DNA from: Tritonibacter horizontis
Lineage (GTDB): Bacteria > Pseudomonadota > Alphaproteobacteria > Rhodobacterales > Rhodobacteraceae
Reading direction: 5' to 3'
Length of the DNA: 64,000 nucleotides
Assembly: GCF_001518015.1 (NCBI RefSeq)
Contig: NZ_LPUY01000049.1
Span: forward strand, 1-64,000
Part shown: positions 1 to 64,000 of the stretch, piece by piece
Position numbering within the stretch: position 1 is the stretch's first letter
Layout: every line of letters starts with the position of its first letter
Position numbers and translations under genes: made by a program
The notes under the pieces: model-generated
The model's database searches: none
What the model saw: the letters and a program-made list of their open reading frames with translations, nothing else
Told to the model about the DNA's origin: nothing

Positions 1-302
1 GCGCGGACCGCATCAATGCCGGCGGCGGCGCCGATCACATCACCGGCGGGCGCGGCGATGATGTGCTGCGGGGCGGCGGCGGCGCGGATGTCTTTGTGTT
101 TTCTCGCGCTCACGGCGAGGACAAGATCCGCGACTTTCGCCCGGAGCTGGACCAGATCGACCTGAGCGCGTTGCGCGTCACCTATGAGGCGCTCGACATT
201 TCACGCGCGGGGCGGCTCACGGTGGTCGATACCGGTGCCGGCGAGATCCGGCTGTCGGGGCTGCACCCGGATCAGATTGATGCCGATGATTTCCTGTTCT
301 GA
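1..302 (+). CDS. RTX (hemolysin-type calcium-binding) protein, C-terminal fragment
   Basis: The reading frame is open from the left edge (codons from base 3) to a TGA at 300-302, so only the last 99 residues are present. They contain glycine/aspartate nonapeptide repeats of the GGxGxDxxx type (GGGADHITGGRGDDVLRGG) that bind calcium in the parallel beta-roll of RTX proteins. A typical post-repeat segment follows (FVFSRAHGEDKIRDFRPELD), and the tail is DADDFLF. That acidic-hydrophobic tail resembles the ends of the other RTX proteins in this window and fits a type I secretion signal. The catalytic or adhesive part lies outside the window, so the function is unknown. Confidence 0.85.
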   Translation, partial: ADRINAGGGADHITGGRGDDVLRGGGGADVFVFSRAHGEDKIRDFRPELDQIDLSALRVTYEALDISRAGRLTVVDTGAGEIRLSGLHPDQIDADDFLF

Positions 303-421
303 GGAACGAGAGGAGACAGGCAGAGGTCGCAGGCTCAAACAGAGCGCCCATGCCGCTGCCCGCCCTCCGCGTGCCCAGATCAGCCCGCCAAGGCCCCGAA
401 TGGCGCGCGCGGGGCTTGGGC
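303..421. other. short intergenic region between convergent genes
   Basis: 119 bases between the RTX fragment (+) and the OPX gene (-). No convincing terminator hairpin or small gene was seen. Confidence 0.4.
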
Positions 422-1717
422 TCAGTTCGTGTCGGGCGTGCGCAGGATGACTTCCACCACATCGCCGGGATAGACCAGATCCCCCAGCGACGCCTGGGTG
501 GTGAGTTCCTTGTCGCCGGTGCCACGGTGCACCAGAAGCTCCAGCGTGGTTGTGTCGCTCTCGCTGCTGGTCAGCAGCAGCAGACGCAGGCTGTCCACCT
601 GGGCGGTCACCTCGGAGAGCTGCTGCGAGAACCGCCGCTTGTCGCTGAGGACATTGGAGCGGAAAACATCGTCCAGCCGGGTAAGTTCCTCTTTCAGCCG
701 CTGCAACTCGGCTTTGGCTTCATAAATGTCAGAACCCACCGTCAGCAGCCGGGTCGAGGCCGCAAGGGCCGAATTGCGCGCCTCACTGACGCGATCAGCG
801 GTGACCAGCCCCCGGTCCCCCATGGTGAGCATGCGCTGCAGCCGCTCCTCTTCGGAGGCGGAGGCCTGTTCATAATTCTGATAGGCCTGCTCAAGGCTGT
901 CGACCCGGTTGGTTGTCAGTTTGATGCGTTCGCGCAGATCATCACGCTGGTATTGCCGCTCGCGCAGGGAAATCTCGATCTCCGAGATTGCGGCCGCGGC
1001 CTCTGTCTCGCCAAGGTAGTCACGCAGCTGGGCGCTGTCCTCGGGGCTGACGGCGGTGTCCGAAATATCAGCCTCCAGCAGGATACGGCTGCGCAGCACC
1101 TGCGCGCGCAGCCATTTCTGGGTCTGCAGCGCCGATTGCAACCGCACGGTGGCATCCGCCGGCGCCTGCACCCCGGCCAGTTCCGACAGTCTGACGCCGC
1201 CGGCCTGGCCCAGCAGGGCGCGCAGGGTCAGGCCCGGCACGTAGTCGATGCTGCCGGGCTGCGGGATGTCGCCGATCACCGTGACCGGGCGGTAGCGGGT
1301 GACCTGCAGGTAGACTTCTTCGCCGGACAGCACCGACACCACCTGTTCACCGCCCTGATAGACCTGCACCTCCAGCCCGGTGGCGGCGATTTCCATCTGC
1401 CGGTTCAATTCAGGCAGGGTCAGCCCGGCGGCTGGCAGCTGACCGACAAAGGGAAACCGGATCTGCCCGGTAATATCAATCGTCGCCTCCCAGGACACAG
1501 CCGACAGGCCGGGCATGGAAAGCTGCAGTCCATCGCCCGGCTGCAGCAGATATTCCCGGATCGGGGAGCTGGACTGGGCCGGGCTGGACTGGGCGGCGGC
1601 GCTGCCGGCTCCGCCGAACACGCCGGACAGGACCAGGGCGCAGAAAAACGCCCAAAGCGGCAACAGCCCTGTCAGCCGACAGGTTTGAGGAAGGCAGCAG
1701 CGGATCTTGAGTGTCAT
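422..1717 (-). CDS. polysaccharide export outer-membrane protein (OPX, ExoF-like)
   Basis: This is a periplasmic/outer-membrane component of a Wzy-type polysaccharide export channel. The ATG at 1717 gives 431 residues starting MTLKIR; the in-frame extension to 1789 adds an unconvincing leader. Residues about 15-45 form a hydrophobic signal sequence ending in an Ala-rich segment. A poly_export domain follows (REYLLQPGDGLQLSMPG, then DITGQIRFPFVGQLPAAGLT), then an SLBB-like segment (PVTVIGDIPQPGSIDYVPG). A long helical, probably coiled-coil region rich in Glu, Arg, Leu and Gln follows, as in rhizobial ExoF, and a short beta-rich C-terminus. It lies on the same strand as, and downstream of, the lasso-type cluster. 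The Wzc-like, Wzy and Wzx partners are at 8.8-22.8 kb. Confidence 0.85.
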   Translation of the reverse strand: MTLKIRCCLPQTCRLTGLLPLWAFFCALVLSGVFGGAGSAAAQSSPAQSSSPIREYLLQPGDGLQLSMPGLSAVSWEATIDITGQIRFPFVGQLPAAGLTLPELNRQMEIAATGLEVQVYQGGEQVVSVLSGEEVYLQVTRYRPVTVIGDIPQPGSIDYVPGLTLRALLGQAGGVRLSELAGVQAPADATVRLQSALQTQKWLRAQVLRSRILLEADISDTAVSPEDSAQLRDYLGETEAAAAISEIEISLRERQYQRDDLRERIKLTTNRVDSLEQAYQNYEQASASEEERLQRMLTMGDRGLVTADRVSEARNSALAASTRLLTVGSDIYEAKAELQRLKEELTRLDDVFRSNVLSDKRRFSQQLSEVTAQVDSLRLLLLTSSESDTTTLELLVHRGTGDKELTTQASLGDLVYPGDVVEVILRTPDTN

Positions 1718-1954
1718 GTCGAATCCAATGAAATCACAAATCAATACGTCGGCACACGCCCCGTTCCTGCCGCCGGGGTCCGCCGTCAAAGCGCGGCAGA
1801 GCGAGCAGGACGCGACATGCGATATCTGTCGCCAGTATAGAGGAAAGATGGTTTTGGAGCAGCATATAATCCGGATCTGCGGGGTGGGATTTTCCGGCCG
1901 ATATGGAAAAACGGGCGTTTGCGGTGAGGGCGCGACCTGTGGCGCGCCCTGGGG
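1718..1954. other. intergenic region upstream of the OPX gene
   Basis: 237 bases between the stop of the kinase gene and the OPX start, both on the minus strand. It presumably holds the OPX promoter, but no clear -35/-10 pair or hairpin is recognisable. Confidence 0.3.
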
Positions 1955-2872
1955 TCAGGAGAGCTCCATCACCTGACGGTCGATCTCTGCCACCAGATCA
2001 CTCAACCGGTCCAGATCCCTGCGGATATGCAAGGTGTAGACCGGCGTTGTCTTCACCACATAACAGCAGCGTTTCATGAATTGCCCCAGATGCGCCGGCC
2101 CGAGGGATGTATTGCCAAAGCGGGCGATGAAGGCGAAATACAGCAGCGCCTCCAGGGCGCTTGTTTCCGGCACCCGTTCGGCCCGGGTTTCGCCGGTCTG
2201 CCGGGGCGACAGCAGAAAGATCGCACCGGCCGGGGTGGGCCGGGCCATTTGGGTCGGATCGATCTGTTTCTGGATCTTGGTGATCGAGGGGTGGATCAGC
2301 TCGGTGCCAGTTTCGGTATCCACCGCCAGCGCCTTGGCCGAATCCGGCCAGAGCTTGACCGCAGGAAAACCGGTCTGCACCTGCGGCGCCCGGGTCAGGT
2401 CGCCGCAATCCATCGCCACCAGATCGTCGGTCAGCAACCGATGCCCGGCCCGCTGCAGGCTGGAGACAGTGGTCGATTTGCCCGCCCCCTTGTCGCCCAG
2501 AACGATCACCGCCTTTCCGTTCACATCAACGCTGCCACCATGCAGGCAGAACAGGCCAAGCCGTTCCAGCGCCACGGAAATCACGATCCCCAGCAGCGGT
2601 TGGCTGACCAGCCGCCAGGACACATCCGGCCGGGGGTCGACAAAGATGCAGCTGGGGTCGGTGATCTCGAAGGCGCCCACCGCCGCCCATTCAAAGAACT
2701 GCCGCTGCGGGGTGATATCAAAAAAGGGATCCTCGGCCTGCCTGCCCCGACGCAGCCCGCTGGCCAGCCGCACCTGGAGGGTCGGGGTCTCATCCGGTGC
2801 CGGCTCCAGAACATCAATGGGAAATTCGGAGGCGATCACCTGCCCGAAGGCGCGATATTGAAAAGAGCTCAC
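1955..2872 (-). CDS. HPr kinase-related protein of the lasso-peptide cluster (putative precursor Ser kinase)
   Basis: HPr-kinase-like P-loop protein. In paeninodin-type lasso clusters such kinases (PadeK, ThcoK) phosphorylate the C-terminal serine of the precursor. The Walker A is GDKGAGKST at residues about 126-134 from the chosen start, and an acidic LLTDDLVAMD follows about 15 residues later. Start choice: a GTG at 2870-2872 overlaps the TGA of the upstream synthetase (GTGA) and has AAGGA eight bases upstream. An ATG at 2896 is possible, and an ORF to 2950 is open, but both intrude further into the synthetase gene. About 305 residues. It is the last gene of the translationally coupled set B1-B2-C-kinase. 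All three precursors in this cluster end in Ser, which fits this role. The substrate is inferred. Confidence 0.75.
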   Translation of the reverse strand: MSSFQYRAFGQVIASEFPIDVLEPAPDETPTLQVRLASGLRRGRQAEDPFFDITPQRQFFEWAAVGAFEITDPSCIFVDPRPDVSWRLVSQPLLGIVISVALERLGLFCLHGGSVDVNGKAVIVLGDKGAGKSTTVSSLQRAGHRLLTDDLVAMDCGDLTRAPQVQTGFPAVKLWPDSAKALAVDTETGTELIHPSITKIQKQIDPTQMARPTPAGAIFLLSPRQTGETRAERVPETSALEALLYFAFIARFGNTSLGPAHLGQFMKRCCYVVKTTPVYTLHIRRDLDRLSDLVAEIDRQVMELS

Positions 2873-4806
2873 CACAGAGTTCCTTCTTGTTGGCATGCGT
2901 TCCAATGGTCCAGTCGCTCCAGCCAGGCTGCCAGATAGATGCTGCGCCACAGGATCTGGATCACGGTGGCGGCGCTATCTTTGGGGCCATCACGGAGCAA
3001 GTCATACCACTTTTCAAAGGTGCCGAGATCCACAATCCCCGCGAGGCTGGTGTTGACACGATGCCAGCGGTCGGCATCTTCCAGATAGGCCAGGATGAAC
3101 TCCGACAGTTCGGAGCTGAAATTGGCCTTGTCCGGTCGCCATTGGACGGTCGGCGGCAACAGCCCCTCCATCGCATCCCGCAGAATGCGGCGGCTCCAGC
3201 CATCACGCAGCTTGCCCTCGGACGGCACGCTGAGACAGAGCTGCACCAGTGCCTTGTCAAAGAAGGGGTAGATTGGCTCGATGCCCTGGGCGGCAGCACT
3301 GCGATGCAGCACCTCAAAGGCCTGGGACATCAGTGGAATGCTCAGATTACCCAGATGCGCCAGACGCTCATCCGGCGCGTCCGGGGGCGCACCATAGGAC
3401 TGTTCCGCCTTGGCCTGGCGGGCCTCCACGTCCTGGTCCTTGCAAAAGGTTTCATCCAGCAGCGTTCTGAAACGGATAGGAAACGGCGGTTTGACTTCAA
3501 TCCTGCGCCCGATCCACCCAACCGCCCGGCGCACCAGACCGTGGCGCGGCAGCGGCGCATAGCGATGGATGTAAAGCAGATAAGGTTCCAGCAGCGGCTG
3601 CCCATAGACGCGGGCGGCGCCCCGCATTTCGCGCCAGAGGCGGAAATAGGCCCCTTGTGCGGCCAGCTCGGCCTGGCGCAGATAGCCGTGCGAGATCACC
3701 TCGTCGCCGCCATGCCCATCCAGCAGGGCGGTCATCCCGCGCGCCTGGGCCTCGGCGTAGATGCGGCGGCTTTTCAGCAGCCCCGGCGCCGGGCAGAGAT
3801 CGAACTGCTCCTCCAGAAGCAGGCGGAGCTGATCCGGTTGCGGTGCGCCCTCCACCCGGATCAGCTCCGGATCGGCCCCGATTTTTTCGTTCACATCCGC
3901 GATAAAGCGGCTTTCGTCATAGCTGTCGGTTTCGCGGTAGACAAAGGACAGGGTGCGCAGGGCCGGAGCTACCGCGCGCGCAGGCGGCGCGGCCAGCACC
4001 GCAATGGTGGAGGAATCGAGCCCGCCGCTGAGCATGCAACCGGTTTCTTGCGGATTGCCCCGACGCACCTGCACCGCGCGCGTCAATTCCTGCCGCAACG
4101 CCGGAACCGCCGCGGCCAATGGCATCACCTCCGGCAGCTCCAACTGCCAATAGCGACGTTGCACCGGTGCGGAGCCGGGCTGCCACTGCAACAGATGCGC
4201 CTTTGGCAGGCGCTCAAGATCGGCAAAGGCGGTGCCCGTCTCGCCATCTGAAAACCCCATCAGATAGGCCGAAACCGTGTCAAGGCGAGGCCGCAGCGGA
4301 TGGCCGTCCAAATGTGCCGCCAGGCGCAGATCACTGGCCAGCACCATCTGTTCCGGGCGGTTGACCAGATAGACGGGCAAAGTGCCGAAATGATCGCGGA
4401 TGACATGCAGCTCCCGGGTGTCGCGGTTCCACAACACAAGCGCAAAGCTGCCGGAGAGCCATTGCAACGCCTCGGGACCATGGGCCGCGCACAGCTGCAA
4501 AACCAGCGCCAGGTCGCTCAATTCTTCTGGCAAGCCCGGGCTCTGTGTCAGTTTTTCCAGCAGGGCGGGGCGATTGTCTGGTCTGATCCGCCCGCAGAGG
4601 GTCAGCGCACCGAGTTGCAGCAGCGCGTCTGATCTGTTGACCCAGAGATGAATGTCATCATCTTCGTAAAGGGCATCATCCCGGTGCTGTGGCGTGATGT
4701 CGGAACGGTTTCCCGGCCGCGTCGGCAATTGTCGAAATCGTTGCAGACGGGTCTCTGTCGCGGCATCACGCGCAGGAGACGCCAGAAGAGCAAATTCAAC
4801 GGTCAT
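2869..4806 (-). CDS. asparagine synthase-related lasso macrolactam synthetase (protein C)
   Basis: 645 residues with an N-terminal class II glutamine-amidotransferase-like domain and a C-terminal ATP-PPi synthetase domain. The PP-loop SGGLDSS lies at residues 260-266, with LLDGHGGDEV further on, typical of asparagine synthetase B. The N-terminus is MTVEF, with no Cys2 nucleophile, so glutaminase activity is unlikely. This is usual in lasso cyclases, which adenylate an Asp/Glu side chain and attach it to the core N-terminus. The start ATG (4804-4806) overlaps the stop of the B2 gene (ATGA), indicating coupling. The neighbours (B1, B2, leader-bearing precursors, exporter) support cyclase rather than asparagine synthase function. 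Confidence 0.85.
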   Translation of the reverse strand: MTVEFALLASPARDAATETRLQRFRQLPTRPGNRSDITPQHRDDALYEDDDIHLWVNRSDALLQLGALTLCGRIRPDNRPALLEKLTQSPGLPEELSDLALVLQLCAAHGPEALQWLSGSFALVLWNRDTRELHVIRDHFGTLPVYLVNRPEQMVLASDLRLAAHLDGHPLRPRLDTVSAYLMGFSDGETGTAFADLERLPKAHLLQWQPGSAPVQRRYWQLELPEVMPLAAAVPALRQELTRAVQVRRGNPQETGCMLSGGLDSSTIAVLAAPPARAVAPALRTLSFVYRETDSYDESRFIADVNEKIGADPELIRVEGAPQPDQLRLLLEEQFDLCPAPGLLKSRRIYAEAQARGMTALLDGHGGDEVISHGYLRQAELAAQGAYFRLWREMRGAARVYGQPLLEPYLLYIHRYAPLPRHGLVRRAVGWIGRRIEVKPPFPIRFRTLLDETFCKDQDVEARQAKAEQSYGAPPDAPDERLAHLGNLSIPLMSQAFEVLHRSAAAQGIEPIYPFFDKALVQLCLSVPSEGKLRDGWSRRILRDAMEGLLPPTVQWRPDKANFSSELSEFILAYLEDADRWHRVNTSLAGIVDLGTFEKWYDLLRDGPKDSAATVIQILWRSIYLAAWLERLDHWNACQQEGTLW

Positions 4807-5237
4807 ACATGCTGCGATGACATACGGGACAATGCAGAGAAGTCACGTCGTGTCAGCTCCTCGCCGCCCAGAATGACAGTCTCTTGCCAGATCAGCCAGG
4901 CATGAAAATCCGTGGCTTCTGCCACATCGGGCGTCGCCGCGCTGGCCGCACCGATAATGAGATCCGTTGGAACGCCGAACCAGCTCAGAATTGCCTGACC
5001 TGTCAGCGCCTGTGTCATGCAGGTTGCTTTGGGCACGTATCTTGCGGCACGTGACACCGTACGCGCCACCACATGGGCGCGGGCAGCGTTGTCACGGCTG
5101 CCATCTGCCGGGGTCACCAACCACCTGCGGATCTGGGTGAATTTCGCCAGATAAAGCGCAATGCGCACAAAAATCACAACCCCAAGGCAGAGCAGGAACA
5201 ACAGCCCTCGCCGGATCCAGGCCTTAAATCTGTGCAT
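4803..5237 (-). CDS. lasso peptide biosynthesis B2 protein (transglutaminase-like leader peptidase)
   Basis: 144 residues. A hydrophobic segment (about residues 10-30, GLLFLLCLGVVIFVRIALYL) suggests membrane association. The B2 cysteine-protease core follows: Cys73 in PKATCMTQAL and His112 in DFHAWLIW, with a C-terminal GGEE segment. B2 proteins cleave the leader delivered by B1/RRE. The gene overlaps the B1 gene by 14 bases at its start and the cyclase gene by 4 at its end, so B1, B2 and C are read as one unit. Family assignment is strong because motifs, size and neighbours all agree. Confidence 0.85.
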   Translation of the reverse strand: MHRFKAWIRRGLLFLLCLGVVIFVRIALYLAKFTQIRRWLVTPADGSRDNAARAHVVARTVSRAARYVPKATCMTQALTGQAILSWFGVPTDLIIGAASAATPDVAEATDFHAWLIWQETVILGGEELTRRDFSALSRMSSQHV

Positions 5238-5547
5238 CGCCCGGAGGCTCTGTCATCGTCACAAGCCCGGCGGAGACAAGGTCATCCACCAAGGCCTCGA
5301 CATCAGCGCGGCACGCGTCTTCTGACACATCAAAGGTGGCTGTAACGGTTGAAACAAGATGGCTGAGGGGGACCGGAGCCTGCATCGCGTTCCACACTTC
5401 AGCGCCAGTGGCGTTCAATGTGTAATAGAGGCTCGTTTCGAGATCCAACAGCGCCCAGTGGCCGCCAATATCGGAAGCTACAACATCCGGGCGTGCCTGA
5501 TAGGCAGGTCCGGCTAAAGATACGTCAACATTCTGGGAATGTGTCAT
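5224..5547 (-). CDS. PqqD family RiPP recognition protein (lasso B1)
   Basis: 107 residues of the PqqD/RRE fold. The segment GHWALLDLETSLYYTLNATGAEVWNAM is the strand-strand-helix pattern of these domains, and an acidic helix (DVEALVDDLVSAGLV) closes the fold. Such proteins bind the leader Tyr-x-x-Pro-x-Leu motif and present the precursor to B2. All three candidate precursors just upstream carry that motif. The gene starts 27 bases after the stop of the first precursor and overlaps B2. Confidence 0.85.
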   Translation of the reverse strand: MTHSQNVDVSLAGPAYQARPDVVASDIGGHWALLDLETSLYYTLNATGAEVWNAMQAPVPLSHLVSTVTATFDVSEDACRADVEALVDDLVSAGLVTMTEPPGDAQI

Positions 5548-5574
5548 GATAATTCAAACTACAGGACGAAACAC

Positions 5575-5763
5575 TTATGAAAAGGCATCAAAGGCATCGC
5601 GGTCATGACCTTTGCCTTTGGCTTTGTCATGGCCCCAGCCTTTGCCCTTTGAATGGCCCCAGCCGTGCTTGCCCTTCCCCTTGCCATGGCCGAACTGCGT
5701 TACATCTTCAACGCGCCCGACACATTTAAGTTGCGGCGATACATAGGGATTTTGGTTCTTCAT
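5575..5763 (-). CDS. lasso-family leader precursor peptide A1, Gly/His/Lys-rich core
   Basis: 62 residues from the ATG at 5763 (an in-frame GTG at 5775 is less likely). The leader shows Tyr7-x-x-Pro10-x-Leu12-x3-Gly16-x5-Thr22, the lasso leader pattern. With the usual cleavage two residues after that Thr, the core would be residues 24-62. It begins FGHGKGKGKHGWGHSKGKG and ends DRDAFDAFS. The first acidic residue of the core is at position 23, so a 7-9-residue macrolactam ring cannot form in the standard way, and the first residue is Phe rather than Gly. The C-terminal Phe-Ser is shared with A2 and A3. It could be a differently modified RiPP, possibly metal-binding through its histidines; this is inference. 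Confidence 0.75.
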   Translation of the reverse strand: MKNQNPYVSPQLKCVGRVEDVTQFGHGKGKGKHGWGHSKGKGWGHDKAKGKGHDRDAFDAFS

Positions 5764-5835
5764 TGAAATTCTCACACTATTTAAACACGTACACAGAAAA
5801 AACGCATACGAATTCGTCTCAAATCAAATCGAAAT

Positions 5836-5862
5836 GGGAAGGCAGAAACGCTCCCGCCTCCC
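5836..5862 (-). terminator. weak hairpin between precursors A3 and A1 (possible attenuator)
   Basis: GGGAAGGC at 5836-5843 can pair, with one bulge, with GCCTCCC at 5856-5862. On the minus strand it lies just after the A3 stop and is followed by a T-rich stretch. It may set the ratio of precursor to enzyme transcripts. Confidence 0.3.
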
Positions 5863-5871
5863 CAAGATATC

Positions 5872-6036
5872 TCAGGAGAATGAAGACGAGTCTTCAGTAC
5901 AAGTGTAGCTCCCACGCGGGGTGCCGGATGGGAAGCTCGCGTCGAGGTATGTGTCAGGGCAGCTTGCGCCCTGCGTTACCTGTTCAGCGGAGCCTTTGAA
6001 ATCCAGGCGGGGTGCAATGTAATTTTGCTTTTCCAT
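5872..6036 (-). CDS. lasso-family precursor peptide A3 (54 residues)
   Basis: Found by reading the minus strand between the other two precursors: ATG at 6034-6036, TGA at 5872-5874, 54 codons plus stop. AAAGG lies about nine bases upstream of the start. The leader has Tyr6-x-x-Pro9-x-Leu11-x3-Gly15-x5-Thr21, the same spacing as A1 and A2. The predicted core starts at Gly23 (GASCPDTYLDASFPSGTP) and ends SSSFS. It shares the block Asp-Ala-x-Phe-Pro-x-Gly-Thr-Pro-x-Gly with A2. From Gly23 the acidic residues fall at core positions 6 and 10, not 7-9; cleavage one residue later (Ala24) would make Asp32 position 9. Cys26 and Cys46 could form a disulfide. Leader and tail agreement make it a convincing gene. 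Confidence 0.8.
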   Translation of the reverse strand: MEKQNYIAPRLDFKGSAEQVTQGASCPDTYLDASFPSGTPRGSYTCTEDSSSFS

Positions 6037-6110
6037 CGGATAAGCCTTTCTCGTTACATTTTGTTACGTTGTGTTGCTCTGCAGTAAAGTCCAGAAAACA
6101 CCACTGTCGT

Positions 6111-6263
6111 TCAGGAGAACGTCAGGTCTCCGAACGGGGTGCCAACGGGGAAAGCGGCATCGCCATTTTCGCCCTTGCTGGTGCCTGCGGTCAGAGCTTC
6201 AACACGCCCCTTCTTGCACAGGCTAGGAGCAACATACGTGATCTTTGTTGTGTTGTCAGTCAT
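6111..6263 (-). CDS. lasso peptide precursor A2 (predicted Gly1-Asp9 lasso)
   Basis: 50 residues from the ATG at 6261-6263, preceded by GGAGG with nine bases of spacing; the upstream extension to 6293 is unlikely. The leader has Tyr10-x-x-Pro13-x-Leu15-x3-Gly19-x5-Thr25. Cleavage after Ala26 places Thr at -2 and gives a 24-residue core starting GTSKGENGDAAF and ending GDLTFS. Gly1 with Asp9 is the classic nine-residue macrolactam ring. The 15-residue tail contains Phe12, Phe18 and Phe23 that could act as steric plugs. The C-terminal Ser24 is the expected site for the neighbouring HPr-kinase-like protein. First of the three precursor genes downstream of the exporter gene. Confidence 0.85.
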   Translation of the reverse strand: MTDNTTKITYVAPSLCKKGRVEALTAGTSKGENGDAAFPVGTPFGDLTFS

Positions 6264-6533
6264 TGGTAAACATACCTCCGAAAAAATAAGCAACCTACGT
6301 GCTCTAAGTCATTTGTGGAGCACTGGGTCCTTAAATGTTTAACACATCTTTAACCTTCATCCAAAGCAAACTCTCGGCAGGATTCAATTTTTTGCATGCC
6401 AACGGGCATATTTGCGGCAACCTGACCCGCGCTCCCGTCGTTTCAGGGCCGTTTTCTTGCGGGAGTTGTGACCCACGGACCGTATTCCCCCGCGCGCCCC
6501 CTGCAGAGCCCCAAATGGCCTCAAAGAGATTCG
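6264..6533. other. intergenic region upstream of the precursor genes
   Basis: 270 bases between the exporter stop and the A2 start, less GC-rich than its surroundings in the half nearest A2. It probably carries the promoter for the precursors. No further leader-bearing ORF was found on the minus strand; the longest ATG frame examined is 19 codons. Confidence 0.4.
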
Positions 6534-8327
6534 CTAGTCTGGCATCTGGGCCTTGAACATCGTGTAATATCGCCCCTTCGCGGCAACCAGGTCTTCGTGT
6601 CGCCCCTCCTCGACGATTCGCCCCTTGTCCAGCACATAGGTGTAATCCGCGGAGCGGATCGTCGAGAGACGGTGGCTGATGACCAGAGCGGATCGATCGC
6701 CAAGCTTCTCCCGGAACCTGTCGAACAGGGCCGATTCCGCGCTGGGGTCCGTGGCACTGGTGGGTTCATCCAAAACCAGGAAACGCGATTGCGGGAAAAA
6801 GGCCCGCGCCAGGGCCACCCGCTGCCATTGCCCGCCGCTCAACTCCTGACCATCATCGAACATCCGCACCAGCATGGTGTCATAGCCCTTCGGCAGGGCT
6901 TCGATGATCTCATGGGCGCCGGCCAGCCGGGCGGCCTCGGTCATGCGGGGACCATCTGCGGGCTGCATCAGATCGCCAAGGTGAATGTTCTCCCGCGCGG
7001 TAAAGGCATAATGGCCGAAATCCTGGAACACGACCCCGAACTGGCGCCGATACGCGACCGGATCAAAGTTGCGGATATCCTCCCCATCGAGGGTGATCTG
7101 CCCGTCCTGAGCATCGTAAAGTCGGCACATGACCTTGATCAGAGACGATTTTCCGGAGCCATTGCCGCCCACCAGCGCGATGAATTTTCCCGGTGGCAGG
7201 TGCAGCGACACCCCCTTGAGCGCCGGGGTCGCGCTGCGGGGGTATGAGAACTGGATATTGGTCAGCCGCAGGCCATCTTCCAGCTTGTCGGGCAGGGGGG
7301 TGACCTTGGCCGGCACCTTGATGGTGGGCTCGATCGCCAGGAACTGGAACAGCTGGCCCAGGAACAGGCGGTCGTCATAGAGCCGCGACAGGCTCTGTAC
7401 CGCCGAGCGCCCGGCCGCCTCGGCACGCTGAAAGGCCACGACCAGCAGCACCAGCGCGCTCAGCGCCGTGGCATTGTCGGGCGCCGATGTGGCGACCAGA
7501 TAGGCCGAGCCGATGAACACCAGACCGCCGATCAGCGCAATCATCGTCTCGCGCGAGGCGCGCACCCATTCGATCCGGATCTGCGCTTCACGGATGGTGT
7601 CGCGCAGGCCCCGGAACTGACGCCGCAGATTGTCCCCGATATGGAACAGGCGCACTTCCTTGGCATATTGTTCCGAGGTGACCAGCCAGTCCAGATAGGC
7701 GGCCTTGCGCTCCAGCTGGATGCGCTGGGTGATCCAGCGAAACCGCATGCCGGTGGTCTGCAGCTGCACGATCAGGGTTAGAGCCAGGGCCAGGGCAATC
7801 CCCGGCAGGATGCGCCAGTCCAGCCCGACGATCACCACACCGATGCCCAGGAGCAGGATCAGGCTGCGCAGACAGGTCAGCGCGTTGGAGATCACCTCTG
7901 CCGGGCGCTGCGCCCCAACTTCGCGGGCGCGTTCGAGCGCATCATAATACAGTGCACTGTCAAAAAAGCTGAGATCCGCCGCCACCGTGCGCCGCTGGAT
8001 CTCCTCGTTCACCACATCGGCCACCAGCAGGCTCTGCTTGGCCCGCAGGTAGTTGCCGAAAGAGGCCAGAAGCTTGCCAAAGATCAGCGCCGCCAACGTC
8101 AGACCAAGCGCAAACAGGGTCCGGCTGTTGAACGGATCCGCCTCGCTGCTGCCCTGTTGCGCGACAGACCCGACCAGGACCTTGATGGCGAACAGCATCG
8201 CAATGCCGAGGATGGCCTCCAGAACCGCCACGATAAAGACCAGAAAGGTCAGCCGCCCCTCCGCATAGCGCAGAAGCGACAAAACATCGTGCCAGAAGGA
8301 GATATAGCTGCTAATCTTCTTTTTCAT
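6534..8327 (-). CDS. ABC transporter (TMD-NBD fusion), predicted RiPP exporter
   Basis: 597-residue half-transporter. The transmembrane domain (segments around residues 25-50, 70-90, 155-190 and 262-300) precedes a nucleotide-binding domain. Walker A is GGNGSGKSS at 387-395, the signature is LSGGQWQRVALARA, and Walker B is FLVLDEPTSATD. There is no N-terminal C39 peptidase domain, as expected where B2 removes the leader. It would act as an inner-membrane homodimer exporting the mature peptides and giving self-immunity. It lies upstream of the precursors on the same strand. The substrate is inferred from context. Confidence 0.8.
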   Translation of the reverse strand: MKKKISSYISFWHDVLSLLRYAEGRLTFLVFIVAVLEAILGIAMLFAIKVLVGSVAQQGSSEADPFNSRTLFALGLTLAALIFGKLLASFGNYLRAKQSLLVADVVNEEIQRRTVAADLSFFDSALYYDALERAREVGAQRPAEVISNALTCLRSLILLLGIGVVIVGLDWRILPGIALALALTLIVQLQTTGMRFRWITQRIQLERKAAYLDWLVTSEQYAKEVRLFHIGDNLRRQFRGLRDTIREAQIRIEWVRASRETMIALIGGLVFIGSAYLVATSAPDNATALSALVLLVVAFQRAEAAGRSAVQSLSRLYDDRLFLGQLFQFLAIEPTIKVPAKVTPLPDKLEDGLRLTNIQFSYPRSATPALKGVSLHLPPGKFIALVGGNGSGKSSLIKVMCRLYDAQDGQITLDGEDIRNFDPVAYRRQFGVVFQDFGHYAFTARENIHLGDLMQPADGPRMTEAARLAGAHEIIEALPKGYDTMLVRMFDDGQELSGGQWQRVALARAFFPQSRFLVLDEPTSATDPSAESALFDRFREKLGDRSALVISHRLSTIRSADYTYVLDKGRIVEEGRHEDLVAAKGRYYTMFKAQMPD

Positions 8328-8848
8328 ATTGACCTGAATACCTTGGGCCCATTGCCCGGCCTCTTTGCCACTGTTGTTTGCGGCGCCCCCGCCATGGCGG
8401 TTGCCTCATGGATGTCCGAGAGACAGCGTCGAATTGCATGGTGATGTTACGCAAGAGTGACACAGCTGCAGCCGCGGAATGCGTGTCTGCTGGAGTTTTT
8501 CGTCCCAACGACCCATCGAGCCTCCCCGCGCGCCGCAAAAATGATCTGAACACTGACGATATTGACAAACTGGCGACATTGACAAAATTGAATGAAAACG
8601 CGCCAACCCGTTCTGAAGCCGGGCAAAGAGCGTCATGATCGGTTCTCAAAACTGGTCAGACATTGTCGCATTCCTGCCCTCCAGGCAAGTCCAGGGGGCA
8701 GGGCCTGCGGAAATAATGACCGGCAGCGAACCTCACGGCGCCCGAAGGGCCGCCGATCACAGGCAGAGCACGATTTTCGCGTGCGAATGACGGCCGCCTC
8801 ATGCATAGTCGCGGCGACTGGCAAATCGCCTAGCCTAAAGTACATATT
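8328..8848. other. intergenic region between divergent exporter and polymerase genes
   Basis: 521 bases that should hold divergent promoters. ORFs here on either strand have no recognisable features. Nothing specific was identified. Confidence 0.4.
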
Positions 8849-10096
8849 ATGATTGAAACCTTTTACACCCGCGCTCGCGATGTCGTTGGCTGGCATGCCC
8901 TTGCATGGCGTTTCTACCTGCTGGCCCTCGCGACAAGCTTTCTGGTGATGATCGAGCCTGCACTGACGGACCTGCTGTTCCTCTTGGGGGTGCCGATCCT
9001 CGGCCTGGCCGGGCTCAAACCCGTTCGGCTCGTCGGGGGCATCGAAACGCTTGGGATCATTCTGTTCGTTTGGTTTTCGTTCCTGTCCCTGACGATGGTT
9101 GAGCAGTATTTTTTGGTTTCAGTGCGCGCCGTCATCATCGAAATCTATATGTTGCTGATTTTCCTGGTGACCGCTTACTGGGCCCGCCACTATGGGGATC
9201 ACGCGTTTCGCGCCGTGGTCCTGATGTTGATCTTTGGCGGGCTTTGCACCTCGCTCATTGGCATCCTCGCCTGGCTGGACGTGCTGCCAAACAGCGAAAT
9301 CTTCTTTCGGGACGAATATCGCTCCAGGATCCGGTCCACGTTCAAGGACCCTAATGTTCTGGGCCCCTATCTCATCATGCCCCTGCTCGGTGCCCTTTGG
9401 GCCCTGATCGAAGACGCCCGCAAGCGTCTGTTCTTTCTGCCCATCGCAGGCATTCTGATGGTCGGCCTTTTGCTGACCTTCTCGCGCGGGGCCTGGATCC
9501 ATGGGATCGTCACGATCTTCATCTTCTTCTTGGCCCTGCTGAACTATCGCAAGACCGCCTATCAGGTGTTTCTGGCCGGCTGTCTGGTGCTGGGGTGCGC
9601 CACCTTTGTGCTGTTCATCTTTGCAGATGACATCTTCGGCGCCTTGTCGGGCAGCTACTTCAGCAAAAGGGTATCGCTTCAGTCATACGACAGCGAGCGC
9701 TTCAATCATATTTTTGAATCTTTATTCCACATCCTCGACCACCCTTTTGGCGTTGGGCCAAACCAGGTCGTATTTAAATTCGGAATAGAACCTCACAATA
9801 CGTTTGTCGTATTCGCCGTGAATAATGGAATTCTAGCCTGCTTCGGGTTCGTCATTATTTACTTTGCAGCCGCCTATAGGTGCCTTGTGAAAACATTCGA
9901 AGGCAAAGATGGATGGCTGAAATACGCCTTTATTCTGGCCATTATGGCAGGCTTGTTTATCCTGATGAACGTCGTGGGGGGGATTCACTGGCGACATCTT
10001 TTTGTTACAATCGGACTGGCCTACGGGAATTACACCCAGAACACTTTTCTTGACCTCAAGACCTCAGAGTCGCCCCCGTCAAGGCCCTCCCTTTAA
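8849..10096 (+). CDS. O-antigen ligase/polymerase family membrane protein (Wzy-like)
   Basis: 415 residues with about ten hydrophobic segments. A conserved patch (STFKDPNVLGPYLIMPLL) precedes a TFSRGAWI motif, and a periplasmic loop with HNTFV near the C-terminal part follows. This is the pattern of Wzy_C/O-antigen ligase family proteins. It would polymerise lipid-linked repeat units at the periplasmic face of the inner membrane. The flippase at 21.5 kb, co-polymerase at 16.5-18.6 kb, sugar transferase at 23.1 kb and OPX at 0.4 kb complete a Wzy-dependent set. Ligase and polymerase cannot be told apart from sequence alone. Confidence 0.8.
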   Translation: MIETFYTRARDVVGWHALAWRFYLLALATSFLVMIEPALTDLLFLLGVPILGLAGLKPVRLVGGIETLGIILFVWFSFLSLTMVEQYFLVSVRAVIIEIYMLLIFLVTAYWARHYGDHAFRAVVLMLIFGGLCTSLIGILAWLDVLPNSEIFFRDEYRSRIRSTFKDPNVLGPYLIMPLLGALWALIEDARKRLFFLPIAGILMVGLLLTFSRGAWIHGIVTIFIFFLALLNYRKTAYQVFLAGCLVLGCATFVLFIFADDIFGALSGSYFSKRVSLQSYDSERFNHIFESLFHILDHPFGVGPNQVVFKFGIEPHNTFVVFAVNNGILACFGFVIIYFAAAYRCLVKTFEGKDGWLKYAFILAIMAGLFILMNVVGGIHWRHLFVTIGLAYGNYTQNTFLDLKTSESPPSRPSL

Positions 10097-10105
10097 GGAA
10101 GAATA

Positions 10106-10128
10106 TATGGCGCCCTTCACGCGCCATA
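10106..10128 (+). terminator. hairpin downstream of the polymerase gene
   Basis: TATGGCGC at 10106-10113 and GCGCCATA at 10121-10128 form a perfect 8-bp stem with a 7-base loop, ten bases after the stop codon. There is no U-tract, so intrinsic termination is uncertain. Confidence 0.4.
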
Positions 10129-10313
10129 GATGAGATGAGCACGCGCGGAACGGGTCTTTCAAGGCCTGTCGCGTCACACCTTGAACAGAATGTTCAGGCG
10201 CTCCCGTATCTCCAGGCCAGAACGTGCGGGGGATAATGGAAGCATATTGACAAAAATTAACGTAAAATGCCATAGATTGTTGTGGATGTGGTTTTTCTAG
10301 TGGGGAATTAGCT

Positions 10314-13300
10314 TTGGCTATTTATGATGATAACTTTTCCGTACCGTCAAATTCAAATTGGATACCGATTGCTTTTGACGCGAATGATGATGCGGCAGAT
10401 TTGAATTCTGGCACCATTGAATTCAGTGGTGCGCAAAATGGCGATATTCGTATTATTGACGGGGTGCCATATTACAAACCATTTGAAGGGTTCACCGGCC
10501 AGGACACCTTTGAATATTCCGTCACTCAGGGTGGCGTTACGCAAACAGCGACAATCGAGATTGAAGTGACTCTGCCCGAAGGCCAGGCTCAGTCCTATCA
10601 CGATGACCGCATTGCGTCAGACTTGCCCACCGGAGATCAGGCGATCGTCCTGACCGAAGTGGCGCAATTTCCGACCAATAGCGCCGGGGCAAATCAGCGT
10701 TTCAACAGCTTTGATTACACCAAGACGGGCCGTTATTTTGCCGGAACAGACGGGTCGGTCGATGGCGAGGGGCTGATCTACGAACTCACGCCCAATGGGG
10801 ATGGCACATTTGAAACCGAACTGTGGTTTGACGTCGGGGCAGAGGTGTTTTCCTCGACCGGTCGCGACATCGACAACAGCAACTATGTCTTTGGTGGCTT
10901 GCGCGGGATCGCCTTTCATCCTGATTTCGAAGAGAACGGCAAATTCTATGCCTCGATGATGGAGCAGATCCCCGAAGACGGCTCTGAACACTCCTACATT
11001 GGCCCGGTCTATGACGGCGAGCAAAATGGCGACAGCGTGCTGGTGGAGTTCACGGTTGATCCTGTCACCGGTGATGTGATCCCCGGCAGCTATCGCGAAA
11101 TTCTGCGGGTCTCGGTGCCGGTGGATGACCATCCGATCCGGCAGATTGAATTCAATCCCTACGCCGAACCTGGCGACGAAGACTATGGCCTGCTCTACAT
11201 CGCCCACGGCGACGGGTCGATCCAGTCCGCCACCTCTGGCGGCGGGCAGCGCAATGATGCGCTTGGCAAGATCCTGCGCATCGACCCATTGGAGACCGAG
11301 GACGCCCCCTATAGCGTGCCGGACACCAATCCCTTTGTCGGCAATGCAGAGATGCTGGACGAGGTGTATGCGCTTGGGTTCCGCAACCCGCATACGCTTT
11401 CCTTCTCCATGGATGAAAATGGCGATGTTCATCTGTTTGTGGCGGATGTCGGCCGGGACAATGCCGAAGAGCTCAACCATGTGATTGCCGGAGGCAACTA
11501 CGGCTGGTCCGTCGTGGAGGGGATTTTCTCGCTCAACACCCACCCCGGGACCCTGGTCGGGGTTCAGCCGTTGACGGAGGAAGACACGGCCCTTGCCATC
11601 GCCGAACAGTTCATTTTCCCGTCGGTCTTTATCGGCCACTATGGATTTGTGGAATACGACCAGGACGGCAATCCGATTGCAGGGCAGGTTGGCGGCGGGC
11701 AGGCCATCGCCAGTGGGCACGCAATTCGCACGGACTCGGTGCTGAACGGCATGTTCATCTTCGGTGATTTCGCAAAAGGGGGCCGCTTTTACGTCGCCGA
11801 CCTTGAGGAGATGCTGAACACCAGCTCGGTGATCCCGGAAGGCGGCAGTATTGCGGATGTAAGCTGGGTCACACCGGCGCATGTGCCGATCCTCTTCGAT
11901 CACGACGGTGACCCCACCACGACCCCCATCGTTTACAGTGATATCCTGTCGATGATTGACAGGACCCGGTCCGACATCCGTTTTGGCGAGGGGCCGAACG
12001 GCGAGATGTATATCACGACCAAGCGGGACGGGACTGTCTATGAGGTGGCAAACGCCAATCCCGACTATGACGATGTCCTGTTCGGCGGGATCGGCAACGA
12101 TACGCTTTTTGGCTACGGCGGCGATGACCTGCTGTTCGGCGATCAAGGCGATGACACGCTCCTCCTGTCGGAAGGGGAAGATACGGTTTCGGGAGGCACC
12201 GGGGCAGACCGCTTTGTCCTCAGCACCAGCGGTGGCACTGATACCATCACGGATTTCTACTCCGGTTTTGACGTGATCGACACCTCTGCATTCGATGCCA
12301 TCGGGGTAACGATCCTGTCGCAACAGTCCGGCAACGACATTCTGAAAATCCGGGAGGACACCGGTGAGGTGGTGGCCCGGCTGCTGGGCGCCGCCAGCAA
12401 TGACCCTGCGGCGCCACTGGCCATGCAGGACCACTTTTATGCCGCGCGCACAGACGTCAGGGATGCAGGCGAGACCGGTATCCGGCTCGGCAATGCCTCT
12501 GGGGAGGCCTCGGTCCTCGACAATGACGGCGATTATGACGGCAACGTCATTGCGGTGAGCCGTGTCAACGGATCCGCAGCCCAGGTCGGCACCTGGGTCG
12601 CCGGCTCGGCCGGGGGCTTCTTCATGATCGACGCAGAGGGCCGCATATGGTTCTCCGACCCGGACGATGAGGTAAGCGATGGAGAACGCAGCACGGTCAC
12701 CTACGAAATCACCGATGCCGACGGGCTGACCGCGACCGCCACGGCAGCGGTCGATCTGCTGCAAGAAGAAAATCTTGCTCCGGTGGCGGAGAATGATTTC
12801 TTCTTCGTACCGGTGGAAAGTCATGGCACCTACTCCCGGCTCGGCGCCCTGTCCAACAATACCACCCTGTTGGCAAACGACGTTGACCCCAATGACGACC
12901 CACTGCGGATCATCACCATCAATGACAATGGTTTCGATGTCAGCACAGCGGGTCTCAATGTCTGGTTCGAAGGCAGCAATGGCGGCGAATTCCGCGTCTT
13001 TGACACCGGGGTGATCGACTTCCGATTCTCGCCGGACGAAGCCATTGCCGGGACAACAACCAGTTTCACCTACACGATTGCCGATGACGAAGACCTCAGC
13101 AGCAATGCAACAGTCGATGTTTGGTTCGGTGGTTATGCCAATGCCGACAGCTATGCGCTGTCAGAGGAGGAACTGAACGCCGCCGGCACGGATCTGATCG
13201 TCGTGGGGGGCATCAGCTCCAACACCCATGCGCTGAAGAATGATTTTGCCGGTGCCACAGTCGCCCAGATCAACGGCAGCGCCGGATCTGTCGGCACCTG

Positions 13301-13838
13301 GGTCGACGGCGACAACGGTGGCCAGTTCCGGGTCTTTTCCAGTGGCGTCGTGCAATTCCGCAACCAGGATGGCCTTGTCGAGGCCGGCACGACAACCTCC
13401 ATCGAGTATACGGTGGCGATCTCCGGGGTCGAAGACGAGACAACCACCTCGACCATCAGCGTGACCGTCGAGGAAGGCGATACACCGCCCGAGGCCCGCG
13501 ACGACCTGTTCTCACGCAGTGCAGAAGACCTCTCCGAGGCCGGCTCCAGCTGGTTCCGGCTGGCCCGCCTGAACGATGGAAGCTTTGTCTTGGCCAACGA
13601 TCCCGGCATGCAAGAGATCATCTCGATCAAGGGTCATGGCGACATCACGGGCCAGTTCTTTGATGGCGATGGTGGCGGGCAGTTCCGCGTCTTCTCCAGC
13701 GGCGTGGTCGACTTCCGCAACCAGGGGGATCTGCTGGAAGCGGGTGAAAGTACCTCTTTCACCTATACCGCAACGGATGGCGTGGACGAGTACACCGCAA
13801 CAGTCACCCTGGCCATCGACGATTTCATTTTCGTCTGA
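10314..13838 (+). CDS. secreted PQQ-dependent sugar dehydrogenase-like protein with RTX and Ig-like repeats
   Basis: 1174 residues. The start is a TTG at 10314 behind a GGGGAA sequence; translation then gives MAIYDDNF. Residues about 1-90 form a cadherin/Ig-like module (FEGFTGQDTFEYSVTQGG). About 110-590 form a beta-propeller of the glucose/sorbosone dehydrogenase family (GGLRGIAFHPDF, YALGFRNPHTLSF, GGNYGWSVVEG). RTX nonapeptides follow at about 590-640 (GGIGNDTLFGYGGDDLLFG). The rest holds three or more repeats around GGQFRVFSSGVVDFRNQ. There is no N-terminal signal peptide; the acidic-hydrophobic tail IDDFIFV suggests type I secretion. It probably oxidises aldoses or acts on exopolysaccharide outside the cell with PQQ supplied in trans. 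The catalytic residues were not verified. Confidence 0.8.
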   Translation: MAIYDDNFSVPSNSNWIPIAFDANDDAADLNSGTIEFSGAQNGDIRIIDGVPYYKPFEGFTGQDTFEYSVTQGGVTQTATIEIEVTLPEGQAQSYHDDRIASDLPTGDQAIVLTEVAQFPTNSAGANQRFNSFDYTKTGRYFAGTDGSVDGEGLIYELTPNGDGTFETELWFDVGAEVFSSTGRDIDNSNYVFGGLRGIAFHPDFEENGKFYASMMEQIPEDGSEHSYIGPVYDGEQNGDSVLVEFTVDPVTGDVIPGSYREILRVSVPVDDHPIRQIEFNPYAEPGDEDYGLLYIAHGDGSIQSATSGGGQRNDALGKILRIDPLETEDAPYSVPDTNPFVGNAEMLDEVYALGFRNPHTLSFSMDENGDVHLFVADVGRDNAEELNHVIAGGNYGWSVVEGIFSLNTHPGTLVGVQPLTEEDTALAIAEQFIFPSVFIGHYGFVEYDQDGNPIAGQVGGGQAIASGHAIRTDSVLNGMFIFGDFAKGGRFYVADLEEMLNTSSVIPEGGSIADVSWVTPAHVPILFDHDGDPTTTPIVYSDILSMIDRTRSDIRFGEGPNGEMYITTKRDGTVYEVANANPDYDDVLFGGIGNDTLFGYGGDDLLFGDQGDDTLLLSEGEDTVSGGTGADRFVLSTSGGTDTITDFYSGFDVIDTSAFDAIGVTILSQQSGNDILKIREDTGEVVARLLGAASNDPAAPLAMQDHFYAARTDVRDAGETGIRLGNASGEASVLDNDGDYDGNVIAVSRVNGSAAQVGTWVAGSAGGFFMIDAEGRIWFSDPDDEVSDGERSTVTYEITDADGLTATATAAVDLLQEENLAPVAENDFFFVPVESHGTYSRLGALSNNTTLLANDVDPNDDPLRIITINDNGFDVSTAGLNVWFEGSNGGEFRVFDTGVIDFRFSPDEAIAGTTTSFTYTIADDEDLSSNATVDVWFGGYANADSYALSEEELNAAGTDLIVVGGISSNTHALKNDFAGATVAQINGSAGSVGTWVDGDNGGQFRVFSSGVVQFRNQDGLVEAGTTTSIEYTVAISGVEDETTTSTISVTVEEGDTPPEARDDLFSRSAEDLSEAGSSWFRLARLNDGSFVLANDPGMQEIISIKGHGDITGQFFDGDGGGQFRVFSSGVVDFRNQGDLLEAGESTSFTYTATDGVDEYTATVTLAIDDFIFV

Positions 13839-13860
13839 GGCCATTGCGTATTTTGCAGGC

Positions 13861-13883
13861 GCCGGAGCCGCTCAGGCTCCGGC
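13861..13883 (+). terminator. strong hairpin after the sugar dehydrogenase gene
   Basis: GCCGGAGCC (13861-13869) pairs perfectly with GGCTCCGGC (13875-13883) around loop GCTCA, 22 bases after the stop codon. It lacks a long T-run. Confidence 0.5.
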
Positions 13884-13996
13884 CAGAAGGGAGAACCCGC
13901 CAGCCTGGCAGGCGCGGCCTCCGAAATGCAGTTTGCGGGCCATCGCCTCTGTGGTAAGCTGCATATAGTTGTTTTATTTCATTTTTAGAGGCACCC

Positions 13997-15160
13997 ATGG
14001 AGCGCATGTTGAAAATTGCTCTGATCCTGGAGACGTCGGGTGGCGGGTCCGGGCGCCATGTACTGGATCTGGCTCAGGGCCTTTCGGAACGGGGCCACGC
14101 CGTCACTGTCATCTGGTCCCCCCTGCGCGCTGACGACGGATTTCGGGACCGGCTGTTCGAGATGAACCGGGTCAGGAATGTGACCGTGGATCTTCATCGC
14201 AGCGTCGGGTTGCATGATCTGAAAGGGTTCAGGGACCTGGCAAAGGTTCTGAAAAACAGCGGCCCCTTTGACATTCTGCACGCGCATAGCTCAAAGGCCG
14301 GAGCCTTGACGCGCCTCCTGCCCAAACGGGGCCCGGTGCGGATTTACACCCCCCATGCCCTGCGGACGATGGATCCGGCAATCTCTCGCCTTGGTTACAC
14401 GATCTATGGGACGATCGAACGGATGCTCGCCCTGCGCGGGGATCCCGTGATTGCGGTCAGCCAGAAAGAGCGCGCGCATGCCGTCCAGCTTGGCCTGTCC
14501 CCGCAACAAGTCTCCTGCATTCCCAATGGCGCCAGCCCCGTAGAGGGCGCGAACCGGGACCGGGCCCGCGCCGAGATGGGACTGGCGCCAACCGATTTTG
14601 CCGTCGGATTTGTCGGGCGGATGGTGGACCAGAAAAACCCGCAGCTCTTTGTGGAGGCCCTCCGCGCGGCGACCCATCACGCCCCAAACATCAAGGGGGT
14701 GATGATGGGAGATGGCCCGCTGATGGAGGAGGTGCGCACCCTGGCAAAAGATCTGCCAATCGAACTTCTGGGCTGGTGCGATGCCCCATCGCTGATCTAC
14801 GGGCTGGACACGCTGTGCATCACCAGCCGCTATGAGGCTTTGGCCTACAGCTTTCTCGAAGCTCTGCAGGCGCATGTCCCCCTGGTGACGACCCCTGTCG
14901 GGGGCGCCGAAGAGACGGTTCAGGACGGTAAGACCGGCTATGTTCTGCCTCAGGACCCCACCCCCGACGCGCTTGCAGCCCCCCTCGTCAGCCTGGCGAC
15001 GGACCCCGATCGCCACCGGGCATTCCAGGAGGCGACGGCGGTTCTGGCACGGGAGCGCTCGATCGAGAAAATGGTCGATGCCACAATTGCCCTATATCAA
15101 ACCTCATTGACGGATTTTGCCGTCCTTCCTTCTCATAAAGCAGGCCAGGCAAGTGGCTAG
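13997..15160 (+). CDS. glycosyltransferase family 4
   Basis: 387 residues with two Rossmann domains (GT-B). The N-terminal GSGRHVLDLAQGLSERGHAV nucleates the acceptor-side domain. The C-terminal half has VGFVGRMVDQKNPQLFVEAL and SRYEALAYSFLEAL followed by VTTPVGGAEE, matching the GT4 sugar-nucleotide binding EX7E region (Glu in YEALAYSFLEAL). It would add a hexose or deoxyhexose to the lipid-linked repeat unit in the cytoplasm. ATG at 13997 with AGAGG just upstream; an ATG four codons later is possible. It belongs with the Wzy-type genes around it. Donor and acceptor are unknown. Confidence 0.85.
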   Translation: MERMLKIALILETSGGGSGRHVLDLAQGLSERGHAVTVIWSPLRADDGFRDRLFEMNRVRNVTVDLHRSVGLHDLKGFRDLAKVLKNSGPFDILHAHSSKAGALTRLLPKRGPVRIYTPHALRTMDPAISRLGYTIYGTIERMLALRGDPVIAVSQKERAHAVQLGLSPQQVSCIPNGASPVEGANRDRARAEMGLAPTDFAVGFVGRMVDQKNPQLFVEALRAATHHAPNIKGVMMGDGPLMEEVRTLAKDLPIELLGWCDAPSLIYGLDTLCITSRYEALAYSFLEALQAHVPLVTTPVGGAEETVQDGKTGYVLPQDPTPDALAAPLVSLATDPDRHRAFQEATAVLARERSIEKMVDATIALYQTSLTDFAVLPSHKAGQASG

Positions 15161-15238
15161 CTCGCGTGCAATCTCCCTCGGTTAACCGGTCGCAACGCGC
15201 AACACCCAGGCCGCAACACCCGACTTCAGGATATTCAA

Positions 15239-16447
15239 ATGGTAGATTTCACCGCGCAGACAGCAGAAGTCAGGTTACAGATCCTTCTGGCCAAGGCCTA
15301 TCTCGCAGAGCCTGATATCGCATTGGCGCAGCGGCTGATGGCAGAAATCGGCGACTGGGAGGCGTTTGTGCGCAGCGCCCACCGGAATTTCAGCCTGCCC
15401 CTTCTGCAGCGACATATCGTTCAGCTCGATCCGACGGGGATCTCACCAGAGATCCGGACCATGATGCAGCAGACCGCCATGCAGACCGCGCTGCGCAATA
15501 TGAAGCTGGTGGCCAGCCAGCGGAAATTCCTGAACACCTGCCTGAAGCCCGCCGGGCTGCCCGCGATTTTTTTCAAGGGCATCAATCTGGCCGCACAATA
15601 TTACCCTGACCTGGGTCTGCGCCCCAGTCGTGACATTGATGTGCTGGTGCCAAGCGGCAGTCTGCACCGGGTGGTCGAGAAGGCCATGTCAGAAGGTTAC
15701 ACTCTGGTCGCCCCGGACACACAGATCAGAGCAATGACCAGTTCGCAGGATGTGGACGCGGTGCTGCGACTGTGCGCAGATGTATCGCTCCTGACCCCGG
15801 AAGGAACCGTTCTGGACCTGCAGCAGAAGCTGGACAAGCATTCGGGTATCTTTGCCCGCTATGACATCTTTGCCCGGGCCGCGACCTTTTCCCTGGGTGG
15901 CGAAGACTTTCAGACGATGCCGCCTGCCTTCCTGTTCAACTACCTGTGTCATCACCATTCCCGGCACACCTGGTCCCGGCTGCACTGGCTGAGCGATCTC
16001 GACGCAATCTGCAGCTCACCGCACTTCGATCCTGAAGACGCCCTGGCCCTAGCGGATCAGTTGGGACAACGCGGCACGGTCGAGGCAGGGCTGGAACTGC
16101 GCGCGCTGATGTCAGGTGACACCCCCTGGGACAACGGGCCCGCGATGGCCCATGGCAAGGCGTTTCTCGATCTGGCAATCCGCAACCTGCCTGGGGATCT
16201 GCGACTGGAAAAGAAGATCAGCCTGACGCTCAAGGGCGGGGAGTTCATGTTCGACTGGCAGGCAAAGCCGGAGCTGATTGCAAAGGCCCGCCGCAACTGG
16301 TGGCGCAGCATCTTCAAGCCGACCCTCAAGCAATATGTTCAGATGCCGCTGCCAAAGAACCGGCAATGGATCTACTACATCCCCCGCTTCTTCCAGCTGC
16401 TTCACGAAACGGCCACCCGCCTCACCATAACCGGCAGGGCGGGATGA
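15239..16447 (+). CDS. nucleotidyltransferase family protein (NTP_transf_5-like)
   Basis: 402 residues. A central motif FFKG (about 111-114) is followed by GLRPSRDIDVLV, with Asp132 and Asp134 as the likely metal-binding pair of a polymerase-beta-type nucleotidyltransferase fold. The family is poorly characterised and is frequently found beside exopolysaccharide and lasso-like genes. The C-terminal half is alpha-helical with a His-rich stretch (LFNYLCHHHSRHTW). It ends 13 bases before the convergent co-polymerase gene. The substrate is unknown; it could belong functionally either to the polysaccharide set or to the peptide cluster. Confidence 0.7.
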   Translation: MVDFTAQTAEVRLQILLAKAYLAEPDIALAQRLMAEIGDWEAFVRSAHRNFSLPLLQRHIVQLDPTGISPEIRTMMQQTAMQTALRNMKLVASQRKFLNTCLKPAGLPAIFFKGINLAAQYYPDLGLRPSRDIDVLVPSGSLHRVVEKAMSEGYTLVAPDTQIRAMTSSQDVDAVLRLCADVSLLTPEGTVLDLQQKLDKHSGIFARYDIFARAATFSLGGEDFQTMPPAFLFNYLCHHHSRHTWSRLHWLSDLDAICSSPHFDPEDALALADQLGQRGTVEAGLELRALMSGDTPWDNGPAMAHGKAFLDLAIRNLPGDLRLEKKISLTLKGGEFMFDWQAKPELIAKARRNWWRSIFKPTLKQYVQMPLPKNRQWIYYIPRFFQLLHETATRLTITGRAG

Positions 16448-16460
16448 CACCGTTCTCTTG

Positions 16461-18566
16461 TTACAGGACGCCCAGTTTCTGCTTGTAGTGGGCCTGCCGG
16501 TTCTGCGGATCGCCATCCGCCCCGTAAAGCGCCACCACATCCTGGCTGCCCAGACCTTTTTGGAACAATTCGCCCAGGCTGACCTCGATGCTATCGGAGC
16601 TTGAAACGCTACAGCCTGTCACAAAGAGGGTCTTGTCCACATAGCGCGCGACCTGCTGCGCATCTGGCGCCGCCAGGACCGGGGCCGTGTCGATCAGCAC
16701 AATGTCGTAGCGTTGCAGCGCCGTCTCGAGCAGATCTTTAAAGCTGTCCAATTCGAGCAAATCGGCCGGGGTACGATGCTCCTGCGTGTTCAGCAGCAGA
16801 TCGACACCAAGCTGTTTCTGGCGAATGACCGCATTGTCCAGATCTTCGCCCCCCAGCAGCACGCTTTCCAGTCCGGTCTGCACCTGGGAGCCCTGCAGCA
16901 GTCGCATCACCCCAACGCCACGCTCGTCGGCGATGATGATCAGGACTTTCTTGTCCACATAAGACAGGCTCCGCGCCAGCGCCAAGGTCACAAGGCTTTT
17001 GCCAACCCCAACCAGATCGGAGGCCACATGCACGGCCATCGACTTGTCTGCCGGAGCCCCGCTGAGCAGGGTGGTCCGCAGCCTGCGGATCCCCTTCGAG
17101 AACTCGGTCGAGCGGGTTGTCAGCAACAGGCTGAGATTGAGCTTGCGATTGAACGGCAGACCTTTCATCGGCACCTTCGGGACGGAGACCACCTTGGCCT
17201 GCGGCAACAGCACCTTGAGATCGGAAGGCGTGCGGATGGTCTGATCGTTGGCCTGCTTGATCAGGATCCAGGTCACGGCCGAGATCATCCCCAGGAAGCC
17301 CAGGATCAGCATGGTGCGCAGGCGCCCGCGACTGTTGCCCCGCTGCGGAGAATGCGCCGAGAACACGATGCGGCCTCCGGCGGTTTCGACATCCGCTTGC
17401 ACAGAGAGCTCATTGAGGCGGCGCTGCGAGAACTCATAGATCTCGTTACTGGCCTCGACTTCGCGTTCCAGCTGATTGAACTGCAACAGGCGTTCACTAT
17501 GCGCCGTCAGGCGCTCCTCGAGGGCGGAAATGGAGGAGCTCAGCTTTGACGACTGCTCCTGCGCCCGCTCCCGCCGGGTCTGGATCTCTGCCAGCATGTT
17601 GTCCGTATCAGGTCCAACGGCATCGCGCAGCACCTGCAGCCCGGGCACCTGTGCGATGCGGGCAGCCTGGGCACTGGCCTGCAGGCCCTCCAGATCTTTC
17701 ACTTCTGCCTCAAGACGCAGAGCGGTCAGCAATTCCTGGGCCAGCGCCTCCCGGCGGTCTTTCAGTCGGGTCACCTCTGTCGCCATCGAACGCAAGGTGG
17801 TGGGATCGACCACTTCCGCTTCGTTTTTCATCGCCTGCAGGGCCTGTTCCTTTTCCCGGAAATCCTGCCGCAGGTTCACCAGGCGGTCCCCCAGTTGCGC
17901 CACCACCCGATCAACGGAATCCAGACGTGACCGAAGCGCATCGTTCAGAAAGGCCTCTGCCACCGCATTGGCCAGCAAGGCGGATTTTTCCGGATCAAAC
18001 GTGGTGGCCTGAACGTGAATGAGGGAGGTCTGCGGCGGCACCAGGAAACGCACGCTCTCCTGCACCCGGGCGACGACTTCCTGACTGACGTAATCGGCCC
18101 CCAGGTCCACAGGCTCGGCTTCTTCCACAGGTCCGAAAACCCGTGTCCGCAGCCCCTCGATCACCAGCGCAAGCCGCGAAGGCTCCGTTTCTTCCCGGGG
18201 CAGGAAGGGGTTGAACTCCGGGTCTTCCTCAAGAGACAGCTGCGCAACGACATCCTCGATAACGGGGCGGGCGCCAAAGACCTCGACCGCAGTGGCCGGA
18301 TTTGCATAAGCGCTGTTGTCTCGCGAGAGCGCAGAACTCATCGAGGCAGAGTTGTCTTCAAGGATCAGAAGGCTTTCTGCCGTGTAGGTGCGGTCCCGTG
18401 ATCCGGTGAGGAAAAACCCCAAAAACATGAAACATAATACGGTCAGACCGATACGCCATTTGCTCCCCCAGAGGATCCGCCAAAGCGAGAGCAAGCTGAA
18501 AGATCCGTTTGTCGAATGGTTTGGGGTGCCCGATGAAACTATGGCAGCCGGGTCGAAATATCTCAT
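16461..18566 (-). CDS. Wzc/ExoP-like polysaccharide co-polymerase with degenerate BY-kinase domain
   Basis: 701 residues from the ATG at 18566 (the ORF is open to 18614). Transmembrane segment 1 is at about 36-54 (WRIGLTVLCFMFLGFFL), then a Wzz domain, a long periplasmic coiled coil (about 230-400) and a second TM near 430-450 (LRTMLILGFLGMISAVTWILI). A cytoplasmic P-loop kinase-like domain follows. Walker A is GVGKS at about 520-524 and Walker B is VLIDTAP (Asp about 626). The Walker A' DxDxR motif reads IADER, so its first Asp is missing. Only two tyrosines lie in the last 25 residues instead of a Tyr cluster. It would control chain length and bridge to the OPX channel; autophosphorylation may be lost. 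Confidence 0.8.
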   Translation of the reverse strand: MRYFDPAAIVSSGTPNHSTNGSFSLLSLWRILWGSKWRIGLTVLCFMFLGFFLTGSRDRTYTAESLLILEDNSASMSSALSRDNSAYANPATAVEVFGARPVIEDVVAQLSLEEDPEFNPFLPREETEPSRLALVIEGLRTRVFGPVEEAEPVDLGADYVSQEVVARVQESVRFLVPPQTSLIHVQATTFDPEKSALLANAVAEAFLNDALRSRLDSVDRVVAQLGDRLVNLRQDFREKEQALQAMKNEAEVVDPTTLRSMATEVTRLKDRREALAQELLTALRLEAEVKDLEGLQASAQAARIAQVPGLQVLRDAVGPDTDNMLAEIQTRRERAQEQSSKLSSSISALEERLTAHSERLLQFNQLEREVEASNEIYEFSQRRLNELSVQADVETAGGRIVFSAHSPQRGNSRGRLRTMLILGFLGMISAVTWILIKQANDQTIRTPSDLKVLLPQAKVVSVPKVPMKGLPFNRKLNLSLLLTTRSTEFSKGIRRLRTTLLSGAPADKSMAVHVASDLVGVGKSLVTLALARSLSYVDKKVLIIIADERGVGVMRLLQGSQVQTGLESVLLGGEDLDNAVIRQKQLGVDLLLNTQEHRTPADLLELDSFKDLLETALQRYDIVLIDTAPVLAAPDAQQVARYVDKTLFVTGCSVSSSDSIEVSLGELFQKGLGSQDVVALYGADGDPQNRQAHYKQKLGVL

Positions 18567-19192
18567 TTTTAACACCGAGTTGACAGCTAAAAAAATCTTC
18601 GTTGACGATAACACATCTATTCTGGCGTTGAAATATTTAACGATATCCTCACCGCCTCCCCAACCGCCCCCGGTGTGGCATGGCAGTATCTGCCTAAAAT
18701 GAAGGCTGGGGGCCGGTTCAACCGCTCAAACGCGACACAAAACGCCTCTGGATAGCTCCTGAGGGGCACCGTCTTGCGCGAACCGGGGCTCGCACGCCTC
18801 TCTTTTCAGCAAAAGGATTTCGTCAGATCCCTTGCAAACAGGCGTGAAAGGTCCGCCGTCACCGGCCGGGGCGCCCGCAATTCGGGCGCAAACCGGGGAA
18901 ACGCCGGTGATTCTGCACTGCAGCGTTTCCTGATCGAACCCCTCGGGGGGCTGACCCAGGAAACCACGAAGGATGTTGACGTTAACCCTTTTGTTCTGCC
19001 ATGTTGCACCTGCAGAAAAAGCTTTTCGGAGAGAGCCGGAGACGCGCGGCCAGATCCGCACGGTTTGACTGAAACCGCCCTTCGGCGCTTGTTTTCTTCT
19101 CTTCGCAAACGGCACTATTGTGCAATGACACATTAAAGAATCGTGATCTTCCAAGCCCATTATTCTTAGCAACATACTTTCGAGGCCTCTTC
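18567..19192. other. gene-poor region with one hairpin
   Basis: 626 bases between divergent genes. ORFs present on both strands (for example 18726-19175) have no recognisable family or compositional support. A perfect 7-bp hairpin, GCGCCCG (18871-18877) with CGGGCGC (18883-18889), is visible. It presumably carries promoters for both flanking genes. Confidence 0.4.
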
Positions 19193-19852
19193 ATGATTGA
19201 CCTGAAGAACAGGATCTTATTCGTTCACATTCCAAAGGCGGCCGGCACCTCGGTCGAGGAGTATTTCCGCCAACTGCGTGGGTTGGAAGAATGCGACATT
19301 CCTGCGCTTGGGATTTTCAAGAATGACAAATCCTCCCACCTCGAACGTGGCAATCAGCACTGCAGCCTGGCGATGTATGAGACCTACTATTTTGGGGGGC
19401 CGTTGCCGGACGACTGGCGCGCCTTTGCCGTGGTGCGCGATCCCTATGCGCGGTTCTGGAGCGAGTGGAAATACCGCCGCTTGCCACCGCCGACGCGGTT
19501 TCCCTTCAGCACGTTGCTCTCGGTCCGGTCGCTGGTCTACCTCAGCGAGAACCCGATCGCGAAGCTGAAGGATCTGAATTCGCATATGCGGCCACAGTAT
19601 ACTTATGTCGAAGGGCAATCCAGCGACCGGCTGCGCATCCTGCGCTTTGAAAACATCCAAGAGGAGTTTTCCCAGCTCTGTCGCGATTGGGACCTGCCCG
19701 ACACAGGGCTGCCCAGGGCCAATGAATCCCACACCCGTCCGGCCCCCAGCGCCCGCGATATCGAATTGGGCAATGCCTTTGTGCGCCGGGCCTATGCGGA
19801 CGACTTTACAAAGCTGTCCTACGACAAAGAGGCCTCCTACAAGCCAAAATGA
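19193..19852 (+). CDS. sulfotransferase family protein
   Basis: 219 residues from the ATG at 19193 (MIDLKNRILFVHIPKAAG). HIPKAAGTS is the 5'-phosphosulfate-binding loop of Golgi-type (Sulfotransfer_2-like) sulfotransferases. FAVVRDPYARFWSEW is the 3'-phosphate-binding motif, with the Arg and Ser at the usual spacing. It would transfer sulfate from PAPS to a carbohydrate. The location among exopolysaccharide genes suggests sulfation of the Wzy-type product, but PAPS-dependent enzymes act in the cytoplasm, so the acceptor may be a lipid-linked precursor. PAPS synthesis genes are not in the window. Confidence 0.8.
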   Translation: MIDLKNRILFVHIPKAAGTSVEEYFRQLRGLEECDIPALGIFKNDKSSHLERGNQHCSLAMYETYYFGGPLPDDWRAFAVVRDPYARFWSEWKYRRLPPPTRFPFSTLLSVRSLVYLSENPIAKLKDLNSHMRPQYTYVEGQSSDRLRILRFENIQEEFSQLCRDWDLPDTGLPRANESHTRPAPSARDIELGNAFVRRAYADDFTKLSYDKEASYKPK

Positions 19853-19940
19853 CCAGCGGGCGAGCAGAGACGCCAACATGTATGAATAAGATCCCTTCGC
19901 CATCGACGCGGACCCCACGGAGAACCACGGAGGCAGGTGG

Positions 19941-21323
19941 ATGATAGAGCGTTTCCGTCCCGGTCAGGCCGGGGCATCAGCGGACCCCAGCAAGCGCCGC
20001 TTTCTGCGCATGACCTCACTCGGCGCGCTTGTCCTGGCCGCCACGGGGGGGAAATCCGCAGCCCAGACCGCGTCGCCCCCCACAGCGGCCGCGCCGCTGG
20101 AGACCCTTCTGACCTTTGACAGCCTTCTGACAGGGCAGAGCACGACCGCCGCAGATCTGGTGCAGACGCTGGGTTTCCACCAGGTCGGAGACGGCGGTGG
20201 CGGCCTCTATCGCAAGACCCGGACACAGCTTTACAAGGACAGCTTTAAGGGCGCGGACGGCAACTGGTGGACTGTTGTCCCCACCACAAGCCATCTGAAC
20301 GTGCGCCAGTTCGGCGCCACGGGGACGGGCGCGCAGGATGATACCGACGCGGTTCAGACCGCCGTCCACTGTTTCCGCAGGATCAGCGCTGCGGTCTTGT
20401 ATTTTCCCGCCGGCGCCTACCGGATTACAAAACCGGTGCTGCACTATGACGGCCAGAAGGATCTCGGGAATATCCGGATCCTTGGCGATGGTCCCGAGCT
20501 GACGCAATTTGTCCTCGACGGGCCGTTTGAAGAATTTCTCTTTGTCGTCAAGGGTGATACCAGCGCCTATGGCAAACGCCACGTGCGCTTTGTCGATTTC
20601 GAAAACTTCGGTATTCGGGGCAACGGCAAGGACCGGCAGAACCTGTTCTCCATCACCTGCGCGGACCGGACGAATTTTCGCAATATCCATGCCTATGATT
20701 TCGTCGGCCTGGGCATTGTCGGCCGACAATGGTGGGACAGCCTGTGCGATATCCGTTTTGTGCGGGGCGGGGACTCCACCCCCGGGAGCCAGGCCGCCGT
20801 GGTCGATCTGGATTTTGTCTTCAAGGATCGTCTCGCCGACAGTGCCTGCAACAACATCGTGTTTCCGGAAACCACCCAGATCGAGGCCTATCGCTGGCAG
20901 GCGATGCGCTGGGGGCGCAGCACAAGACGCTGCCGCTTCCTGGGAAAGGTCCACGGCTGGATCGGGCGGGACTATGACGTGCCCGGGGTGCATCTGCAGG
21001 GCGCCGTGTCCAATTTCTTTTTCGGCTGTTCCGTCGCCCATAGCATGGGCTCCGCCAAGATCGCCCGCGACATCGTCATCGAGAACACCAATTACATTCC
21101 CTCGCACAACAGGATTATCGGCTGCAGTTTCATAAACGGGATCGAACTGGTGGGGGATGTCCGCGGCAATATCATTTCCCAATGCGTGTTCCGCAACAAG
21201 ACCGCCCCCGCAGTGGTCGTCGACCGGGGCCGGGGCAACATCATCCGCGACAATGTCAGCGACCCAAACCACCCGACGGTTGTCGCCTCCGACCCCAGAG
21301 CGCTCGTCCCGCAATTTCCCTGA
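19941..21323 (+). CDS. Tat-exported pectate-lyase-like/right-handed beta-helix protein
   Basis: 460 residues, ATG at 19941 with a GGAGG just upstream. The N-terminus carries a twin-arginine motif (SKRRFLRM, residues 17-24), a hydrophobic segment and an Ala-x-Ala-type cleavage site near 38-42. The mature part has LNVRQFGATGTGAQDDTDAV, the entry motif of Pectate_lyase_3/GH28-like beta-helices, then repeated short beta coils with Asn-rich turns (NIRILGDGPELTQFVLDG, RNIISQ-type coils). It is likely a periplasmic polysaccharide lyase or hydrolase that trims or degrades the polymer made by the neighbouring genes. The catalytic residues were not identified. Confidence 0.75.
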   Translation: MIERFRPGQAGASADPSKRRFLRMTSLGALVLAATGGKSAAQTASPPTAAAPLETLLTFDSLLTGQSTTAADLVQTLGFHQVGDGGGGLYRKTRTQLYKDSFKGADGNWWTVVPTTSHLNVRQFGATGTGAQDDTDAVQTAVHCFRRISAAVLYFPAGAYRITKPVLHYDGQKDLGNIRILGDGPELTQFVLDGPFEEFLFVVKGDTSAYGKRHVRFVDFENFGIRGNGKDRQNLFSITCADRTNFRNIHAYDFVGLGIVGRQWWDSLCDIRFVRGGDSTPGSQAAVVDLDFVFKDRLADSACNNIVFPETTQIEAYRWQAMRWGRSTRRCRFLGKVHGWIGRDYDVPGVHLQGAVSNFFFGCSVAHSMGSAKIARDIVIENTNYIPSHNRIIGCSFINGIELVGDVRGNIISQCVFRNKTAPAVVVDRGRGNIIRDNVSDPNHPTVVASDPRALVPQFP

Positions 21324-21457
21324 TCCCTGCCGCCCCTTTTATCCTTTGCAATAGAGACCTCAGTCCTGATGCCACCGTTTTCTCCGAGCTTTTTCAACCA
21401 AACGATACGCTGTGCGTCTCCGTCCCGGCGCTCTGAAATCCGCAAGGAGATCAAACC

Positions 21458-22783
21458 GTGCAGCGCGTGATTTTTCAGACCGCCTTTTCCGGAGGGATCA
21501 AGGTCCTGGGTGCGGGGCTCACATTCCTGATGTTCATGTGCCTGGCACGGGCGATGTCTGCCGAGGAATACGGCCGGTTCGCACAGATGTTCTCGATCGG
21601 GAATTTCTGCGCCCTCATCGCCCTGATGGGGCAGCACACCCGGGTTCTCAAACGGCTCTCGGCAGCCCTGGAGGTTGAGAACCACGCGGCGGCCCGATCC
21701 GTGTTCTGGCAGTCCTGGTGGGTGGTCATCCTGTTCGGCTCGCTGGTCTGTGTGCTCCTGATAGCTAGCGCCCCGCTGCTGGCGGCGTTTTCATTCGGCT
21801 TTGACATCTGGATTCTGATCGGCGCGGCCTGTTTCATTCTGCCCTTCGCCTTTGCCGAACTGGCGGCCTCCAACCTCCGGGTCGTCGGCGCGTTGCTCTG
21901 GGCGCTGGTACCGCGAGACATTTTGTGGCGTGGCGGGGTGGTTGTGATGGCCCTCGCGATCAGTGCCAGCCTGCTGCCCGCGCTGACCGCGATGGAAACG
22001 ATGGCGATAATCTCGGGCATGCTGCTGTTCTTTGTGCTCGGTCAGATCTTGCGGATTGGCCGCGCCCTGCCACCCGAGCTGCAACACCGCCAGTGGCCGC
22101 AACCAGATCGCGAGATCTGGACGGAATCGGCATGGCTCTGGGCGGCATCCCTGGTCGGGGTGATCGGGGCCAATCTTTCTGTCGTGGTTGTCGGCCTGTT
22201 GCTCAGCACTGTTGAATCCGGGGCTTTCTTTGCCGCCACGAAGATCAGCCAGTTGCTGCATCTGCCGACTATGGCCGTCAGCGTGGTGGCAACACCGGCC
22301 GTGGCACGGCTGATCCAGCGGAATGCCTTTCAGGAGCTTCAGGTCTTCTGCCGGGGCCTCGTGATCATTCTCTCTGTCAGCGCCCTTGGCGGGGCGCTGA
22401 TCATCTGCGCCGCGCCAACCTGGATCCTGTCCCTGCTCAATCCCGAATTTGGCATCGCCAGCACAGCCCTGTTGATCCTGACCGCCAGCTATCTTGTCAC
22501 CTCCCTGTGCGGCACACCGACAATCCTGATGCTGATGTCAAAGGGAGAACGAAAATTCGTCTGGTATCAGGGGCTGTTTGACGGGCTGGGCATCCTGCTG
22601 ATCTTTCCGCTGCTGCCGCTCGTCGGGCTGGAAGGGGCCGCGCTTGGCCTGCTGCTGGGGAAGATCGGCTGGAATGTGGCCGCCGTCAGATGGTGCCGCC
22701 GGGAACTGGGAGTCGACCCATCTATATGGGTGATTTTCCGGCGACCAGGTGGCGCGCAGGGAACCCCCGGTGAAAAGGTCTAG
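21458..22783 (+). CDS. Wzx-type oligosaccharide flippase
   Basis: 441 residues, mostly hydrophobic with 12 or more predicted membrane spans, of the MATE/MOP polysaccharide transporter family (start RVIFQTAFSGGIKVLGAG, AMSAEEYGRFAQMFSIGNF). The start is a GTG at 21458 preceded by AAGGAG with good spacing. It would move undecaprenyl-linked repeat units across the inner membrane for the Wzy-like polymerase. The last helices (VGLEGAALGLLLGKIGWNV) are typical of the family. Confidence 0.85.
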   Translation: MQRVIFQTAFSGGIKVLGAGLTFLMFMCLARAMSAEEYGRFAQMFSIGNFCALIALMGQHTRVLKRLSAALEVENHAAARSVFWQSWWVVILFGSLVCVLLIASAPLLAAFSFGFDIWILIGAACFILPFAFAELAASNLRVVGALLWALVPRDILWRGGVVVMALAISASLLPALTAMETMAIISGMLLFFVLGQILRIGRALPPELQHRQWPQPDREIWTESAWLWAASLVGVIGANLSVVVVGLLLSTVESGAFFAATKISQLLHLPTMAVSVVATPAVARLIQRNAFQELQVFCRGLVIILSVSALGGALIICAAPTWILSLLNPEFGIASTALLILTASYLVTSLCGTPTILMLMSKGERKFVWYQGLFDGLGILLIFPLLPLVGLEGAALGLLLGKIGWNVAAVRWCRRELGVDPSIWVIFRRPGGAQGTPGEKV

Positions 22784-22809
22784 GGTCGGCTGCCCTGATA
22801 CGGGCACCG

Positions 22810-22828
22810 GCGCCCGATTCTTGGGCGC
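22810..22828 (+). terminator. small hairpin after the flippase gene
   Basis: GCGCCC (22810-22815) and GGGCGC (22823-22828) with a 7-base loop, followed by TTTGAG. A weak terminator candidate. Confidence 0.35.
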
Positions 22829-23057
22829 TTTGAGTGGGGATAAAGGGTAGTCGTTTCCACGACTGACTTTTTTCGCCCAGCCAAATCCCAGCGGAGCGAC
22901 TATTTTCTCAGCAGAATCGACCAGTTTCTTTGGTTAACGTCATATAAACCTGTTCAGAATCACGTAAGAATAGCTATGCTTATGGTTAGAATTTGAGCTA
23001 AATCGGACATAGTCGTTCGGGTATCTTCTGTCATTGTTTGCGTGGGAAGGCTGGTTA

Positions 23058-23735
23058 ATGCTTGATATTGTTCAAGAATTACATTCACGAGAAGTACATC
23101 AACACCATATTGAAGGTCACAACGGCATTTACGCCCAGGTCGGAAAGCGCCTGTTTGATCTGTGCCTCGCCCTGCTGCTGCTGCCTCTGATCCTGCCAAT
23201 CATTGCAATTCTCGCAATTTTGGCCCGCAGAGACGGCGGCGAAGCCTTCTTCGGACATAAACGTGTGGGCCAGGATGGCGTCTCGTTCCGCTGCTGGAAA
23301 ATCCGCTCCATGGTGCCCGACGCGGCCGCCCGGCTGAAGAAACACCTGGACGAAAATCCAGAAGCGGCGGCGGAATGGGCGCGGGATCACAAGCTGACCA
23401 ACGACCCTCGGATCACCCGTTTCGGGAACTTTATCCGCAAGACCAGCCTTGATGAGCTGCCACAGATTCTGAACGTGCTGAAAGGCGAAATGACATTTGT
23501 CGGACCCCGCCCTGTCATCACCGATGAACTGCCAAAATATGGCAACAAGGTTCAGCACTATCTGGCACAGAAGCCGGGGATCACGGGTCTTTGGCAGGTC
23601 TCCGGGCGCAATGATGTCAGCTATGACGAGCGGGTTGATATGGATGTCGCCTATCTTGAACGACGCTCTTTGATGCTGGACATCAACATCATCGCACGGA
23701 CGGCGCTTGCCGTACTTGGCACAACCGGTCGCTGA
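23058..23735 (+). CDS. ExoY-like undecaprenyl-phosphate sugar phosphotransferase
   Basis: 225 residues from the ATG at 23058 (GGAAGG upstream). One hydrophobic hairpin (residues about 33-54, [20 protein letters not shown]) follows the motif KRLFDL, then the catalytic domain. [35 protein letters not shown] and [13 protein letters not shown] are the conserved signatures of bacterial sugar transferases (PF02397). It starts the repeat unit by placing a sugar-1-phosphate (often galactose or glucose) on undecaprenyl phosphate at the inner membrane. It is the initiating enzyme for the Wzx/Wzy set. Confidence 0.9.
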
Positions 23736-23784
23736 TCACTGGCCACGTCGGCCCGAAGCAACAGGTATTTATTTTGCGTTTTCA

Positions 23785-23820
23785 GTGCCGCCGACCGGGG
23801 TCCGGTCGGCGGCACTTTAT
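23785..23820. terminator. bidirectional intrinsic terminator
   Basis: A perfect 14-bp stem (23785-23798 with 23802-23815, GTGCCGCCGACCGG) and a GGT loop, followed by TTTAT on the plus strand and preceded by an A/T-rich stretch. It separates the convergent ExoY-like and metalloprotease genes. Confidence 0.8.
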
Positions 23821-23875
23821 CCTGAAGGATCTGCAGGTCAGATCGCGGTGTCAGTCGCCTGGCCAGACCGCCCGC

Positions 23876-25750
23876 TCAGACCCAGGCCAGAATGTCGTTG
23901 TCGGCACTGTCCAGATCAAAGATCCCCATGAACTCCAGCGTATCGCCGGTGTCAAAGGTCAGGACCAGGCCCCCATCCGTCACCTGCCCATAGGTCGAGA
24001 TCAGCTGATCCAGAGCCAGCTCGTCTTCGACCAGATCCCGGTCAAGCTGCAGGCTATCGCCCTGCCAGAGCTTGAAATCCTTGATCCGGTCAGAACCGGA
24101 CCCCGCATCGAAGCAGAAGACATCCGCCCCGTGGCCACCGGATAGAACATCGTTCCCCAGACCGCCATTCAGCGTATCATTGTGGTGTTGCCCGACCAGA
24201 AGGTCATTGCCCCCCTCGCCAAAGAGCACATCATTCGAGCTGTTGCCGTAGAGAATATCCCGGTCATCACCGCCATAGATGGTGTCGGTTCCGGTGCCGC
24301 CCCAGATCCGGTCCGTCCCCGCTCCGCCATGGGCCACGTCATGGCCGCCGCCAAGCTCGATATGATTGTCGACCTCGTTGCCCGTGACGGTATCATTGCC
24401 GCTGCCCATGATCAGATTTTCGATCACGGTATCTTCGGCAATGGCCAACGATCCCGTGCGGCCCTGGATATCCGAGAAGCTGCCGCCGTTCAGATCCACC
24501 GTATTGCGCGTGCTGAGCGAGGACAGATCCAGCGTGTCATCGCCGTCGCTGTCATAGATAGTGAAGACGAAATTCCGGTTGCTGCCCAATGCCGCATCGC
24601 CGCCCAGAAGGAAGCTGTCAAAGACGTCATCCAGGTAGTTTCCAAAATCCGACCCATGACCCCAGAGGCTGTCGCCAGCGGTGGCCGCATCCGCGCCGGG
24701 GGCGCCATACATCGACTGGATGGCAACGATATCCGCCATCATCGCAGTGATCGGCAGCCCATAGCTGGCATCCACCGAGGTGTTTTCCTGCTGGCTGAAG
24801 TAGGACATCACGGACATCTGCCAGCTGTCGTTGACAAAATTCTGGTTGCTGCCGTAAACCGCGCCGCCATTGTAGTAGCCCTGGTGGCCAAGCCCGAGCG
24901 CATGGCCCAGTTCGTGCACATGGGCCACCATGCTGTAGCTGTTCAGCTCGGTACCATAGCGGGTCAGCCAGTCCTGTGAAATGTTGATATCAACACCGGT
25001 GATTTCCGTGCCCCAGGTCCGCGTTGTGGCATAGGCGCCCGAGGAATCGTCACTATAGGTGATCTGTGCCGCGCCAGAGACCTCGACAAACTGCAGATCC
25101 GCGACCATTTCCCAGGCCTCGAACGCCCAGCGGGCAAGCTGTTGCCCCGCCGCTGTCAGGCCGGTCAGATTCACCGTGATCTCATTGCTTTCGCTCACGT
25201 CAAAGGAGCGCTCGTCCCGGCCCGATTCTTCCCAATAGCCATCGACCAGGTAATCGGCGAGCACCTGCACGCCGGCTTCTTCCGTCGCGCTGACGGTGGG
25301 GGCATTGCTGTCGATATCCAACCGATAGGTGCCGGTCAGGCTGTCCCGATAGGAGCCGACAGAGATATAAAAGGTGCCACCGGACTGCACCGTCATGTTG
25401 ACTTCGGCATCATAGGTATGGCGCCCGTCATCATTCCCGGCCACCTGTTGGCCATTGCTGTTGTACACGCGCAGGAAGCCATCATAGAGGGTGCCGCCGC
25501 CGCCCCAATAGCCGGATTGGGAAATCTGATAGGTCACGCCGGCCTCAAGGGTCACAGCGACCCAATCGCGGTCGCCGACACTGTCCAGCGCGCCGTAAAA
25601 GCTGCCGCCCACGGGCAGGGAATAGCCGGTATTCAGATTGTCGGAGGCATCACCGCTTTCAAAGAAGTTGGCTCCATTTATGCGCAATCCCTCGCTGTCA
25701 TTGTGGCGGGCGGGATCAAAAACCGTTGTTGCCGCGCAAAACTCACACAT
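23876..25750 (-). CDS. serralysin-like M10 metalloprotease with pre-peptidase and RTX domains (paralogue 1)
   Basis: 624 residues. The start motif is MCEFCAATTVFDPARH. A PPC-like domain (about 35-150; GDRDWVAVTLEAGVTYQI, GTFYISVGSY) precedes the peptidase. The zinc site is HELGHALGLGH (His279-His289), with the Met-turn SVMSY at 313-317. RTX repeats occupy about 450-560 (GSGNDTVTGNEVDNHIELGGG and later). The tail DSADNDILAWV is a likely type I secretion signal. AGGAG lies nine bases upstream of the ATG. It is probably a secreted calcium-stabilised zinc protease. No dedicated HlyD or TolC partner is in the window. Confidence 0.9.
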   Translation of the reverse strand: MCEFCAATTVFDPARHNDSEGLRINGANFFESGDASDNLNTGYSLPVGGSFYGALDSVGDRDWVAVTLEAGVTYQISQSGYWGGGGTLYDGFLRVYNSNGQQVAGNDDGRHTYDAEVNMTVQSGGTFYISVGSYRDSLTGTYRLDIDSNAPTVSATEEAGVQVLADYLVDGYWEESGRDERSFDVSESNEITVNLTGLTAAGQQLARWAFEAWEMVADLQFVEVSGAAQITYSDDSSGAYATTRTWGTEITGVDINISQDWLTRYGTELNSYSMVAHVHELGHALGLGHQGYYNGGAVYGSNQNFVNDSWQMSVMSYFSQQENTSVDASYGLPITAMMADIVAIQSMYGAPGADAATAGDSLWGHGSDFGNYLDDVFDSFLLGGDAALGSNRNFVFTIYDSDGDDTLDLSSLSTRNTVDLNGGSFSDIQGRTGSLAIAEDTVIENLIMGSGNDTVTGNEVDNHIELGGGHDVAHGGAGTDRIWGGTGTDTIYGGDDRDILYGNSSNDVLFGEGGNDLLVGQHHNDTLNGGLGNDVLSGGHGADVFCFDAGSGSDRIKDFKLWQGDSLQLDRDLVEDELALDQLISTYGQVTDGGLVLTFDTGDTLEFMGIFDLDSADNDILAWV

Positions 25751-26765
25751 TGTGCACGCTCCTGTTCACTGGGGGGGTATGTGAAACTTCATCAACCGAC
25801 CTGTTTAAGCCGGATCTGGGGTCTAGAAATGCTCAGGCAGTGTGGTGAAAAAGCGGCGGAACCGTGAGGGAAGTTGGCGGAACCTTTAGCCTTATATTTA
25901 AACCTTCTTAATTGGCCACCGGTGGACATGATCACGCACAGGGCGTTCTGGCCGCATCCGAGGCACTCGGAGCGGGGGAGGATTGAGCAAGACAGAGTCT
26001 CCTGGTTATCGTCTCGGGCCTACCAGCATGCCGTTTCAGGCACCTTGGTCGGGGGACAAGGCCAATCGAGCCGGGACTGCGATACCAATGCATGTCGCGT
26101 GCCGCAAGCCACCTCTATTTTCAGACATTCAGGAAGTGCAAAATGACCCTGATCAGTCCCGCGATCCATTCGGGTGCAGATCAACCTGAGGATGAGGACG
26201 ATTGCGCTGCGGATGGCCCTCCGCAAGGGGCTGTTTTTCTGACGATTTTCCACCGCGGCCCAGGGGTGGAAAATACCCCCGATAATCAGTGTTATGTAAT
26301 GAAATCAGGGCATGCGCGCGGATCTCTCGCACCTGGGTCCAGCGGCACTGCGACAGGATGTCGCGCCGCGATGCCGCCAGTGGCGGTTCAGCGCTGATCC
26401 CCCTGGTGGACCGCATAGCGCTGGAAGCGCGGCTCCCAAAGATCAGGATCCAGGGTCGGGATCCACAGTGGACGCTTCTAATTATAAACAAATTTGATAA
26501 GGACTCTATTAACTAAATGCCCGCATCGGGCAGGCCATCGGGGGCAGGTGCCCCCCTCTGTTCCGGGCGTCTGAAACCAGGTCAGACACCTGATTTAACT
26601 AGATAATATCTGGCGAACATCACGCTCCGACTCGGGCATTTCCCGGTTTCGCGCAACCGTTCCGAACACAATCTCACCCAAAATAGAACAAGATCACCCG
26701 GCCATTAAGGATCCCGGGCTGCCTCGGCCTTTCGACTGCCAACGAGAGAAAGTGAGTGATCTTCC
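25751..26765. other. large intergenic region between divergent metalloproteases
   Basis: About 1 kb without a convincing gene. Two exact copies of GGCGGAACC lie at 25855-25863 and 25876-25884 (21 bases apart, start to start). A 10-bp palindrome CCACCGGTGG lies at 25916-25925. Both could be regulator sites for the paralogue-1 promoter, but no regulator is known. The 26480-26520 part is AT-rich. The small ORFs here show no family features. Confidence 0.4.
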
Positions 26766-28580
26766 ATGTGCCAGATGTGCATCCAGACCCGAACCTTCGA
26801 CCCGGCCCGCCACACCGATGGGGAGGCCGACAGAGCCTTTGCGCAGGTTTCCGAAGTCGGGGATGCCGATGCCGCCATCAGCACCAGCTACAGCCTGTCC
26901 GAAGGCGACAGCTTCAGCGGCGCGGTGACGGAGCTGGGCGATCGTGACTGGATCCGGGTGACGCTGGAGGCCGGCGAGACCTACGAGATCCAGCTGACCG
27001 GCAGCACCAGCGGCACCGGCACCCTGGAAGACAGCATTTTGCGGCTCTACGATGGCGAAGGCACGCTGATCACCTCCGATGACGATGGCGGCGCCGGGTT
27101 TGAATCGGCCCTGTCCTACACCGCGACCAGCACCGGCACCTATTACATTGCCGCCGCCGCTTACGGCGACGAGAGCACCGGCAGCTATCAGATCGCCTTT
27201 GACAACAGCGCCGCCGAACCTGTCGACACCGGCGAGACCGGAACCCTGGACGAAATGGCCGACTATCTGACCGATGGCTACTGGAATGAAACCGGCTATT
27301 CCGGCGGGGCCTTTGACACCTCCTCCAGCAACCAGATCACCGTCAATATCACCAGCCTCACCGCCGACGGCCAGCAGCTGGCCCGCTGGGCCTTTGAGGC
27401 CTGGGAACTGGTGGCCGATCTGGATTTCGTCGAAACCACCTCGAACAGCGCCGACATGATCTTTGACGACAGCAACAGCGGCGCCTATGCCAGCTACTCG
27501 CTGATGGGCGAACGCATCACCTCCGCCGAGGTCAATGTCAGCCAGAACTGGGTCCGCGACTACGGCGCCAGCATCTCCAGCTATACCTTCTCGACCTATA
27601 TCCATGAAATCGGCCATGCGCTGGGGCTCGGCCATCAGGGCAACTACAACGGCAACGCCACCTATGGCGAGGACGAGACCTTTGCCAATGACAGCTATCA
27701 GCTGTCGGTGATGTCCTATTTCAGCCAGGAGGACAACACGACGGTCGACGCCGATTATGCCGACCCCGCCAGCGCCATGATGGCCGATATCGTGGCGATC
27801 CAGAACCTCTATGGGGCGCCCGGCAGCGACAGCCAGACCGGTGGCAATACCGTCTGGGGCGCCAATACCACCCTTACCGGCTATCTCGCCGATGTGTTCG
27901 AGGGGCTGGACGGCAGCCCCAATGACAACCTCGGCACCGATGACATCGCCTTTACCCTCTATGACCGGGACGGCATCGACCTGTTCGACCTCTCCGAGAG
28001 CGACACCGACAACCGTCTCGATCTCAACGACATGGGGATTTCGGATATTGGCGGGCTGACCGGCAATGTGATGATCGCCCGCGACACGGTGATCGAAAAC
28101 GCCCGCATGGGCAACGGCGATGACACGGTGACCGGCAATGAGGCCGATAACACGATCAGGGGCCAGAAAGGCAACGACAGCCTCTCTGGCGGGGCCGGCA
28201 ACGACAAGCTCATCGGCAATGGCGGGCGCGACGCGCTGGAGGGCGGGTCCGGGCGCGACCGTCTGGCCGGTGGTGGCGGACGCGACGAACTGGATGGCGG
28301 ATCCGGGCGCGATGTGCTGATCGGTGGCAGCAAATCCGACAGTTTCATCTTTGACACCGGCTGCGGCCGGGACAAGATCCGCGACTTTGAACTGGGCACG
28401 GACCAGTTGCATCTGGGCGCGGCGCTGCTCGACGGGCTGGAGACCGCCGAAGCGGTCCTGGAAAGCTTCGGGCGGATTGCCAATGGCAAGGCGATCCTGA
28501 ACTTTGGCGACGGCGATGTGATCAAGCTGCTCGGGGTGAGCGACCTCGACACGCTGATCGACGATATCCTCTTCGTCTGA
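26766..28580 (+). CDS. serralysin-like M10 metalloprotease with pre-peptidase and RTX domains (paralogue 2)
   Basis: 604 residues with the same architecture as paralogue 1. MCQMCIQTRTFDPARH is at the N-terminus and a PPC-like domain spans about 40-148 (GDRDWIRVTLEAGETYEIQ). The peptidase zinc site is HEIGHALGLGH (His280-His290), with SVMSYFSQ as the Met-turn. RTX repeats run at about 455-525 (GNGDDTVTGNEADN, GGSGRDRLAGGGGRD), and the acidic tail is LIDDILFV. The 5' leader GAAAGTGAGTGATCTTCC before the ATG resembles that of paralogue 3, pointing to duplication including upstream DNA. Secreted zinc protease; substrates unknown. Confidence 0.9.
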   Translation: MCQMCIQTRTFDPARHTDGEADRAFAQVSEVGDADAAISTSYSLSEGDSFSGAVTELGDRDWIRVTLEAGETYEIQLTGSTSGTGTLEDSILRLYDGEGTLITSDDDGGAGFESALSYTATSTGTYYIAAAAYGDESTGSYQIAFDNSAAEPVDTGETGTLDEMADYLTDGYWNETGYSGGAFDTSSSNQITVNITSLTADGQQLARWAFEAWELVADLDFVETTSNSADMIFDDSNSGAYASYSLMGERITSAEVNVSQNWVRDYGASISSYTFSTYIHEIGHALGLGHQGNYNGNATYGEDETFANDSYQLSVMSYFSQEDNTTVDADYADPASAMMADIVAIQNLYGAPGSDSQTGGNTVWGANTTLTGYLADVFEGLDGSPNDNLGTDDIAFTLYDRDGIDLFDLSESDTDNRLDLNDMGISDIGGLTGNVMIARDTVIENARMGNGDDTVTGNEADNTIRGQKGNDSLSGGAGNDKLIGNGGRDALEGGSGRDRLAGGGGRDELDGGSGRDVLIGGSKSDSFIFDTGCGRDKIRDFELGTDQLHLGAALLDGLETAEAVLESFGRIANGKAILNFGDGDVIKLLGVSDLDTLIDDILFV

Positions 28581-28791
28581 TCCCGCGCCAGATCGGTGCC
28601 GCGGCCGGGCCCGGCACCACAGGACACAGGAGACACGGCAGGCGCAGAGCGCGCGCGCTTCGGTCATACTTTATCCGCAATTTTTCTGTACCCCAAAGGG
28701 CAGGGCCGCGGCCCTGCCCTCTTTGATTTTGCTGGATCGCCCCGTCCCGCTGGGCCGATCCCCCCAGCGACCTGACCGAAAGTGATCCGCC

Positions 28792-30315
28792 ATGTGTGAC
28801 CTCTGTTCCCTGACCCAGACCTTCGAGCCGACCCGTCACGCGACATCCGACGCAACGGCGGAGGCCTGGCGGCTGAACGGCTGGGTCCTGGAAGGGCTGA
28901 CCTGGCCCGGCGACACGGATGAAGAAGAAGAAGAGACCCCGCCCGAGCTGCCCACCGCCACCCTGGACGAGATGGCCAGCTATCTGACCACCGGCTTCTG
29001 GGCCGAGGCCGACGAGGACTCGCGCAGCTTTGCCGAGGTGATCGGCAACAGCAGCGACCATGTGATCACCGTCGACCTGACGGCGCTGACCACCGCCGGC
29101 CAGCGCCTGGCCCGCTGGGCGCTGGACAGTTGGGAAACAATGGCCGATGTGCAGTTCACCGAAGTGCAAAGCGGCGGCGACATCCAGTTCGACGACAATC
29201 AGGACGGCGCTTTTGTCACCTATGAAGAGGACGGTTTCGGCCGCCTGCAGGCCAATCTGAACGTCTCAGTGAGCTGGCTGCAAACCTACGGAACCTCGAT
29301 GGATTCCTACGTCTTCAATACCTATGTGCACGAGATCGGCCATACGCTCGGGCTGGGGCATCTGGGCAATTACAATGGCGCCAGCGGCAGCATGAGCTTT
29401 GCCAACGACAGCTACCAGGCCTCGGTGATGTCCTATATCCCGCAGGATCAGAACGACACTGTCGAGGCCAGCTATGCCGAGGCGGCCGGGCCGATGATCG
29501 TCGATATCCTGGCCATTCAACAGCTCTATGGCGCCTCGACCGTTACCGCCGGCGCCACCACCTGGGGCGTGGATGGGCTCTATTCCCGGCAATTCACCAC
29601 CCTGCTGTCACAGGATGACGAGACCGGTCCCATCGGCTTTGCCATCTATGACGCCGATACCGACCTGGATGGCGATGGGCTGGTCGATGTCGATCTGATC
29701 GACCTCTCTCCCAGCATCACCGATGACCGGCTCGACCTCACTGCGGAGCGGTTTTCCGATATCGGCGGGCTGACCGGCAACCTCGCCATGGCCCGCGGCA
29801 CAGTGATCGAGAACGCCCGCATGGGACAGGGCAATGACACCGTGCTGGGCAATGCGGCGGACAATGTCATCTGGGGCCGGGCCGGGCGCGACCGCCTGGA
29901 AGGCGGCGCCGGCGAGGACCGGCTGATCGGCGGGGCTGGCCGGGACCGGCTTTATGGCGGGTCGATGGACGACAGGCTGCTGGGCAAGAACGGCCGGGAT
30001 TACCTGGATGGCGGCGAGGGCAATGACATCCTGCGCGGCGGCAACGGGGCTGACAGGTTCTTTTACGGCTTTGGCCACGACCGGGACAAGATCAAGGATT
30101 TCACCCTGGGCGAGGACCAGCTGCTGTTCTCCGGTCTCGACTTTGGCCGCGAGAATGCCGACGCCCTGGTGGCCCGCTATGGGAGCGTCAACGGCAAGGG
30201 GGTCGTGCTTGATTTCGGCAGTGACGCCACCGGCCTGGCCAGCGCCGACGACGTGCTGATCCTGCACGGGATCTATGACCTCGCCGCGCTGGCGGATGAT
30301 ATCGTGTTTGTCTGA
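28792..30315 (+). CDS. serralysin-like M10 metalloprotease with RTX domain, lacking the pre-peptidase domain (paralogue 3)
   Basis: 507 residues. The N-terminal motif MCDLCSLTQTFEPTRH is kept, but the PPC-like domain is replaced by a short acidic linker (about 35-52, with five consecutive Glu). The zinc site is HEIGHTLGLGH (His180-His190), followed by SVMSYIPQ. RTX repeats follow near 345-430 (GQGNDTVLGNAADN, GGAGEDRLIGGAGRD), and the tail is ALADDIVFV. It lies about 210 bases behind paralogue 2 on the same strand and has the similar leader GAAAGTGATCCGCC. Confidence 0.9.
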   Translation: MCDLCSLTQTFEPTRHATSDATAEAWRLNGWVLEGLTWPGDTDEEEEETPPELPTATLDEMASYLTTGFWAEADEDSRSFAEVIGNSSDHVITVDLTALTTAGQRLARWALDSWETMADVQFTEVQSGGDIQFDDNQDGAFVTYEEDGFGRLQANLNVSVSWLQTYGTSMDSYVFNTYVHEIGHTLGLGHLGNYNGASGSMSFANDSYQASVMSYIPQDQNDTVEASYAEAAGPMIVDILAIQQLYGASTVTAGATTWGVDGLYSRQFTTLLSQDDETGPIGFAIYDADTDLDGDGLVDVDLIDLSPSITDDRLDLTAERFSDIGGLTGNLAMARGTVIENARMGQGNDTVLGNAADNVIWGRAGRDRLEGGAGEDRLIGGAGRDRLYGGSMDDRLLGKNGRDYLDGGEGNDILRGGNGADRFFYGFGHDRDKIKDFTLGEDQLLFSGLDFGRENADALVARYGSVNGKGVVLDFGSDATGLASADDVLILHGIYDLAALADDIVFV

Positions 30316-30322
30316 TCCGGAC

Positions 30323-30341
30323 CGAGGGGCGCTGCCCCTCG
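30323..30341 (+). terminator. hairpin between paralogue 3 and repA
   Basis: CGAGGGGC (30323-30330) and GCCCCTCG (30334-30341) form an 8-bp stem with loop GCT. The following CCCCGAGGTATTTCAG resembles an intergenic terminator-like sequence often seen in Rhodobacteraceae (from memory). It lies between convergent genes. Confidence 0.5.
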
Positions 30342-30395
30342 CGCTCCCCGAGGTATTTCAGAAAAGATGAAGGGCGAAGGCGGGCAAAGGCGCGT

Positions 30396-31412
30396 TCAGC
30401 CCTGGGTCTGTTTCCGGACCCAGCCCAGGAAGGCCGCATCGGGTTTGCGCAGGCGGGGGCCGCCGGTCCTGGCCCAGACGGCGCGCCAGTCGGCCTCCAG
30501 CGCGTGGACGTCGATGCCGGGCATCAGGCGGCGGGCCGCGTCGCGGGCTTCCTCGGACACCACCGGTGGTTTGCTCTCCAGCACCCGGTTCTTCTGGGCA
30601 AAGCGGATGATGTCGCCGGGTAGCTCCGTCATCTCGTAATCCGGCAAGGGCTGGGATTTTATCATGTCGCGGACCATCTTGCGAAACACCCGGCGCGGGC
30701 TGGCGGAGCCGGATTTCTTCAGCAAGGTCTCGACCGAGATCTGCCAGCTGTCCTGGCGGCCGCAATGTTTGCGCGCCAGCTCGTAGACGCGGCGTTCGAG
30801 CGGTTTGCGCAGGCGGAAATAATCGCGGCTGAGCGTCAGCACCGATTTCGACAGCACGGCCCGGTACAGCCAATCCGACAGGGTGACGGCGACCGACACC
30901 ATGCGCCCGCCGCGCGCCTTGCGGACGATCTCCCAGCTCTCGATCAGGCCAAAGCCGGAGGTGATCTCCTGTTCGAAACCGGGGCCACCTGTGGTGATAT
31001 TGGTGGTGATGCGGGTGCCGGCCAGCCGCTCGAAGGCCTCGCGCAAGCGCCGATAGGCATCGCCCGAGGTTTCCCGGTTGCAGGCCACCAGCAGGTCATG
31101 GGCGGTCAGATGCAGCGTCCGGCTGACCTGCCGGCCGGCGTTCAGCGCCCCCATCAGCTGGCTGATGCAAAAGATCAGGATGTCCTTGTCGTGGATCGTC
31201 GCCAGCCCCTTGACCGACGGGGTCACGGTGATTTCGGCGCCATTGTGCTGGTAGTTCAGGATGCGCCGGTCGGGGCGGGTGCCCAGCGAGAACAGCGGGT
31301 GTTCCATCGAAGCGAGGTCATTCTTTGGCATCGCATCAAAGATATCGCAGAGGAAATAGGCCCCCTGCCCTTCGGGCGGATAGCCCCCTGCCCCGCTGAC
31401 CGCGCTTGTCAT
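30396..31412 (-). CDS. repA: plasmid replication initiator protein A (RPA family)
   Basis: 338 residues. The core of the RPA replication-initiator family is visible: YFLCDIFDAMPKNDLASMEHPLFSLG, then ILNYQHNGAEITVTPS and GLATIHDKDILIFCISQL. Winged-helix-like segments follow (TLHLTAHDLLVACNRETSGDAYRRL; FRLRKPLERRVYELARKHCG). It should bind the adjacent iterons and recruit host DnaA and helicase. It is transcribed away from the origin and divergent from parAB, as in RepA-type replicons of roseobacters. ATG at 31412. Confidence 0.85.
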   Translation of the reverse strand: MTSAVSGAGGYPPEGQGAYFLCDIFDAMPKNDLASMEHPLFSLGTRPDRRILNYQHNGAEITVTPSVKGLATIHDKDILIFCISQLMGALNAGRQVSRTLHLTAHDLLVACNRETSGDAYRRLREAFERLAGTRITTNITTGGPGFEQEITSGFGLIESWEIVRKARGGRMVSVAVTLSDWLYRAVLSKSVLTLSRDYFRLRKPLERRVYELARKHCGRQDSWQISVETLLKKSGSASPRRVFRKMVRDMIKSQPLPDYEMTELPGDIIRFAQKNRVLESKPPVVSEEARDAARRLMPGIDVHALEADWRAVWARTGGPRLRKPDAAFLGWVRKQTQG

Positions 31413-31492
31413 AAATGCCTGTCCTGCTGCTCGGCCGTTCTGGCTGTATCGCGAGATTCGGCTTCGTGGTTTTGATTACACCCACCCTAGGG

Positions 31493-31501
31493 TTATCCAC
31501 A
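31493..31501 (+). promoter_or_regulatory. DnaA box
   Basis: TTATCCACA, an exact match to the consensus DnaA-binding 9-mer, 12 bases upstream of the first iteron. Confidence 0.75.
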
Positions 31502-31512
31502 GCCCCGCACAA

Positions 31513-31573
31513 CGGGGGTTCAGAGTCACCGGCTCGGGGGTTTGGAGTCATTTCATCGGGGTTTCAGAGTCGC
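31513..31573 (+). repeat. three iterons, 22-bp period
   Basis: Direct repeats start at 31513 (CGGGGGTTCAGAGTCAC), 31535 (CGGGGGTTTGGAGTCAT) and 31557 (CGGGGTTTCAGAGTCGC). The exact 22-base spacing, two helical turns, puts the sites on one face of the DNA, as expected for initiator binding. Confidence 0.75.
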
Positions 31574-31893
31574 ACAGGCCGGACGAAAGCGCCAGGGAGC
31601 CAATAAAAAAAGGCCTTTGCGCGCAGGCAGGTTCTGCCTTAACACTAAATAACACAAATATAACGATGCAGAAAATTTTGCACAGACCGGTGCCCCCCAT
31701 GATTGCCCAGGGACCGCAGCGGATTTAAATGCGGCAAGCATCGGATTTGCATAGAAAATTCAATCGACATCATCATAATACTTCCACCTGCTGCCTTTTG
31801 TGCTATCTTGGAAAAAAGACGATACATGATCGAGGCGCATCAAGAGGCAAGGCCCGGACGCCTTTCGTTTTTCCAGCATGAGGCAGACGCAGG

Positions 31894-33303
31894 ATGGCCA
31901 AAGATATCCACAGCAAGGCAGGTCCCGCCCTGCCCCCCTATTTCAACATTGATCCCGATGCGGCGGCAGCCGATCTGGACCAGCCCACCGATACCGCGCG
32001 CTTTGCCGAGATTGCCGAAGGCTGCGCCCGGGGCCGCGCGGATCTGGCCAGCCGGGGCCTCAATGAGGCCGGGTCAAAATCGCTGCGCCTGTTTTCCACC
32101 TGGGAAATCACCCGCTATCTGATCCCCGTCGCCCAGGCCCATTTCCGCCGGGTGCTGAAGGCCAACCCCGATCTGCCCCAGGGCCGCAACGAGACCGAGG
32201 GCGGCGCCAAGTGGTTCACCCTCGACGAGGTGCTGCGGCTGCGGGCCTTCTTTGCCGCGCAGGGCTCCAAGGCCAAGAACTACCTGCCCTACCGCCCCGA
32301 GGGCCTGCCGGCAAAACTCGTCGCCGTGGCCAATTTCAAGGGCGGCGTTGGCAAGACCTCGACCGCGGCGCATCTGGCGATGTCCGCCGCGCTGGATGGC
32401 TACAAGGTGCTGGTGATCGATCTGGATTCCCAAGGCTCGATGACCTCGATCTTTGGCGGCAAGGTGGAGGATGAGTGGCAGACCGCCTTTCCGCTGCTGG
32501 CCCGCCACTACGGCGAGCATCTGCGACTGGAAAATCAGCGGCGGCTGGATCGCGGCGACGCTCCCCAGCCGCTGGACGAAAGCCTGACCGCGGCGATGGA
32601 GATGACCGCCGGCGACGTGATCCAGCCGACCCATTGGCCCAACATCGACCTGATCGGGGCGCAGTTGAATTTGTACTGGGCGGAGTTCCAGATCCCGGTC
32701 TGGCGGATGGCGGCGCGCAGCTGGAAACTGTGGGACGCGCTCACCGACCGGCTGGAGGCGGACGGGGTGCTGGACCAATACGACGTGGTCTTCATCGACA
32801 CGCCGCCCGCCCTTGGCTATCTGACCATCAACGGGCTGTCGGCGGCGGACATCCTCCTGGTGCCGATGGGGGCATCCTTTCTGGAGTTTGATTCCACGGG
32901 GCGGTTCTTTGATATGCTGCATTCCACCTTTGCCTCCATCGAGGAGGGCGAAAACCTCGCCGCCCGTGCCCTGGGCCGGCCCGAGATCGGTTTTGAATGG
33001 GATGCGGTGCGCGCGGTGATCACCCGCTATGACAGCGCCCAGCAGGGCGAGCTGGCGGGGCTGGTGCAGGCCTATATGGGCCCCACCCTGTCGCCGCACC
33101 GGCAGGATTTCACCGCCCTCATCGGCCAGGCCGGCGAGCAGGTGAATGGCATCTACGAGGCGGATTATCGCGATTTCAACCGCGAGACCTACGCCCGGGG
33201 CCGGGAGACTTTTGACGAAACCTATGCCGCCTTCAAGCGGCTCCTCACCGGCGTCTGGCGGCGCGAAGAACTGGCGTTGCAACAAGAGCGCGCGGCTTCC
33301 TGA
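31894..33303 (+). CDS. parA: ParA-type plasmid partition ATPase
   Basis: 469 residues. The N-terminal part (about 60-125) is a helix-turn-helix-like region with FSTWEITRYLIP and WFTLDEVLRLRAFF, as in type Ia ParA autorepressors. The deviant Walker A is KGGVGKTS at 149-156, followed by VLVIDLDSQGSMTSIFGG and VVFIDTPPALGYLTINGL (Walker A' and B). It drives plasmid segregation with the downstream ParB and probably represses its own promoter. ATG at 31894 with a short AGG just ahead. The gap to parB is 70 bases. Confidence 0.9.
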   Translation: MAKDIHSKAGPALPPYFNIDPDAAAADLDQPTDTARFAEIAEGCARGRADLASRGLNEAGSKSLRLFSTWEITRYLIPVAQAHFRRVLKANPDLPQGRNETEGGAKWFTLDEVLRLRAFFAAQGSKAKNYLPYRPEGLPAKLVAVANFKGGVGKTSTAAHLAMSAALDGYKVLVIDLDSQGSMTSIFGGKVEDEWQTAFPLLARHYGEHLRLENQRRLDRGDAPQPLDESLTAAMEMTAGDVIQPTHWPNIDLIGAQLNLYWAEFQIPVWRMAARSWKLWDALTDRLEADGVLDQYDVVFIDTPPALGYLTINGLSAADILLVPMGASFLEFDSTGRFFDMLHSTFASIEEGENLAARALGRPEIGFEWDAVRAVITRYDSAQQGELAGLVQAYMGPTLSPHRQDFTALIGQAGEQVNGIYEADYRDFNRETYARGRETFDETYAAFKRLLTGVWRREELALQQERAAS

Positions 33304-33373
33304 GGGGATGTCAGGATTTTGCTGCGAGACTGGGGGTGCTCTGGTCTCGGGGCTGACGAGAAGGACGACGAGA

Positions 33374-34498
33374 ATGGCAAAACGCAAACGGTTGACCCCG
33401 GCCCAGCAGACCTATCTGAGCGCCGCCGAGCAGACCGCCTCCGGGCCGGCAGCCGCGGGCGCAGGCCTGGCCAAGGGCGTCTCGGTCGGGGCCGCCCCGA
33501 TTGCGCAGGTGGCCTCTGACACCTCTGCCGCTGCCGCCCTGCAGGAGCTGTCCGGGGTTCTGGAAAACGCTCGCGCCCGGGGGCTGATGATCGAAGAGCT
33601 GTCGCTGGATGCGATTGACGAGACCTATCTGGTGCGCGACCGCATCGTGCAGGACGAAGAGGACATGCAGTCGCTGATGGACTCGATCCGGGCGCGCGGC
33701 CAGCAAACCCCGATCGAGGTGGTCAGACGCGACGGTGCCCCCGGTGTGCTGACCCATGGGCTGATTTCTGGCTGGCGGCGCCTGACGGCGCTGCGCAGGC
33801 TCTACGCCGAGACTTCAGAGTCTCGCTTCGCCACCGTCAAGGCTCTGATCGTGCGGCCCGACAGCGCGGCGGATGCCTATCTGGCGATGGTCGAAGAGAA
33901 CGAGATCCGGGTCAATCTCAGCCATTATGAACGGGCGCGTATCGCGATGCGGGCGCTGGCCGAGGGGGTCTATCCGGATCAGCGCAAGGCCTTGTTGGGG
34001 CTGTTTCTGAACGTCCCCCGCGCCAAACGGTCCAAGATCGCCAGTTTCGTCACCGTGGTGCAGGCGCTGGATGCGGTGCTGCGCTATCCAACCGCGATCC
34101 CGGAAAAGCTGGGCCTGTCCCTGGCGCGCCTGTTCGAAGACGACCCCAGCGCCGGCCCGGCTCTGGCCGACCGGTTGCGCGCGGCGCGGGTGGAGAGCGT
34201 GGCCGAGGAGCTGACGCTTTTGCAGGGCGCGCTTTTGGCCCAGAATAAGACTCTGTTGCCGGGGTCAGAGCCTGATCTGCCCGCCCCTGCCCCGCTGCCG
34301 GCTGCGCCGCTGTCCCCAGCCAAGCCCCGTCTGCGCAGCCTCGACCCGGTTGCCGCACCGGGCGAGCGGATCAGCCTGCAGGCGGCCCCCGGCGTACGGC
34401 TGGCCTTTACCGCCGATCAGCATAAGATCGAACTGAGTGGCGATGGTGTGACGGCGGATCTGATGGCCGAGCTGAAGGCCTGGCTGGCCACCCGCTGA
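33374..34498 (+). CDS. parB: ParB-type partition protein
   Basis: 374 residues from the ATG at 33374 (MAKRKRLTPAQQ) with AAGGA upstream; the longer in-frame ORF from 33146 overlaps parA. The ParB/Srx domain is visible: DSIRARGQQTPIEVVRR, GLISGWRRLTALRRLY and VEENEIRVNLSHYERARIAM. A helix-turn-helix follows (FLNVPRAKRSKIASFVTVVQALDAV). It binds parS-like sites, most likely the palindromes at 34.6 kb just behind it, and stimulates ParA. Confidence 0.9.
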   Translation: MAKRKRLTPAQQTYLSAAEQTASGPAAAGAGLAKGVSVGAAPIAQVASDTSAAAALQELSGVLENARARGLMIEELSLDAIDETYLVRDRIVQDEEDMQSLMDSIRARGQQTPIEVVRRDGAPGVLTHGLISGWRRLTALRRLYAETSESRFATVKALIVRPDSAADAYLAMVEENEIRVNLSHYERARIAMRALAEGVYPDQRKALLGLFLNVPRAKRSKIASFVTVVQALDAVLRYPTAIPEKLGLSLARLFEDDPSAGPALADRLRAARVESVAEELTLLQGALLAQNKTLLPGSEPDLPAPAPLPAAPLSPAKPRLRSLDPVAAPGERISLQAAPGVRLAFTADQHKIELSGDGVTADLMAELKAWLATR

Positions 34499-34611
34499 GG
34501 CGCCTGGCTCTGTCCTTGCGCATGATCCGCTCTGCGACACAAAGCGCGTTCCTCCCGGGCGCGCTTTTGCGTTTGCCCCATAATGAGAGCCGGTTTTGGC
34601 GCTCCTCAATA
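34499..34611. other. region between parB and the parS array
   Basis: 113 bases after parB with a GC-rich inverted segment (GCGCGTTCCTCCCGGGCGCGC) that may act as terminator for parAB. No gene was seen. Confidence 0.3.
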
Positions 34612-34716
34612 TAGGTCAGTAATATTGACCTATTGTTTCGCGCGCGAAACATTGGGTAAGGAGTGCTGACCTATTGTTTCGCGCGCGAAACAATGCGTAA
34701 GAAAGGCTGACCTATT
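34612..34716. repeat. parS: parS-like centromere array (41-bp repeats with palindromes)
   Basis: An 18-bp perfect palindrome TGTTTCGCGCGCGAAACA occurs at 34634-34651 and 34675-34692. It sits inside a 41-bp direct repeat that begins TGACCTATT at 34626, 34667 and (truncated) 34708. TAGGTCA at 34612-34618 makes an inverted repeat with TGACCTA at 34626-34632. The core fits GTT-N4-GC-N4-AAC, the parS pattern of RepABC-type replicons, and resembles chromosomal TGTTTCACGTGAAACA with two extra central bases. Confidence 0.75.
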
Positions 34717-34857
34717 TTCCACCCATCCTATTCCCCCATCCCCTGGCCTGCCCAATCCGGGAAAGATGTTTGACAGGACGGGTGTTTTAAGGCTTCTCCT
34801 GCCCCGCGATCCCCCGATTGATCGCCCCCCACTGATGACCCCGGAGCAGCCCTTCTC

Positions 34858-35832
34858 ATGACCTCTCGTAAACTCGTTGCCGTGGTGGTGACCTATAACC
34901 GCCTCGACAAGCTGCAGGTCACCCTGGCCCGGCTGCTGGCCAGCTCTGCCACGGAACTGGCGCAGGTGGTTGTGGTCGACAATGCCTCCACCGATGGCAC
35001 CGGCGATTGGCTGGCGACGCAGCAGGATCCGCGGATGACGGTGCTGTCCAGCAAGGTGAACTCCGGCGGCGCCGGTGGGTTCGCCTGGGGCATGCGCCAC
35101 GCGATGGAGCGGTTTGCCCCCGATTGGCTGGTGGTGATGGATGACGATGGCCGCCCGGAGCCCGGCGCGCTGGCGGCCTTCCATGCCCTGGCAGATGACA
35201 AATGGGACGCGATCGCCGCGGCGGTCTATTTCCCCTCGGGCGAGATCTGCGAGATGAACCGCCCCTCGCGCAACCCGTTCTGGCGCCTGCCGGAGTTCTG
35301 TCGCACCTTGCTGGGGGGCGGGCGCGGCGGGTTTCACCTTGATCCGGCCGAGTATCGGGGCGCCGGTACGGCGATTGATGTGACCTCTTTCGTGGGGTTC
35401 TTCATCTCGGCCCGCGCGATCCAGCGCATTGGCTATCCGGACCCCAGCCTGTTCATCTATGGCGATGACGGTATTTATACATTGCAGCTGACGGCGGCCG
35501 GCGGGCGCATCGGCTTTGAGCCGGGGGTGCGGTTTGAGCATGACCTGACCTCGTTCAGCGGCGCGGGCGAGGTGCAGCGCGGCCGTCTCGATCCGCTGTG
35601 GAAGGTCTATTACTACCACCGCAATCTGCTGATCCTCTATCGCCTGGCTGCGGGCCTGTGGTTCTGGCCGGTGCTGTTGGTGATCCTGCCGCGATGGCTG
35701 ATGAAGGCCCGCCACTACGGTCAGGACCGGCGCGCCTTTCTCCGTCTGCTCTGGCATGCGGTGGTCGATGGGCTGCGGGGGCGCACCCAGGTCGGCTTTG
35801 ACCAGGTCAAACACTGGTCCGGGAAGGGCTGA
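34858..35832 (+). CDS. glycosyltransferase family 2, GlfT1-like
   Basis: 324 residues with a GT-A fold. LVAVVVTYNRLDKLQ begins it, VVVDNASTDGT binds nucleotide, and NSGGAGGFAWGM is a motif shared with galactofuranosyltransferases. VVMDDDGRPEP holds the DxD metal site, and FIYGDDGIYTLQL follows. The C-terminal region has a hydrophobic stretch (LAAGLWFWPVLLVILPRW). It likely starts or extends a galactofuranose-containing chain, given glf and a GlfT2-like gene in the same locus. It is convergent with the KpsM-like permease gene, only 7 bases apart. Confidence 0.8.
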   Translation: MTSRKLVAVVVTYNRLDKLQVTLARLLASSATELAQVVVVDNASTDGTGDWLATQQDPRMTVLSSKVNSGGAGGFAWGMRHAMERFAPDWLVVMDDDGRPEPGALAAFHALADDKWDAIAAAVYFPSGEICEMNRPSRNPFWRLPEFCRTLLGGGRGGFHLDPAEYRGAGTAIDVTSFVGFFISARAIQRIGYPDPSLFIYGDDGIYTLQLTAAGGRIGFEPGVRFEHDLTSFSGAGEVQRGRLDPLWKVYYYHRNLLILYRLAAGLWFWPVLLVILPRWLMKARHYGQDRRAFLRLLWHAVVDGLRGRTQVGFDQVKHWSGKG

Positions 35833-35839
35833 GCCCGGT

Positions 35840-36676
35840 TCAGCGCTTGTTCAGCACATCCCGGTGATAGCGCCCCATCAGGATCAGCCCCAAGGTCAGC
35901 AAGATCAGGGAGACCATGATCACGTAAAGCGGGCTGACATAGGCTGCCGCATAGGTGGGGTAGATACCGGTGCGGAACAAGCCGGTGATATGGATCAGCG
36001 GATTGTACCACAGGATGTCCTGGGCCAACCTCGGCAGGTCATCATAGATAAAGAGGACCCCGGAGGCCAGAAACAGGGGCCGGGTCAGGATGCTCCATGC
36101 CATATCCCAGATCGGAAACAACCCCATCAGGACGCAGTTCAGGGTCCCAACACCCAGCCCCAGCAGCATAGTCAGGGCGGTCGCCTCCAGAACCGGTCCG
36201 GCGGAAAATACGGCATGGGCATCCACCAGGCTCATGATGCCCCCGATCAGCAGGGCGCCGATCAGGATCTGGGTGATACTGTTCAGGATGAAACGGGCCG
36301 CCACCGCATCGACCCAGGTAACAGCGGGATATTTCAGCAGCCCGGAAGAATAGCGGATCGCGTGCGCCGTTGTGTTGGAAAGGATGTTGTACAGTCCAAA
36401 GGGCAGGTAGCCGCTGGCGTAGAACAGCAGAAAGCTGGTGCCGAGCGAAGGGCTGCGCATGACGAGGGAAAACCCGAGCGACAAGAACAGGATCGCGGCC
36501 ATGGGCTCCAGGATGGCCCAGATATAGCCGCCGGGGGTGCGCCCGTATCGCGCCGACATCTCGCGCAGGATCAGCGCGGCGATGGTGCGCAGGCTGGCAA
36601 AACTGCGGTTGGTGGTGCGCCCGGCGGCGGGGGCGAGAGCGGGGCGAATGGGGGGCTGTTCTGAAGAGGATGCCAT
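35840..36676 (-). CDS. kpsM: capsule polysaccharide ABC exporter permease (KpsM/Wzm-like)
   Basis: 278 residues with six predicted membrane spans. REMSARYGRTPGGYIWAILEPMAAI is the characteristic ABC-2 polysaccharide exporter motif after the N-terminal amphipathic helix. It pairs with the ATPase at 38241-38894 to export a finished glycan across the inner membrane. Transcribed divergently from the KpsE-like gene across 103 bases. Confidence 0.85.
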   Translation of the reverse strand: MASSSEQPPIRPALAPAAGRTTNRSFASLRTIAALILREMSARYGRTPGGYIWAILEPMAAILFLSLGFSLVMRSPSLGTSFLLFYASGYLPFGLYNILSNTTAHAIRYSSGLLKYPAVTWVDAVAARFILNSITQILIGALLIGGIMSLVDAHAVFSAGPVLEATALTMLLGLGVGTLNCVLMGLFPIWDMAWSILTRPLFLASGVLFIYDDLPRLAQDILWYNPLIHITGLFRTGIYPTYAAAYVSPLYVIMVSLILLTLGLILMGRYHRDVLNKR

Positions 36677-36779
36677 CTATTGTCCGGCTGCTTTTGGGTT
36701 GTGAATGGACGCGAAGGCGCTGATACACTATCGACGACTATATTGACAAAGAAAACGGCCAAGGGCCGGGCAGGCGAAT

Positions 36780-38222
36780 ATGAAACAGGACCGTGGCCTC
36801 AAGCGTCGTTCTACAGGAACCCCTTCGAACAGGGCCTCTCGGAGCAGGGGCGGTGACCTGGAAACGTCCGCAGCGCAGGCTGAGTCCTCTGTTGGCACCC
36901 CCGTCGACTCCAGTGGCGCCCCGGGCATCGGCAAAGGCCGAGGCAAGGGTGGCCCCAAGGGGGGCAGTGGCGCCAAGACGAGCAAAAGCAGCAAGAAACT
37001 CGGCAGGCTGCGTCGCAAAAAGAAGGCGGCCGAGGTCATGGCCCGCCAGTTGCAGCAGCAGCTGGAGGATCAGCCCAATTTTCCGGTGGCGCGCCCAGCC
37101 AGCATGCAACGCCGCCATTGGGGGATCGTGGCCAGCTTCTTCCTGCTGGTGCTGGCGCCGCTGCTGGCGGTGGTCTTCTACCTGTGGACCATTGCCGAGG
37201 ATCAATATGTCTCCACCGCCGGCTTTATCGTGCGCAGCCAGGAAACCTCGGCCAGCGCCGATGCGCTGAGCGGCCTCGGGGGGCTGCTGGCGGGGGGATC
37301 GACCGCGTCGGACAGCGATGTGCTCTATGCCTTCATCCAGAGCCAGGAAATGGTCGAGGCGGTGGAAAACCGGGTCGGCCTGCGCCAGCATTTTTCAGCT
37401 CATTGGCCGCAGGACTGGGCCTTTGCGCTCTGGCCAGAGGCAACCCTGGAGGAGCTGACCGGCTATTGGCAGCGCATCCTGGGGATCGCCTATGAAAGCG
37501 ATTCCGGCCTGATCGAGGTCAAGGCCTCGGCCTATGATCCGCAGACGGCCCAGGCGATCACCACCGCCGTCGTGGCGACCAGCCAGGACCGGATCAACGC
37601 GCTCAACGAACAGGCGCGTGAGGATGCCATGCGCTATGCCCGCGCCGATCTGGACGAGGCGCTGGAGCAGCTGAAGGCGGCGCGGGAGGCGATGACCCAG
37701 TTCCGCACCCGCACCCGCATTGTCGACCCGGCCGCCGATATCCAGGGCCGCATGGGGGTGATGAACAACCTGCAGCAGCAGCTGGCGACCGCGCTGATCG
37801 ATTTCGACCTGCTGCGCGGCGCATTGAGCCCGGATGACCCGCGGCTGAAAACCGCGGAACGGACCATCAAGGTGATCCGCGAGCGGATCGACATCGAACG
37901 CCAGACCTTTGCCTCCGCCGACAATACCGAAACCGGCGCCATCGGCGAGGATTACCCCTCGCTGATTGCCGAGTTCGAACGTCTGACGGTGGATCAGAAC
38001 TATGCGGAAGAAAGCTATCGTGCGGCGCTCGGGGCGCTGGAAGTGGCCCGGGACGAGGCCACACGGCAGAGCCGCTATCTTGCCACCTATATCAAGCCGA
38101 CCCTGGCAGAGAGTTCAAAGTATCCCAACCGATTGATCATTGCGGGGCTGGCAGGGCTGCTGCTGCTGATGGTCTGGTCGATCATCGTCCTGATCTATTA
38201 TTCGATCCGGGACCGCAGTTGA
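36780..38222 (+). CDS. kpsE: capsule export inner-membrane protein (KpsE/CtrB-like, PCP-3)
   Basis: 480 residues. An unusual basic, Gly/Ser/Lys-rich N-terminal extension (residues 1-110, GKGRGKGGPKGGSGAK) precedes TM1 (about 114-136). A periplasmic domain (EDQYVSTAGFIVRSQE) and coiled coil follow, and a second TM is near 455-475 (LIIAGLAGLLLLMVWSIIVLIYY). It links the KpsMT exporter to a periplasmic/outer-membrane channel. The ABC gene follows 18 bases later. No dedicated KpsD-type channel protein is visible in this half of the window. Confidence 0.85.
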   Translation: MKQDRGLKRRSTGTPSNRASRSRGGDLETSAAQAESSVGTPVDSSGAPGIGKGRGKGGPKGGSGAKTSKSSKKLGRLRRKKKAAEVMARQLQQQLEDQPNFPVARPASMQRRHWGIVASFFLLVLAPLLAVVFYLWTIAEDQYVSTAGFIVRSQETSASADALSGLGGLLAGGSTASDSDVLYAFIQSQEMVEAVENRVGLRQHFSAHWPQDWAFALWPEATLEELTGYWQRILGIAYESDSGLIEVKASAYDPQTAQAITTAVVATSQDRINALNEQAREDAMRYARADLDEALEQLKAAREAMTQFRTRTRIVDPAADIQGRMGVMNNLQQQLATALIDFDLLRGALSPDDPRLKTAERTIKVIRERIDIERQTFASADNTETGAIGEDYPSLIAEFERLTVDQNYAEESYRAALGALEVARDEATRQSRYLATYIKPTLAESSKYPNRLIIAGLAGLLLLMVWSIIVLIYYSIRDRS

Positions 38223-38240
38223 GAACGCAAAGAGACGGCG

Positions 38241-38894
38241 ATGATCCGGTTTGAGAATCTGACCAAAAGCTTTTGGGTCAATGGCAAGCGCAAGATTGTC
38301 ATCGACAACCTCAATCTGACCCTGCCCACCGGGCGGTCGCTGGCGCTTCTGGGGCGCAACGGGGCGGGCAAATCCACCCTGCTGGAGATCGTCGCCGGGA
38401 TCCAGCGGCCCGACCACGGGCGGGTGGTCACCGATGGCACGATGTCCTGGCCGGTGGGGCTGGGGTCTTCGTTCCACCGGGATCTGTCGGGGGTGGAAAA
38501 CGTCCGCTTCATCGCCCGGGTCTATGGCGTCGATACCGATGACCTGGTGGCCTTCGTGCAGGATTTTGCCGAACTGGGGCCGTCGTTCTACATGCCCATG
38601 CGCACCTATTCCAGCGGCATGAGATCGCGGCTGACCTTTGGCGCCTCGATGGGGATCAAGTTCGACACCTATCTCGTGGATGAGGTGACGGCGGTGGGGG
38701 ATAAATCCTTCAAGGACAAAAGCCGCGCGCTGTTTGCCGACCGGATGAAGACCTCCAGCGCGATCATGGTCAATCACAACATGAACCAGATCCGGGAGTT
38801 CTGCGATGCCGGCGTGGTGCTGGAAAAAGGCCGCGCGCAGTATTTCGACGATCTCGAAGCGGCGATCACCCTGCACCAGACGATGCTGAGCTGA
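38241..38894 (+). CDS. kpsT: capsule polysaccharide ABC exporter ATPase (KpsT/Wzt-like)
   Basis: 217 residues, the usual KpsT length with no C-terminal carbohydrate-binding extension. Walker A is GRNGAGKST (38-46), the signature region is TYSSGMRSRLTFG, and Walker B is YLVDEVTAVGD. The H-loop is VNHNM. It energises the KpsM-like permease encoded on the other strand at 35.8-36.7 kb and is probably co-transcribed with the KpsE-like gene. Confidence 0.9.
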   Translation: MIRFENLTKSFWVNGKRKIVIDNLNLTLPTGRSLALLGRNGAGKSTLLEIVAGIQRPDHGRVVTDGTMSWPVGLGSSFHRDLSGVENVRFIARVYGVDTDDLVAFVQDFAELGPSFYMPMRTYSSGMRSRLTFGASMGIKFDTYLVDEVTAVGDKSFKDKSRALFADRMKTSSAIMVNHNMNQIREFCDAGVVLEKGRAQYFDDLEAAITLHQTMLS

Positions 38895-38937
38895 CCACAG
38901 GCCGGCCGCTCAGCATCGGTCTCAGGCGGGCAGGGGG

Positions 38938-40710
38938 TCAGGCCTTGCCCAGGGTTTTCTGCCAGAAGCCTTTGGAGGTGCGGGTCTTGTACCCGTCGCG
39001 ATATTTGCCCTTGATGGCGTTAAAATCGCGGCGGAAGGCCCAGGTCAGCTTGGCCATCTGCCAGATCAGGGCAAAGAAGCGGCGGCGCGAGCGGGTGACC
39101 GTATAGGCCTTGTCGCGGCTGGTGCTGAGATAGGTCACCTTGGCCGCGCCAAAGGCCTGGATCACCAGGGCACGGGTGTTGATGTCCACCACCAGCTCGG
39201 ACTCGCCGCCATAGGGCAGCAGGTGGCCATTGAGGGTGAGCATGCCCCAGCGATGGCGTTTGTGATGCGGCCAGGTGGCCACGCCGCGCCGGGTTTCAGA
39301 CAGCTCGGACTCCTCGACCGGATACCAGGCTTCATCCGCTGACATCTCTTTGATCCTGGCGCGTCGGGCGCTCATGTCGATGTTGTCTTCAAAGAACTGC
39401 GGCCCCTGCATCACGTCTTCCCAGGCCATCAGCTGCACTGCGGCGGTGGAGTAATGCAGCCGCAGCAGCGAGCGCAGGGTGAAATAGATCGCCACACGGG
39501 CGGTGCCAAGGGCGCTGCGCTCGATCTCGGGCACGGTCAGATGCTGCACCAGATGGTTGCGCAGGTCGAGATAGAGCGTCTGGGCGCTTTCTTTTTCGGT
39601 GAAGTCATCCTGGAAGGAGACCACCCCATTCAGCGTGTGGATGTGAAAATCATTGGCCAGCGAGAAGTTGATGTCATCGCCGCGCACAAAGAAGGGAAAC
39701 GGATGGCGGCGGACCTGTTCGATCGGGAAGGCAAAGAACCACCAGCCGCCATATAGGGTTGATTTGCGGCTGCGCGCGCCCTCATGGGTCATCCAGATCA
39801 CCGCGCCGGGGTCGCGCAGGTCGACCCCGTTGAACAGCGGGTGACAGGAGCCATCGAACCAGGCGCCGTTTTCCCACATCCGCCATTTATGGGTATTGGT
39901 GATCATTGCCCCCGACAGCGCCGTCTTGGGGTCGCGGGCCAGGGCCAGGAACATATAGGCGCGGGCGATATTTTCCATGTGGAAAGAGGCATCGTCATCC
40001 ATGAACAGGCAATGGCTCGACCCGGCCTCCTCGGCCTCCAGCAGACCGCGGGCAAAGCCGCCCGCGCCCCCGAGGTTGGGGTTGTCAAAGGCGGTGACAT
40101 GGCCTTTGGTCTCGATCTCGGCGCTCTGACCGTTGTCGACCACCTGCACCCGGATCTTGTTGCCATAGGCAAATGTGGTCAGGAAGGCCTGCAGCCGCTC
40201 GATGGTGCGGCGCACTTCTTCTTCGCGTTTGAAGGTGGTGATGGAGATTGTCAGCTCCGGCAGCGCCTCGGGCAGGCTGCGGGTGGCGAAACGCCCGCCG
40301 GTGATTTCGACCGCGTCATCCAGCGCCAGCAGGGTCAGATGCAGGGTGCCATCGGCATTCGCCTCTGGCAGGTGGCTGAGGTCGATCACAAACGGGGTGC
40401 CCGCCGACAGGGTGATCACATCGCTGTGGATCACGTTCCAGGACCGTCCCTCCTGGGCGTGAAAGACACGCAACCCCAGTTTCCCCTGGCCCGAGATTTC
40501 TGCAAACAGCCCGTCGAGCTGACATTGCCGCCCCCAGGTGCCCAGATCGAAGAGGTTGAAATACGTGTCGAAGTTCAGCTCGCCGCCGCGGGCCAGATGA
40601 TAGCTCTGGCTGGTCTGATCGTAGGCGGCAGGACCAAACAGGCGGCCATAAAGCGCCTGTTCGGTGCAGATCTCGGGATCCGGGGTGAGGAAGGACTGAA
40701 GGGTGATCAT
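38938..40710 (-). CDS. GlfT2-like galactofuranosyltransferase
   Basis: 590 residues. The N-terminal beta-rich domain (about 1-145) precedes a GT-A domain: LTISITTFKREEEVRRTI, NLGGAGGFARGLLEAE, and LFMDDDASFH with the DDD metal motif. YGGWWFFAFP and FVRGDDINFSLAN follow, then a helical C-terminal domain. This order and size match mycobacterial-type GlfT2 (about 637 residues), which polymerises galactofuranose. The UDP-galactopyranose mutase at 47.2 kb would supply the donor. Donor specificity is inferred. Confidence 0.8.
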   Translation of the reverse strand: MITLQSFLTPDPEICTEQALYGRLFGPAAYDQTSQSYHLARGGELNFDTYFNLFDLGTWGRQCQLDGLFAEISGQGKLGLRVFHAQEGRSWNVIHSDVITLSAGTPFVIDLSHLPEANADGTLHLTLLALDDAVEITGGRFATRSLPEALPELTISITTFKREEEVRRTIERLQAFLTTFAYGNKIRVQVVDNGQSAEIETKGHVTAFDNPNLGGAGGFARGLLEAEEAGSSHCLFMDDDASFHMENIARAYMFLALARDPKTALSGAMITNTHKWRMWENGAWFDGSCHPLFNGVDLRDPGAVIWMTHEGARSRKSTLYGGWWFFAFPIEQVRRHPFPFFVRGDDINFSLANDFHIHTLNGVVSFQDDFTEKESAQTLYLDLRNHLVQHLTVPEIERSALGTARVAIYFTLRSLLRLHYSTAAVQLMAWEDVMQGPQFFEDNIDMSARRARIKEMSADEAWYPVEESELSETRRGVATWPHHKRHRWGMLTLNGHLLPYGGESELVVDINTRALVIQAFGAAKVTYLSTSRDKAYTVTRSRRRFFALIWQMAKLTWAFRRDFNAIKGKYRDGYKTRTSKGFWQKTLGKA

Positions 40711-40750
40711 GGACGGTGGATCCTCGAATTCGGGTGGGGGGCAGGCCGGT

Positions 40751-41869
40751 TCAGAAGCTCTTCTTCAGGCCGCGGATATAGGTTGTCAGCTCGTCGCGCA
40801 GGGCGGCTTTCATCCCGTCCCGGGGCAGGCTGTCCGGGTCCAGCGCATCCAGAAGTTGGCGTGACGCCTCCTGGGCCGGGACCGGTCTGGCTTCGGTCAT
40901 CTGATCGAGATCCGGGAAAAAGGCCGCCCGTTTGGTCAGTTTGCGCAGGTAGTCCTCGCTGGGCTGGAAATCCTGACGCATCTGGGCGCGCTGTGGCGCC
41001 CCGAACAGTTCGACCTCGCCATTGGCCACCGGCGACAGGGCCTTGCCCCTGGCCTGCAGAAACCGCGACAGCTGATGCCGGGCGGGGCCGGGCAGGTCGG
41101 TGATGGCGCGTTCCATCAGGGCAAAGGCCGCAAGCGGCAGGCTGGCATTGGCCCGCCCCGGTGCGGTCATGCCGTCGGGCAGGGTGAGACCGGTTTCGGC
41201 CACGAAATCCTCGGCCGAGCCGCCGACCGTCAGAATATCGGCATAGTTGCGGATCGACAGGCGGGCCTTGGGCACCCGTTTGACCCACTCTTCGACCACC
41301 ATGCGGTAGTTGAAATGGATCGTGTCGTAATATTGCTGGGCGCCATCGCCATCGAGAGACCGGGCCAGCTCGCCCACCTTCAGGCGTTGCCCATGCCAGG
41401 AGGTGAGGTAATCATCCGGACGGCGCAGGGCGCAGTAGACCTGAAACTCCGCGTCCTTGAAGGTTGCGCACAGCCGGTCGATCTGCTCGGCCGCCACCTG
41501 ACCAAAGTTGGAAAAAGCCTCGGAACACAGGATCACCGTATGGGGCGCAAGCGTGTCCACCTGTTGGCGCAGGCTGCGCAGCATCTGCGGCGTGCCGGGC
41601 AGGCCGGAGAACTGTTTCGGCATCTTGCGCTTGGCGGCATCGGCGATCATCCGGTAGGCCAGCGCCGAATGAGGCTCACGCACGACCACATGTTTGGAGG
41701 CGTCATTGCCGTGGCCCAGGGTCTCGGCCAGATTGGCGGCAAAGCCCTGCCCCTCGACCGCCGGGTAAAGAATGCCCGCTTTCGCCAGGGGCAACCAGTT
41801 CTGCGCCAGATAGGCCTGCAGGGCCGTGGAGCCGACCTTATGGTGGCCGATATAGAGTATGACTTTCAT
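40751..41869 (-). CDS. sulfotransferase-like P-loop protein (array member 1)
   Basis: 372 residues from the ATG at 41869. The N-terminus VILYIGHHKVGSTALQAYL matches the strand-loop-helix that binds the 5'-phosphosulfate of PAPS. A second conserved patch, FQVYCALRRPDDYLTSWHG, with Arg and Ser, corresponds to the 3'-phosphate-binding motif. It is closest to member 2 (YIGHHKVGSTSLQ). The last of five consecutive homologous genes on this strand. Acceptor unknown; sulfation of the capsule-type glycan is the likely role. Confidence 0.7.
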   Translation of the reverse strand: MKVILYIGHHKVGSTALQAYLAQNWLPLAKAGILYPAVEGQGFAANLAETLGHGNDASKHVVVREPHSALAYRMIADAAKRKMPKQFSGLPGTPQMLRSLRQQVDTLAPHTVILCSEAFSNFGQVAAEQIDRLCATFKDAEFQVYCALRRPDDYLTSWHGQRLKVGELARSLDGDGAQQYYDTIHFNYRMVVEEWVKRVPKARLSIRNYADILTVGGSAEDFVAETGLTLPDGMTAPGRANASLPLAAFALMERAITDLPGPARHQLSRFLQARGKALSPVANGEVELFGAPQRAQMRQDFQPSEDYLRKLTKRAAFFPDLDQMTEARPVPAQEASRQLLDALDPDSLPRDGMKAALRDELTTYIRGLKKSF

Positions 41870-41921
41870 GGGATGTCCTGGTGGCGACAAAAAGAGCGGG
41901 CGAGAGGCTGATAGGCGGAGA

Positions 41922-43052
41922 TCATCTCCATGACAAGGCGCGGCGCCAGAGCGGCTGGGGGGCAGGAGCGGGGCCAAAACTGCGCAGAAACGCCCGCAAG
42001 GCCGCTGATTGGGGCGGGGTGGCGTGCAGCGTGGTCAGGCTCTGTTGCAGCGCCTCGGCCTCCGGCAGGGGGTGGGGCTGTCGCATTGTGTCCAGATCAG
42101 GGAAGAATGCGTCGTCTTTGGTGAATTGTGACAGGTATTGGTGAACCGGTGCAAAGGCCTCTGTCAGCTCCTGGCGCAGCTCTGTGCCAAACAGTTCGAC
42201 CTCTTGATTGGGCCGCAGCGTCTGGGCCGCCGCCAGGAGATACTTGCGCAGCTCCAGCTGATCGGGCCGGGCCAGCTCCTGATTGCCGCGGCGCATGATC
42301 TCATAGGCGGCATAGGGCAGGCTGGGATTGGTGCGGTCGGGCTGTTGCAGCCCCGACGGCAGGGCAAGACCGACGCACTGGGTGAAATCCTCGACCGAGC
42401 CGCCGCTCGTCAGCACATCGGCATAATTGCGCACATGGATACGGGCCTCGGGAAACCGGGCGATCCAGGGGGCCAGCATTGCCGCGTAATCGAAGTGGAT
42501 GCCATTGCGATAGGCCAGCGCGCCGCCGTCGTTCAGCGCCTTGACCTTGTGGCCGAATTTCAGCCGCTGCCCGTGCCAGGAGGCGAGGTATTGATCGGGG
42601 CGGCGCAGGGCGCAGTAGATCTCGAACTCCGCCTTTGGGAACAGCCCCTTGAGGCGGTCGATCAGCTTTGGCTCCTGGAGGCCGAAGTTCGCCATCACCT
42701 CCGAGCAGATCACCACCGTCTGCGGCGCCATCCTGCTGACCTGCTGGCGCAGGGTTTTCAGCATCTGGGGCAGGGACGGCAGGTTGCGGTGATAGGGCGG
42801 CATCGATTTCTTGTTGGTCGATGTCAGCATTCGGAAGGCCAGCGCATTATGCGGTTCGCGCACATTGACCGGCGGCAGCCCGGTGCTGTCCTGCCCGGCC
42901 AGACCCCGCTGCAGATGATCGGAAAAGCCTTCGGCGTCGACACAAGGATAGAGAATACCGGCTTGCGCCAGCGCCAGCCAGTTCTGAGAGAAAAACGCCT
43001 GCAGGGAGGTGGAGCCGACCTTGTGGTGGCCAATATAGAGGAGGATCTTCAT
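41922..43052 (-). CDS. sulfotransferase-like P-loop protein (array member 2)
   Basis: 376 residues from the ATG at 43052, which overlaps the stop of member 3 (ATGA). ILLYIGHHKVGSTSLQAFF is the PAPS loop and FEIYCALRRPDQYLASWHG the second site. Nearly every block of member 1 is shared (NYADVLTSGGSVEDF versus NYADILTVGGSAEDF), so the two arose by recent duplication. It probably sulfates a sugar of the glycan. Confidence 0.7.
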   Translation of the reverse strand: MKILLYIGHHKVGSTSLQAFFSQNWLALAQAGILYPCVDAEGFSDHLQRGLAGQDSTGLPPVNVREPHNALAFRMLTSTNKKSMPPYHRNLPSLPQMLKTLRQQVSRMAPQTVVICSEVMANFGLQEPKLIDRLKGLFPKAEFEIYCALRRPDQYLASWHGQRLKFGHKVKALNDGGALAYRNGIHFDYAAMLAPWIARFPEARIHVRNYADVLTSGGSVEDFTQCVGLALPSGLQQPDRTNPSLPYAAYEIMRRGNQELARPDQLELRKYLLAAAQTLRPNQEVELFGTELRQELTEAFAPVHQYLSQFTKDDAFFPDLDTMRQPHPLPEAEALQQSLTTLHATPPQSAALRAFLRSFGPAPAPQPLWRRALSWR

Positions 43053-44266
43053 GACGGGGAAGTCTGTGAGGCCTTCTTGCGGAGGGATTTTCCGACCTTT
43101 GTGATTGCCCGTTTGACCTTCCCTTTTTTGGCGGTCTTCCGGGGCTTTTCGCTCACGCCTTCGACAACCTGAGCGCGGCGGTCTCGGAAAAAGGCGCCCC
43201 ATTGGGCCTCCTTGTTTCCCAACAGGGCACAGATGCTCTTGGCCTGTATCGAGAGCGCCCGCAGTTCCTGGTTCGAAAAATGCTGCGCGGGGTTGCAGGA
43301 TTGCGCCTTGGGCAGGGCCTGCTCCACGGCCTGATCCAGCGCCTGTTCAAAGCGGCCCTCTGCGCCAAAGAATTCAGCGTCGATCAGGCGGGCATCGTCC
43401 AGATAAGAGGTCCGGATGTCTGTGGCCAAGGATTTGTGAAGCTGCAGCTTTTCGGAGGTGGGGCGGGGATCGACCTGTGCGACATTGGCCGCCAGTTCCC
43501 AGCCGATGCCGAGGCGGGCGCCCTTCTCAAGGGATTGAAAATGCGATTGCATATATTTGACCATCATCAGGTCATGCAGATCGAGAGAGGTATTGTTTGC
43601 CGAGACAGGCTGGGTGCTCCAGTCCTCGCCGGCAAAGGCGGTGGCGGCAAAGTCATCAATCACCGATCGGTTGACCAGCAGATCGCGCACCATTGGCCGG
43701 ACGATGAAGCTGTCGCCGAACAAGTGCCGCCACTTTTGCAGTCGAGGCGCGTAGTGAAACCGGTTCGTGTCGAGTGTCTTTTTGTAATAGCCTTGCAGGT
43801 TGCCCTGAAACCAGCCGATTTTGACCTGCTCGGCAAAGGTGGAGAGGATCCGGCTCGGGTGCGGGCGCACATAGGCAATGATGCGCAGATCGTCGACCAG
43901 CGGTGCAAAGCGGGTCATGACCATCTTGTGGAAAGCGTTCTGATTGCACCCTTCGAAGGATTCGCCGGACAGAACGATATAGCGCGCATCCGAGGCTTCG
44001 ATCTGCTCTGCGATTTCTGTCAGGGACGGCATCCCGGGGCGCCCGCGCTGATCTTTTCCATGTTTGGAAAAATGGATCAGGTGTTTGCTCAGGTAGTTGT
44101 GATTAAGCCGCCCCGGATAGAGGATCTTTTGTCCGGCCAAAGTAATCAGCCCGTTGGACAGGGCGTTCTGGATCGAGGTGCTGCCGGTCTTGTGATCACC
44201 GATGTGAAAAATCAGCGTCTTACGCTGGGAGGCAGCGCCGCGCTTCTTGCCGGAGGAGGTGAACAT
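43049..44266 (-). CDS. sulfotransferase-like P-loop protein (array member 3)
   Basis: 405 residues from the ATG at 44266 (MFTSSGKKRG). A basic N-terminal segment precedes LIFHIGDHKTGSTSIQNAL. The second patch is LRIIAYVRPHPSRILSTFAEQVKIGWF. The C-terminus is basic (about the last 40 residues, Lys/Arg-rich), suggesting nucleic-acid or acidic-polymer contact, or membrane association. It is of the HIGDHKTGST subtype together with member 5. Translationally coupled to member 2. Confidence 0.7.
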   Translation of the reverse strand: MFTSSGKKRGAASQRKTLIFHIGDHKTGSTSIQNALSNGLITLAGQKILYPGRLNHNYLSKHLIHFSKHGKDQRGRPGMPSLTEIAEQIEASDARYIVLSGESFEGCNQNAFHKMVMTRFAPLVDDLRIIAYVRPHPSRILSTFAEQVKIGWFQGNLQGYYKKTLDTNRFHYAPRLQKWRHLFGDSFIVRPMVRDLLVNRSVIDDFAATAFAGEDWSTQPVSANNTSLDLHDLMMVKYMQSHFQSLEKGARLGIGWELAANVAQVDPRPTSEKLQLHKSLATDIRTSYLDDARLIDAEFFGAEGRFEQALDQAVEQALPKAQSCNPAQHFSNQELRALSIQAKSICALLGNKEAQWGAFFRDRRAQVVEGVSEKPRKTAKKGKVKRAITKVGKSLRKKASQTSPS

Positions 44267-44490
44267 CGTCGCGACGATCCCATGTCTTATGTCAATTCGC
44301 ACCTGATGTATGGGAAATGGCCAGTCTGGTGCAAGGGGTCCGTGGCTGATGGCAAAGTTTCCCGAAGGCAGTCGGGAAGTGCGTCGGGAAGGTCACATTA
44401 ATTCAACTTTTGGGAGGTGTCTGGCGGGCTGGCGTACACCTCTCGGGTTTGTTCTTGCCGGGAGGGGACGCGCGGGAGGCGCTCATCCGC

Positions 44491-45831
44491 CTATCGAGCC
44501 TTGTTTGGCCCTGTTTTTCGGGGCTGTTTTCCTGGTTTTCCTGGTTTTCCTGGTTTTCCTGGTTTTCCTGGTTTTCCTGGTTTTCCCGGTGCCCGCTTCT
44601 TTTGTGCCCGTTCTCCCTGTGCCCCTTTGGGGGATTTTGCCTTCGGTTCCTGCTGCGGGCGCCCCTTGGAGGGCTTGCGGCGGTCGCCTGCGGTGGGCGC
44701 GGCTTTGGGGCCCGGTTTTCGAGGGGTGCCTTTGTCTGCGGATTTCGGCGCGCCCGGCAGAGTCGGCTGGCGCAGGCGGCGCGGCCAATTGGGGGCCTTA
44801 GTGTCCAGAAGACTGGCGACCATCTCCGACAGCAGCGCCAGGCTGCGCAGTTCGGTTGCGTCAAAATGGTCTCGCGGATCGGTGGACAGTGGCTCTGCGG
44901 GGGCCTCATCGATGGCTTGTTGCAGCGCCGCCTGCATTAGGGGGCGCCCCTTGAAGAACTGCGCATCCAGAGCTGCGGCATCGCCATGATACCGGTCACG
45001 CACCGCCTCGGCCAAAGACCGGGACAGCCGCAGTGGAGTGCGGCTGGGCGGCGGCGGCAACAGGGCGATCTGATGTGTGAAAGCCACCCCCAGGGCCTTG
45101 CGCAGCGGTTTTGGGCGACCTGCCTGATGGGCGTGCAAAACCTTCAACCGCATCAGGTCTTCCAGGCACAGATCGCTTTCAATCGTTGGAAGGGAGCCCC
45201 TCCCATCGGGGGTCTTGCCAAAGGCTGTTTGGGAAAAATCATCAATGATAGAGCCGTTTTTCAGCTCTGTGGGCAGGAAAGGGCGCAACCGGAAGGCCGC
45301 TCCGAATTCCGCCTGCCAAGCGCGGAGCCGGGGCAGGTAATCCAGCTGGGGTTTCGGGTCCACCTGGGTGAAATAGGCCTCCAGCGTGTCGTCGAACCGT
45401 CCCTGGACCACCTGCTCTGTATAGGCGCTGGCAAGACGCGCGGCATGCGGCTGGATATAGCAGATCAGCCGGGTGCGCGCGGCAAGGGGCGCCGAGGCGG
45501 CAGGTATGCGCGCCAGCAGCTGAGACAGGGTCGCAGGTGAGGAGGTCCCCAATTGCTCGGCCGAGAGCAGCGTGTAGCGGGCCGAACTGCCAGAAACACG
45601 CTTGGCGATGGCGCGGGCCTTTTGCGGGTTGGCGAGTCCGTTGTGATCAATCTGATCGGGATAAAAGACCTTGTGCCCGCCGATCCTGACGCCTGCGGCA
45701 AAGCCGGCCTGGAGGGAGGCTGCCCCGGCTCCCGGATCGCCGATATGCAGAGCCAGCAACTCGGGGTGGGCACGTCGCAGGCGGCGCAGAACCGGGGCCG
45801 CAAGGGCGCGAAGAGAGCGGGAAAAGAGCAT
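44491..45831 (-). CDS. sulfotransferase-like protein with degenerate P-loop and collagen-like tail (array member 4)
   Basis: 446 residues. The loop equivalent reads LHIGDPGAGAASLQAGF, lacking the Lys and Thr/Ser residues of its neighbours (HIGDHKTGSTSIQ). The second patch is TRLICYIQPHAARLASAYTEQVVQG. Catalysis is therefore doubtful. The C-terminal 100 residues are basic and low-complexity, ending in about six Gly-Lys-Pro triplets encoded by a 9-bp tandem DNA repeat. It could be a pseudo-enzyme partner of the other members, or a drifting copy; the intact frame argues for some function. Confidence 0.6.
   Translation of the reverse strand: MLFSRSLRALAAPVLRRLRRAHPELLALHIGDPGAGAASLQAGFAAGVRIGGHKVFYPDQIDHNGLANPQKARAIAKRVSGSSARYTLLSAEQLGTSSPATLSQLLARIPAASAPLAARTRLICYIQPHAARLASAYTEQVVQGRFDDTLEAYFTQVDPKPQLDYLPRLRAWQAEFGAAFRLRPFLPTELKNGSIIDDFSQTAFGKTPDGRGSLPTIESDLCLEDLMRLKVLHAHQAGRPKPLRKALGVAFTHQIALLPPPPSRTPLRLSRSLAEAVRDRYHGDAAALDAQFFKGRPLMQAALQQAIDEAPAEPLSTDPRDHFDATELRSLALLSEMVASLLDTKAPNWPRRLRQPTLPGAPKSADKGTPRKPGPKAAPTAGDRRKPSKGRPQQEPKAKSPKGAQGERAQKKRAPGKPGKPGKPGKPGKPGKPGKQPRKTGPNKAR
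44530..44583. repeat. 9-bp tandem repeat (CCTGGTTTT) in the 3' end of array member 4
   Basis: About six copies of CCTGGTTTT run through 44530-44583, encoding Gly-Lys-Pro on the minus strand. The unit is a multiple of three, so copy-number change would vary tail length without a frameshift. Confidence 0.8.
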
Positions 45832-45878
45832 GACAGTCTCGTCAGGAAAGAGGATCAGGAGGAAAAGCGGGCAGGGCG

Positions 45879-46949
45879 TCAGAGGGCGAGGGCGTCGACC
45901 CGTTTCTTCTTCAGGGTGGTCTGCCAGTTGGAGGGGCTGTTTTGCAGTATCGCGGCGGCCAGATTTGCCAGCGCCGTGAGGCTGCGGATTTCGGCGGCAT
46001 CGAAATAATCTTCAGGAGCGACGGATTGCGCCTTGGGGATCGCCTTGTCGACAGCAAGGTCCAGCTCTGGACGCAGGGTCGCTACCCCGTCAAAAAACGC
46101 CAGATCCATGGCGCTGGCATCGGCGGCATATGTGTCGCGGATTTCTTCGGCGAGGGCGCGATGCAGGGCCAGTTTCGGTTGCGGTGTCGGATCCGGCTGC
46201 AGGCCGGCCAGACGCATGAATTCCCAACCCAGGGTGTGGCGTTCTTTTTGGGTCAGGTGGCCTTGGCAGGACTGAAACAGCTTGAGCCGCATCAGATCCC
46301 GCAGCGGCAAGGAGGAATTCGCGGCCGGCAGCGGTTTCAGGCGATAATCTGTGCTGTCGAGCATGTGGGTGATGAAATCATCCAGAACCGATTTCTGTAC
46401 CAGCCGATCACGGATCATCGGTCGCAGGCGGAAGGCGGAGCCAAAGGTCTCGCGCCAGCGGTTGAACCGCGGCAGGTACAGCAGCCGTTCCTGTTTGAAC
46501 GTGAGGCGGTGAAAATCCTCCAACGTGCTGCTGAAACGGCCGGATTTGATCTGCGTTGCAAAGCTTGAAAGAACCCGCGGCGCATGTGGGCGCACATAGG
46601 CGGCAATGCGCAGCTCATCAATTACCGGAGCAAAGAACCGATCAATCATACTTTTGACCCGTTGCGGGTCTGCCCCGTCGAGCGTTTCTGCCGACAGCAG
46701 CAACGTATCGGCCGGGCTGGCGGCAAAACTGTCGGCGGTGCGCTTCAACCAGGCCTCAGCCTGTTTTCGTGCGGGGCCGCGTTGGGACAGGGCATCGACT
46801 TGGGCGCGCAGACTGTTGTGGCTCAGCGTTCCGGGATAGCGGATCTGGCGTCCGGCCAGGTTTGCCCGTTTCCCGGCAAAGGCGTATTGGATCGTCGTCG
46901 ATCCGGTCTTGTGATCACCGATATGCAGGACAAGCGTTTTGGGGGGCAT
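45879..46949 (-). CDS. sulfotransferase-like P-loop protein (array member 5)
   Basis: 356 residues from the ATG at 46949 (MPPKTLVLHIGDHKTG); the frame stays open upstream but overlaps glf on the other strand. HIGDHKTGSTTIQ is the PAPS loop (about residues 9-21). LRIAAYVRPHAPRVLSSFATQIKSGRF is the second motif, very like member 3. It is the first gene of the five-member set, starting opposite glf. Probable glycan sulfotransferase; acceptor unknown. Confidence 0.7.
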   Translation of the reverse strand: MPPKTLVLHIGDHKTGSTTIQYAFAGKRANLAGRQIRYPGTLSHNSLRAQVDALSQRGPARKQAEAWLKRTADSFAASPADTLLLSAETLDGADPQRVKSMIDRFFAPVIDELRIAAYVRPHAPRVLSSFATQIKSGRFSSTLEDFHRLTFKQERLLYLPRFNRWRETFGSAFRLRPMIRDRLVQKSVLDDFITHMLDSTDYRLKPLPAANSSLPLRDLMRLKLFQSCQGHLTQKERHTLGWEFMRLAGLQPDPTPQPKLALHRALAEEIRDTYAADASAMDLAFFDGVATLRPELDLAVDKAIPKAQSVAPEDYFDAAEIRSLTALANLAAAILQNSPSNWQTTLKKKRVDALAL

Positions 46950-48371
<1,422 letters not shown>

Positions 48372-48375
48372 GGGG

Positions 48376-48402
48376 AGGCTGGCCTTTGGGGCCAGCCTTT
48401 TC
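48376..48402 (+). terminator. intrinsic terminator of glf
   Basis: AGGCTGGCC (48376-48384) and GGCCAGCCT (48390-48398) form a 9-bp stem with loop TTTGG followed by TTT. It lies between the convergent glf and GSCFA genes. Confidence 0.8.
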
Positions 48403-48404
48403 GT

Positions 48405-49361
48405 TCAGTTCATGTAGTTTGCAACAAAAGTTGAAATCACATGCCGCACCATATCTGTCTGCACATGGCGGATATCGTGCCTCCAAGCTTTTTCTTGAGG
48501 AGTGTTGGTCACTAGCTCATAGCTTGGGAAATAATCCACAAAATCGTACTGCTTCTCGACCTCTTGAGCGACAGTGCGCAGAGTCGACTTGGAATAGCTG
48601 TTGGCGACGATGATATCCTGATCCGTAAAGGTACGGTTCAAAGGTACGGGAGAGACCGTGAGGATGATTTTCACATCTTTATTGCTCTTCTCGCGGATGA
48701 GATTGATCAGCGTATGAACTGATTTCAGATTTTCAGCGTAGTCCGTATTTTCGAATCGGAAGCGGTTCCCTTCGCGGGCAAATTTCCAGTGAATAGGAGC
48801 AACGTTCATGGGGACCTGTAGTTCATCATCCCACCACACTTCTGTCAGGCCTAAGGTGATGAAGACCACATCCGCATCCTGGATACGTTTGACACTTGTG
48901 CGGACAGTATCCTGAACCGCGACGGCGTCGGTGTATTCAAGAGTGCGCAAGCGGTGCAGCTGTGGGTTGAAGAACTGGCCTGGTGTGGCTTCGATCAGCC
49001 CTTTTCCGGGCAATTCTACGTCGTTCAGGCACTGGTTCAATTCCACTAACATGGAGTGAGTGGTGAACTTCGTCATGATCGAGGAGTTATCGCCCTTGAG
49101 CTGTTCATCGCAGGCGGCGGGCAGGTCGTTGATCTGAGAGAGAACTTGTCTGCCTTCGCGCAAGAAAGCTTTTTCTATTTCTCGGGCAAAACAAGAGCCG
49201 ATCATATAAAAGCTCATGTCGTTGGACAATTGGAACTTCGCTGTGTGGCTAATTTCCAGATAATCGTTCGATGTCAATCTAGTTGCGGCATCGTGAGCTG
49301 CATGGCCTTCAGTTTCATACTTTTTGTCAAGGCCTCGCGCCCATGTGTTCATTTTTCGCAT
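48405..49361 (-). CDS. GSCFA domain protein
   Basis: 318 residues. The block FYMIGSCFAREIEKAF is the defining GSCFA motif of this SGNH-hydrolase-related family. VVFITLGLTEVWWDDE and VKIILTVSPVPLNRTF follow, with a catalytic-type His region (HDIRHVQTDMVRHVI) near the C-terminus. Members often occur in polysaccharide loci and may act as O-acetyl esterases or acyltransferases. The base composition is clearly lower in GC than the flanking genes, suggesting a separate origin. The in-frame ATG at 49352 is an alternative start. Confidence 0.75.
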   Translation of the reverse strand: MRKMNTWARGLDKKYETEGHAAHDAATRLTSNDYLEISHTAKFQLSNDMSFYMIGSCFAREIEKAFLREGRQVLSQINDLPAACDEQLKGDNSSIMTKFTTHSMLVELNQCLNDVELPGKGLIEATPGQFFNPQLHRLRTLEYTDAVAVQDTVRTSVKRIQDADVVFITLGLTEVWWDDELQVPMNVAPIHWKFAREGNRFRFENTDYAENLKSVHTLINLIREKSNKDVKIILTVSPVPLNRTFTDQDIIVANSYSKSTLRTVAQEVEKQYDFVDYFPSYELVTNTPQEKAWRHDIRHVQTDMVRHVISTFVANYMN

Positions 49362-49477
49362 GCTGTCGTCCTGATTCTTTTGAGCTGTCGGTATAGGTTC
49401 GCGTATGGTGTCTCGTGCGTTTTACCGTATTTCACCTTGCTTGTAGATTGAGGTGAGATCCGCACGATTCTGGGCGT

Positions 49478-51013
49478 TTAGGTTCTGCGCGCCCAGAGGT
49501 TCAAAGAACCGCGCCAGACGGTCCCTGAGGCCATCAGGGGATGGGGCGGGGATGCATTCCCGGCACGCGTGATCATGTGGTCGAAACCGTTGCGATCAAG
49601 TATCTCGAGAAGGTGCGTCAGGTTCGATTTTGGCAACCCCGGGCCGAAATGTAGCTCGATGAACATATTTCGAATATTGTCCATACGCCCATCTAGGGCC
49701 TCGATGATCTTGTATTCGACGCCTTCGACATCCAGCTTCAGGAAATCTACGGTCCGGTTTGCTATGCGATCAGCCAGGTTGACCTGTTGCACCATTACAG
49801 ACTGTATTTCATGATTTTGCGGGTCGAGCCGGGGGAGAAGGCTGGAGCCCATGGGCATGCTGGAGGCAGCGTAGAACTCTACAACATCCTCTTGGATCCC
49901 GACGGCGGCCTCGCACAGGGTCACGGTGTTCATACCGATCCTGTCGATATTCTCGCGCAGAATAGCTGCGTTTGCAGGGTTCGGTTCAAAGGTCAAAATC
50001 TCTGCTGTCGGATGGCGACGATTGAAGAGGTAGGACGCAACCCCATAACAGCCGCCGGCATCAATAATGAACGGGGCCTTGCTGTCCGTTTCGAAGTTGT
50101 ACTGAACGTTGCAGAGGATTTCTTCGAGCTGCACTGTCAGATCATAGAGCTGTCCAAATCTGAAGCGGCCACCTTTCAACGCAATTTCAGACTTGCCCGA
50201 TAGCAAGTCTTTCATAAATCGAACTTTTTGTCGGACGTCAGGACCATCTTCGTGTGGCCAGTGTGCCGCTGCAAGATGATCGCCACGCTCGACAAGTTCC
50301 GGGGCCAGGTGTCGGCGCAATTTCTGCCAGTAGACACCAACGCTGAAAGGAATAGTCTTCGTTTCCTTGCGGGGGGCAGAAGAAGGCTGCATCTTTTGTG
50401 CTTTCTGAAGGTGTTGGGGGGCTGCAGCGGTTTCAGGGGCGATGGGAAAAGGTTGCTCTACCGGGTTGATATTGGCGGCGCTATAGCGCCAGTCAATATT
50501 CCGACGCAGCACTTTTGCAGGGGTCCCGGCAACCAGACAATTTTCAGGAATCGTGTTGTTGACCAGTGATTTTGCCCCGACCACGGAGCCGCTGCCGATG
50601 TTGCTGCCCTTGAGAACCAGAACGTCCTCGGCAATCCACACATGATCGCCGATCATGATGTCGGCGGCTGGATTGATCATCTCTCCGCTTTCACGGTCGA
50701 TAATGTGATGATTGTCGCTGGTGCGTAGCTTGACGCTGGCAAAGAGGCAATGTTCGCCCACTGTGATGCTGCGACCTCGTCCGGACAGATTGGCCCAGAA
50801 CGAAGATCGGCATAGTGTGCCGCGCCCGATCTTCACATGTGTGTTGTCGGAAAGAAAATAGAGATGCAAGGCTCGAAAATGGCAGCCCTCTGCGATTTCC
50901 AGACTACAGTTGCGCGCCTTGAAGATGATCTCGGATTTGTCGACGGTCACACTGGGGTGCACATCGAGTGCACAGTCAGCGGGAATCTGGGTGAGGGTTT
51001 CGATCAGTTTCAT
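49478..51013 (-). CDS. fusion of hexapeptide-repeat acetyltransferase and FkbM-type methyltransferase
   Basis: 511 residues. Residues about 55-172 form a left-handed beta-helix acyltransferase with hexapeptide repeats (SITVGEHCLFASV, IMIGDHVWIAEDVLVLKGSNIG, GSVVGAKSLV, CLVAGTPAKVLRRN). After a Pro/Gln-rich linker, residues about 310-490 form a SAM methyltransferase of the FkbM family (FIIDAGGCYG at 315-324, ILTFEPNPANAAILREN, DFLKLDVEGVEYKIIEAL). It would add both acetyl and methyl groups to sugars of the glycan. Its ATG overlaps the stop of the upstream gene (ATGA). Confidence 0.8.
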   Translation of the reverse strand: MKLIETLTQIPADCALDVHPSVTVDKSEIIFKARNCSLEIAEGCHFRALHLYFLSDNTHVKIGRGTLCRSSFWANLSGRGRSITVGEHCLFASVKLRTSDNHHIIDRESGEMINPAADIMIGDHVWIAEDVLVLKGSNIGSGSVVGAKSLVNNTIPENCLVAGTPAKVLRRNIDWRYSAANINPVEQPFPIAPETAAAPQHLQKAQKMQPSSAPRKETKTIPFSVGVYWQKLRRHLAPELVERGDHLAAAHWPHEDGPDVRQKVRFMKDLLSGKSEIALKGGRFRFGQLYDLTVQLEEILCNVQYNFETDSKAPFIIDAGGCYGVASYLFNRRHPTAEILTFEPNPANAAILRENIDRIGMNTVTLCEAAVGIQEDVVEFYAASSMPMGSSLLPRLDPQNHEIQSVMVQQVNLADRIANRTVDFLKLDVEGVEYKIIEALDGRMDNIRNMFIELHFGPGLPKSNLTHLLEILDRNGFDHMITRAGNASPPHPLMASGTVWRGSLNLWARRT

Positions 51014-52272
51014 GCGTGCTGGTTCTTTTGTCCCTGAATGGCTGCGAGAACTGTGCTGGCAACGTCAGAAAGATCATAACGGAACATACCTGGCTGGTCA
51101 TAATCCGGTGCGATGACGTAGTATTTCATCAGCCGGGCAACGTGGTCGCGCAGCATATCAGGCCGCGTTTCCTTGCCTTTGTCGGCAAGGGCGGTCTGAA
51201 TCGCGCGCTCCAGCTCGGCGCGATAGGGGGCTTCCTCGACCAGGCCCGACCCGGTGAGCTGCATGCGCCCCATCAGGACCACGGGCGTGTCATGTATCAA
51301 CGCCATGTAGGCGCTTTGTGACACGATGGTGACGAGCGCATCTGCCTGGTCCAGCAGGTCAATCAGGTCGACCCGCTTGTCGATGACAGTGAGGCAATCT
51401 GAATAGTGCTCTAACCCTGGACTGGCGTGCTTGATTGATGGATGCGCCTTATAGAGGATGTGCCAGTCGTTCTTGCGAGCCAAAGGCAGCAAAGCTTCCA
51501 GGCCGATTTCGGTACTGACGAAATCGCCGGTGTGCTTCAGGGTCCTGCGCTTGGTGAATGGTTGCAATCCGGTCTTGAAGTCGTTGACCCCGGCATAGAT
51601 GAGCTTGGGGCGCTGATCCTCTGATAGGGCTGCTGCCTGTCCGACCTCATGCAGGCTCAGGCCCTGGCCTTTGCGGTTCGTCCGGGCAGTGATGGTCTGC
51701 CGGAGATAGGACGCGGCATGCTCCCGGTCGGACTGTGTGATTGGCAAGGCCTTGAAGACATCTGGTTGCTGCGCAATCCAGCTTTCCGCCATCTGTCCCT
51801 TGAATTCAAAACACCAGGAGCCGGGCAGAACGCCGTTTTCGCCAAACATCACCGGTACGCCCGTGCGCTGGCACCAGTCAGCAATGGCATAGTGATATGC
51901 GTTGAATTGATGCCATAGAATGACCAGATCCGGGGCGAAACGTTCCAGCTCCTGTTCGATGTATTCCCGATACATGTAGAGGGACGTATAGCAATCCCGG
52001 GCTGATTTCTTGGGATGGTCGTATTGGTAGGTCGCCGCTTGGATACGCAGTTCTCGGTTCGTTAACGTGATGTCGGGATGTTGCGTGACCCCAATGCCCC
52101 TCATGGAGCGTTCGATCAAGTTTGGCAGCACCAGATTGCGGGCAACTGTATCCAAGGGGTGACGGCTGGTCCGGCACACATCCGCTCCCCCGGCCTTGAG
52201 ATCCCGCAAAATGGTCTCGATGCGGTCGATCCGGACCGGATCTTCGCCATAGTCGCTGTAGAAGATACGCAT
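51010..52272 (-). CDS. capsule polysaccharide biosynthesis-like protein (KpsC/KpsS-type GT-B fold, tentative)
   Basis: 420 residues. Features: LVILWHQFNAYHYAIADWC, VPVMFGENGVLPGSWCFEFKG, WHILYKAHPSI and DLLDQADALVTIVSQSAYMALIHDTPVVLMG. The last two correspond to the C-terminal donor site of Capsule_synth-type proteins related to Kdo transferases. A Kdo-like role would fit with the CMP-sugar cytidylyltransferase at 62.1 kb, but the match is from recognition of motifs only. Start and stop codons overlap those of the flanking genes, so it is read in one operon with them. Confidence 0.55.
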   Translation of the reverse strand: MRIFYSDYGEDPVRIDRIETILRDLKAGGADVCRTSRHPLDTVARNLVLPNLIERSMRGIGVTQHPDITLTNRELRIQAATYQYDHPKKSARDCYTSLYMYREYIEQELERFAPDLVILWHQFNAYHYAIADWCQRTGVPVMFGENGVLPGSWCFEFKGQMAESWIAQQPDVFKALPITQSDREHAASYLRQTITARTNRKGQGLSLHEVGQAAALSEDQRPKLIYAGVNDFKTGLQPFTKRRTLKHTGDFVSTEIGLEALLPLARKNDWHILYKAHPSIKHASPGLEHYSDCLTVIDKRVDLIDLLDQADALVTIVSQSAYMALIHDTPVVLMGRMQLTGSGLVEEAPYRAELERAIQTALADKGKETRPDMLRDHVARLMKYYVIAPDYDQPGMFRYDLSDVASTVLAAIQGQKNQHA

Positions 52273-55200
52273 CAGACCTGGGCTCCGCTGTCGCCTCGTC
52301 GGGCTTGAAGCTTTTCGCGCATTTCAGATGCGAGTCGCTCGTACCGGGTCAGGAGAGTGGACAAATCCCGCTTGCTCATCACGCCCTCGGGGAAGTCGGA
52401 CTCGTGGCATTCGTCGAGATAGATCTTCCGTGCCACTTCGAAGCGCTCCGTCGAGAAAGACGAGGCGGCCGTTGGCGCCGGCGTGTGGGTGAAGATCTCT
52501 TTCAGGGTGCGGCTGAAGGTCTCCAGGTTGGCAGTCTGTAGCACCTGAGGGGTGCGACAGCGAACCCGTGCCTCTTGTGGCTGCTGCAGAACTTCTGAAA
52601 TCTTGGCGCGCAGTGCAGCTTCGTCGCCCCAAGGGACGAAATGGGCATGATCTGCGTTGAATTCCTGCAGGACCGGGAGATCATATGCAATGCAGGGAGT
52701 CCCCATGTACCCTGCTTCCACTGGCGGATAGCCGAAGCCTTCGAACAAGGAGGGGAAAATCATCAACTCGGACTTGGCGATCTCTTCGTATTTTTCCCGG
52801 TCCGAAATCATGTACAGCAGCTTGAGCGACAGGCCGAGGTCGTCCAGCTTGTTTCTGAACGTGGTCAGCGTCTCGTCGTCCGGCAGGTCAGAGGTCCCCG
52901 CGATCAGCGCCAGCGTGTAGCCTTTCATCTCCGGGGTGATGCAGTCGAAGATGGCGTTGATGTTCTTGTGGGCACTGACATTCCCGAACCGGCTGATCAG
53001 GATGATCTGCTTTTCGCGGGGCATGTTCTGCTGTTTCACCAGATCTGCGATCGGGCTGTTGATCGCGGGCGGTGCCACGGCAAAGGTCGGTGTGTGAAAC
53101 AGCGTCTTGTAAAAGCGTTCTGCAAAGGGAACGGCGGTTTCGGCTGAGGACAGGATGATGTCGGAAAAGCAAGTGGCCGCGAACCAATTGTCGACATCGC
53201 TCAGCTTCTTGGGGGCCGGAGACAGGGCGTTGAACCAGTTCAGGCTCTCGAAGTTGAGGAAGGCTGTCTTGGCGTTGCAGGATTTTGCCTTTTCAAAGAC
53301 ACGGTAGTACATGCCCGGATTGCGGGAGCCGTCCGGCAGAACGATCACATAGTCGAAATCCCCAGCCGGGGGCTGCAGGAAGTCGTTGATCTCGTAATGG
53401 ACCTTGTGATGATGGGGGCTAAAGGACAGATCCCCGGACCACGGTGGCATATTGTTCGTCCAGACAACGACGTCGTCGCAAAACTCGGCCATGGCCTCCG
53501 CCAGCATGGTGCCGTGATACCGCCCGCCCGAGAAATGCCGCCGGTTCATTTGCATCACAATGAGCGCACGGGTTTTGCCGGGTTGGTCGGCGAGGCGCGG
53601 GGCCTGCAGCTGGCCACCGGGGATGCGTAGCTTGCGTCGGCCATCAACATCGGATGGTTCGAAACACCGGTCCGGCGCCGGGCGTGCGTGAACCGGTGGC
53701 GTGAAGGAAGGGGCGAGGGCAAAGAAGGACTTTCCCAAGGCTTCTCCCGCCAAGAAGCTTTCCTGCACAGACGCGAGGTATCGGGATTCCGTTGCCTGGG
53801 CGCGGTTCATCGTAAATGTGGGATGCGCCAGATGACCGCTGTCCACCAGATCATGGTATTGAGCGGCCTTGGAATGGGCCCAGAAATCTTCGTTGTTGGC
53901 GGGATTGGGATCCCGCCCGTCCAGGCCGAGCATGTAAACGGTATCGCTGAAACTGGCAGCGATCGGCAGCATGTGGATATTCAGGGTGCTGTCGAACCGC
54001 GGCAGGGACCAGATCTTTTCCAGATCGCAGTTGAGACCGCTGAACCGTTGTTCACACAGGATCACCCGGTCGCGAATTTCCGGATGATTTTGCACCAGCA
54101 GAAACCCGATGGCCGCTGAGGTGAAAAGATAGATGTCGCGCTCCGTCAGCGCCTTGATCAGATCCGTGCGGAACGTCTCGGCGTATTGCGAGACGCCAAA
54201 ATGGCTCACCGCATCTCCGGCGCAGATAAAGGTGGGGCGAATGTGGTCCAGAAGAGCGGCGTTCGCCACCACGGAATTGCAGGCGACGGTCATGCAGGTG
54301 CTGAAATCGAATTCGAAAGCCGTGTCGATCGAGGGACCCGTTCCAAAGACAGCGCTGCAAGTCTTGCCGGCGTCGCGTTGTGCCTGCAGGGCTGCCCGGA
54401 ACCGGTCCTGGCTTTCTTGCAGGCGCTTTTGTTTTTCTGCTTCAGGCAGGAGCAGCCACGGCCCCTTGCAGTAGTTGCCGTATTCGACGGACGCAGGATC
54501 ATTCGTTGCAACGGTGATGATATTGGGAGCCTTGCCCAGGATCTTGGAGAGATAGCGTTGCAAGCCCTTTGACAGCGGACGCCAGACGAGGATGGTCTTG
54601 GCGCGAAGCAATGCGTCGATATAGGCGCCGTCGGGCGCAATGATGTCCAATGTCCCGGCGTCCAGGCTGCGGCTGGCGAAATGATCCGGTGGCGGTGCGA
54701 TGTTGCTATGCGCGTCGGGGGCGGCAAACGTCACGCGGGAGATCGGCGAGTCGGGCCCGGTCAGATACCAGCTTGCGCGATGGTAGTGATTGGACAGGTC
54801 GGCCGCATCCTCGAACGCAGGGAAATAGCAGACCTCATCCTCAGCTTTCGCCGGTCTGGGGTGGTCGGCCAGCCCCTTCTTCAGGGCGATCAGGCTGGCC
54901 AGGTCCAGTGCCTCTTCGGCAGGGATAAGGTTCTGGCGTACTGATGGGGTGGTGGCGGTGATGCGGCGTGGCGCATCTTTCAAGGTGGAGACTGCAATCT
55001 CTGCGCGCAGGGCCGGATTGCCAGTTTCAGAAATCTGGAGTTCCTGACGATCCTGCAGGCCCGATACCAGAATGTTCAGCCTTACAGGCTGAATGCCTTT
55101 GGAGTTCGCAGGCGCAACCCGACTTTGAACCGGGCCGAGGGGTATCCCTTCGGTCGTGGTCACATCGAAAGCCAGGGTCTCCCGGTCGGAGACAATGTCC

Positions 55201-55742
55201 AGGTCGATGATGCAGAGGCTGCGCAAGGGGCTATAAGAGCAGTTCTTGATCTTGAGACTTTCCCCCACGAAAGGCGACGACGCTGGGGGAATGACGATGT
55301 CCTTGTTGAAGATCCGCATCCGGTCTTCAGAAACGTAAGAGATCCTTGCAACGGCCTTTTCAGGCAGGGCCTCGACGGGAAGCTTTACCTGCCAGCCGCT
55401 CGTCTTGTTGCCGTATTGGGGCATCTTCTGGAAGACATCCATGCGCTCTTGGGTTGCAGGCGTGACCTCGCAGATGAGATCGGTGCCGACCACTTCGAGG
55501 AGCAGATCGAATTTTGCCTCGGGGGTGAGGCACCAGCCGTTGACGCGCAATTCTCCCGCTTCCGTGTCAAACTGAGCCTTGGAGATGCGGATTTCGGTCG
55601 CGAGATCGTCAAAGAAGTCTTCTGTGGCGGTCTCCCCTGTCTGCGAAAGGGACAGGACCTGGTCGTAGCCAGGCGGCGGGGCGCCTGGCTCTGAACCGGG
55701 ATCCGTGGGGGGGGTGTCACTGGGCTTGCGTTTGAAGATCAT
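52272..55742 (-). CDS. large multidomain protein: N-terminal beta domain, GNGPSL-type domain and GT4 glycosyltransferase
   Basis: 1156 residues. Residues about 45-260 look beta-rich (RISKAQFDTEAGELRVNGWC). A middle domain begins with AVFGTGPSIDTAF (about 464-476) and continues NSVVANAALLDHIRPTFICAGD, the pattern of DUF115/MAF-type transferases. The C-terminal part (about 720-1100) is a GT4: ILISRFGNVSAHKNINAIF, then SELMIFPSLFEGFGYPPVEAGYMG with the EX7E-type site. It probably carries two transferase activities building the glycan. Translationally coupled to the gene downstream (TGATG). Confidence 0.7.
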   Translation of the reverse strand: MIFKRKPSDTPPTDPGSEPGAPPPGYDQVLSLSQTGETATEDFFDDLATEIRISKAQFDTEAGELRVNGWCLTPEAKFDLLLEVVGTDLICEVTPATQERMDVFQKMPQYGNKTSGWQVKLPVEALPEKAVARISYVSEDRMRIFNKDIVIPPASSPFVGESLKIKNCSYSPLRSLCIIDLDIVSDRETLAFDVTTTEGIPLGPVQSRVAPANSKGIQPVRLNILVSGLQDRQELQISETGNPALRAEIAVSTLKDAPRRITATTPSVRQNLIPAEEALDLASLIALKKGLADHPRPAKAEDEVCYFPAFEDAADLSNHYHRASWYLTGPDSPISRVTFAAPDAHSNIAPPPDHFASRSLDAGTLDIIAPDGAYIDALLRAKTILVWRPLSKGLQRYLSKILGKAPNIITVATNDPASVEYGNYCKGPWLLLPEAEKQKRLQESQDRFRAALQAQRDAGKTCSAVFGTGPSIDTAFEFDFSTCMTVACNSVVANAALLDHIRPTFICAGDAVSHFGVSQYAETFRTDLIKALTERDIYLFTSAAIGFLLVQNHPEIRDRVILCEQRFSGLNCDLEKIWSLPRFDSTLNIHMLPIAASFSDTVYMLGLDGRDPNPANNEDFWAHSKAAQYHDLVDSGHLAHPTFTMNRAQATESRYLASVQESFLAGEALGKSFFALAPSFTPPVHARPAPDRCFEPSDVDGRRKLRIPGGQLQAPRLADQPGKTRALIVMQMNRRHFSGGRYHGTMLAEAMAEFCDDVVVWTNNMPPWSGDLSFSPHHHKVHYEINDFLQPPAGDFDYVIVLPDGSRNPGMYYRVFEKAKSCNAKTAFLNFESLNWFNALSPAPKKLSDVDNWFAATCFSDIILSSAETAVPFAERFYKTLFHTPTFAVAPPAINSPIADLVKQQNMPREKQIILISRFGNVSAHKNINAIFDCITPEMKGYTLALIAGTSDLPDDETLTTFRNKLDDLGLSLKLLYMISDREKYEEIAKSELMIFPSLFEGFGYPPVEAGYMGTPCIAYDLPVLQEFNADHAHFVPWGDEAALRAKISEVLQQPQEARVRCRTPQVLQTANLETFSRTLKEIFTHTPAPTAASSFSTERFEVARKIYLDECHESDFPEGVMSKRDLSTLLTRYERLASEMREKLQARRGDSGAQV

Positions 55743-55760
55743 AATCGAGTCCTGAAAATT

Positions 55761-58394
55761 CTAGTCCGGGCAATTACTATTTTTGATTTGGGTGTTTTGT
55801 AGCACATCGTCCAGATCGACGCGGGGGAATATCTCGAGCTTGCTGACCCGGCTGGCGTTGTAGACCTGCACGCCCAGGGCCTCACAGTAATCCTTGGCGA
55901 ACTGGTAGGAATGCTCCAGACGGTCCAGTACCGGATAGTGCCAGCGTTCTCCGGGTTTGCGATACTCCGGGTGGAAGTGGTTGACCTCGCCTTCGGAAAT
56001 CAGCGCCCCGCCTTCCTTGGTGCTGGGTTCCACGTAGGAGTGATCGAGGCCGAGAATGTAAATCTCGCTGAACCCCATATGCACAGCCATCTGCAGCATC
56101 GAATAGGTGATGCTGGAGCCCCAGCAGATGCCCTTGGTCAGATCGGTGGAAAACTCTCGGAACGGCGATCGGTTGTCCATCGGGGGCAGCCAGCGGGCAT
56201 AGTGGTGATTGGCCTGACGCGGCAGGTAGGGCAGCATATGATCGGCAAAGATCTTGGTGGTGCGGTCAACGGCCAGAATTTCGGCCCGGCAGTTCTGTGC
56301 GACCAGCAGATCCTCGACCGAGTAGAAGGTCGGCCGCCAGTCGGTTTCATCGAAACACAGGTAGATCTTGTTGGCTGCGAAGGTGATTTCGGACTTGAGC
56401 AATTCGAGATCACCGACGCTCAGGCTGGGGCCGTTGCCCAGCACAAAGCAGCGCTGACCCTTGTAGCGGTTGCGCAGGCTGTTGAAAAAGGCGTGATCCT
56501 CGGCGGTCACGCCCCTGTCCGGGCGCTGTTGTGCCACCAGCTGGGCGACGGTGTGCTGTAGCCGGTGCATCGCCTGATCTCCGGGGGCGGGGTGCAGGCG
56601 GGGGGCGGTACCGTGTTTGCCATAGTCGGACCAGAAGACCGGTGATGTCAGATAGGCCTTGGCGCGCCGGTAGCGCGGCAACAGCCCGGGGAATTCGGTC
56701 TGGATCCGGGTGCGCAGCTGGCGCAGATGGAGCATCTGGCGGAACGCGCGGCGGGAGTCGCGCTCTACCGTGTAGCCCAGGTTCTTGCGGCTGTTCCAAT
56801 AGTGAACCTGACGGGCGCGGCGCACGTCCAGCGGGCTGTGCGGCCGGGTGGTGTCGAGGGTGGCGCTGTCTTTTAGAGGCAGGAAGTGATTGTTCCAGGT
56901 GCGGGCCGTCAGCCGGGCGTTGCGGGCGCTGCTGGGCGCGTCGAGGCCATTGACCAGGGGGGCTGCATCCAGGGGCGCGGCCATGGGGCCGTTCTTTTCC
57001 CGCCTTACGACGGCGAAGATGCCCGCCAGAATGTCTTTTTCCCGGGCGATCAGATATTCGGGACCCTGCAGGAAATGGTCCATCGCATCCAGCAGAAGCT
57101 GGGCGTGTTCGTATTTGCGGGCCGACACGAAGTTGCGCACCAATGTGTCATACTCCGCAACAAAGACGCCGAGATCGCCGATCCGATCCTGTTGCGCCAG
57201 CAGTACCCAGCGGTTGCGAAAGCGGAAATACTGCATCGCGGCCGAGTATTTTTCTTCAAAGTCGTCATGCAGCACCCAAAAGGAAAAGGGGATCACCAGT
57301 TTGACCCCGGCCTCCTGCAGGCGCAGCGAATATTCCACGTCATCCATCTTGATGAAAAACGGGTAGGGCAGGCCGATCCGGTGAACATCCGCCACCGCAA
57401 AACAGCTCCACCACCAGCCGGTGCTGTCGGGGCTGCGGTCCATGGTGAGAAAGCCGGGAATGTCGCCGGTGTCCAGCCCCGCCCCCAGGGCGGTATCGCT
57501 GGGATGCACCGTGCCGCGGTGCTTGTGGCCGAAACAGGCGCTGTGGCGCGGGATCTTCTCGGCCTCCGAGGTGGGATACATCGGCCCGCCCACGTGATAG
57601 CCGGGCTTTACGTAGCGCATGAAGGCAGTGTTGCGGGCAAACATTTCCGGGTGCAGGTAGATGTCGTCATCCAGCAGGCAGACATGGCTGAACCCCTGGG
57701 GGGCCAGTGCCCCGTAACAGCTTTCATACAGGCCCCGGCCAAACCCGCCGGCCCCGCCGGTGTTGTTGTTGGCAAAGACGCTGACATGGGTGTCGGGCGT
57801 GACGCCGCAGGCATTGGCTCCGCCATCCGGGCTGCCGTCGTGGCCATTGTCGACCACTGTCAGATAGGCCTCCTGGGTGGCGTGGTAGCGCCGCAGGTAA
57901 TCCCGGAAAACCTGCGCATTGTGCTGTACGTATTCGGCCCGCTTGTAGGTGCAGAAGATATAGTTGATCCGCAGATCCGGGGTGACGGGCTGGTCATCGG
58001 TGACAAACAGAAGATCATAGTTGGCCTTGCCGTCTTCGTCCTCGATCTCGGGGAGGATGGCGCCTTCCAGCTCTGCAATCTGAAAGGCGGGCAGGACCTG
58101 GGTGCCCGCGCCCGTCTGCGTCAGCTCTCCCAGCAGATGGCGGCTGCCGTCAGCGGTGATGTGGACCAGGCGGGCGCGGACGGTGCCTGCCCGGACCACC
58201 AGCCGGACACTGACCCACGTCAGGGCCGTGGCCTGTTTCCAGGCCCAGAGGTCAAAGCAGTTCACAACCGAAGCGCCGAACGCGTGGACATAGCGTTGCA
58301 GCGGATACAGACCGTGCTGCGGGGAGAAGCGCCGGGTCTGGATCTGCGCAGCCAGAGGAGGTGCGGTCGAGGCGGAGGGGGAGGTGTGGTTCAT
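55761..58394 (-). CDS. GlfT2-like glycosyltransferase fused to a DUF115/MAF-type domain
   Basis: 877 residues. The first about 600 resemble GlfT2: a beta domain, then INYIFCTYKRAEYVQHN, NNTGGAGGFGRGLYES, CLLDDDIYLHPE (metal site), WWWSCFAV and FFIKMDDVEYSLRL. The C-terminal domain starts CFVLGNGPSLSVGDLELL (about 648-666) and has FAANKIYLCF, RPTFYSVED and ILGLDHSY. GNGPSL is typical of MAF/DUF115 and is also the opening motif of GT42 sialyltransferases, both of which use CMP-nonulosonic acids. One polypeptide may thus add a furanose and a CMP-derived sugar. The ATG overlaps the stop of the SMP-30-like gene (ATGA). Confidence 0.75.
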   Translation of the reverse strand: MNHTSPSASTAPPLAAQIQTRRFSPQHGLYPLQRYVHAFGASVVNCFDLWAWKQATALTWVSVRLVVRAGTVRARLVHITADGSRHLLGELTQTGAGTQVLPAFQIAELEGAILPEIEDEDGKANYDLLFVTDDQPVTPDLRINYIFCTYKRAEYVQHNAQVFRDYLRRYHATQEAYLTVVDNGHDGSPDGGANACGVTPDTHVSVFANNNTGGAGGFGRGLYESCYGALAPQGFSHVCLLDDDIYLHPEMFARNTAFMRYVKPGYHVGGPMYPTSEAEKIPRHSACFGHKHRGTVHPSDTALGAGLDTGDIPGFLTMDRSPDSTGWWWSCFAVADVHRIGLPYPFFIKMDDVEYSLRLQEAGVKLVIPFSFWVLHDDFEEKYSAAMQYFRFRNRWVLLAQQDRIGDLGVFVAEYDTLVRNFVSARKYEHAQLLLDAMDHFLQGPEYLIAREKDILAGIFAVVRREKNGPMAAPLDAAPLVNGLDAPSSARNARLTARTWNNHFLPLKDSATLDTTRPHSPLDVRRARQVHYWNSRKNLGYTVERDSRRAFRQMLHLRQLRTRIQTEFPGLLPRYRRAKAYLTSPVFWSDYGKHGTAPRLHPAPGDQAMHRLQHTVAQLVAQQRPDRGVTAEDHAFFNSLRNRYKGQRCFVLGNGPSLSVGDLELLKSEITFAANKIYLCFDETDWRPTFYSVEDLLVAQNCRAEILAVDRTTKIFADHMLPYLPRQANHHYARWLPPMDNRSPFREFSTDLTKGICWGSSITYSMLQMAVHMGFSEIYILGLDHSYVEPSTKEGGALISEGEVNHFHPEYRKPGERWHYPVLDRLEHSYQFAKDYCEALGVQVYNASRVSKLEIFPRVDLDDVLQNTQIKNSNCPD

Positions 58395-59296
58395 GACTGG
58401 GTTTCCTGCAGCGACAATGGAAGACAGGGCTCGGCCTGGCCAGTGGCGGCAATGGGAATATGGAAGACCTGTCCCGCAGTCTGGTGCCAGTCTGCCCGGT
58501 TTTCAGGCAGTTTCTGCTGCGCGGTGGTGACGTAGAGTGTTTTCAGGTCGCTGCCGCCGATGGCCGGACAGGAGGTATGACCGGTGGGCAGATCAACCGC
58601 GGACAAGAAGGTGCCCTCGGGGCTATAGCGCGCCACCCGGGCCGAGCCCCATTGCGCGCTCCACAGGCAGCCTTCGGCATCGATGACGGCCCCGTCGGGC
58701 TTGTGCTCCGGCTGGGACGACGGGGCGCGGAGGTCCACAAAGACCTGTTTGTCGCCCTCGGGCCAGCCGGAGACCGGGTTGACGGGCTGGCGCCAGATGA
58801 TGCGGGTTTTGGTGTCGCTGTAATAGGCGCAGCTGCGGGCCTTGTCGAAACAGATCGCATTGGGGGTGCTCATCTGCGTTTCCAGCACCCGCAGCGCGCC
58901 TGCAGCCCAGCGATAAAGCGTGCCTTGACCGGGCTCACCCGCCTTGCTCATGGTGCCGACCCAAAAGCCGCCCCAGGGGTCGGCGCGCCCGTCGTTGGAC
59001 CGGGTGAGGGGATTGTCTGCTTCGATCTCGCAGAGCATCTCTTCGGCGCCGGTTGCAAGGTTGAAACGGCTGAGGCCGGTTTCGCTGGCGATCAGCAAGT
59101 GGTCGGTGTCGATCCAGCCCGCGGCCGAAACATTGCGGTCAAAGCTCCAGCTCAGCGGCGTGCCGTCCTGTGCTTGCGACAGCAGCCTGTTGTTGACGAT
59201 ATCGAACCAGAACAGCTGCTGGCGCTCGGGATGCCAGAGTGGGCCTTCGCCCAGGGTGCAGGGGCGGGCGTCGTAAATCTGCGGCGTCGGGGTCAT
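58391..59296 (-). CDS. SMP-30/gluconolactonase family protein
   Basis: 301 residues from the ATG at 59296, which overlaps the upstream stop (ATGA). The six-bladed propeller family is recognised from CTLGEGPLWHPERQQLFWFDI (metal-binding Glu), SNDGRADPWGGFWVGTM and KPDGAVIDAEGCLWSAQWG. It hydrolyses sugar lactones with a divalent metal. Its place inside a glycan operon between two transferases suggests a role in making or salvaging an aldonic or uronic acid; the substrate is unknown. Confidence 0.85.
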   Translation of the reverse strand: MTPTPQIYDARPCTLGEGPLWHPERQQLFWFDIVNNRLLSQAQDGTPLSWSFDRNVSAAGWIDTDHLLIASETGLSRFNLATGAEEMLCEIEADNPLTRSNDGRADPWGGFWVGTMSKAGEPGQGTLYRWAAGALRVLETQMSTPNAICFDKARSCAYYSDTKTRIIWRQPVNPVSGWPEGDKQVFVDLRAPSSQPEHKPDGAVIDAEGCLWSAQWGSARVARYSPEGTFLSAVDLPTGHTSCPAIGGSDLKTLYVTTAQQKLPENRADWHQTAGQVFHIPIAATGQAEPCLPLSLQETQS

Positions 59297-61152
59297 GCGG
59301 GAAACTCCTGGGGCGGAAAAAGCTGGTCGAAATCGGCGCGGTCGAACACATCCAGTTGCGTTTGGCGGGAGGCGTTCACAATGCGGATCCCGGCGCCATC
59401 GCATATGGTTCTTGCCTTGGCATAGGAGGTTTCGAGCACCTTGAGGTTGGGTTCGTGCCAGGCCTCGCCAGGCGCCCGGTAATCCGGATGAAAATGGTTG
59501 CGTTCGCCGCTGTGAATATACTGGTTGCCATGCTTTTCCGAGGGCAGCTGATAGGTGTGGTCAAGCCCGATCAGGACGACCTCGCGGCAGCCCATATAAA
59601 GCGCCATCTGGATCTGGCTGTAGACGATGGTGGATCCCCAAGCGATACCATGGCTGAGATCGTGGCTGAAGGCGGGGAACTCCGGGTCGGACATCGGGTC
59701 CTCGAAGGAGCGGGGCGGCAGGAACGGGGCAAAGATGGTGTCGCCCGCGTGATAGCCGAAATCCCGCGTATTGGCGGGAAAGATCTTCAGGCTGCCTTCC
59801 AGCGCCTCGATCCGGTCGCGGTTGTTCTGCAACACCAGATGGTCTTCGACGGAATAATAGGTGGGCCGCCAGGCGGTCTGGCCATAGGCCAGCCAGATCT
59901 TGTTGGAGGCAAAGGTGACGGTTCCCGGCAGGCGGTCGAGGTCGCTGGTGCGCAAGCTGGGCCCATTGCCGACGATGACGGCGCGGGCGCCGGGGTGGCG
60001 GTTGCGCAGCAGGCTGAGCAGGGTGCGATTGGCGCGATCCTGATCCTGATGCACCCGGTCGGGGTTCCACAGGCGGTTGTCTTTCAGGCGGTTTTCCAGC
60101 CGTTGGACCGCGCTGTTTTGACCGCGCTGAACATCGCGTAACTGGCGGGTCATGGTCTGTTTCAGGCAGCCGATCTCTGTCGAGGGGGCGGGCAGGGACA
60201 GCCGGGCGAGCTGTTCTTTCAGCTGTTGCCGCAGTCCCGGTGCCGGGAGGGGCGCGGGCGGCGCCGGAAAGCCAAAGCGCAAGAGCCCCTGCCGTTCAAG
60301 GTCTGCAGCATAGAGTGCGGCATCGGCGCCCGGCAGGCCGTGGCGATAGACCTGGGCCAGGTCAAGACAGAACCGGGGCCAGTGCCCGGGGATCCCGGCG
60401 GTCTCGCCGGTGCCGTGAAACAGGCTGTCGTGATGCAGGAAACGGGCCAGCGCAAGGGCATGCAGAAACCCTTCGGGTTGCAAGGGGGTATCGTCGGGCT
60501 GCAGGACCAGATGCGTGATCCCAAGGTCGCTCAGATCTCCGTAGGCCACGGCATGCACGGCCCGGCGCAGCCAGCTGCGGGTGGGGCCCTGGCGCTGGTG
60601 CAGCAGCGGCCGGTCGTTGCGAAGCCCTTCCTGCTGTTGCAGCAACAGGCGCAGCCGGGGCTCCGGTTCGGGGAGGTCCAGAACCAGGTGGCAGGATTGT
60701 TCCAGGCCCAGCCCGGCATAGCGGCGCCGGAAGGTGGCGAGGGTCTGAACCGCTGTCTGGGTCTCGGCCGGGGTGCGCGCCCGCATCAGCACCGCCACCT
60801 GCGCCCTGGGGGTCCAGGCCTCGTCGTTGCTGCCCAGGTAGAGATCAAAGACGGCATCTTCGCTGGCGGACAGCAGGACGGGCTGGATTTGCCCGCCCTG
60901 ACGGGCCAGGGCGGCCACGTCCAGGGGAGGGCTGAAACTGGAGCCGGGTTGCAGGCAGAACAGCTGTGCAATCTCTTCCTGCGTGCCATCGGATTTGTGA
61001 TGGCGCAGGCTGACGGACACCCGACCCTGGCTGGTGTGCAGCTCGACGCCGCAGAACTGCAGCGTGGTGGCGGCATTCCAGGCCTGGAGGTCGATGGCCT
61101 CCTGTGCGGTGCTGTCCGAGCTCGCCTGCAGGGTCTGCAGGCGATGGATCAT
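59293..61152 (-). CDS. DUF115/MAF-type domain protein with degenerate glycosyltransferase N-terminus
   Basis: 619 residues from the ATG at 61152. The N-terminal half aligns in layout with the GlfT2-like gene at 55.8 kb (FDLWAW versus IDLQAW at the start of the beta domain). It lacks the GGAGGF and DDD motifs; only HLVLQPDDTPLQPEG remains at the expected spot. The C-terminal domain is well conserved: AVIVGNGPSLRTSDLDRL (GNGPSL at 395), FASNKIWLAY, RPTYYSVED, LIGLDHTY and NHFHPDYRAPGEAWH. It is probably a single-activity transferase derived from a bifunctional one. Confidence 0.7.
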   Translation of the reverse strand: MIHRLQTLQASSDSTAQEAIDLQAWNAATTLQFCGVELHTSQGRVSVSLRHHKSDGTQEEIAQLFCLQPGSSFSPPLDVAALARQGGQIQPVLLSASEDAVFDLYLGSNDEAWTPRAQVAVLMRARTPAETQTAVQTLATFRRRYAGLGLEQSCHLVLDLPEPEPRLRLLLQQQEGLRNDRPLLHQRQGPTRSWLRRAVHAVAYGDLSDLGITHLVLQPDDTPLQPEGFLHALALARFLHHDSLFHGTGETAGIPGHWPRFCLDLAQVYRHGLPGADAALYAADLERQGLLRFGFPAPPAPLPAPGLRQQLKEQLARLSLPAPSTEIGCLKQTMTRQLRDVQRGQNSAVQRLENRLKDNRLWNPDRVHQDQDRANRTLLSLLRNRHPGARAVIVGNGPSLRTSDLDRLPGTVTFASNKIWLAYGQTAWRPTYYSVEDHLVLQNNRDRIEALEGSLKIFPANTRDFGYHAGDTIFAPFLPPRSFEDPMSDPEFPAFSHDLSHGIAWGSTIVYSQIQMALYMGCREVVLIGLDHTYQLPSEKHGNQYIHSGERNHFHPDYRAPGEAWHEPNLKVLETSYAKARTICDGAGIRIVNASRQTQLDVFDRADFDQLFPPQEFPA

Positions 61153-61173
61153 GGCGTTCCCCAGCATGGCAGA

Positions 61174-62094
61174 TCAGATCTGCAAATGTTTGAACAGGTT
61201 GTCGAGCGTGTTGCCGTGGACGTATTCGATGGCCTGAACGGTGCTGTTGGCGTTGTGGCTGGAGACGGCGACAGTGTCGAACCCCAGCAGCGGATGATCG
61301 GTTGGCAGCGGCTCGACCTCGAACACATCCAGCGCGGCGGCGGCGACCTTGCCGCTCTGCAGGGCGGCCACCAGGGCGGTTTCGTCCACCAGCCCTCCCC
61401 GCGCCACGTTGCACAGGATCACCCCATCGCGCGCCCGGTCGAGCGTCTGAGCATTGATCAGGTGATAGTTCTCGGCCGTCTGGTTGCAGCACAGGCAGAT
61501 CACGTCGGCCTGCTCCAGCAGCGTGTCGAAGCTGACGACGGGGGCACCATCAGGGGCGGTCTGCATATAGGGGTCATGGGCGATCACCTCCATGCCAAGG
61601 CCGCGGGCACGCTGGCCGACACCCTGACCGATGGCGCCATAGCCAACCACGCCCATGGTCTTGCCCGTCATGCCGGGAAAGCGGCCCTTGGGCCATGCGC
61701 CCTGTCGGATCATGCGATCGGTGCGGGCCAATTGCCGGGTCGCGGCCAGCAACAGGCCGATGGCATATTCGCTGACCGCATCGCGAAAGGCGCCTGGTGA
61801 ATTGCAGATCGGCACGCCAAGCGCCTTGGCGGCGGCGAGATCGATGCTGTCGATGCCGGTGCCCCATTTCGAGATCACCTTGAGACGGGGCAGGTAGGCC
61901 TTGAGCACAGCCTCGGTGATCTGATCGTCGCCGGCCAGCCAGCCGTCCACCTCGCCGGCAAACTCCAGGCACTGGGCCTCGTCCATGAACTGGTTCACCT
62001 CGGGCCAGATCGGCGTGAGACCTTTTTCGCGCAGGATCGCATCAAAGCGGTCGCGCTCGTTGATCATCATGATGTTGGAAACAAGAACGTTCAT
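61174..62094 (-). CDS. NAD-dependent 2-hydroxyacid dehydrogenase (phosphoglycerate dehydrogenase-like)
   Basis: 306 residues. MGVVGYGAIGQGVGQRA is the NAD-binding GxGxxG, and NVARGGLVDE holds the catalytic Arg. DVFEVEP holds the Glu and SSHNANST the His. KWGTGIDSIDLAAAK is typical of the family. No regulatory ACT domain is present, so it is unlikely to be housekeeping SerA. Between sugar-activation genes it may reduce or oxidise a sugar-acid or D-glycerate-type building block of the glycan. Confidence 0.85.
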   Translation of the reverse strand: MNVLVSNIMMINERDRFDAILREKGLTPIWPEVNQFMDEAQCLEFAGEVDGWLAGDDQITEAVLKAYLPRLKVISKWGTGIDSIDLAAAKALGVPICNSPGAFRDAVSEYAIGLLLAATRQLARTDRMIRQGAWPKGRFPGMTGKTMGVVGYGAIGQGVGQRARGLGMEVIAHDPYMQTAPDGAPVVSFDTLLEQADVICLCCNQTAENYHLINAQTLDRARDGVILCNVARGGLVDETALVAALQSGKVAAAALDVFEVEPLPTDHPLLGFDTVAVSSHNANSTVQAIEYVHGNTLDNLFKHLQI

Positions 62095-62106
62095 CGCAAA
62101 AGCCCC

Positions 62107-62784
62107 TCAGGCGGATTTATGTGTGCCCAGAACGCTCAGCAGCGCCTCGGCGATGTCCAGATCTTCCTGGGTCTTGATGACATGGCCAGAGATCGCACCC
62201 ACCGGGTAGAAAGCGATCTTGCCATTATAGGTACCAATCGAGCCGCTCTCGACGGCGTCGATATAGGATTTGGCGCGCCAGCCGGTGATCGACCAGGTGA
62301 CCCTCTGGGTCGGCTTGAGATCCTGGGAGTTGGTCTTTTCGGCAAAGGTGAAGTTCACGGGGCGGTCCTGATAGGCCACCTCGATCTGATCCTCGATGCA
62401 GGACAGCATCACATCGGCATCCGATGCGATAAAGGCCTCGGCGAAGGCTTTGACTTCTTCGGCGGTCAGAAGCGGGGCAATGGAGTGGACCTGGATCAGC
62501 AGGTCGCACGCGACATTTTTCAGGAAGTCGTAGACGAATTGCTCGGAGGTGGCGACGGAATTGCCCAGTGCCTCGGGACGCTGGTAGAACTTGATACCGT
62601 ATTGCGTGGCGAACTGGCCGAACTCGGCGTTTTCGGAATTGATGTAGATCTCGTCGAACAGCCCCGTGGCCTGACATTTCTCGATCGCATGGGTGATCAG
62701 CGGCTGGCCTGCCAGGGGGGCGAGGTTCTTTTTCTTCAGACGCTGGCTGCCCATGCGGGCGGGGATCATGGCAACGGTTTTCAT
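62107..62784 (-). CDS. CMP-sugar cytidylyltransferase (acylneuraminate/Kdo type)
   Basis: 225 residues from the ATG at 62784. MIPARMGSQRLKKKNLAPLAG is the conserved CTP-binding N-terminus of NeuA/KdsB-like enzymes. YINSENAEFGQFA and LIQVHSIAPLLTAEEV follow (the usual QPTSPL replaced by QVHSIAPL). It activates a 2-keto-3-deoxy or nonulosonic acid as the CMP derivative. The GNGPSL-domain transferases in the same operon are plausible users. The exact sugar cannot be read from sequence. Confidence 0.85.
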   Translation of the reverse strand: MKTVAMIPARMGSQRLKKKNLAPLAGQPLITHAIEKCQATGLFDEIYINSENAEFGQFATQYGIKFYQRPEALGNSVATSEQFVYDFLKNVACDLLIQVHSIAPLLTAEEVKAFAEAFIASDADVMLSCIEDQIEVAYQDRPVNFTFAEKTNSQDLKPTQRVTWSITGWRAKSYIDAVESGSIGTYNGKIAFYPVGAISGHVIKTQEDLDIAEALLSVLGTHKSA

Positions 62785-62815
62785 CTCGTCATCCTTCGGG
62801 TTGAAACGCGCGGCC

Positions 62816-63619
62816 TCAGGAGCAGGCGCGTGCAAAGAGCGGGGTGTAGGTTTCAAAATGATCGGCCGGGGCGCAGAGGCTCAGTTGGTCCTGATCCATC
62901 GGGCGGGCGCAGGCGGCCGGGGCGTAACTGCCGTAGGTCAGCCCGGCTTCTTGCGCGATCAGGGCGCCGGCGAGGTCGTCCCAGCCCTTGGCCTCGCGGC
63001 TGGCGACCAGGCTGACCCGCCCGGCGGCGGCATAACACAGATGCAGGGCCTGGCTGCCGAAATTGCGCAGTTTGAACGCCTCCAGCAGCTCTGCCAGTGC
63101 CGCCGGGGCGGTCTGGGCGAGATCCTTCAGCAGACCGGAAGAGACCACTGCCAGCCGTGCCTTATGGGTGCGCGGCTGCAGCGGCGCACCATTGAGGCGC
63201 GCCCCGCGTCCGGCCTGGGCGGAATAGAGATCGCCCTGCGGGATGTCATAGACCGCAGCCAGGGCCGGTTGCCCGGCGATCAGGAGCACCACCGCGACGC
63301 TATAGGCGGGCAGCTGGGCCACGAAATTCACGGTGCCGTCCAGAGGATCGATCAGCCAGACCGGATCGTGGCCTTCATGGGCGGCATAGTCCTCTTCGCC
63401 CACCACCACGGAGCCGGGCAGCAAAGCGGCGAGGTCCTGTTCCAGCCGCGCCTGCATGGCAAGGTCGATGGAGGTCACCAGGTCGAGTCCGTCACTGCCT
63501 TTGTCCTCGGTCACGATATCCTGTGCAAACACCTCCTGCACCAGACGGGGCAGGAGGGCGCAGAGCGTGTCATGCAGGGCGTCCGGCAGATCGGTGACGG
63601 TCATCTGATCTGCGGGCAT
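62816..63619 (-). CDS. inositol monophosphatase-family phosphatase
   Basis: 267 residues. Metal-binding motifs: VVGEEDY, VWLIDPLDGTVNF and KGWDDLAG. The family covers inositol monophosphatase, sugar phosphatases and 3'(2'),5'-bisphosphate nucleotidases (CysQ). Between an SIS isomerase and a cytidylyltransferase a sugar-phosphate phosphatase is most likely. Removal of PAP formed by the many sulfotransferases is an alternative. Two bases separate it from the upstream SIS gene. Confidence 0.85.
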   Translation of the reverse strand: MPADQMTVTDLPDALHDTLCALLPRLVQEVFAQDIVTEDKGSDGLDLVTSIDLAMQARLEQDLAALLPGSVVVGEEDYAAHEGHDPVWLIDPLDGTVNFVAQLPAYSVAVVLLIAGQPALAAVYDIPQGDLYSAQAGRGARLNGAPLQPRTHKARLAVVSSGLLKDLAQTAPAALAELLEAFKLRNFGSQALHLCYAAAGRVSLVASREAKGWDDLAGALIAQEAGLTYGSYAPAACARPMDQDQLSLCAPADHFETYTPLFARACS

Positions 63620-63621
63620 GC

Positions 63622-64000
63622 TCAGAATTTCCGGTCGGCGATCAGGCTTTTGTCCATGTTGGTCATGCGCAGATACTGGGTCAGGATATGGATGAAGGCC
63701 ATGTGGATGTCCTCCACCACGCCGTAATTCTGCGCGTTCACATGGGCGTTCACATCGGCAAGATCCTTGGACCGTCCACCGGAAAACCCGGTGAAGGAGA
63801 TCGACTTCAGCCCGAGATCCTTGGCCACCTGCAGGGCGCGGACCACGTTTTCGCTGTCGCCGGAGGAGCTGACGGTCCAGACCAGATCGCCGGGGCGGGC
63901 CATGGATTGCAGCTGATAGGCAAAAACCTCGTCATAGGAGATGTCGTTGGCCAGGGCCGAGTTCATCTCGGTATGGGCCGACAGTGACATGAAACGGGGC
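63622..64000 (-). CDS. SIS-domain sugar isomerase, GmhA-like (N-terminus beyond the window)
   Basis: The last 125 residues are present, and the frame is open through the right edge. VWTVSSSGDSENVVRAL is the phosphosugar-binding Ser-rich loop. LKSISFTGFSGGRSKDLADVNAHV and YGVVEDIHMAFIHILTQYL closely follow D-sedoheptulose-7-phosphate isomerase (GmhA) ends. It would provide a heptose or similar phosphate for the activation steps encoded downstream. Assignment within SIS isomerases is tentative. Confidence 0.75.
   Translation of the reverse strand, partial: PRFMSLSAHTEMNSALANDISYDEVFAYQLQSMARPGDLVWTVSSSGDSENVVRALQVAKDLGLKSISFTGFSGGRSKDLADVNAHVNAQNYGVVEDIHMAFIHILTQYLRMTNMDKSLIADRKF

Follow-up and report, generated by a model that had tools for sequence, protein, structure and literature searches.

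A predicted lasso-peptide cluster with an HprK-like kinase, three dissimilar precursors and polysaccharide genes nearby in Tritonibacter horizontis

Introduction

What could a single set of lasso-peptide enzymes make of three precursors when only one of them carries an acidic residue at the core positions (7–9) from which a lasso ring would normally be closed? The question is raised by a row of genes on the minus strand of a stretch of Tritonibacter horizontis DNA (64,000 nucleotides, called here the window), where positions 1955–8327, read in the direction of transcription, encode first an ABC exporter, next the three precursors, and then B1, B2, a cyclase and finally an HprK-like kinase. A further point of interest is the kinase itself, as the part of the literature available on this point (PMC9266682) described the role of lasso-peptide phosphorylation as still to be unravelled as of 2022.

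The locus and its enzymes

A first-pass annotation, made from the letters of the window, had claimed these open reading frames as a lasso-type RiPP cluster on a plasmid. All of the frames were confirmed at the positions given, the families of B1, B2 and the cyclase were matched by Pfam or NCBIfam profiles, and the leaders fit the expected pattern. The first gene of the cluster encodes the ABC exporter (6534–8327, minus strand; ABC_tran, 3.8e-31), which has an 88.6% identical counterpart in G1147, a sister species found by a search of the window's genus. The PqqD-like leader-binding protein B1 (5224–5547, minus strand; PqqD, 1e-17) is followed by the leader peptidase B2 (4803–5237, minus strand), which matches Transglut_core3 (6.8e-15) and, above the cut-off, lasso_biosyn_B2 (6.2e-15). 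The macrolactam cyclase C (2869–4806, minus strand) matches Asn_synthase in Pfam (2.4e-43) and, at 317 bits against an NCBIfam cut-off of 525, lasso_lactam_cya (2.6e-94); the kinase (1955–2950, minus strand) also lies below its cut-off, at 30.9 bits against 33.3 for Hpr_kinase_C in Pfam (2.4e-07).

The motifs that had been named for these enzymes are all present, namely Cys73 and His112 of B2, SGGLDSS in a cyclase that has no Cys2, and GDKGAGKST in the kinase. Both B2 residues are unchanged in all nine aligned B2 proteins of the clade, in which no invariant Asp was found that could serve as the third catalytic residue, and SGGLD is unchanged in the four cyclases aligned. In the kinase, H137, K154/K158 and D175-D176 are the same in 13 of 13 aligned sequences; we would place on these residues, by our own assignment, the His-Lys-Asp-Asp motif given as catalytic for lasso-tailoring HprK-like kinases in the part of PMC9266682 that was available. 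Judged by its sequence, with B1, B2 with its Cys/His pair and the Asn-synthase-like cyclase all present, the locus is a lasso-peptide biosynthetic cluster, and the proposal that the kinase is an HprK-like enzyme predicted to act on C-terminal Ser is supported by these invariant residues and by the Ser with which all three precursors end. The plasmid setting is likewise supported, by an RPA-type replication initiator (30396–31412, minus strand; PF10134, 8.9e-100) and a ParA-type protein found by profile search (31894–33303), both on the same contig of 81.1 kb, whose first 64 kb make up the window. The HPr-rel-A cassette (TIGR04352, TIGR04353) also combines an HprK-related kinase with a PqqD-family chaperone, but membership of that group was rejected, as P0001 scores 35.8 bits against TIGR04352 (4.5e-09), far under the cut-off of 200.

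Relatives and known systems

A related cyclase was present in 4 of 295 genomes of the family sample, that of the window included, and on two plasmids. A plasmid collection gave no match to positions 1–9000 of the window in a near-DNA search, nor to precursor 1 by tblastn. Among 79 relative loci (one genome per species, from the best 80 of at least 497 matches), tblastn with the window's proteins found the kinase in 75, B1 in 73, B2 in 59, the ABC exporter in 72 and all five proteins together in 57, with cyclase, kinase, B1 and B2 present in all 47 alphaproteobacterial loci; 35 of the 79 are from Mesorhizobium, and cyclase identity to the window is at most 40% among these matches, G1147 being nearer at 62%. 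Mesorhizobium, Sphingomonas, Caulobacter and roseobacters are among the groups with relatives.

The one early claim that did not survive was that no described lasso system has this combination of genes. According to the accessible portions of PMC9266682 and PMC8498205, an HprK-like kinase (SyanK) is known from a lasso cluster of the proteobacterium Sphingobium yanoikuyae and, like the enzyme predicted here, acts on the C-terminal Ser of the precursor, although those portions of the two reviews mention no acid-less or Asp10 precursor; and caulosegnins I–III, in another alphaproteobacterium, are made from three precursors by one enzyme set, as would be the case in the window (PMC13352647, partial text). 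Their rings differ, having 8 and 9 residues. To our knowledge, the caulosegnin cluster carries no kinase. The paeninodin and pseudomycoidin systems, in which PadeK and PsmK phosphorylate the C-terminal Ser of the linear precursor and, in the latter, PsmN puts hexoses on the phosphate (PMC9266682, as far as its text was available), belong to Firmicutes and have a gene order unlike that of the window. The gene combination as such is thus not new; the novelty lies in acid-less companions that are conserved, in a precursor with Asp10 and in the link with polysaccharide genes.

The three precursors

The leader pattern Y-x2-P-x-L-x3-G-x5-T, with Thr at -2, is matched exactly by all three small open reading frames for which it had been claimed. 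A looser form of the pattern, applied to both strands of the 64 kb, recovered these three and one other match (35840–36028), which lies within a longer frame. The NCBIfam leader profile gave 13.0 bits for precursor 1 and 13.4 for precursor 3, against a cut-off of 19, and the same search listed no leader match for precursor 2.

Precursor 3 (6111–6263, minus strand) is canonical, having a leader ending in YVAPSLCKKGRVEALTA and the core GTSKGENGDAAFPVGTPFGDLTFS, with Gly1, Asp9 and a C-terminal Ser; its start is taken as 6263, where an ATG follows CGGAGG, and not as that of the longer frame. The core of precursor 2 (5872–6036, minus strand), GASCPDTYLDASFPSGTPRGSYTCTEDSSSFS, has Cys4, a second Cys in the tail and, counted from the Thr at -2, Asp at 6 and at 10 rather than 9; an acid would fall within 7–9 only if B2 cleaved one residue further on. 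In precursor 1 (5575–5763, minus strand), whose core FGHGKGKGKHGWGHSKGKGWGHDKAKGKGHDRDAFDAFS is rich in Gly, His, Trp and Lys, the first acid is at position 23 and the C-terminus reads DAFS. An origin of this core by frameshift was considered and rejected, because DAFS shares the reading frame of the leader and is retained in the sister species.

The earlier proposal that a single set of enzymes serves three very different cores is likely to hold for leader removal and phosphorylation, given the common leaders and the Phe-Ser with which all three precursors end. Ring formation is another matter: no lasso would be expected from precursor 1, which is without an acid at 7–9, and precursor 2 has its Asp at 10. 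Neither of these features, nor the polysaccharide neighbourhood, figured in the first-pass annotation.

Conservation of the precursors

G1147 has the same three precursors in the same gene order, and its proteins are between 62% (cyclase) and 89% (ABC exporter) identical to those of the window. Precursors of this kind occur in 3 of 18 genomes of the genus. The same genus search is the basis for placing G1147 and Epibacterium ulvae in the window's genus; in it, G1151 and a genome of E. ulvae show identical coordinates for their two precursors.

One reading of the three genes would be that the cluster is an ordinary phospho-lasso cluster in which precursor 3 alone matters, precursors 1 and 2 being decaying or neutral duplicates with drifting cores. 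The core of precursor 1 does indeed have the highest dN of all stretches compared with G1147 (0.55, against a dS of 2.6 that is near saturation), its leader being retained while the core changes fast, and the majority of alphaproteobacterial relatives carry just one precursor, of the canonical type. However, precursors 1 and 2 are intact in G1147, and dN is lower than dS in all nine genes compared and in each of the three cores, with the limitation that the dS of precursors 1 and 2 approaches or exceeds saturation; for precursor 3 the values are 0.09 and 0.75. Precursor 2 of G1147 retains Asp10 and both Cys, and the core of its precursor 1 is still rich in Gly, His, Trp and Lys, still has no early acid and, with DAFS as its last four residues, keeps the terminal FS. 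Taken with the acid-less peptides of another genus described below, where four of five genomes have them with a constant DPCDYTFS end, this makes the duplicate reading unlikely. Since Asp6 of precursor 2 is lost in G1147, Asp10 is the sole conserved candidate in the ring region. Precursor 2 offers a natural test of whether this group of cyclases can close a ten-residue ring.

The wider context was surveyed by collecting leader-bearing short open reading frames with a fixed pattern, which gave 63 distinct alphaproteobacterial peptides (19 of them Mesorhizobium variants; 32 non-alphaproteobacterial loci and L090–L131 were set aside). With core positions numbered from the Thr at -2, 55 of the 63, precursor 3 of the window among them, carry Asp9; 53 have a core of 24 residues, 52 end in T-F-S, and all but one, an opposite-strand frame in L006, have a C-terminal Ser. 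Asp at 10 is confined to two, precursor 2 and its sister orthologue. Six have no acid before position 16: precursor 1, its sister orthologue (for which the fixed pattern set the core start two residues late) and four from the genus of G051. Further leader-like short frames in Mesorhizobium turned out to be another type of peptide and were discarded.

Acid-less peptides beyond the genus

The four peptides from the genus of G051 came to light through a profile search, using a profile that contained precursor 1 of the window but none of the five outside acid-less peptides, which recovered one in G051 and then in four of the five genomes of its genus. Their leaders are near-identical to the canonical leader and their cores, such as GRGHGGFGGGWGWGGGRPHRPH, have the constant DPCDYTFS end. 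All four genomes also have a canonical precursor, with B1 and B2 homologues beside it, and the fifth has neither kind of precursor. Across the family sample, two of the nine genomes that have a canonical precursor also have an acid-less peptide, against none of the 385 that have no canonical precursor (post hoc Fisher test, 4.6e-4), and a search of 347 genomes from one sphingomonad family, eight of them with canonical precursors, yielded no acid-less peptide. These peptides look like a conserved companion class whose sequences would not permit a normal lasso. Should that be so, lasso machinery would make products of a second type, without a ring, and genome mining that insists on a ring acid would miss such precursors.

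It is also conceivable that precursor 1 and its kin are leader mimics rather than substrates of the lasso enzymes: they may act as decoys or regulators by occupying B1 or the kinase, or may bind metals or polyanions and have a borrowed leader. The core of precursor 1 cannot be cyclised by the 7–9 rule, and in the genus of G051 the genes stand as orphans apart from the lasso locus (at a distance of 65 kb in G051 itself). Against this, the Thr-X cleavage context and the C-terminal Phe-Ser are kept, and in the window and in G1147 the gene stands within the operon, directly before B1, so that such mimicry seems doubtful. Release of precursor 1 as a linear phosphopeptide is slightly favoured; that it is processed by the lasso enzymes is something we infer, and its four kin peptides are orphans.

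The polysaccharide neighbourhood

Several genes around the cluster are of polysaccharide type. Directly 3' of the kinase, after a gap of 165 bp, there lies a polysaccharide-export (OPX-type) gene (422–1789, minus strand; Poly_export, 4.4e-11), which G1147 has at the same place with 68% identity. On the other side, and divergent from the lasso genes, is an O-antigen ligase or Wzy-like gene (8849–10096, plus strand; Wzy_C, 2.1e-09), and beyond this are a family 4 glycosyltransferase (13997–15160, plus strand; profile match), an NTP_transf_5 nucleotidyltransferase (15239–16447, plus strand; PF14907, 3.9e-38), a Wzz-type chain-length protein with an AAA domain (16461–18614, minus strand; AAA_31, 1e-08; Wzz, 1.9e-05, just under the cut-off), a Wzx-type flippase (21458–22783, plus strand; Polysacc_synt, 1.9e-10) and an initiating sugar transferase (23034–23735, plus strand; Bac_transf, 1.9e-60).

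In order to compare such proximity with chance, all Bac_transf and Poly_export matches in each genome were counted, and the share of the genome no more than 20 kb from one of them was taken as the expected level. In a first set, comprising 15 of 19 genomes or records, 13 lasso loci lie within that distance against 0.69 expected (P 2e-16), and 10 of 15 within 10 kb against 0.37; the two misses at 20 kb are G297 (116 kb) and G306 (20.5 kb). Left out of this set were two plasmid records, each with a sugar transferase no more than 5 kb away, and the non-alphaproteobacterial G307 and G308, whose loci gave no Bac_transf or Poly_export match. A second set of nine further genomes gave eight within 20 kb against 0.47 expected (P 4e-10) and five within 10 kb against 0.26; six sphingomonads were assessed blind (6/6 within 20 kb), while G051, G091 and G292 had been examined beforehand, and the one miss, G292, has no such gene on its 27.5 kb contig. 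G132 and G147 were excluded, their lasso contigs being 6–7 kb long. It must be remembered that both P values assume independence, which related genomes violate (the first set includes two Mesorhizobium, and both sets include several sphingomonads), and that the expectation is coverage-based, a contrast set of kinase-free lasso clusters sought through the isopeptidase family having yielded one of 385 genomes over the cut-off. Twenty control stretches contained no polysaccharide match, but these are not counted as proof because they were chosen after the match positions were known. With these provisos, lasso clusters of this kind are found close to polysaccharide genes at a frequency far above the chance level.

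Whether the two sets of genes work together is a different matter. Both might simply gather on the same plasmids or variable islands without joint function: the window, L006 and L007 are plasmid-borne, and of the eight sphingomonad genomes in which the distance was measured, five have the two kinds of gene 16–18 kb apart and one, G306, has them 20.5 kb apart, which is not adjacency. On the other hand, a sugar transferase and an OPX-type gene adjoin the lasso genes in all 35 Mesorhizobium loci (among the best 80 of at least 497 matches), two of which, L019 and L034, are labelled as chromosomes; in the Mesorhizobium locus L008, the exporter is followed by a sugar transferase, an export protein, an acyltransferase and Wzy. 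The OPX-type gene is at the end of or inside the lasso gene row in the window, G1147 and L009, in the last of these between the kinase and the ABC exporter, and Marivita has a second, separate lasso cluster that is also flanked by polysaccharide genes. Such hitch-hiking has a substantial though less than even chance of being the whole explanation, and a working link between the lasso and polysaccharide genes can be put forward only tentatively. No homologue of the window's polysaccharide proteins was found near the acid-less peptides in L157 and L185, and a literature search, with most subscription journals beyond its reach, returned no paper on a link between such lasso clusters and polysaccharide genes. 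A strong link of this kind offers a direct hypothesis, testable by gene deletion.

A proposed scheme

The reading preferred here, held at a probability of roughly 60%, takes the genes, residues, conservation and neighbourhood as observed and proposes for them the chemistry, export and function of a kinase-bearing lasso operon with two kinds of substrate, which would yield a phospho-lasso peptide and a linear phosphopeptide, both exported and acting in an exopolysaccharide setting. B1 would bind the leader common to the three precursors and B2 would cleave after Thr-X; as leader and cleavage site are shared, these two proteins should make no distinction between the three. The kinases of this type that have been described require a C-terminal Ser and little else (PMC8498205, in the part available) and act on the linear precursor, so that all three precursors should be phosphorylated there.

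Beyond this point the products would diverge. In precursor 3 the cyclase would join Gly1 to Asp9, and a phosphorylated lasso peptide is very probably the result. For precursor 2 one might expect a ten-residue ring closed at Asp10, or one of nine residues if B2 cleaves one residue later, and the odds of cyclisation at Asp10 are about even; the two conserved Cys may link ring and tail by a putative disulfide, which would recall the disulfide-bearing lasso peptides of classes I, III and IV, from which precursor 2 differs by its Asp at 10. Among titles searched in the literature, nothing pertinent was found on a ten-residue lasso ring or on glycine-rich lasso cores. Precursor 1, having no acceptor, would leave the pathway linear, as a cationic phosphopeptide rich in Gly, His and Trp, and the ABC transporter would export all of these products.

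The NTP_transf_5 enzyme is a candidate for sugar-phosphate tailoring, and may add a sugar to the phosphate much as PsmN does in pseudomycoidin. PsmN is, we presume, a member of PF14907, and in the window the gene of this family is separated from the exporter by 7 kb, is on the opposite strand and does not form part of the lasso gene row; elsewhere, the family is encoded next after the kinase in L044, and in L158 the precursor has a matching stretch on its 5' side. A bolder and unlikely extension is that alphaproteobacterial kinase-type lasso peptides form part of the exopolysaccharide matrix, either with the phospho-Ser joined to sugar (by NTP_transf_5 or by polysaccharide enzymes) or with the peptide leaving together with the polymer through OPX, and that some lineages add ring-free phosphopeptides, rich in Gly, His, Trp and basic residues, which bind the anionic polymer. 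If true, this would be a dual-output RiPP system, and we know of no role assigned earlier to lasso phosphorylation. At its far end the contig carries genes of the dTDP-sugar type, together with another polysaccharide-export gene.

Polysaccharide and plasmid setting

The lasso genes are enclosed by a large exopolysaccharide region (window 1–30315) comprising genes for Wzy, Wzx, Wzz, glycosyltransferases and a sugar transferase; RmlD and GDP_Man_Dehyd genes (dTDP-sugar type) are also found on this contig, at its far end (62000–81100, L087), as is a plasmid initiator within the window, and the contig resembles the 'biofilm plasmids' of roseobacters. Two RTX / M10-type metallopeptidase-like proteins adjoin the polysaccharide genes (window 23876–25750, minus strand, and 28792–30315, plus strand).

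Divergence of the cyclase

When the cluster is compared with that of the sister species (G1147), it is the cyclase (2869–4806) that is least conserved, at 62%, as against 68% for the OPX-type protein and 75–89% for B1, B2, the kinase and the ABC exporter. It is as if the cyclase followed the shifting precursor cores.

Related loci

Marivita carries a second, distinct kinase-bearing lasso cluster (L145, G296:C7:28500-48400), flanked, as are other clusters, by sugar-transferase and polysaccharide-export genes. In Epibacterium ulvae an orphan canonical precursor (L144, 8659–8808, plus strand) lies roughly 38 kb from the lasso cluster, with two sugar-transferase genes 8–9 kb away and no match to lasso enzymes in the 20 kb stretch around it. 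The Sulfitobacter indolifex plasmid (L006) encodes a second precursor that lacks annotation; it lies on the opposite strand (5480–5617, minus), close to transposases, and a TTP end replaces its C-terminal Ser.

Several cyanobacterial loci (L054, L072, L079, L081 and L083) have two or three precursors per cluster; many of these precursors combine an Asp-Phe motif, placed beyond the ring region, with the lack of a C-terminal Ser, despite a nearby kinase-like gene match. Finally, there are very short peptides in Mesorhizobium (L160, 1676–1786, and L161, 1719–1838, both minus strand, and two in tandem in L159) that begin MKKTYEKP or MKKVYERP; their leaders are lasso-like and their cores nearly absent.
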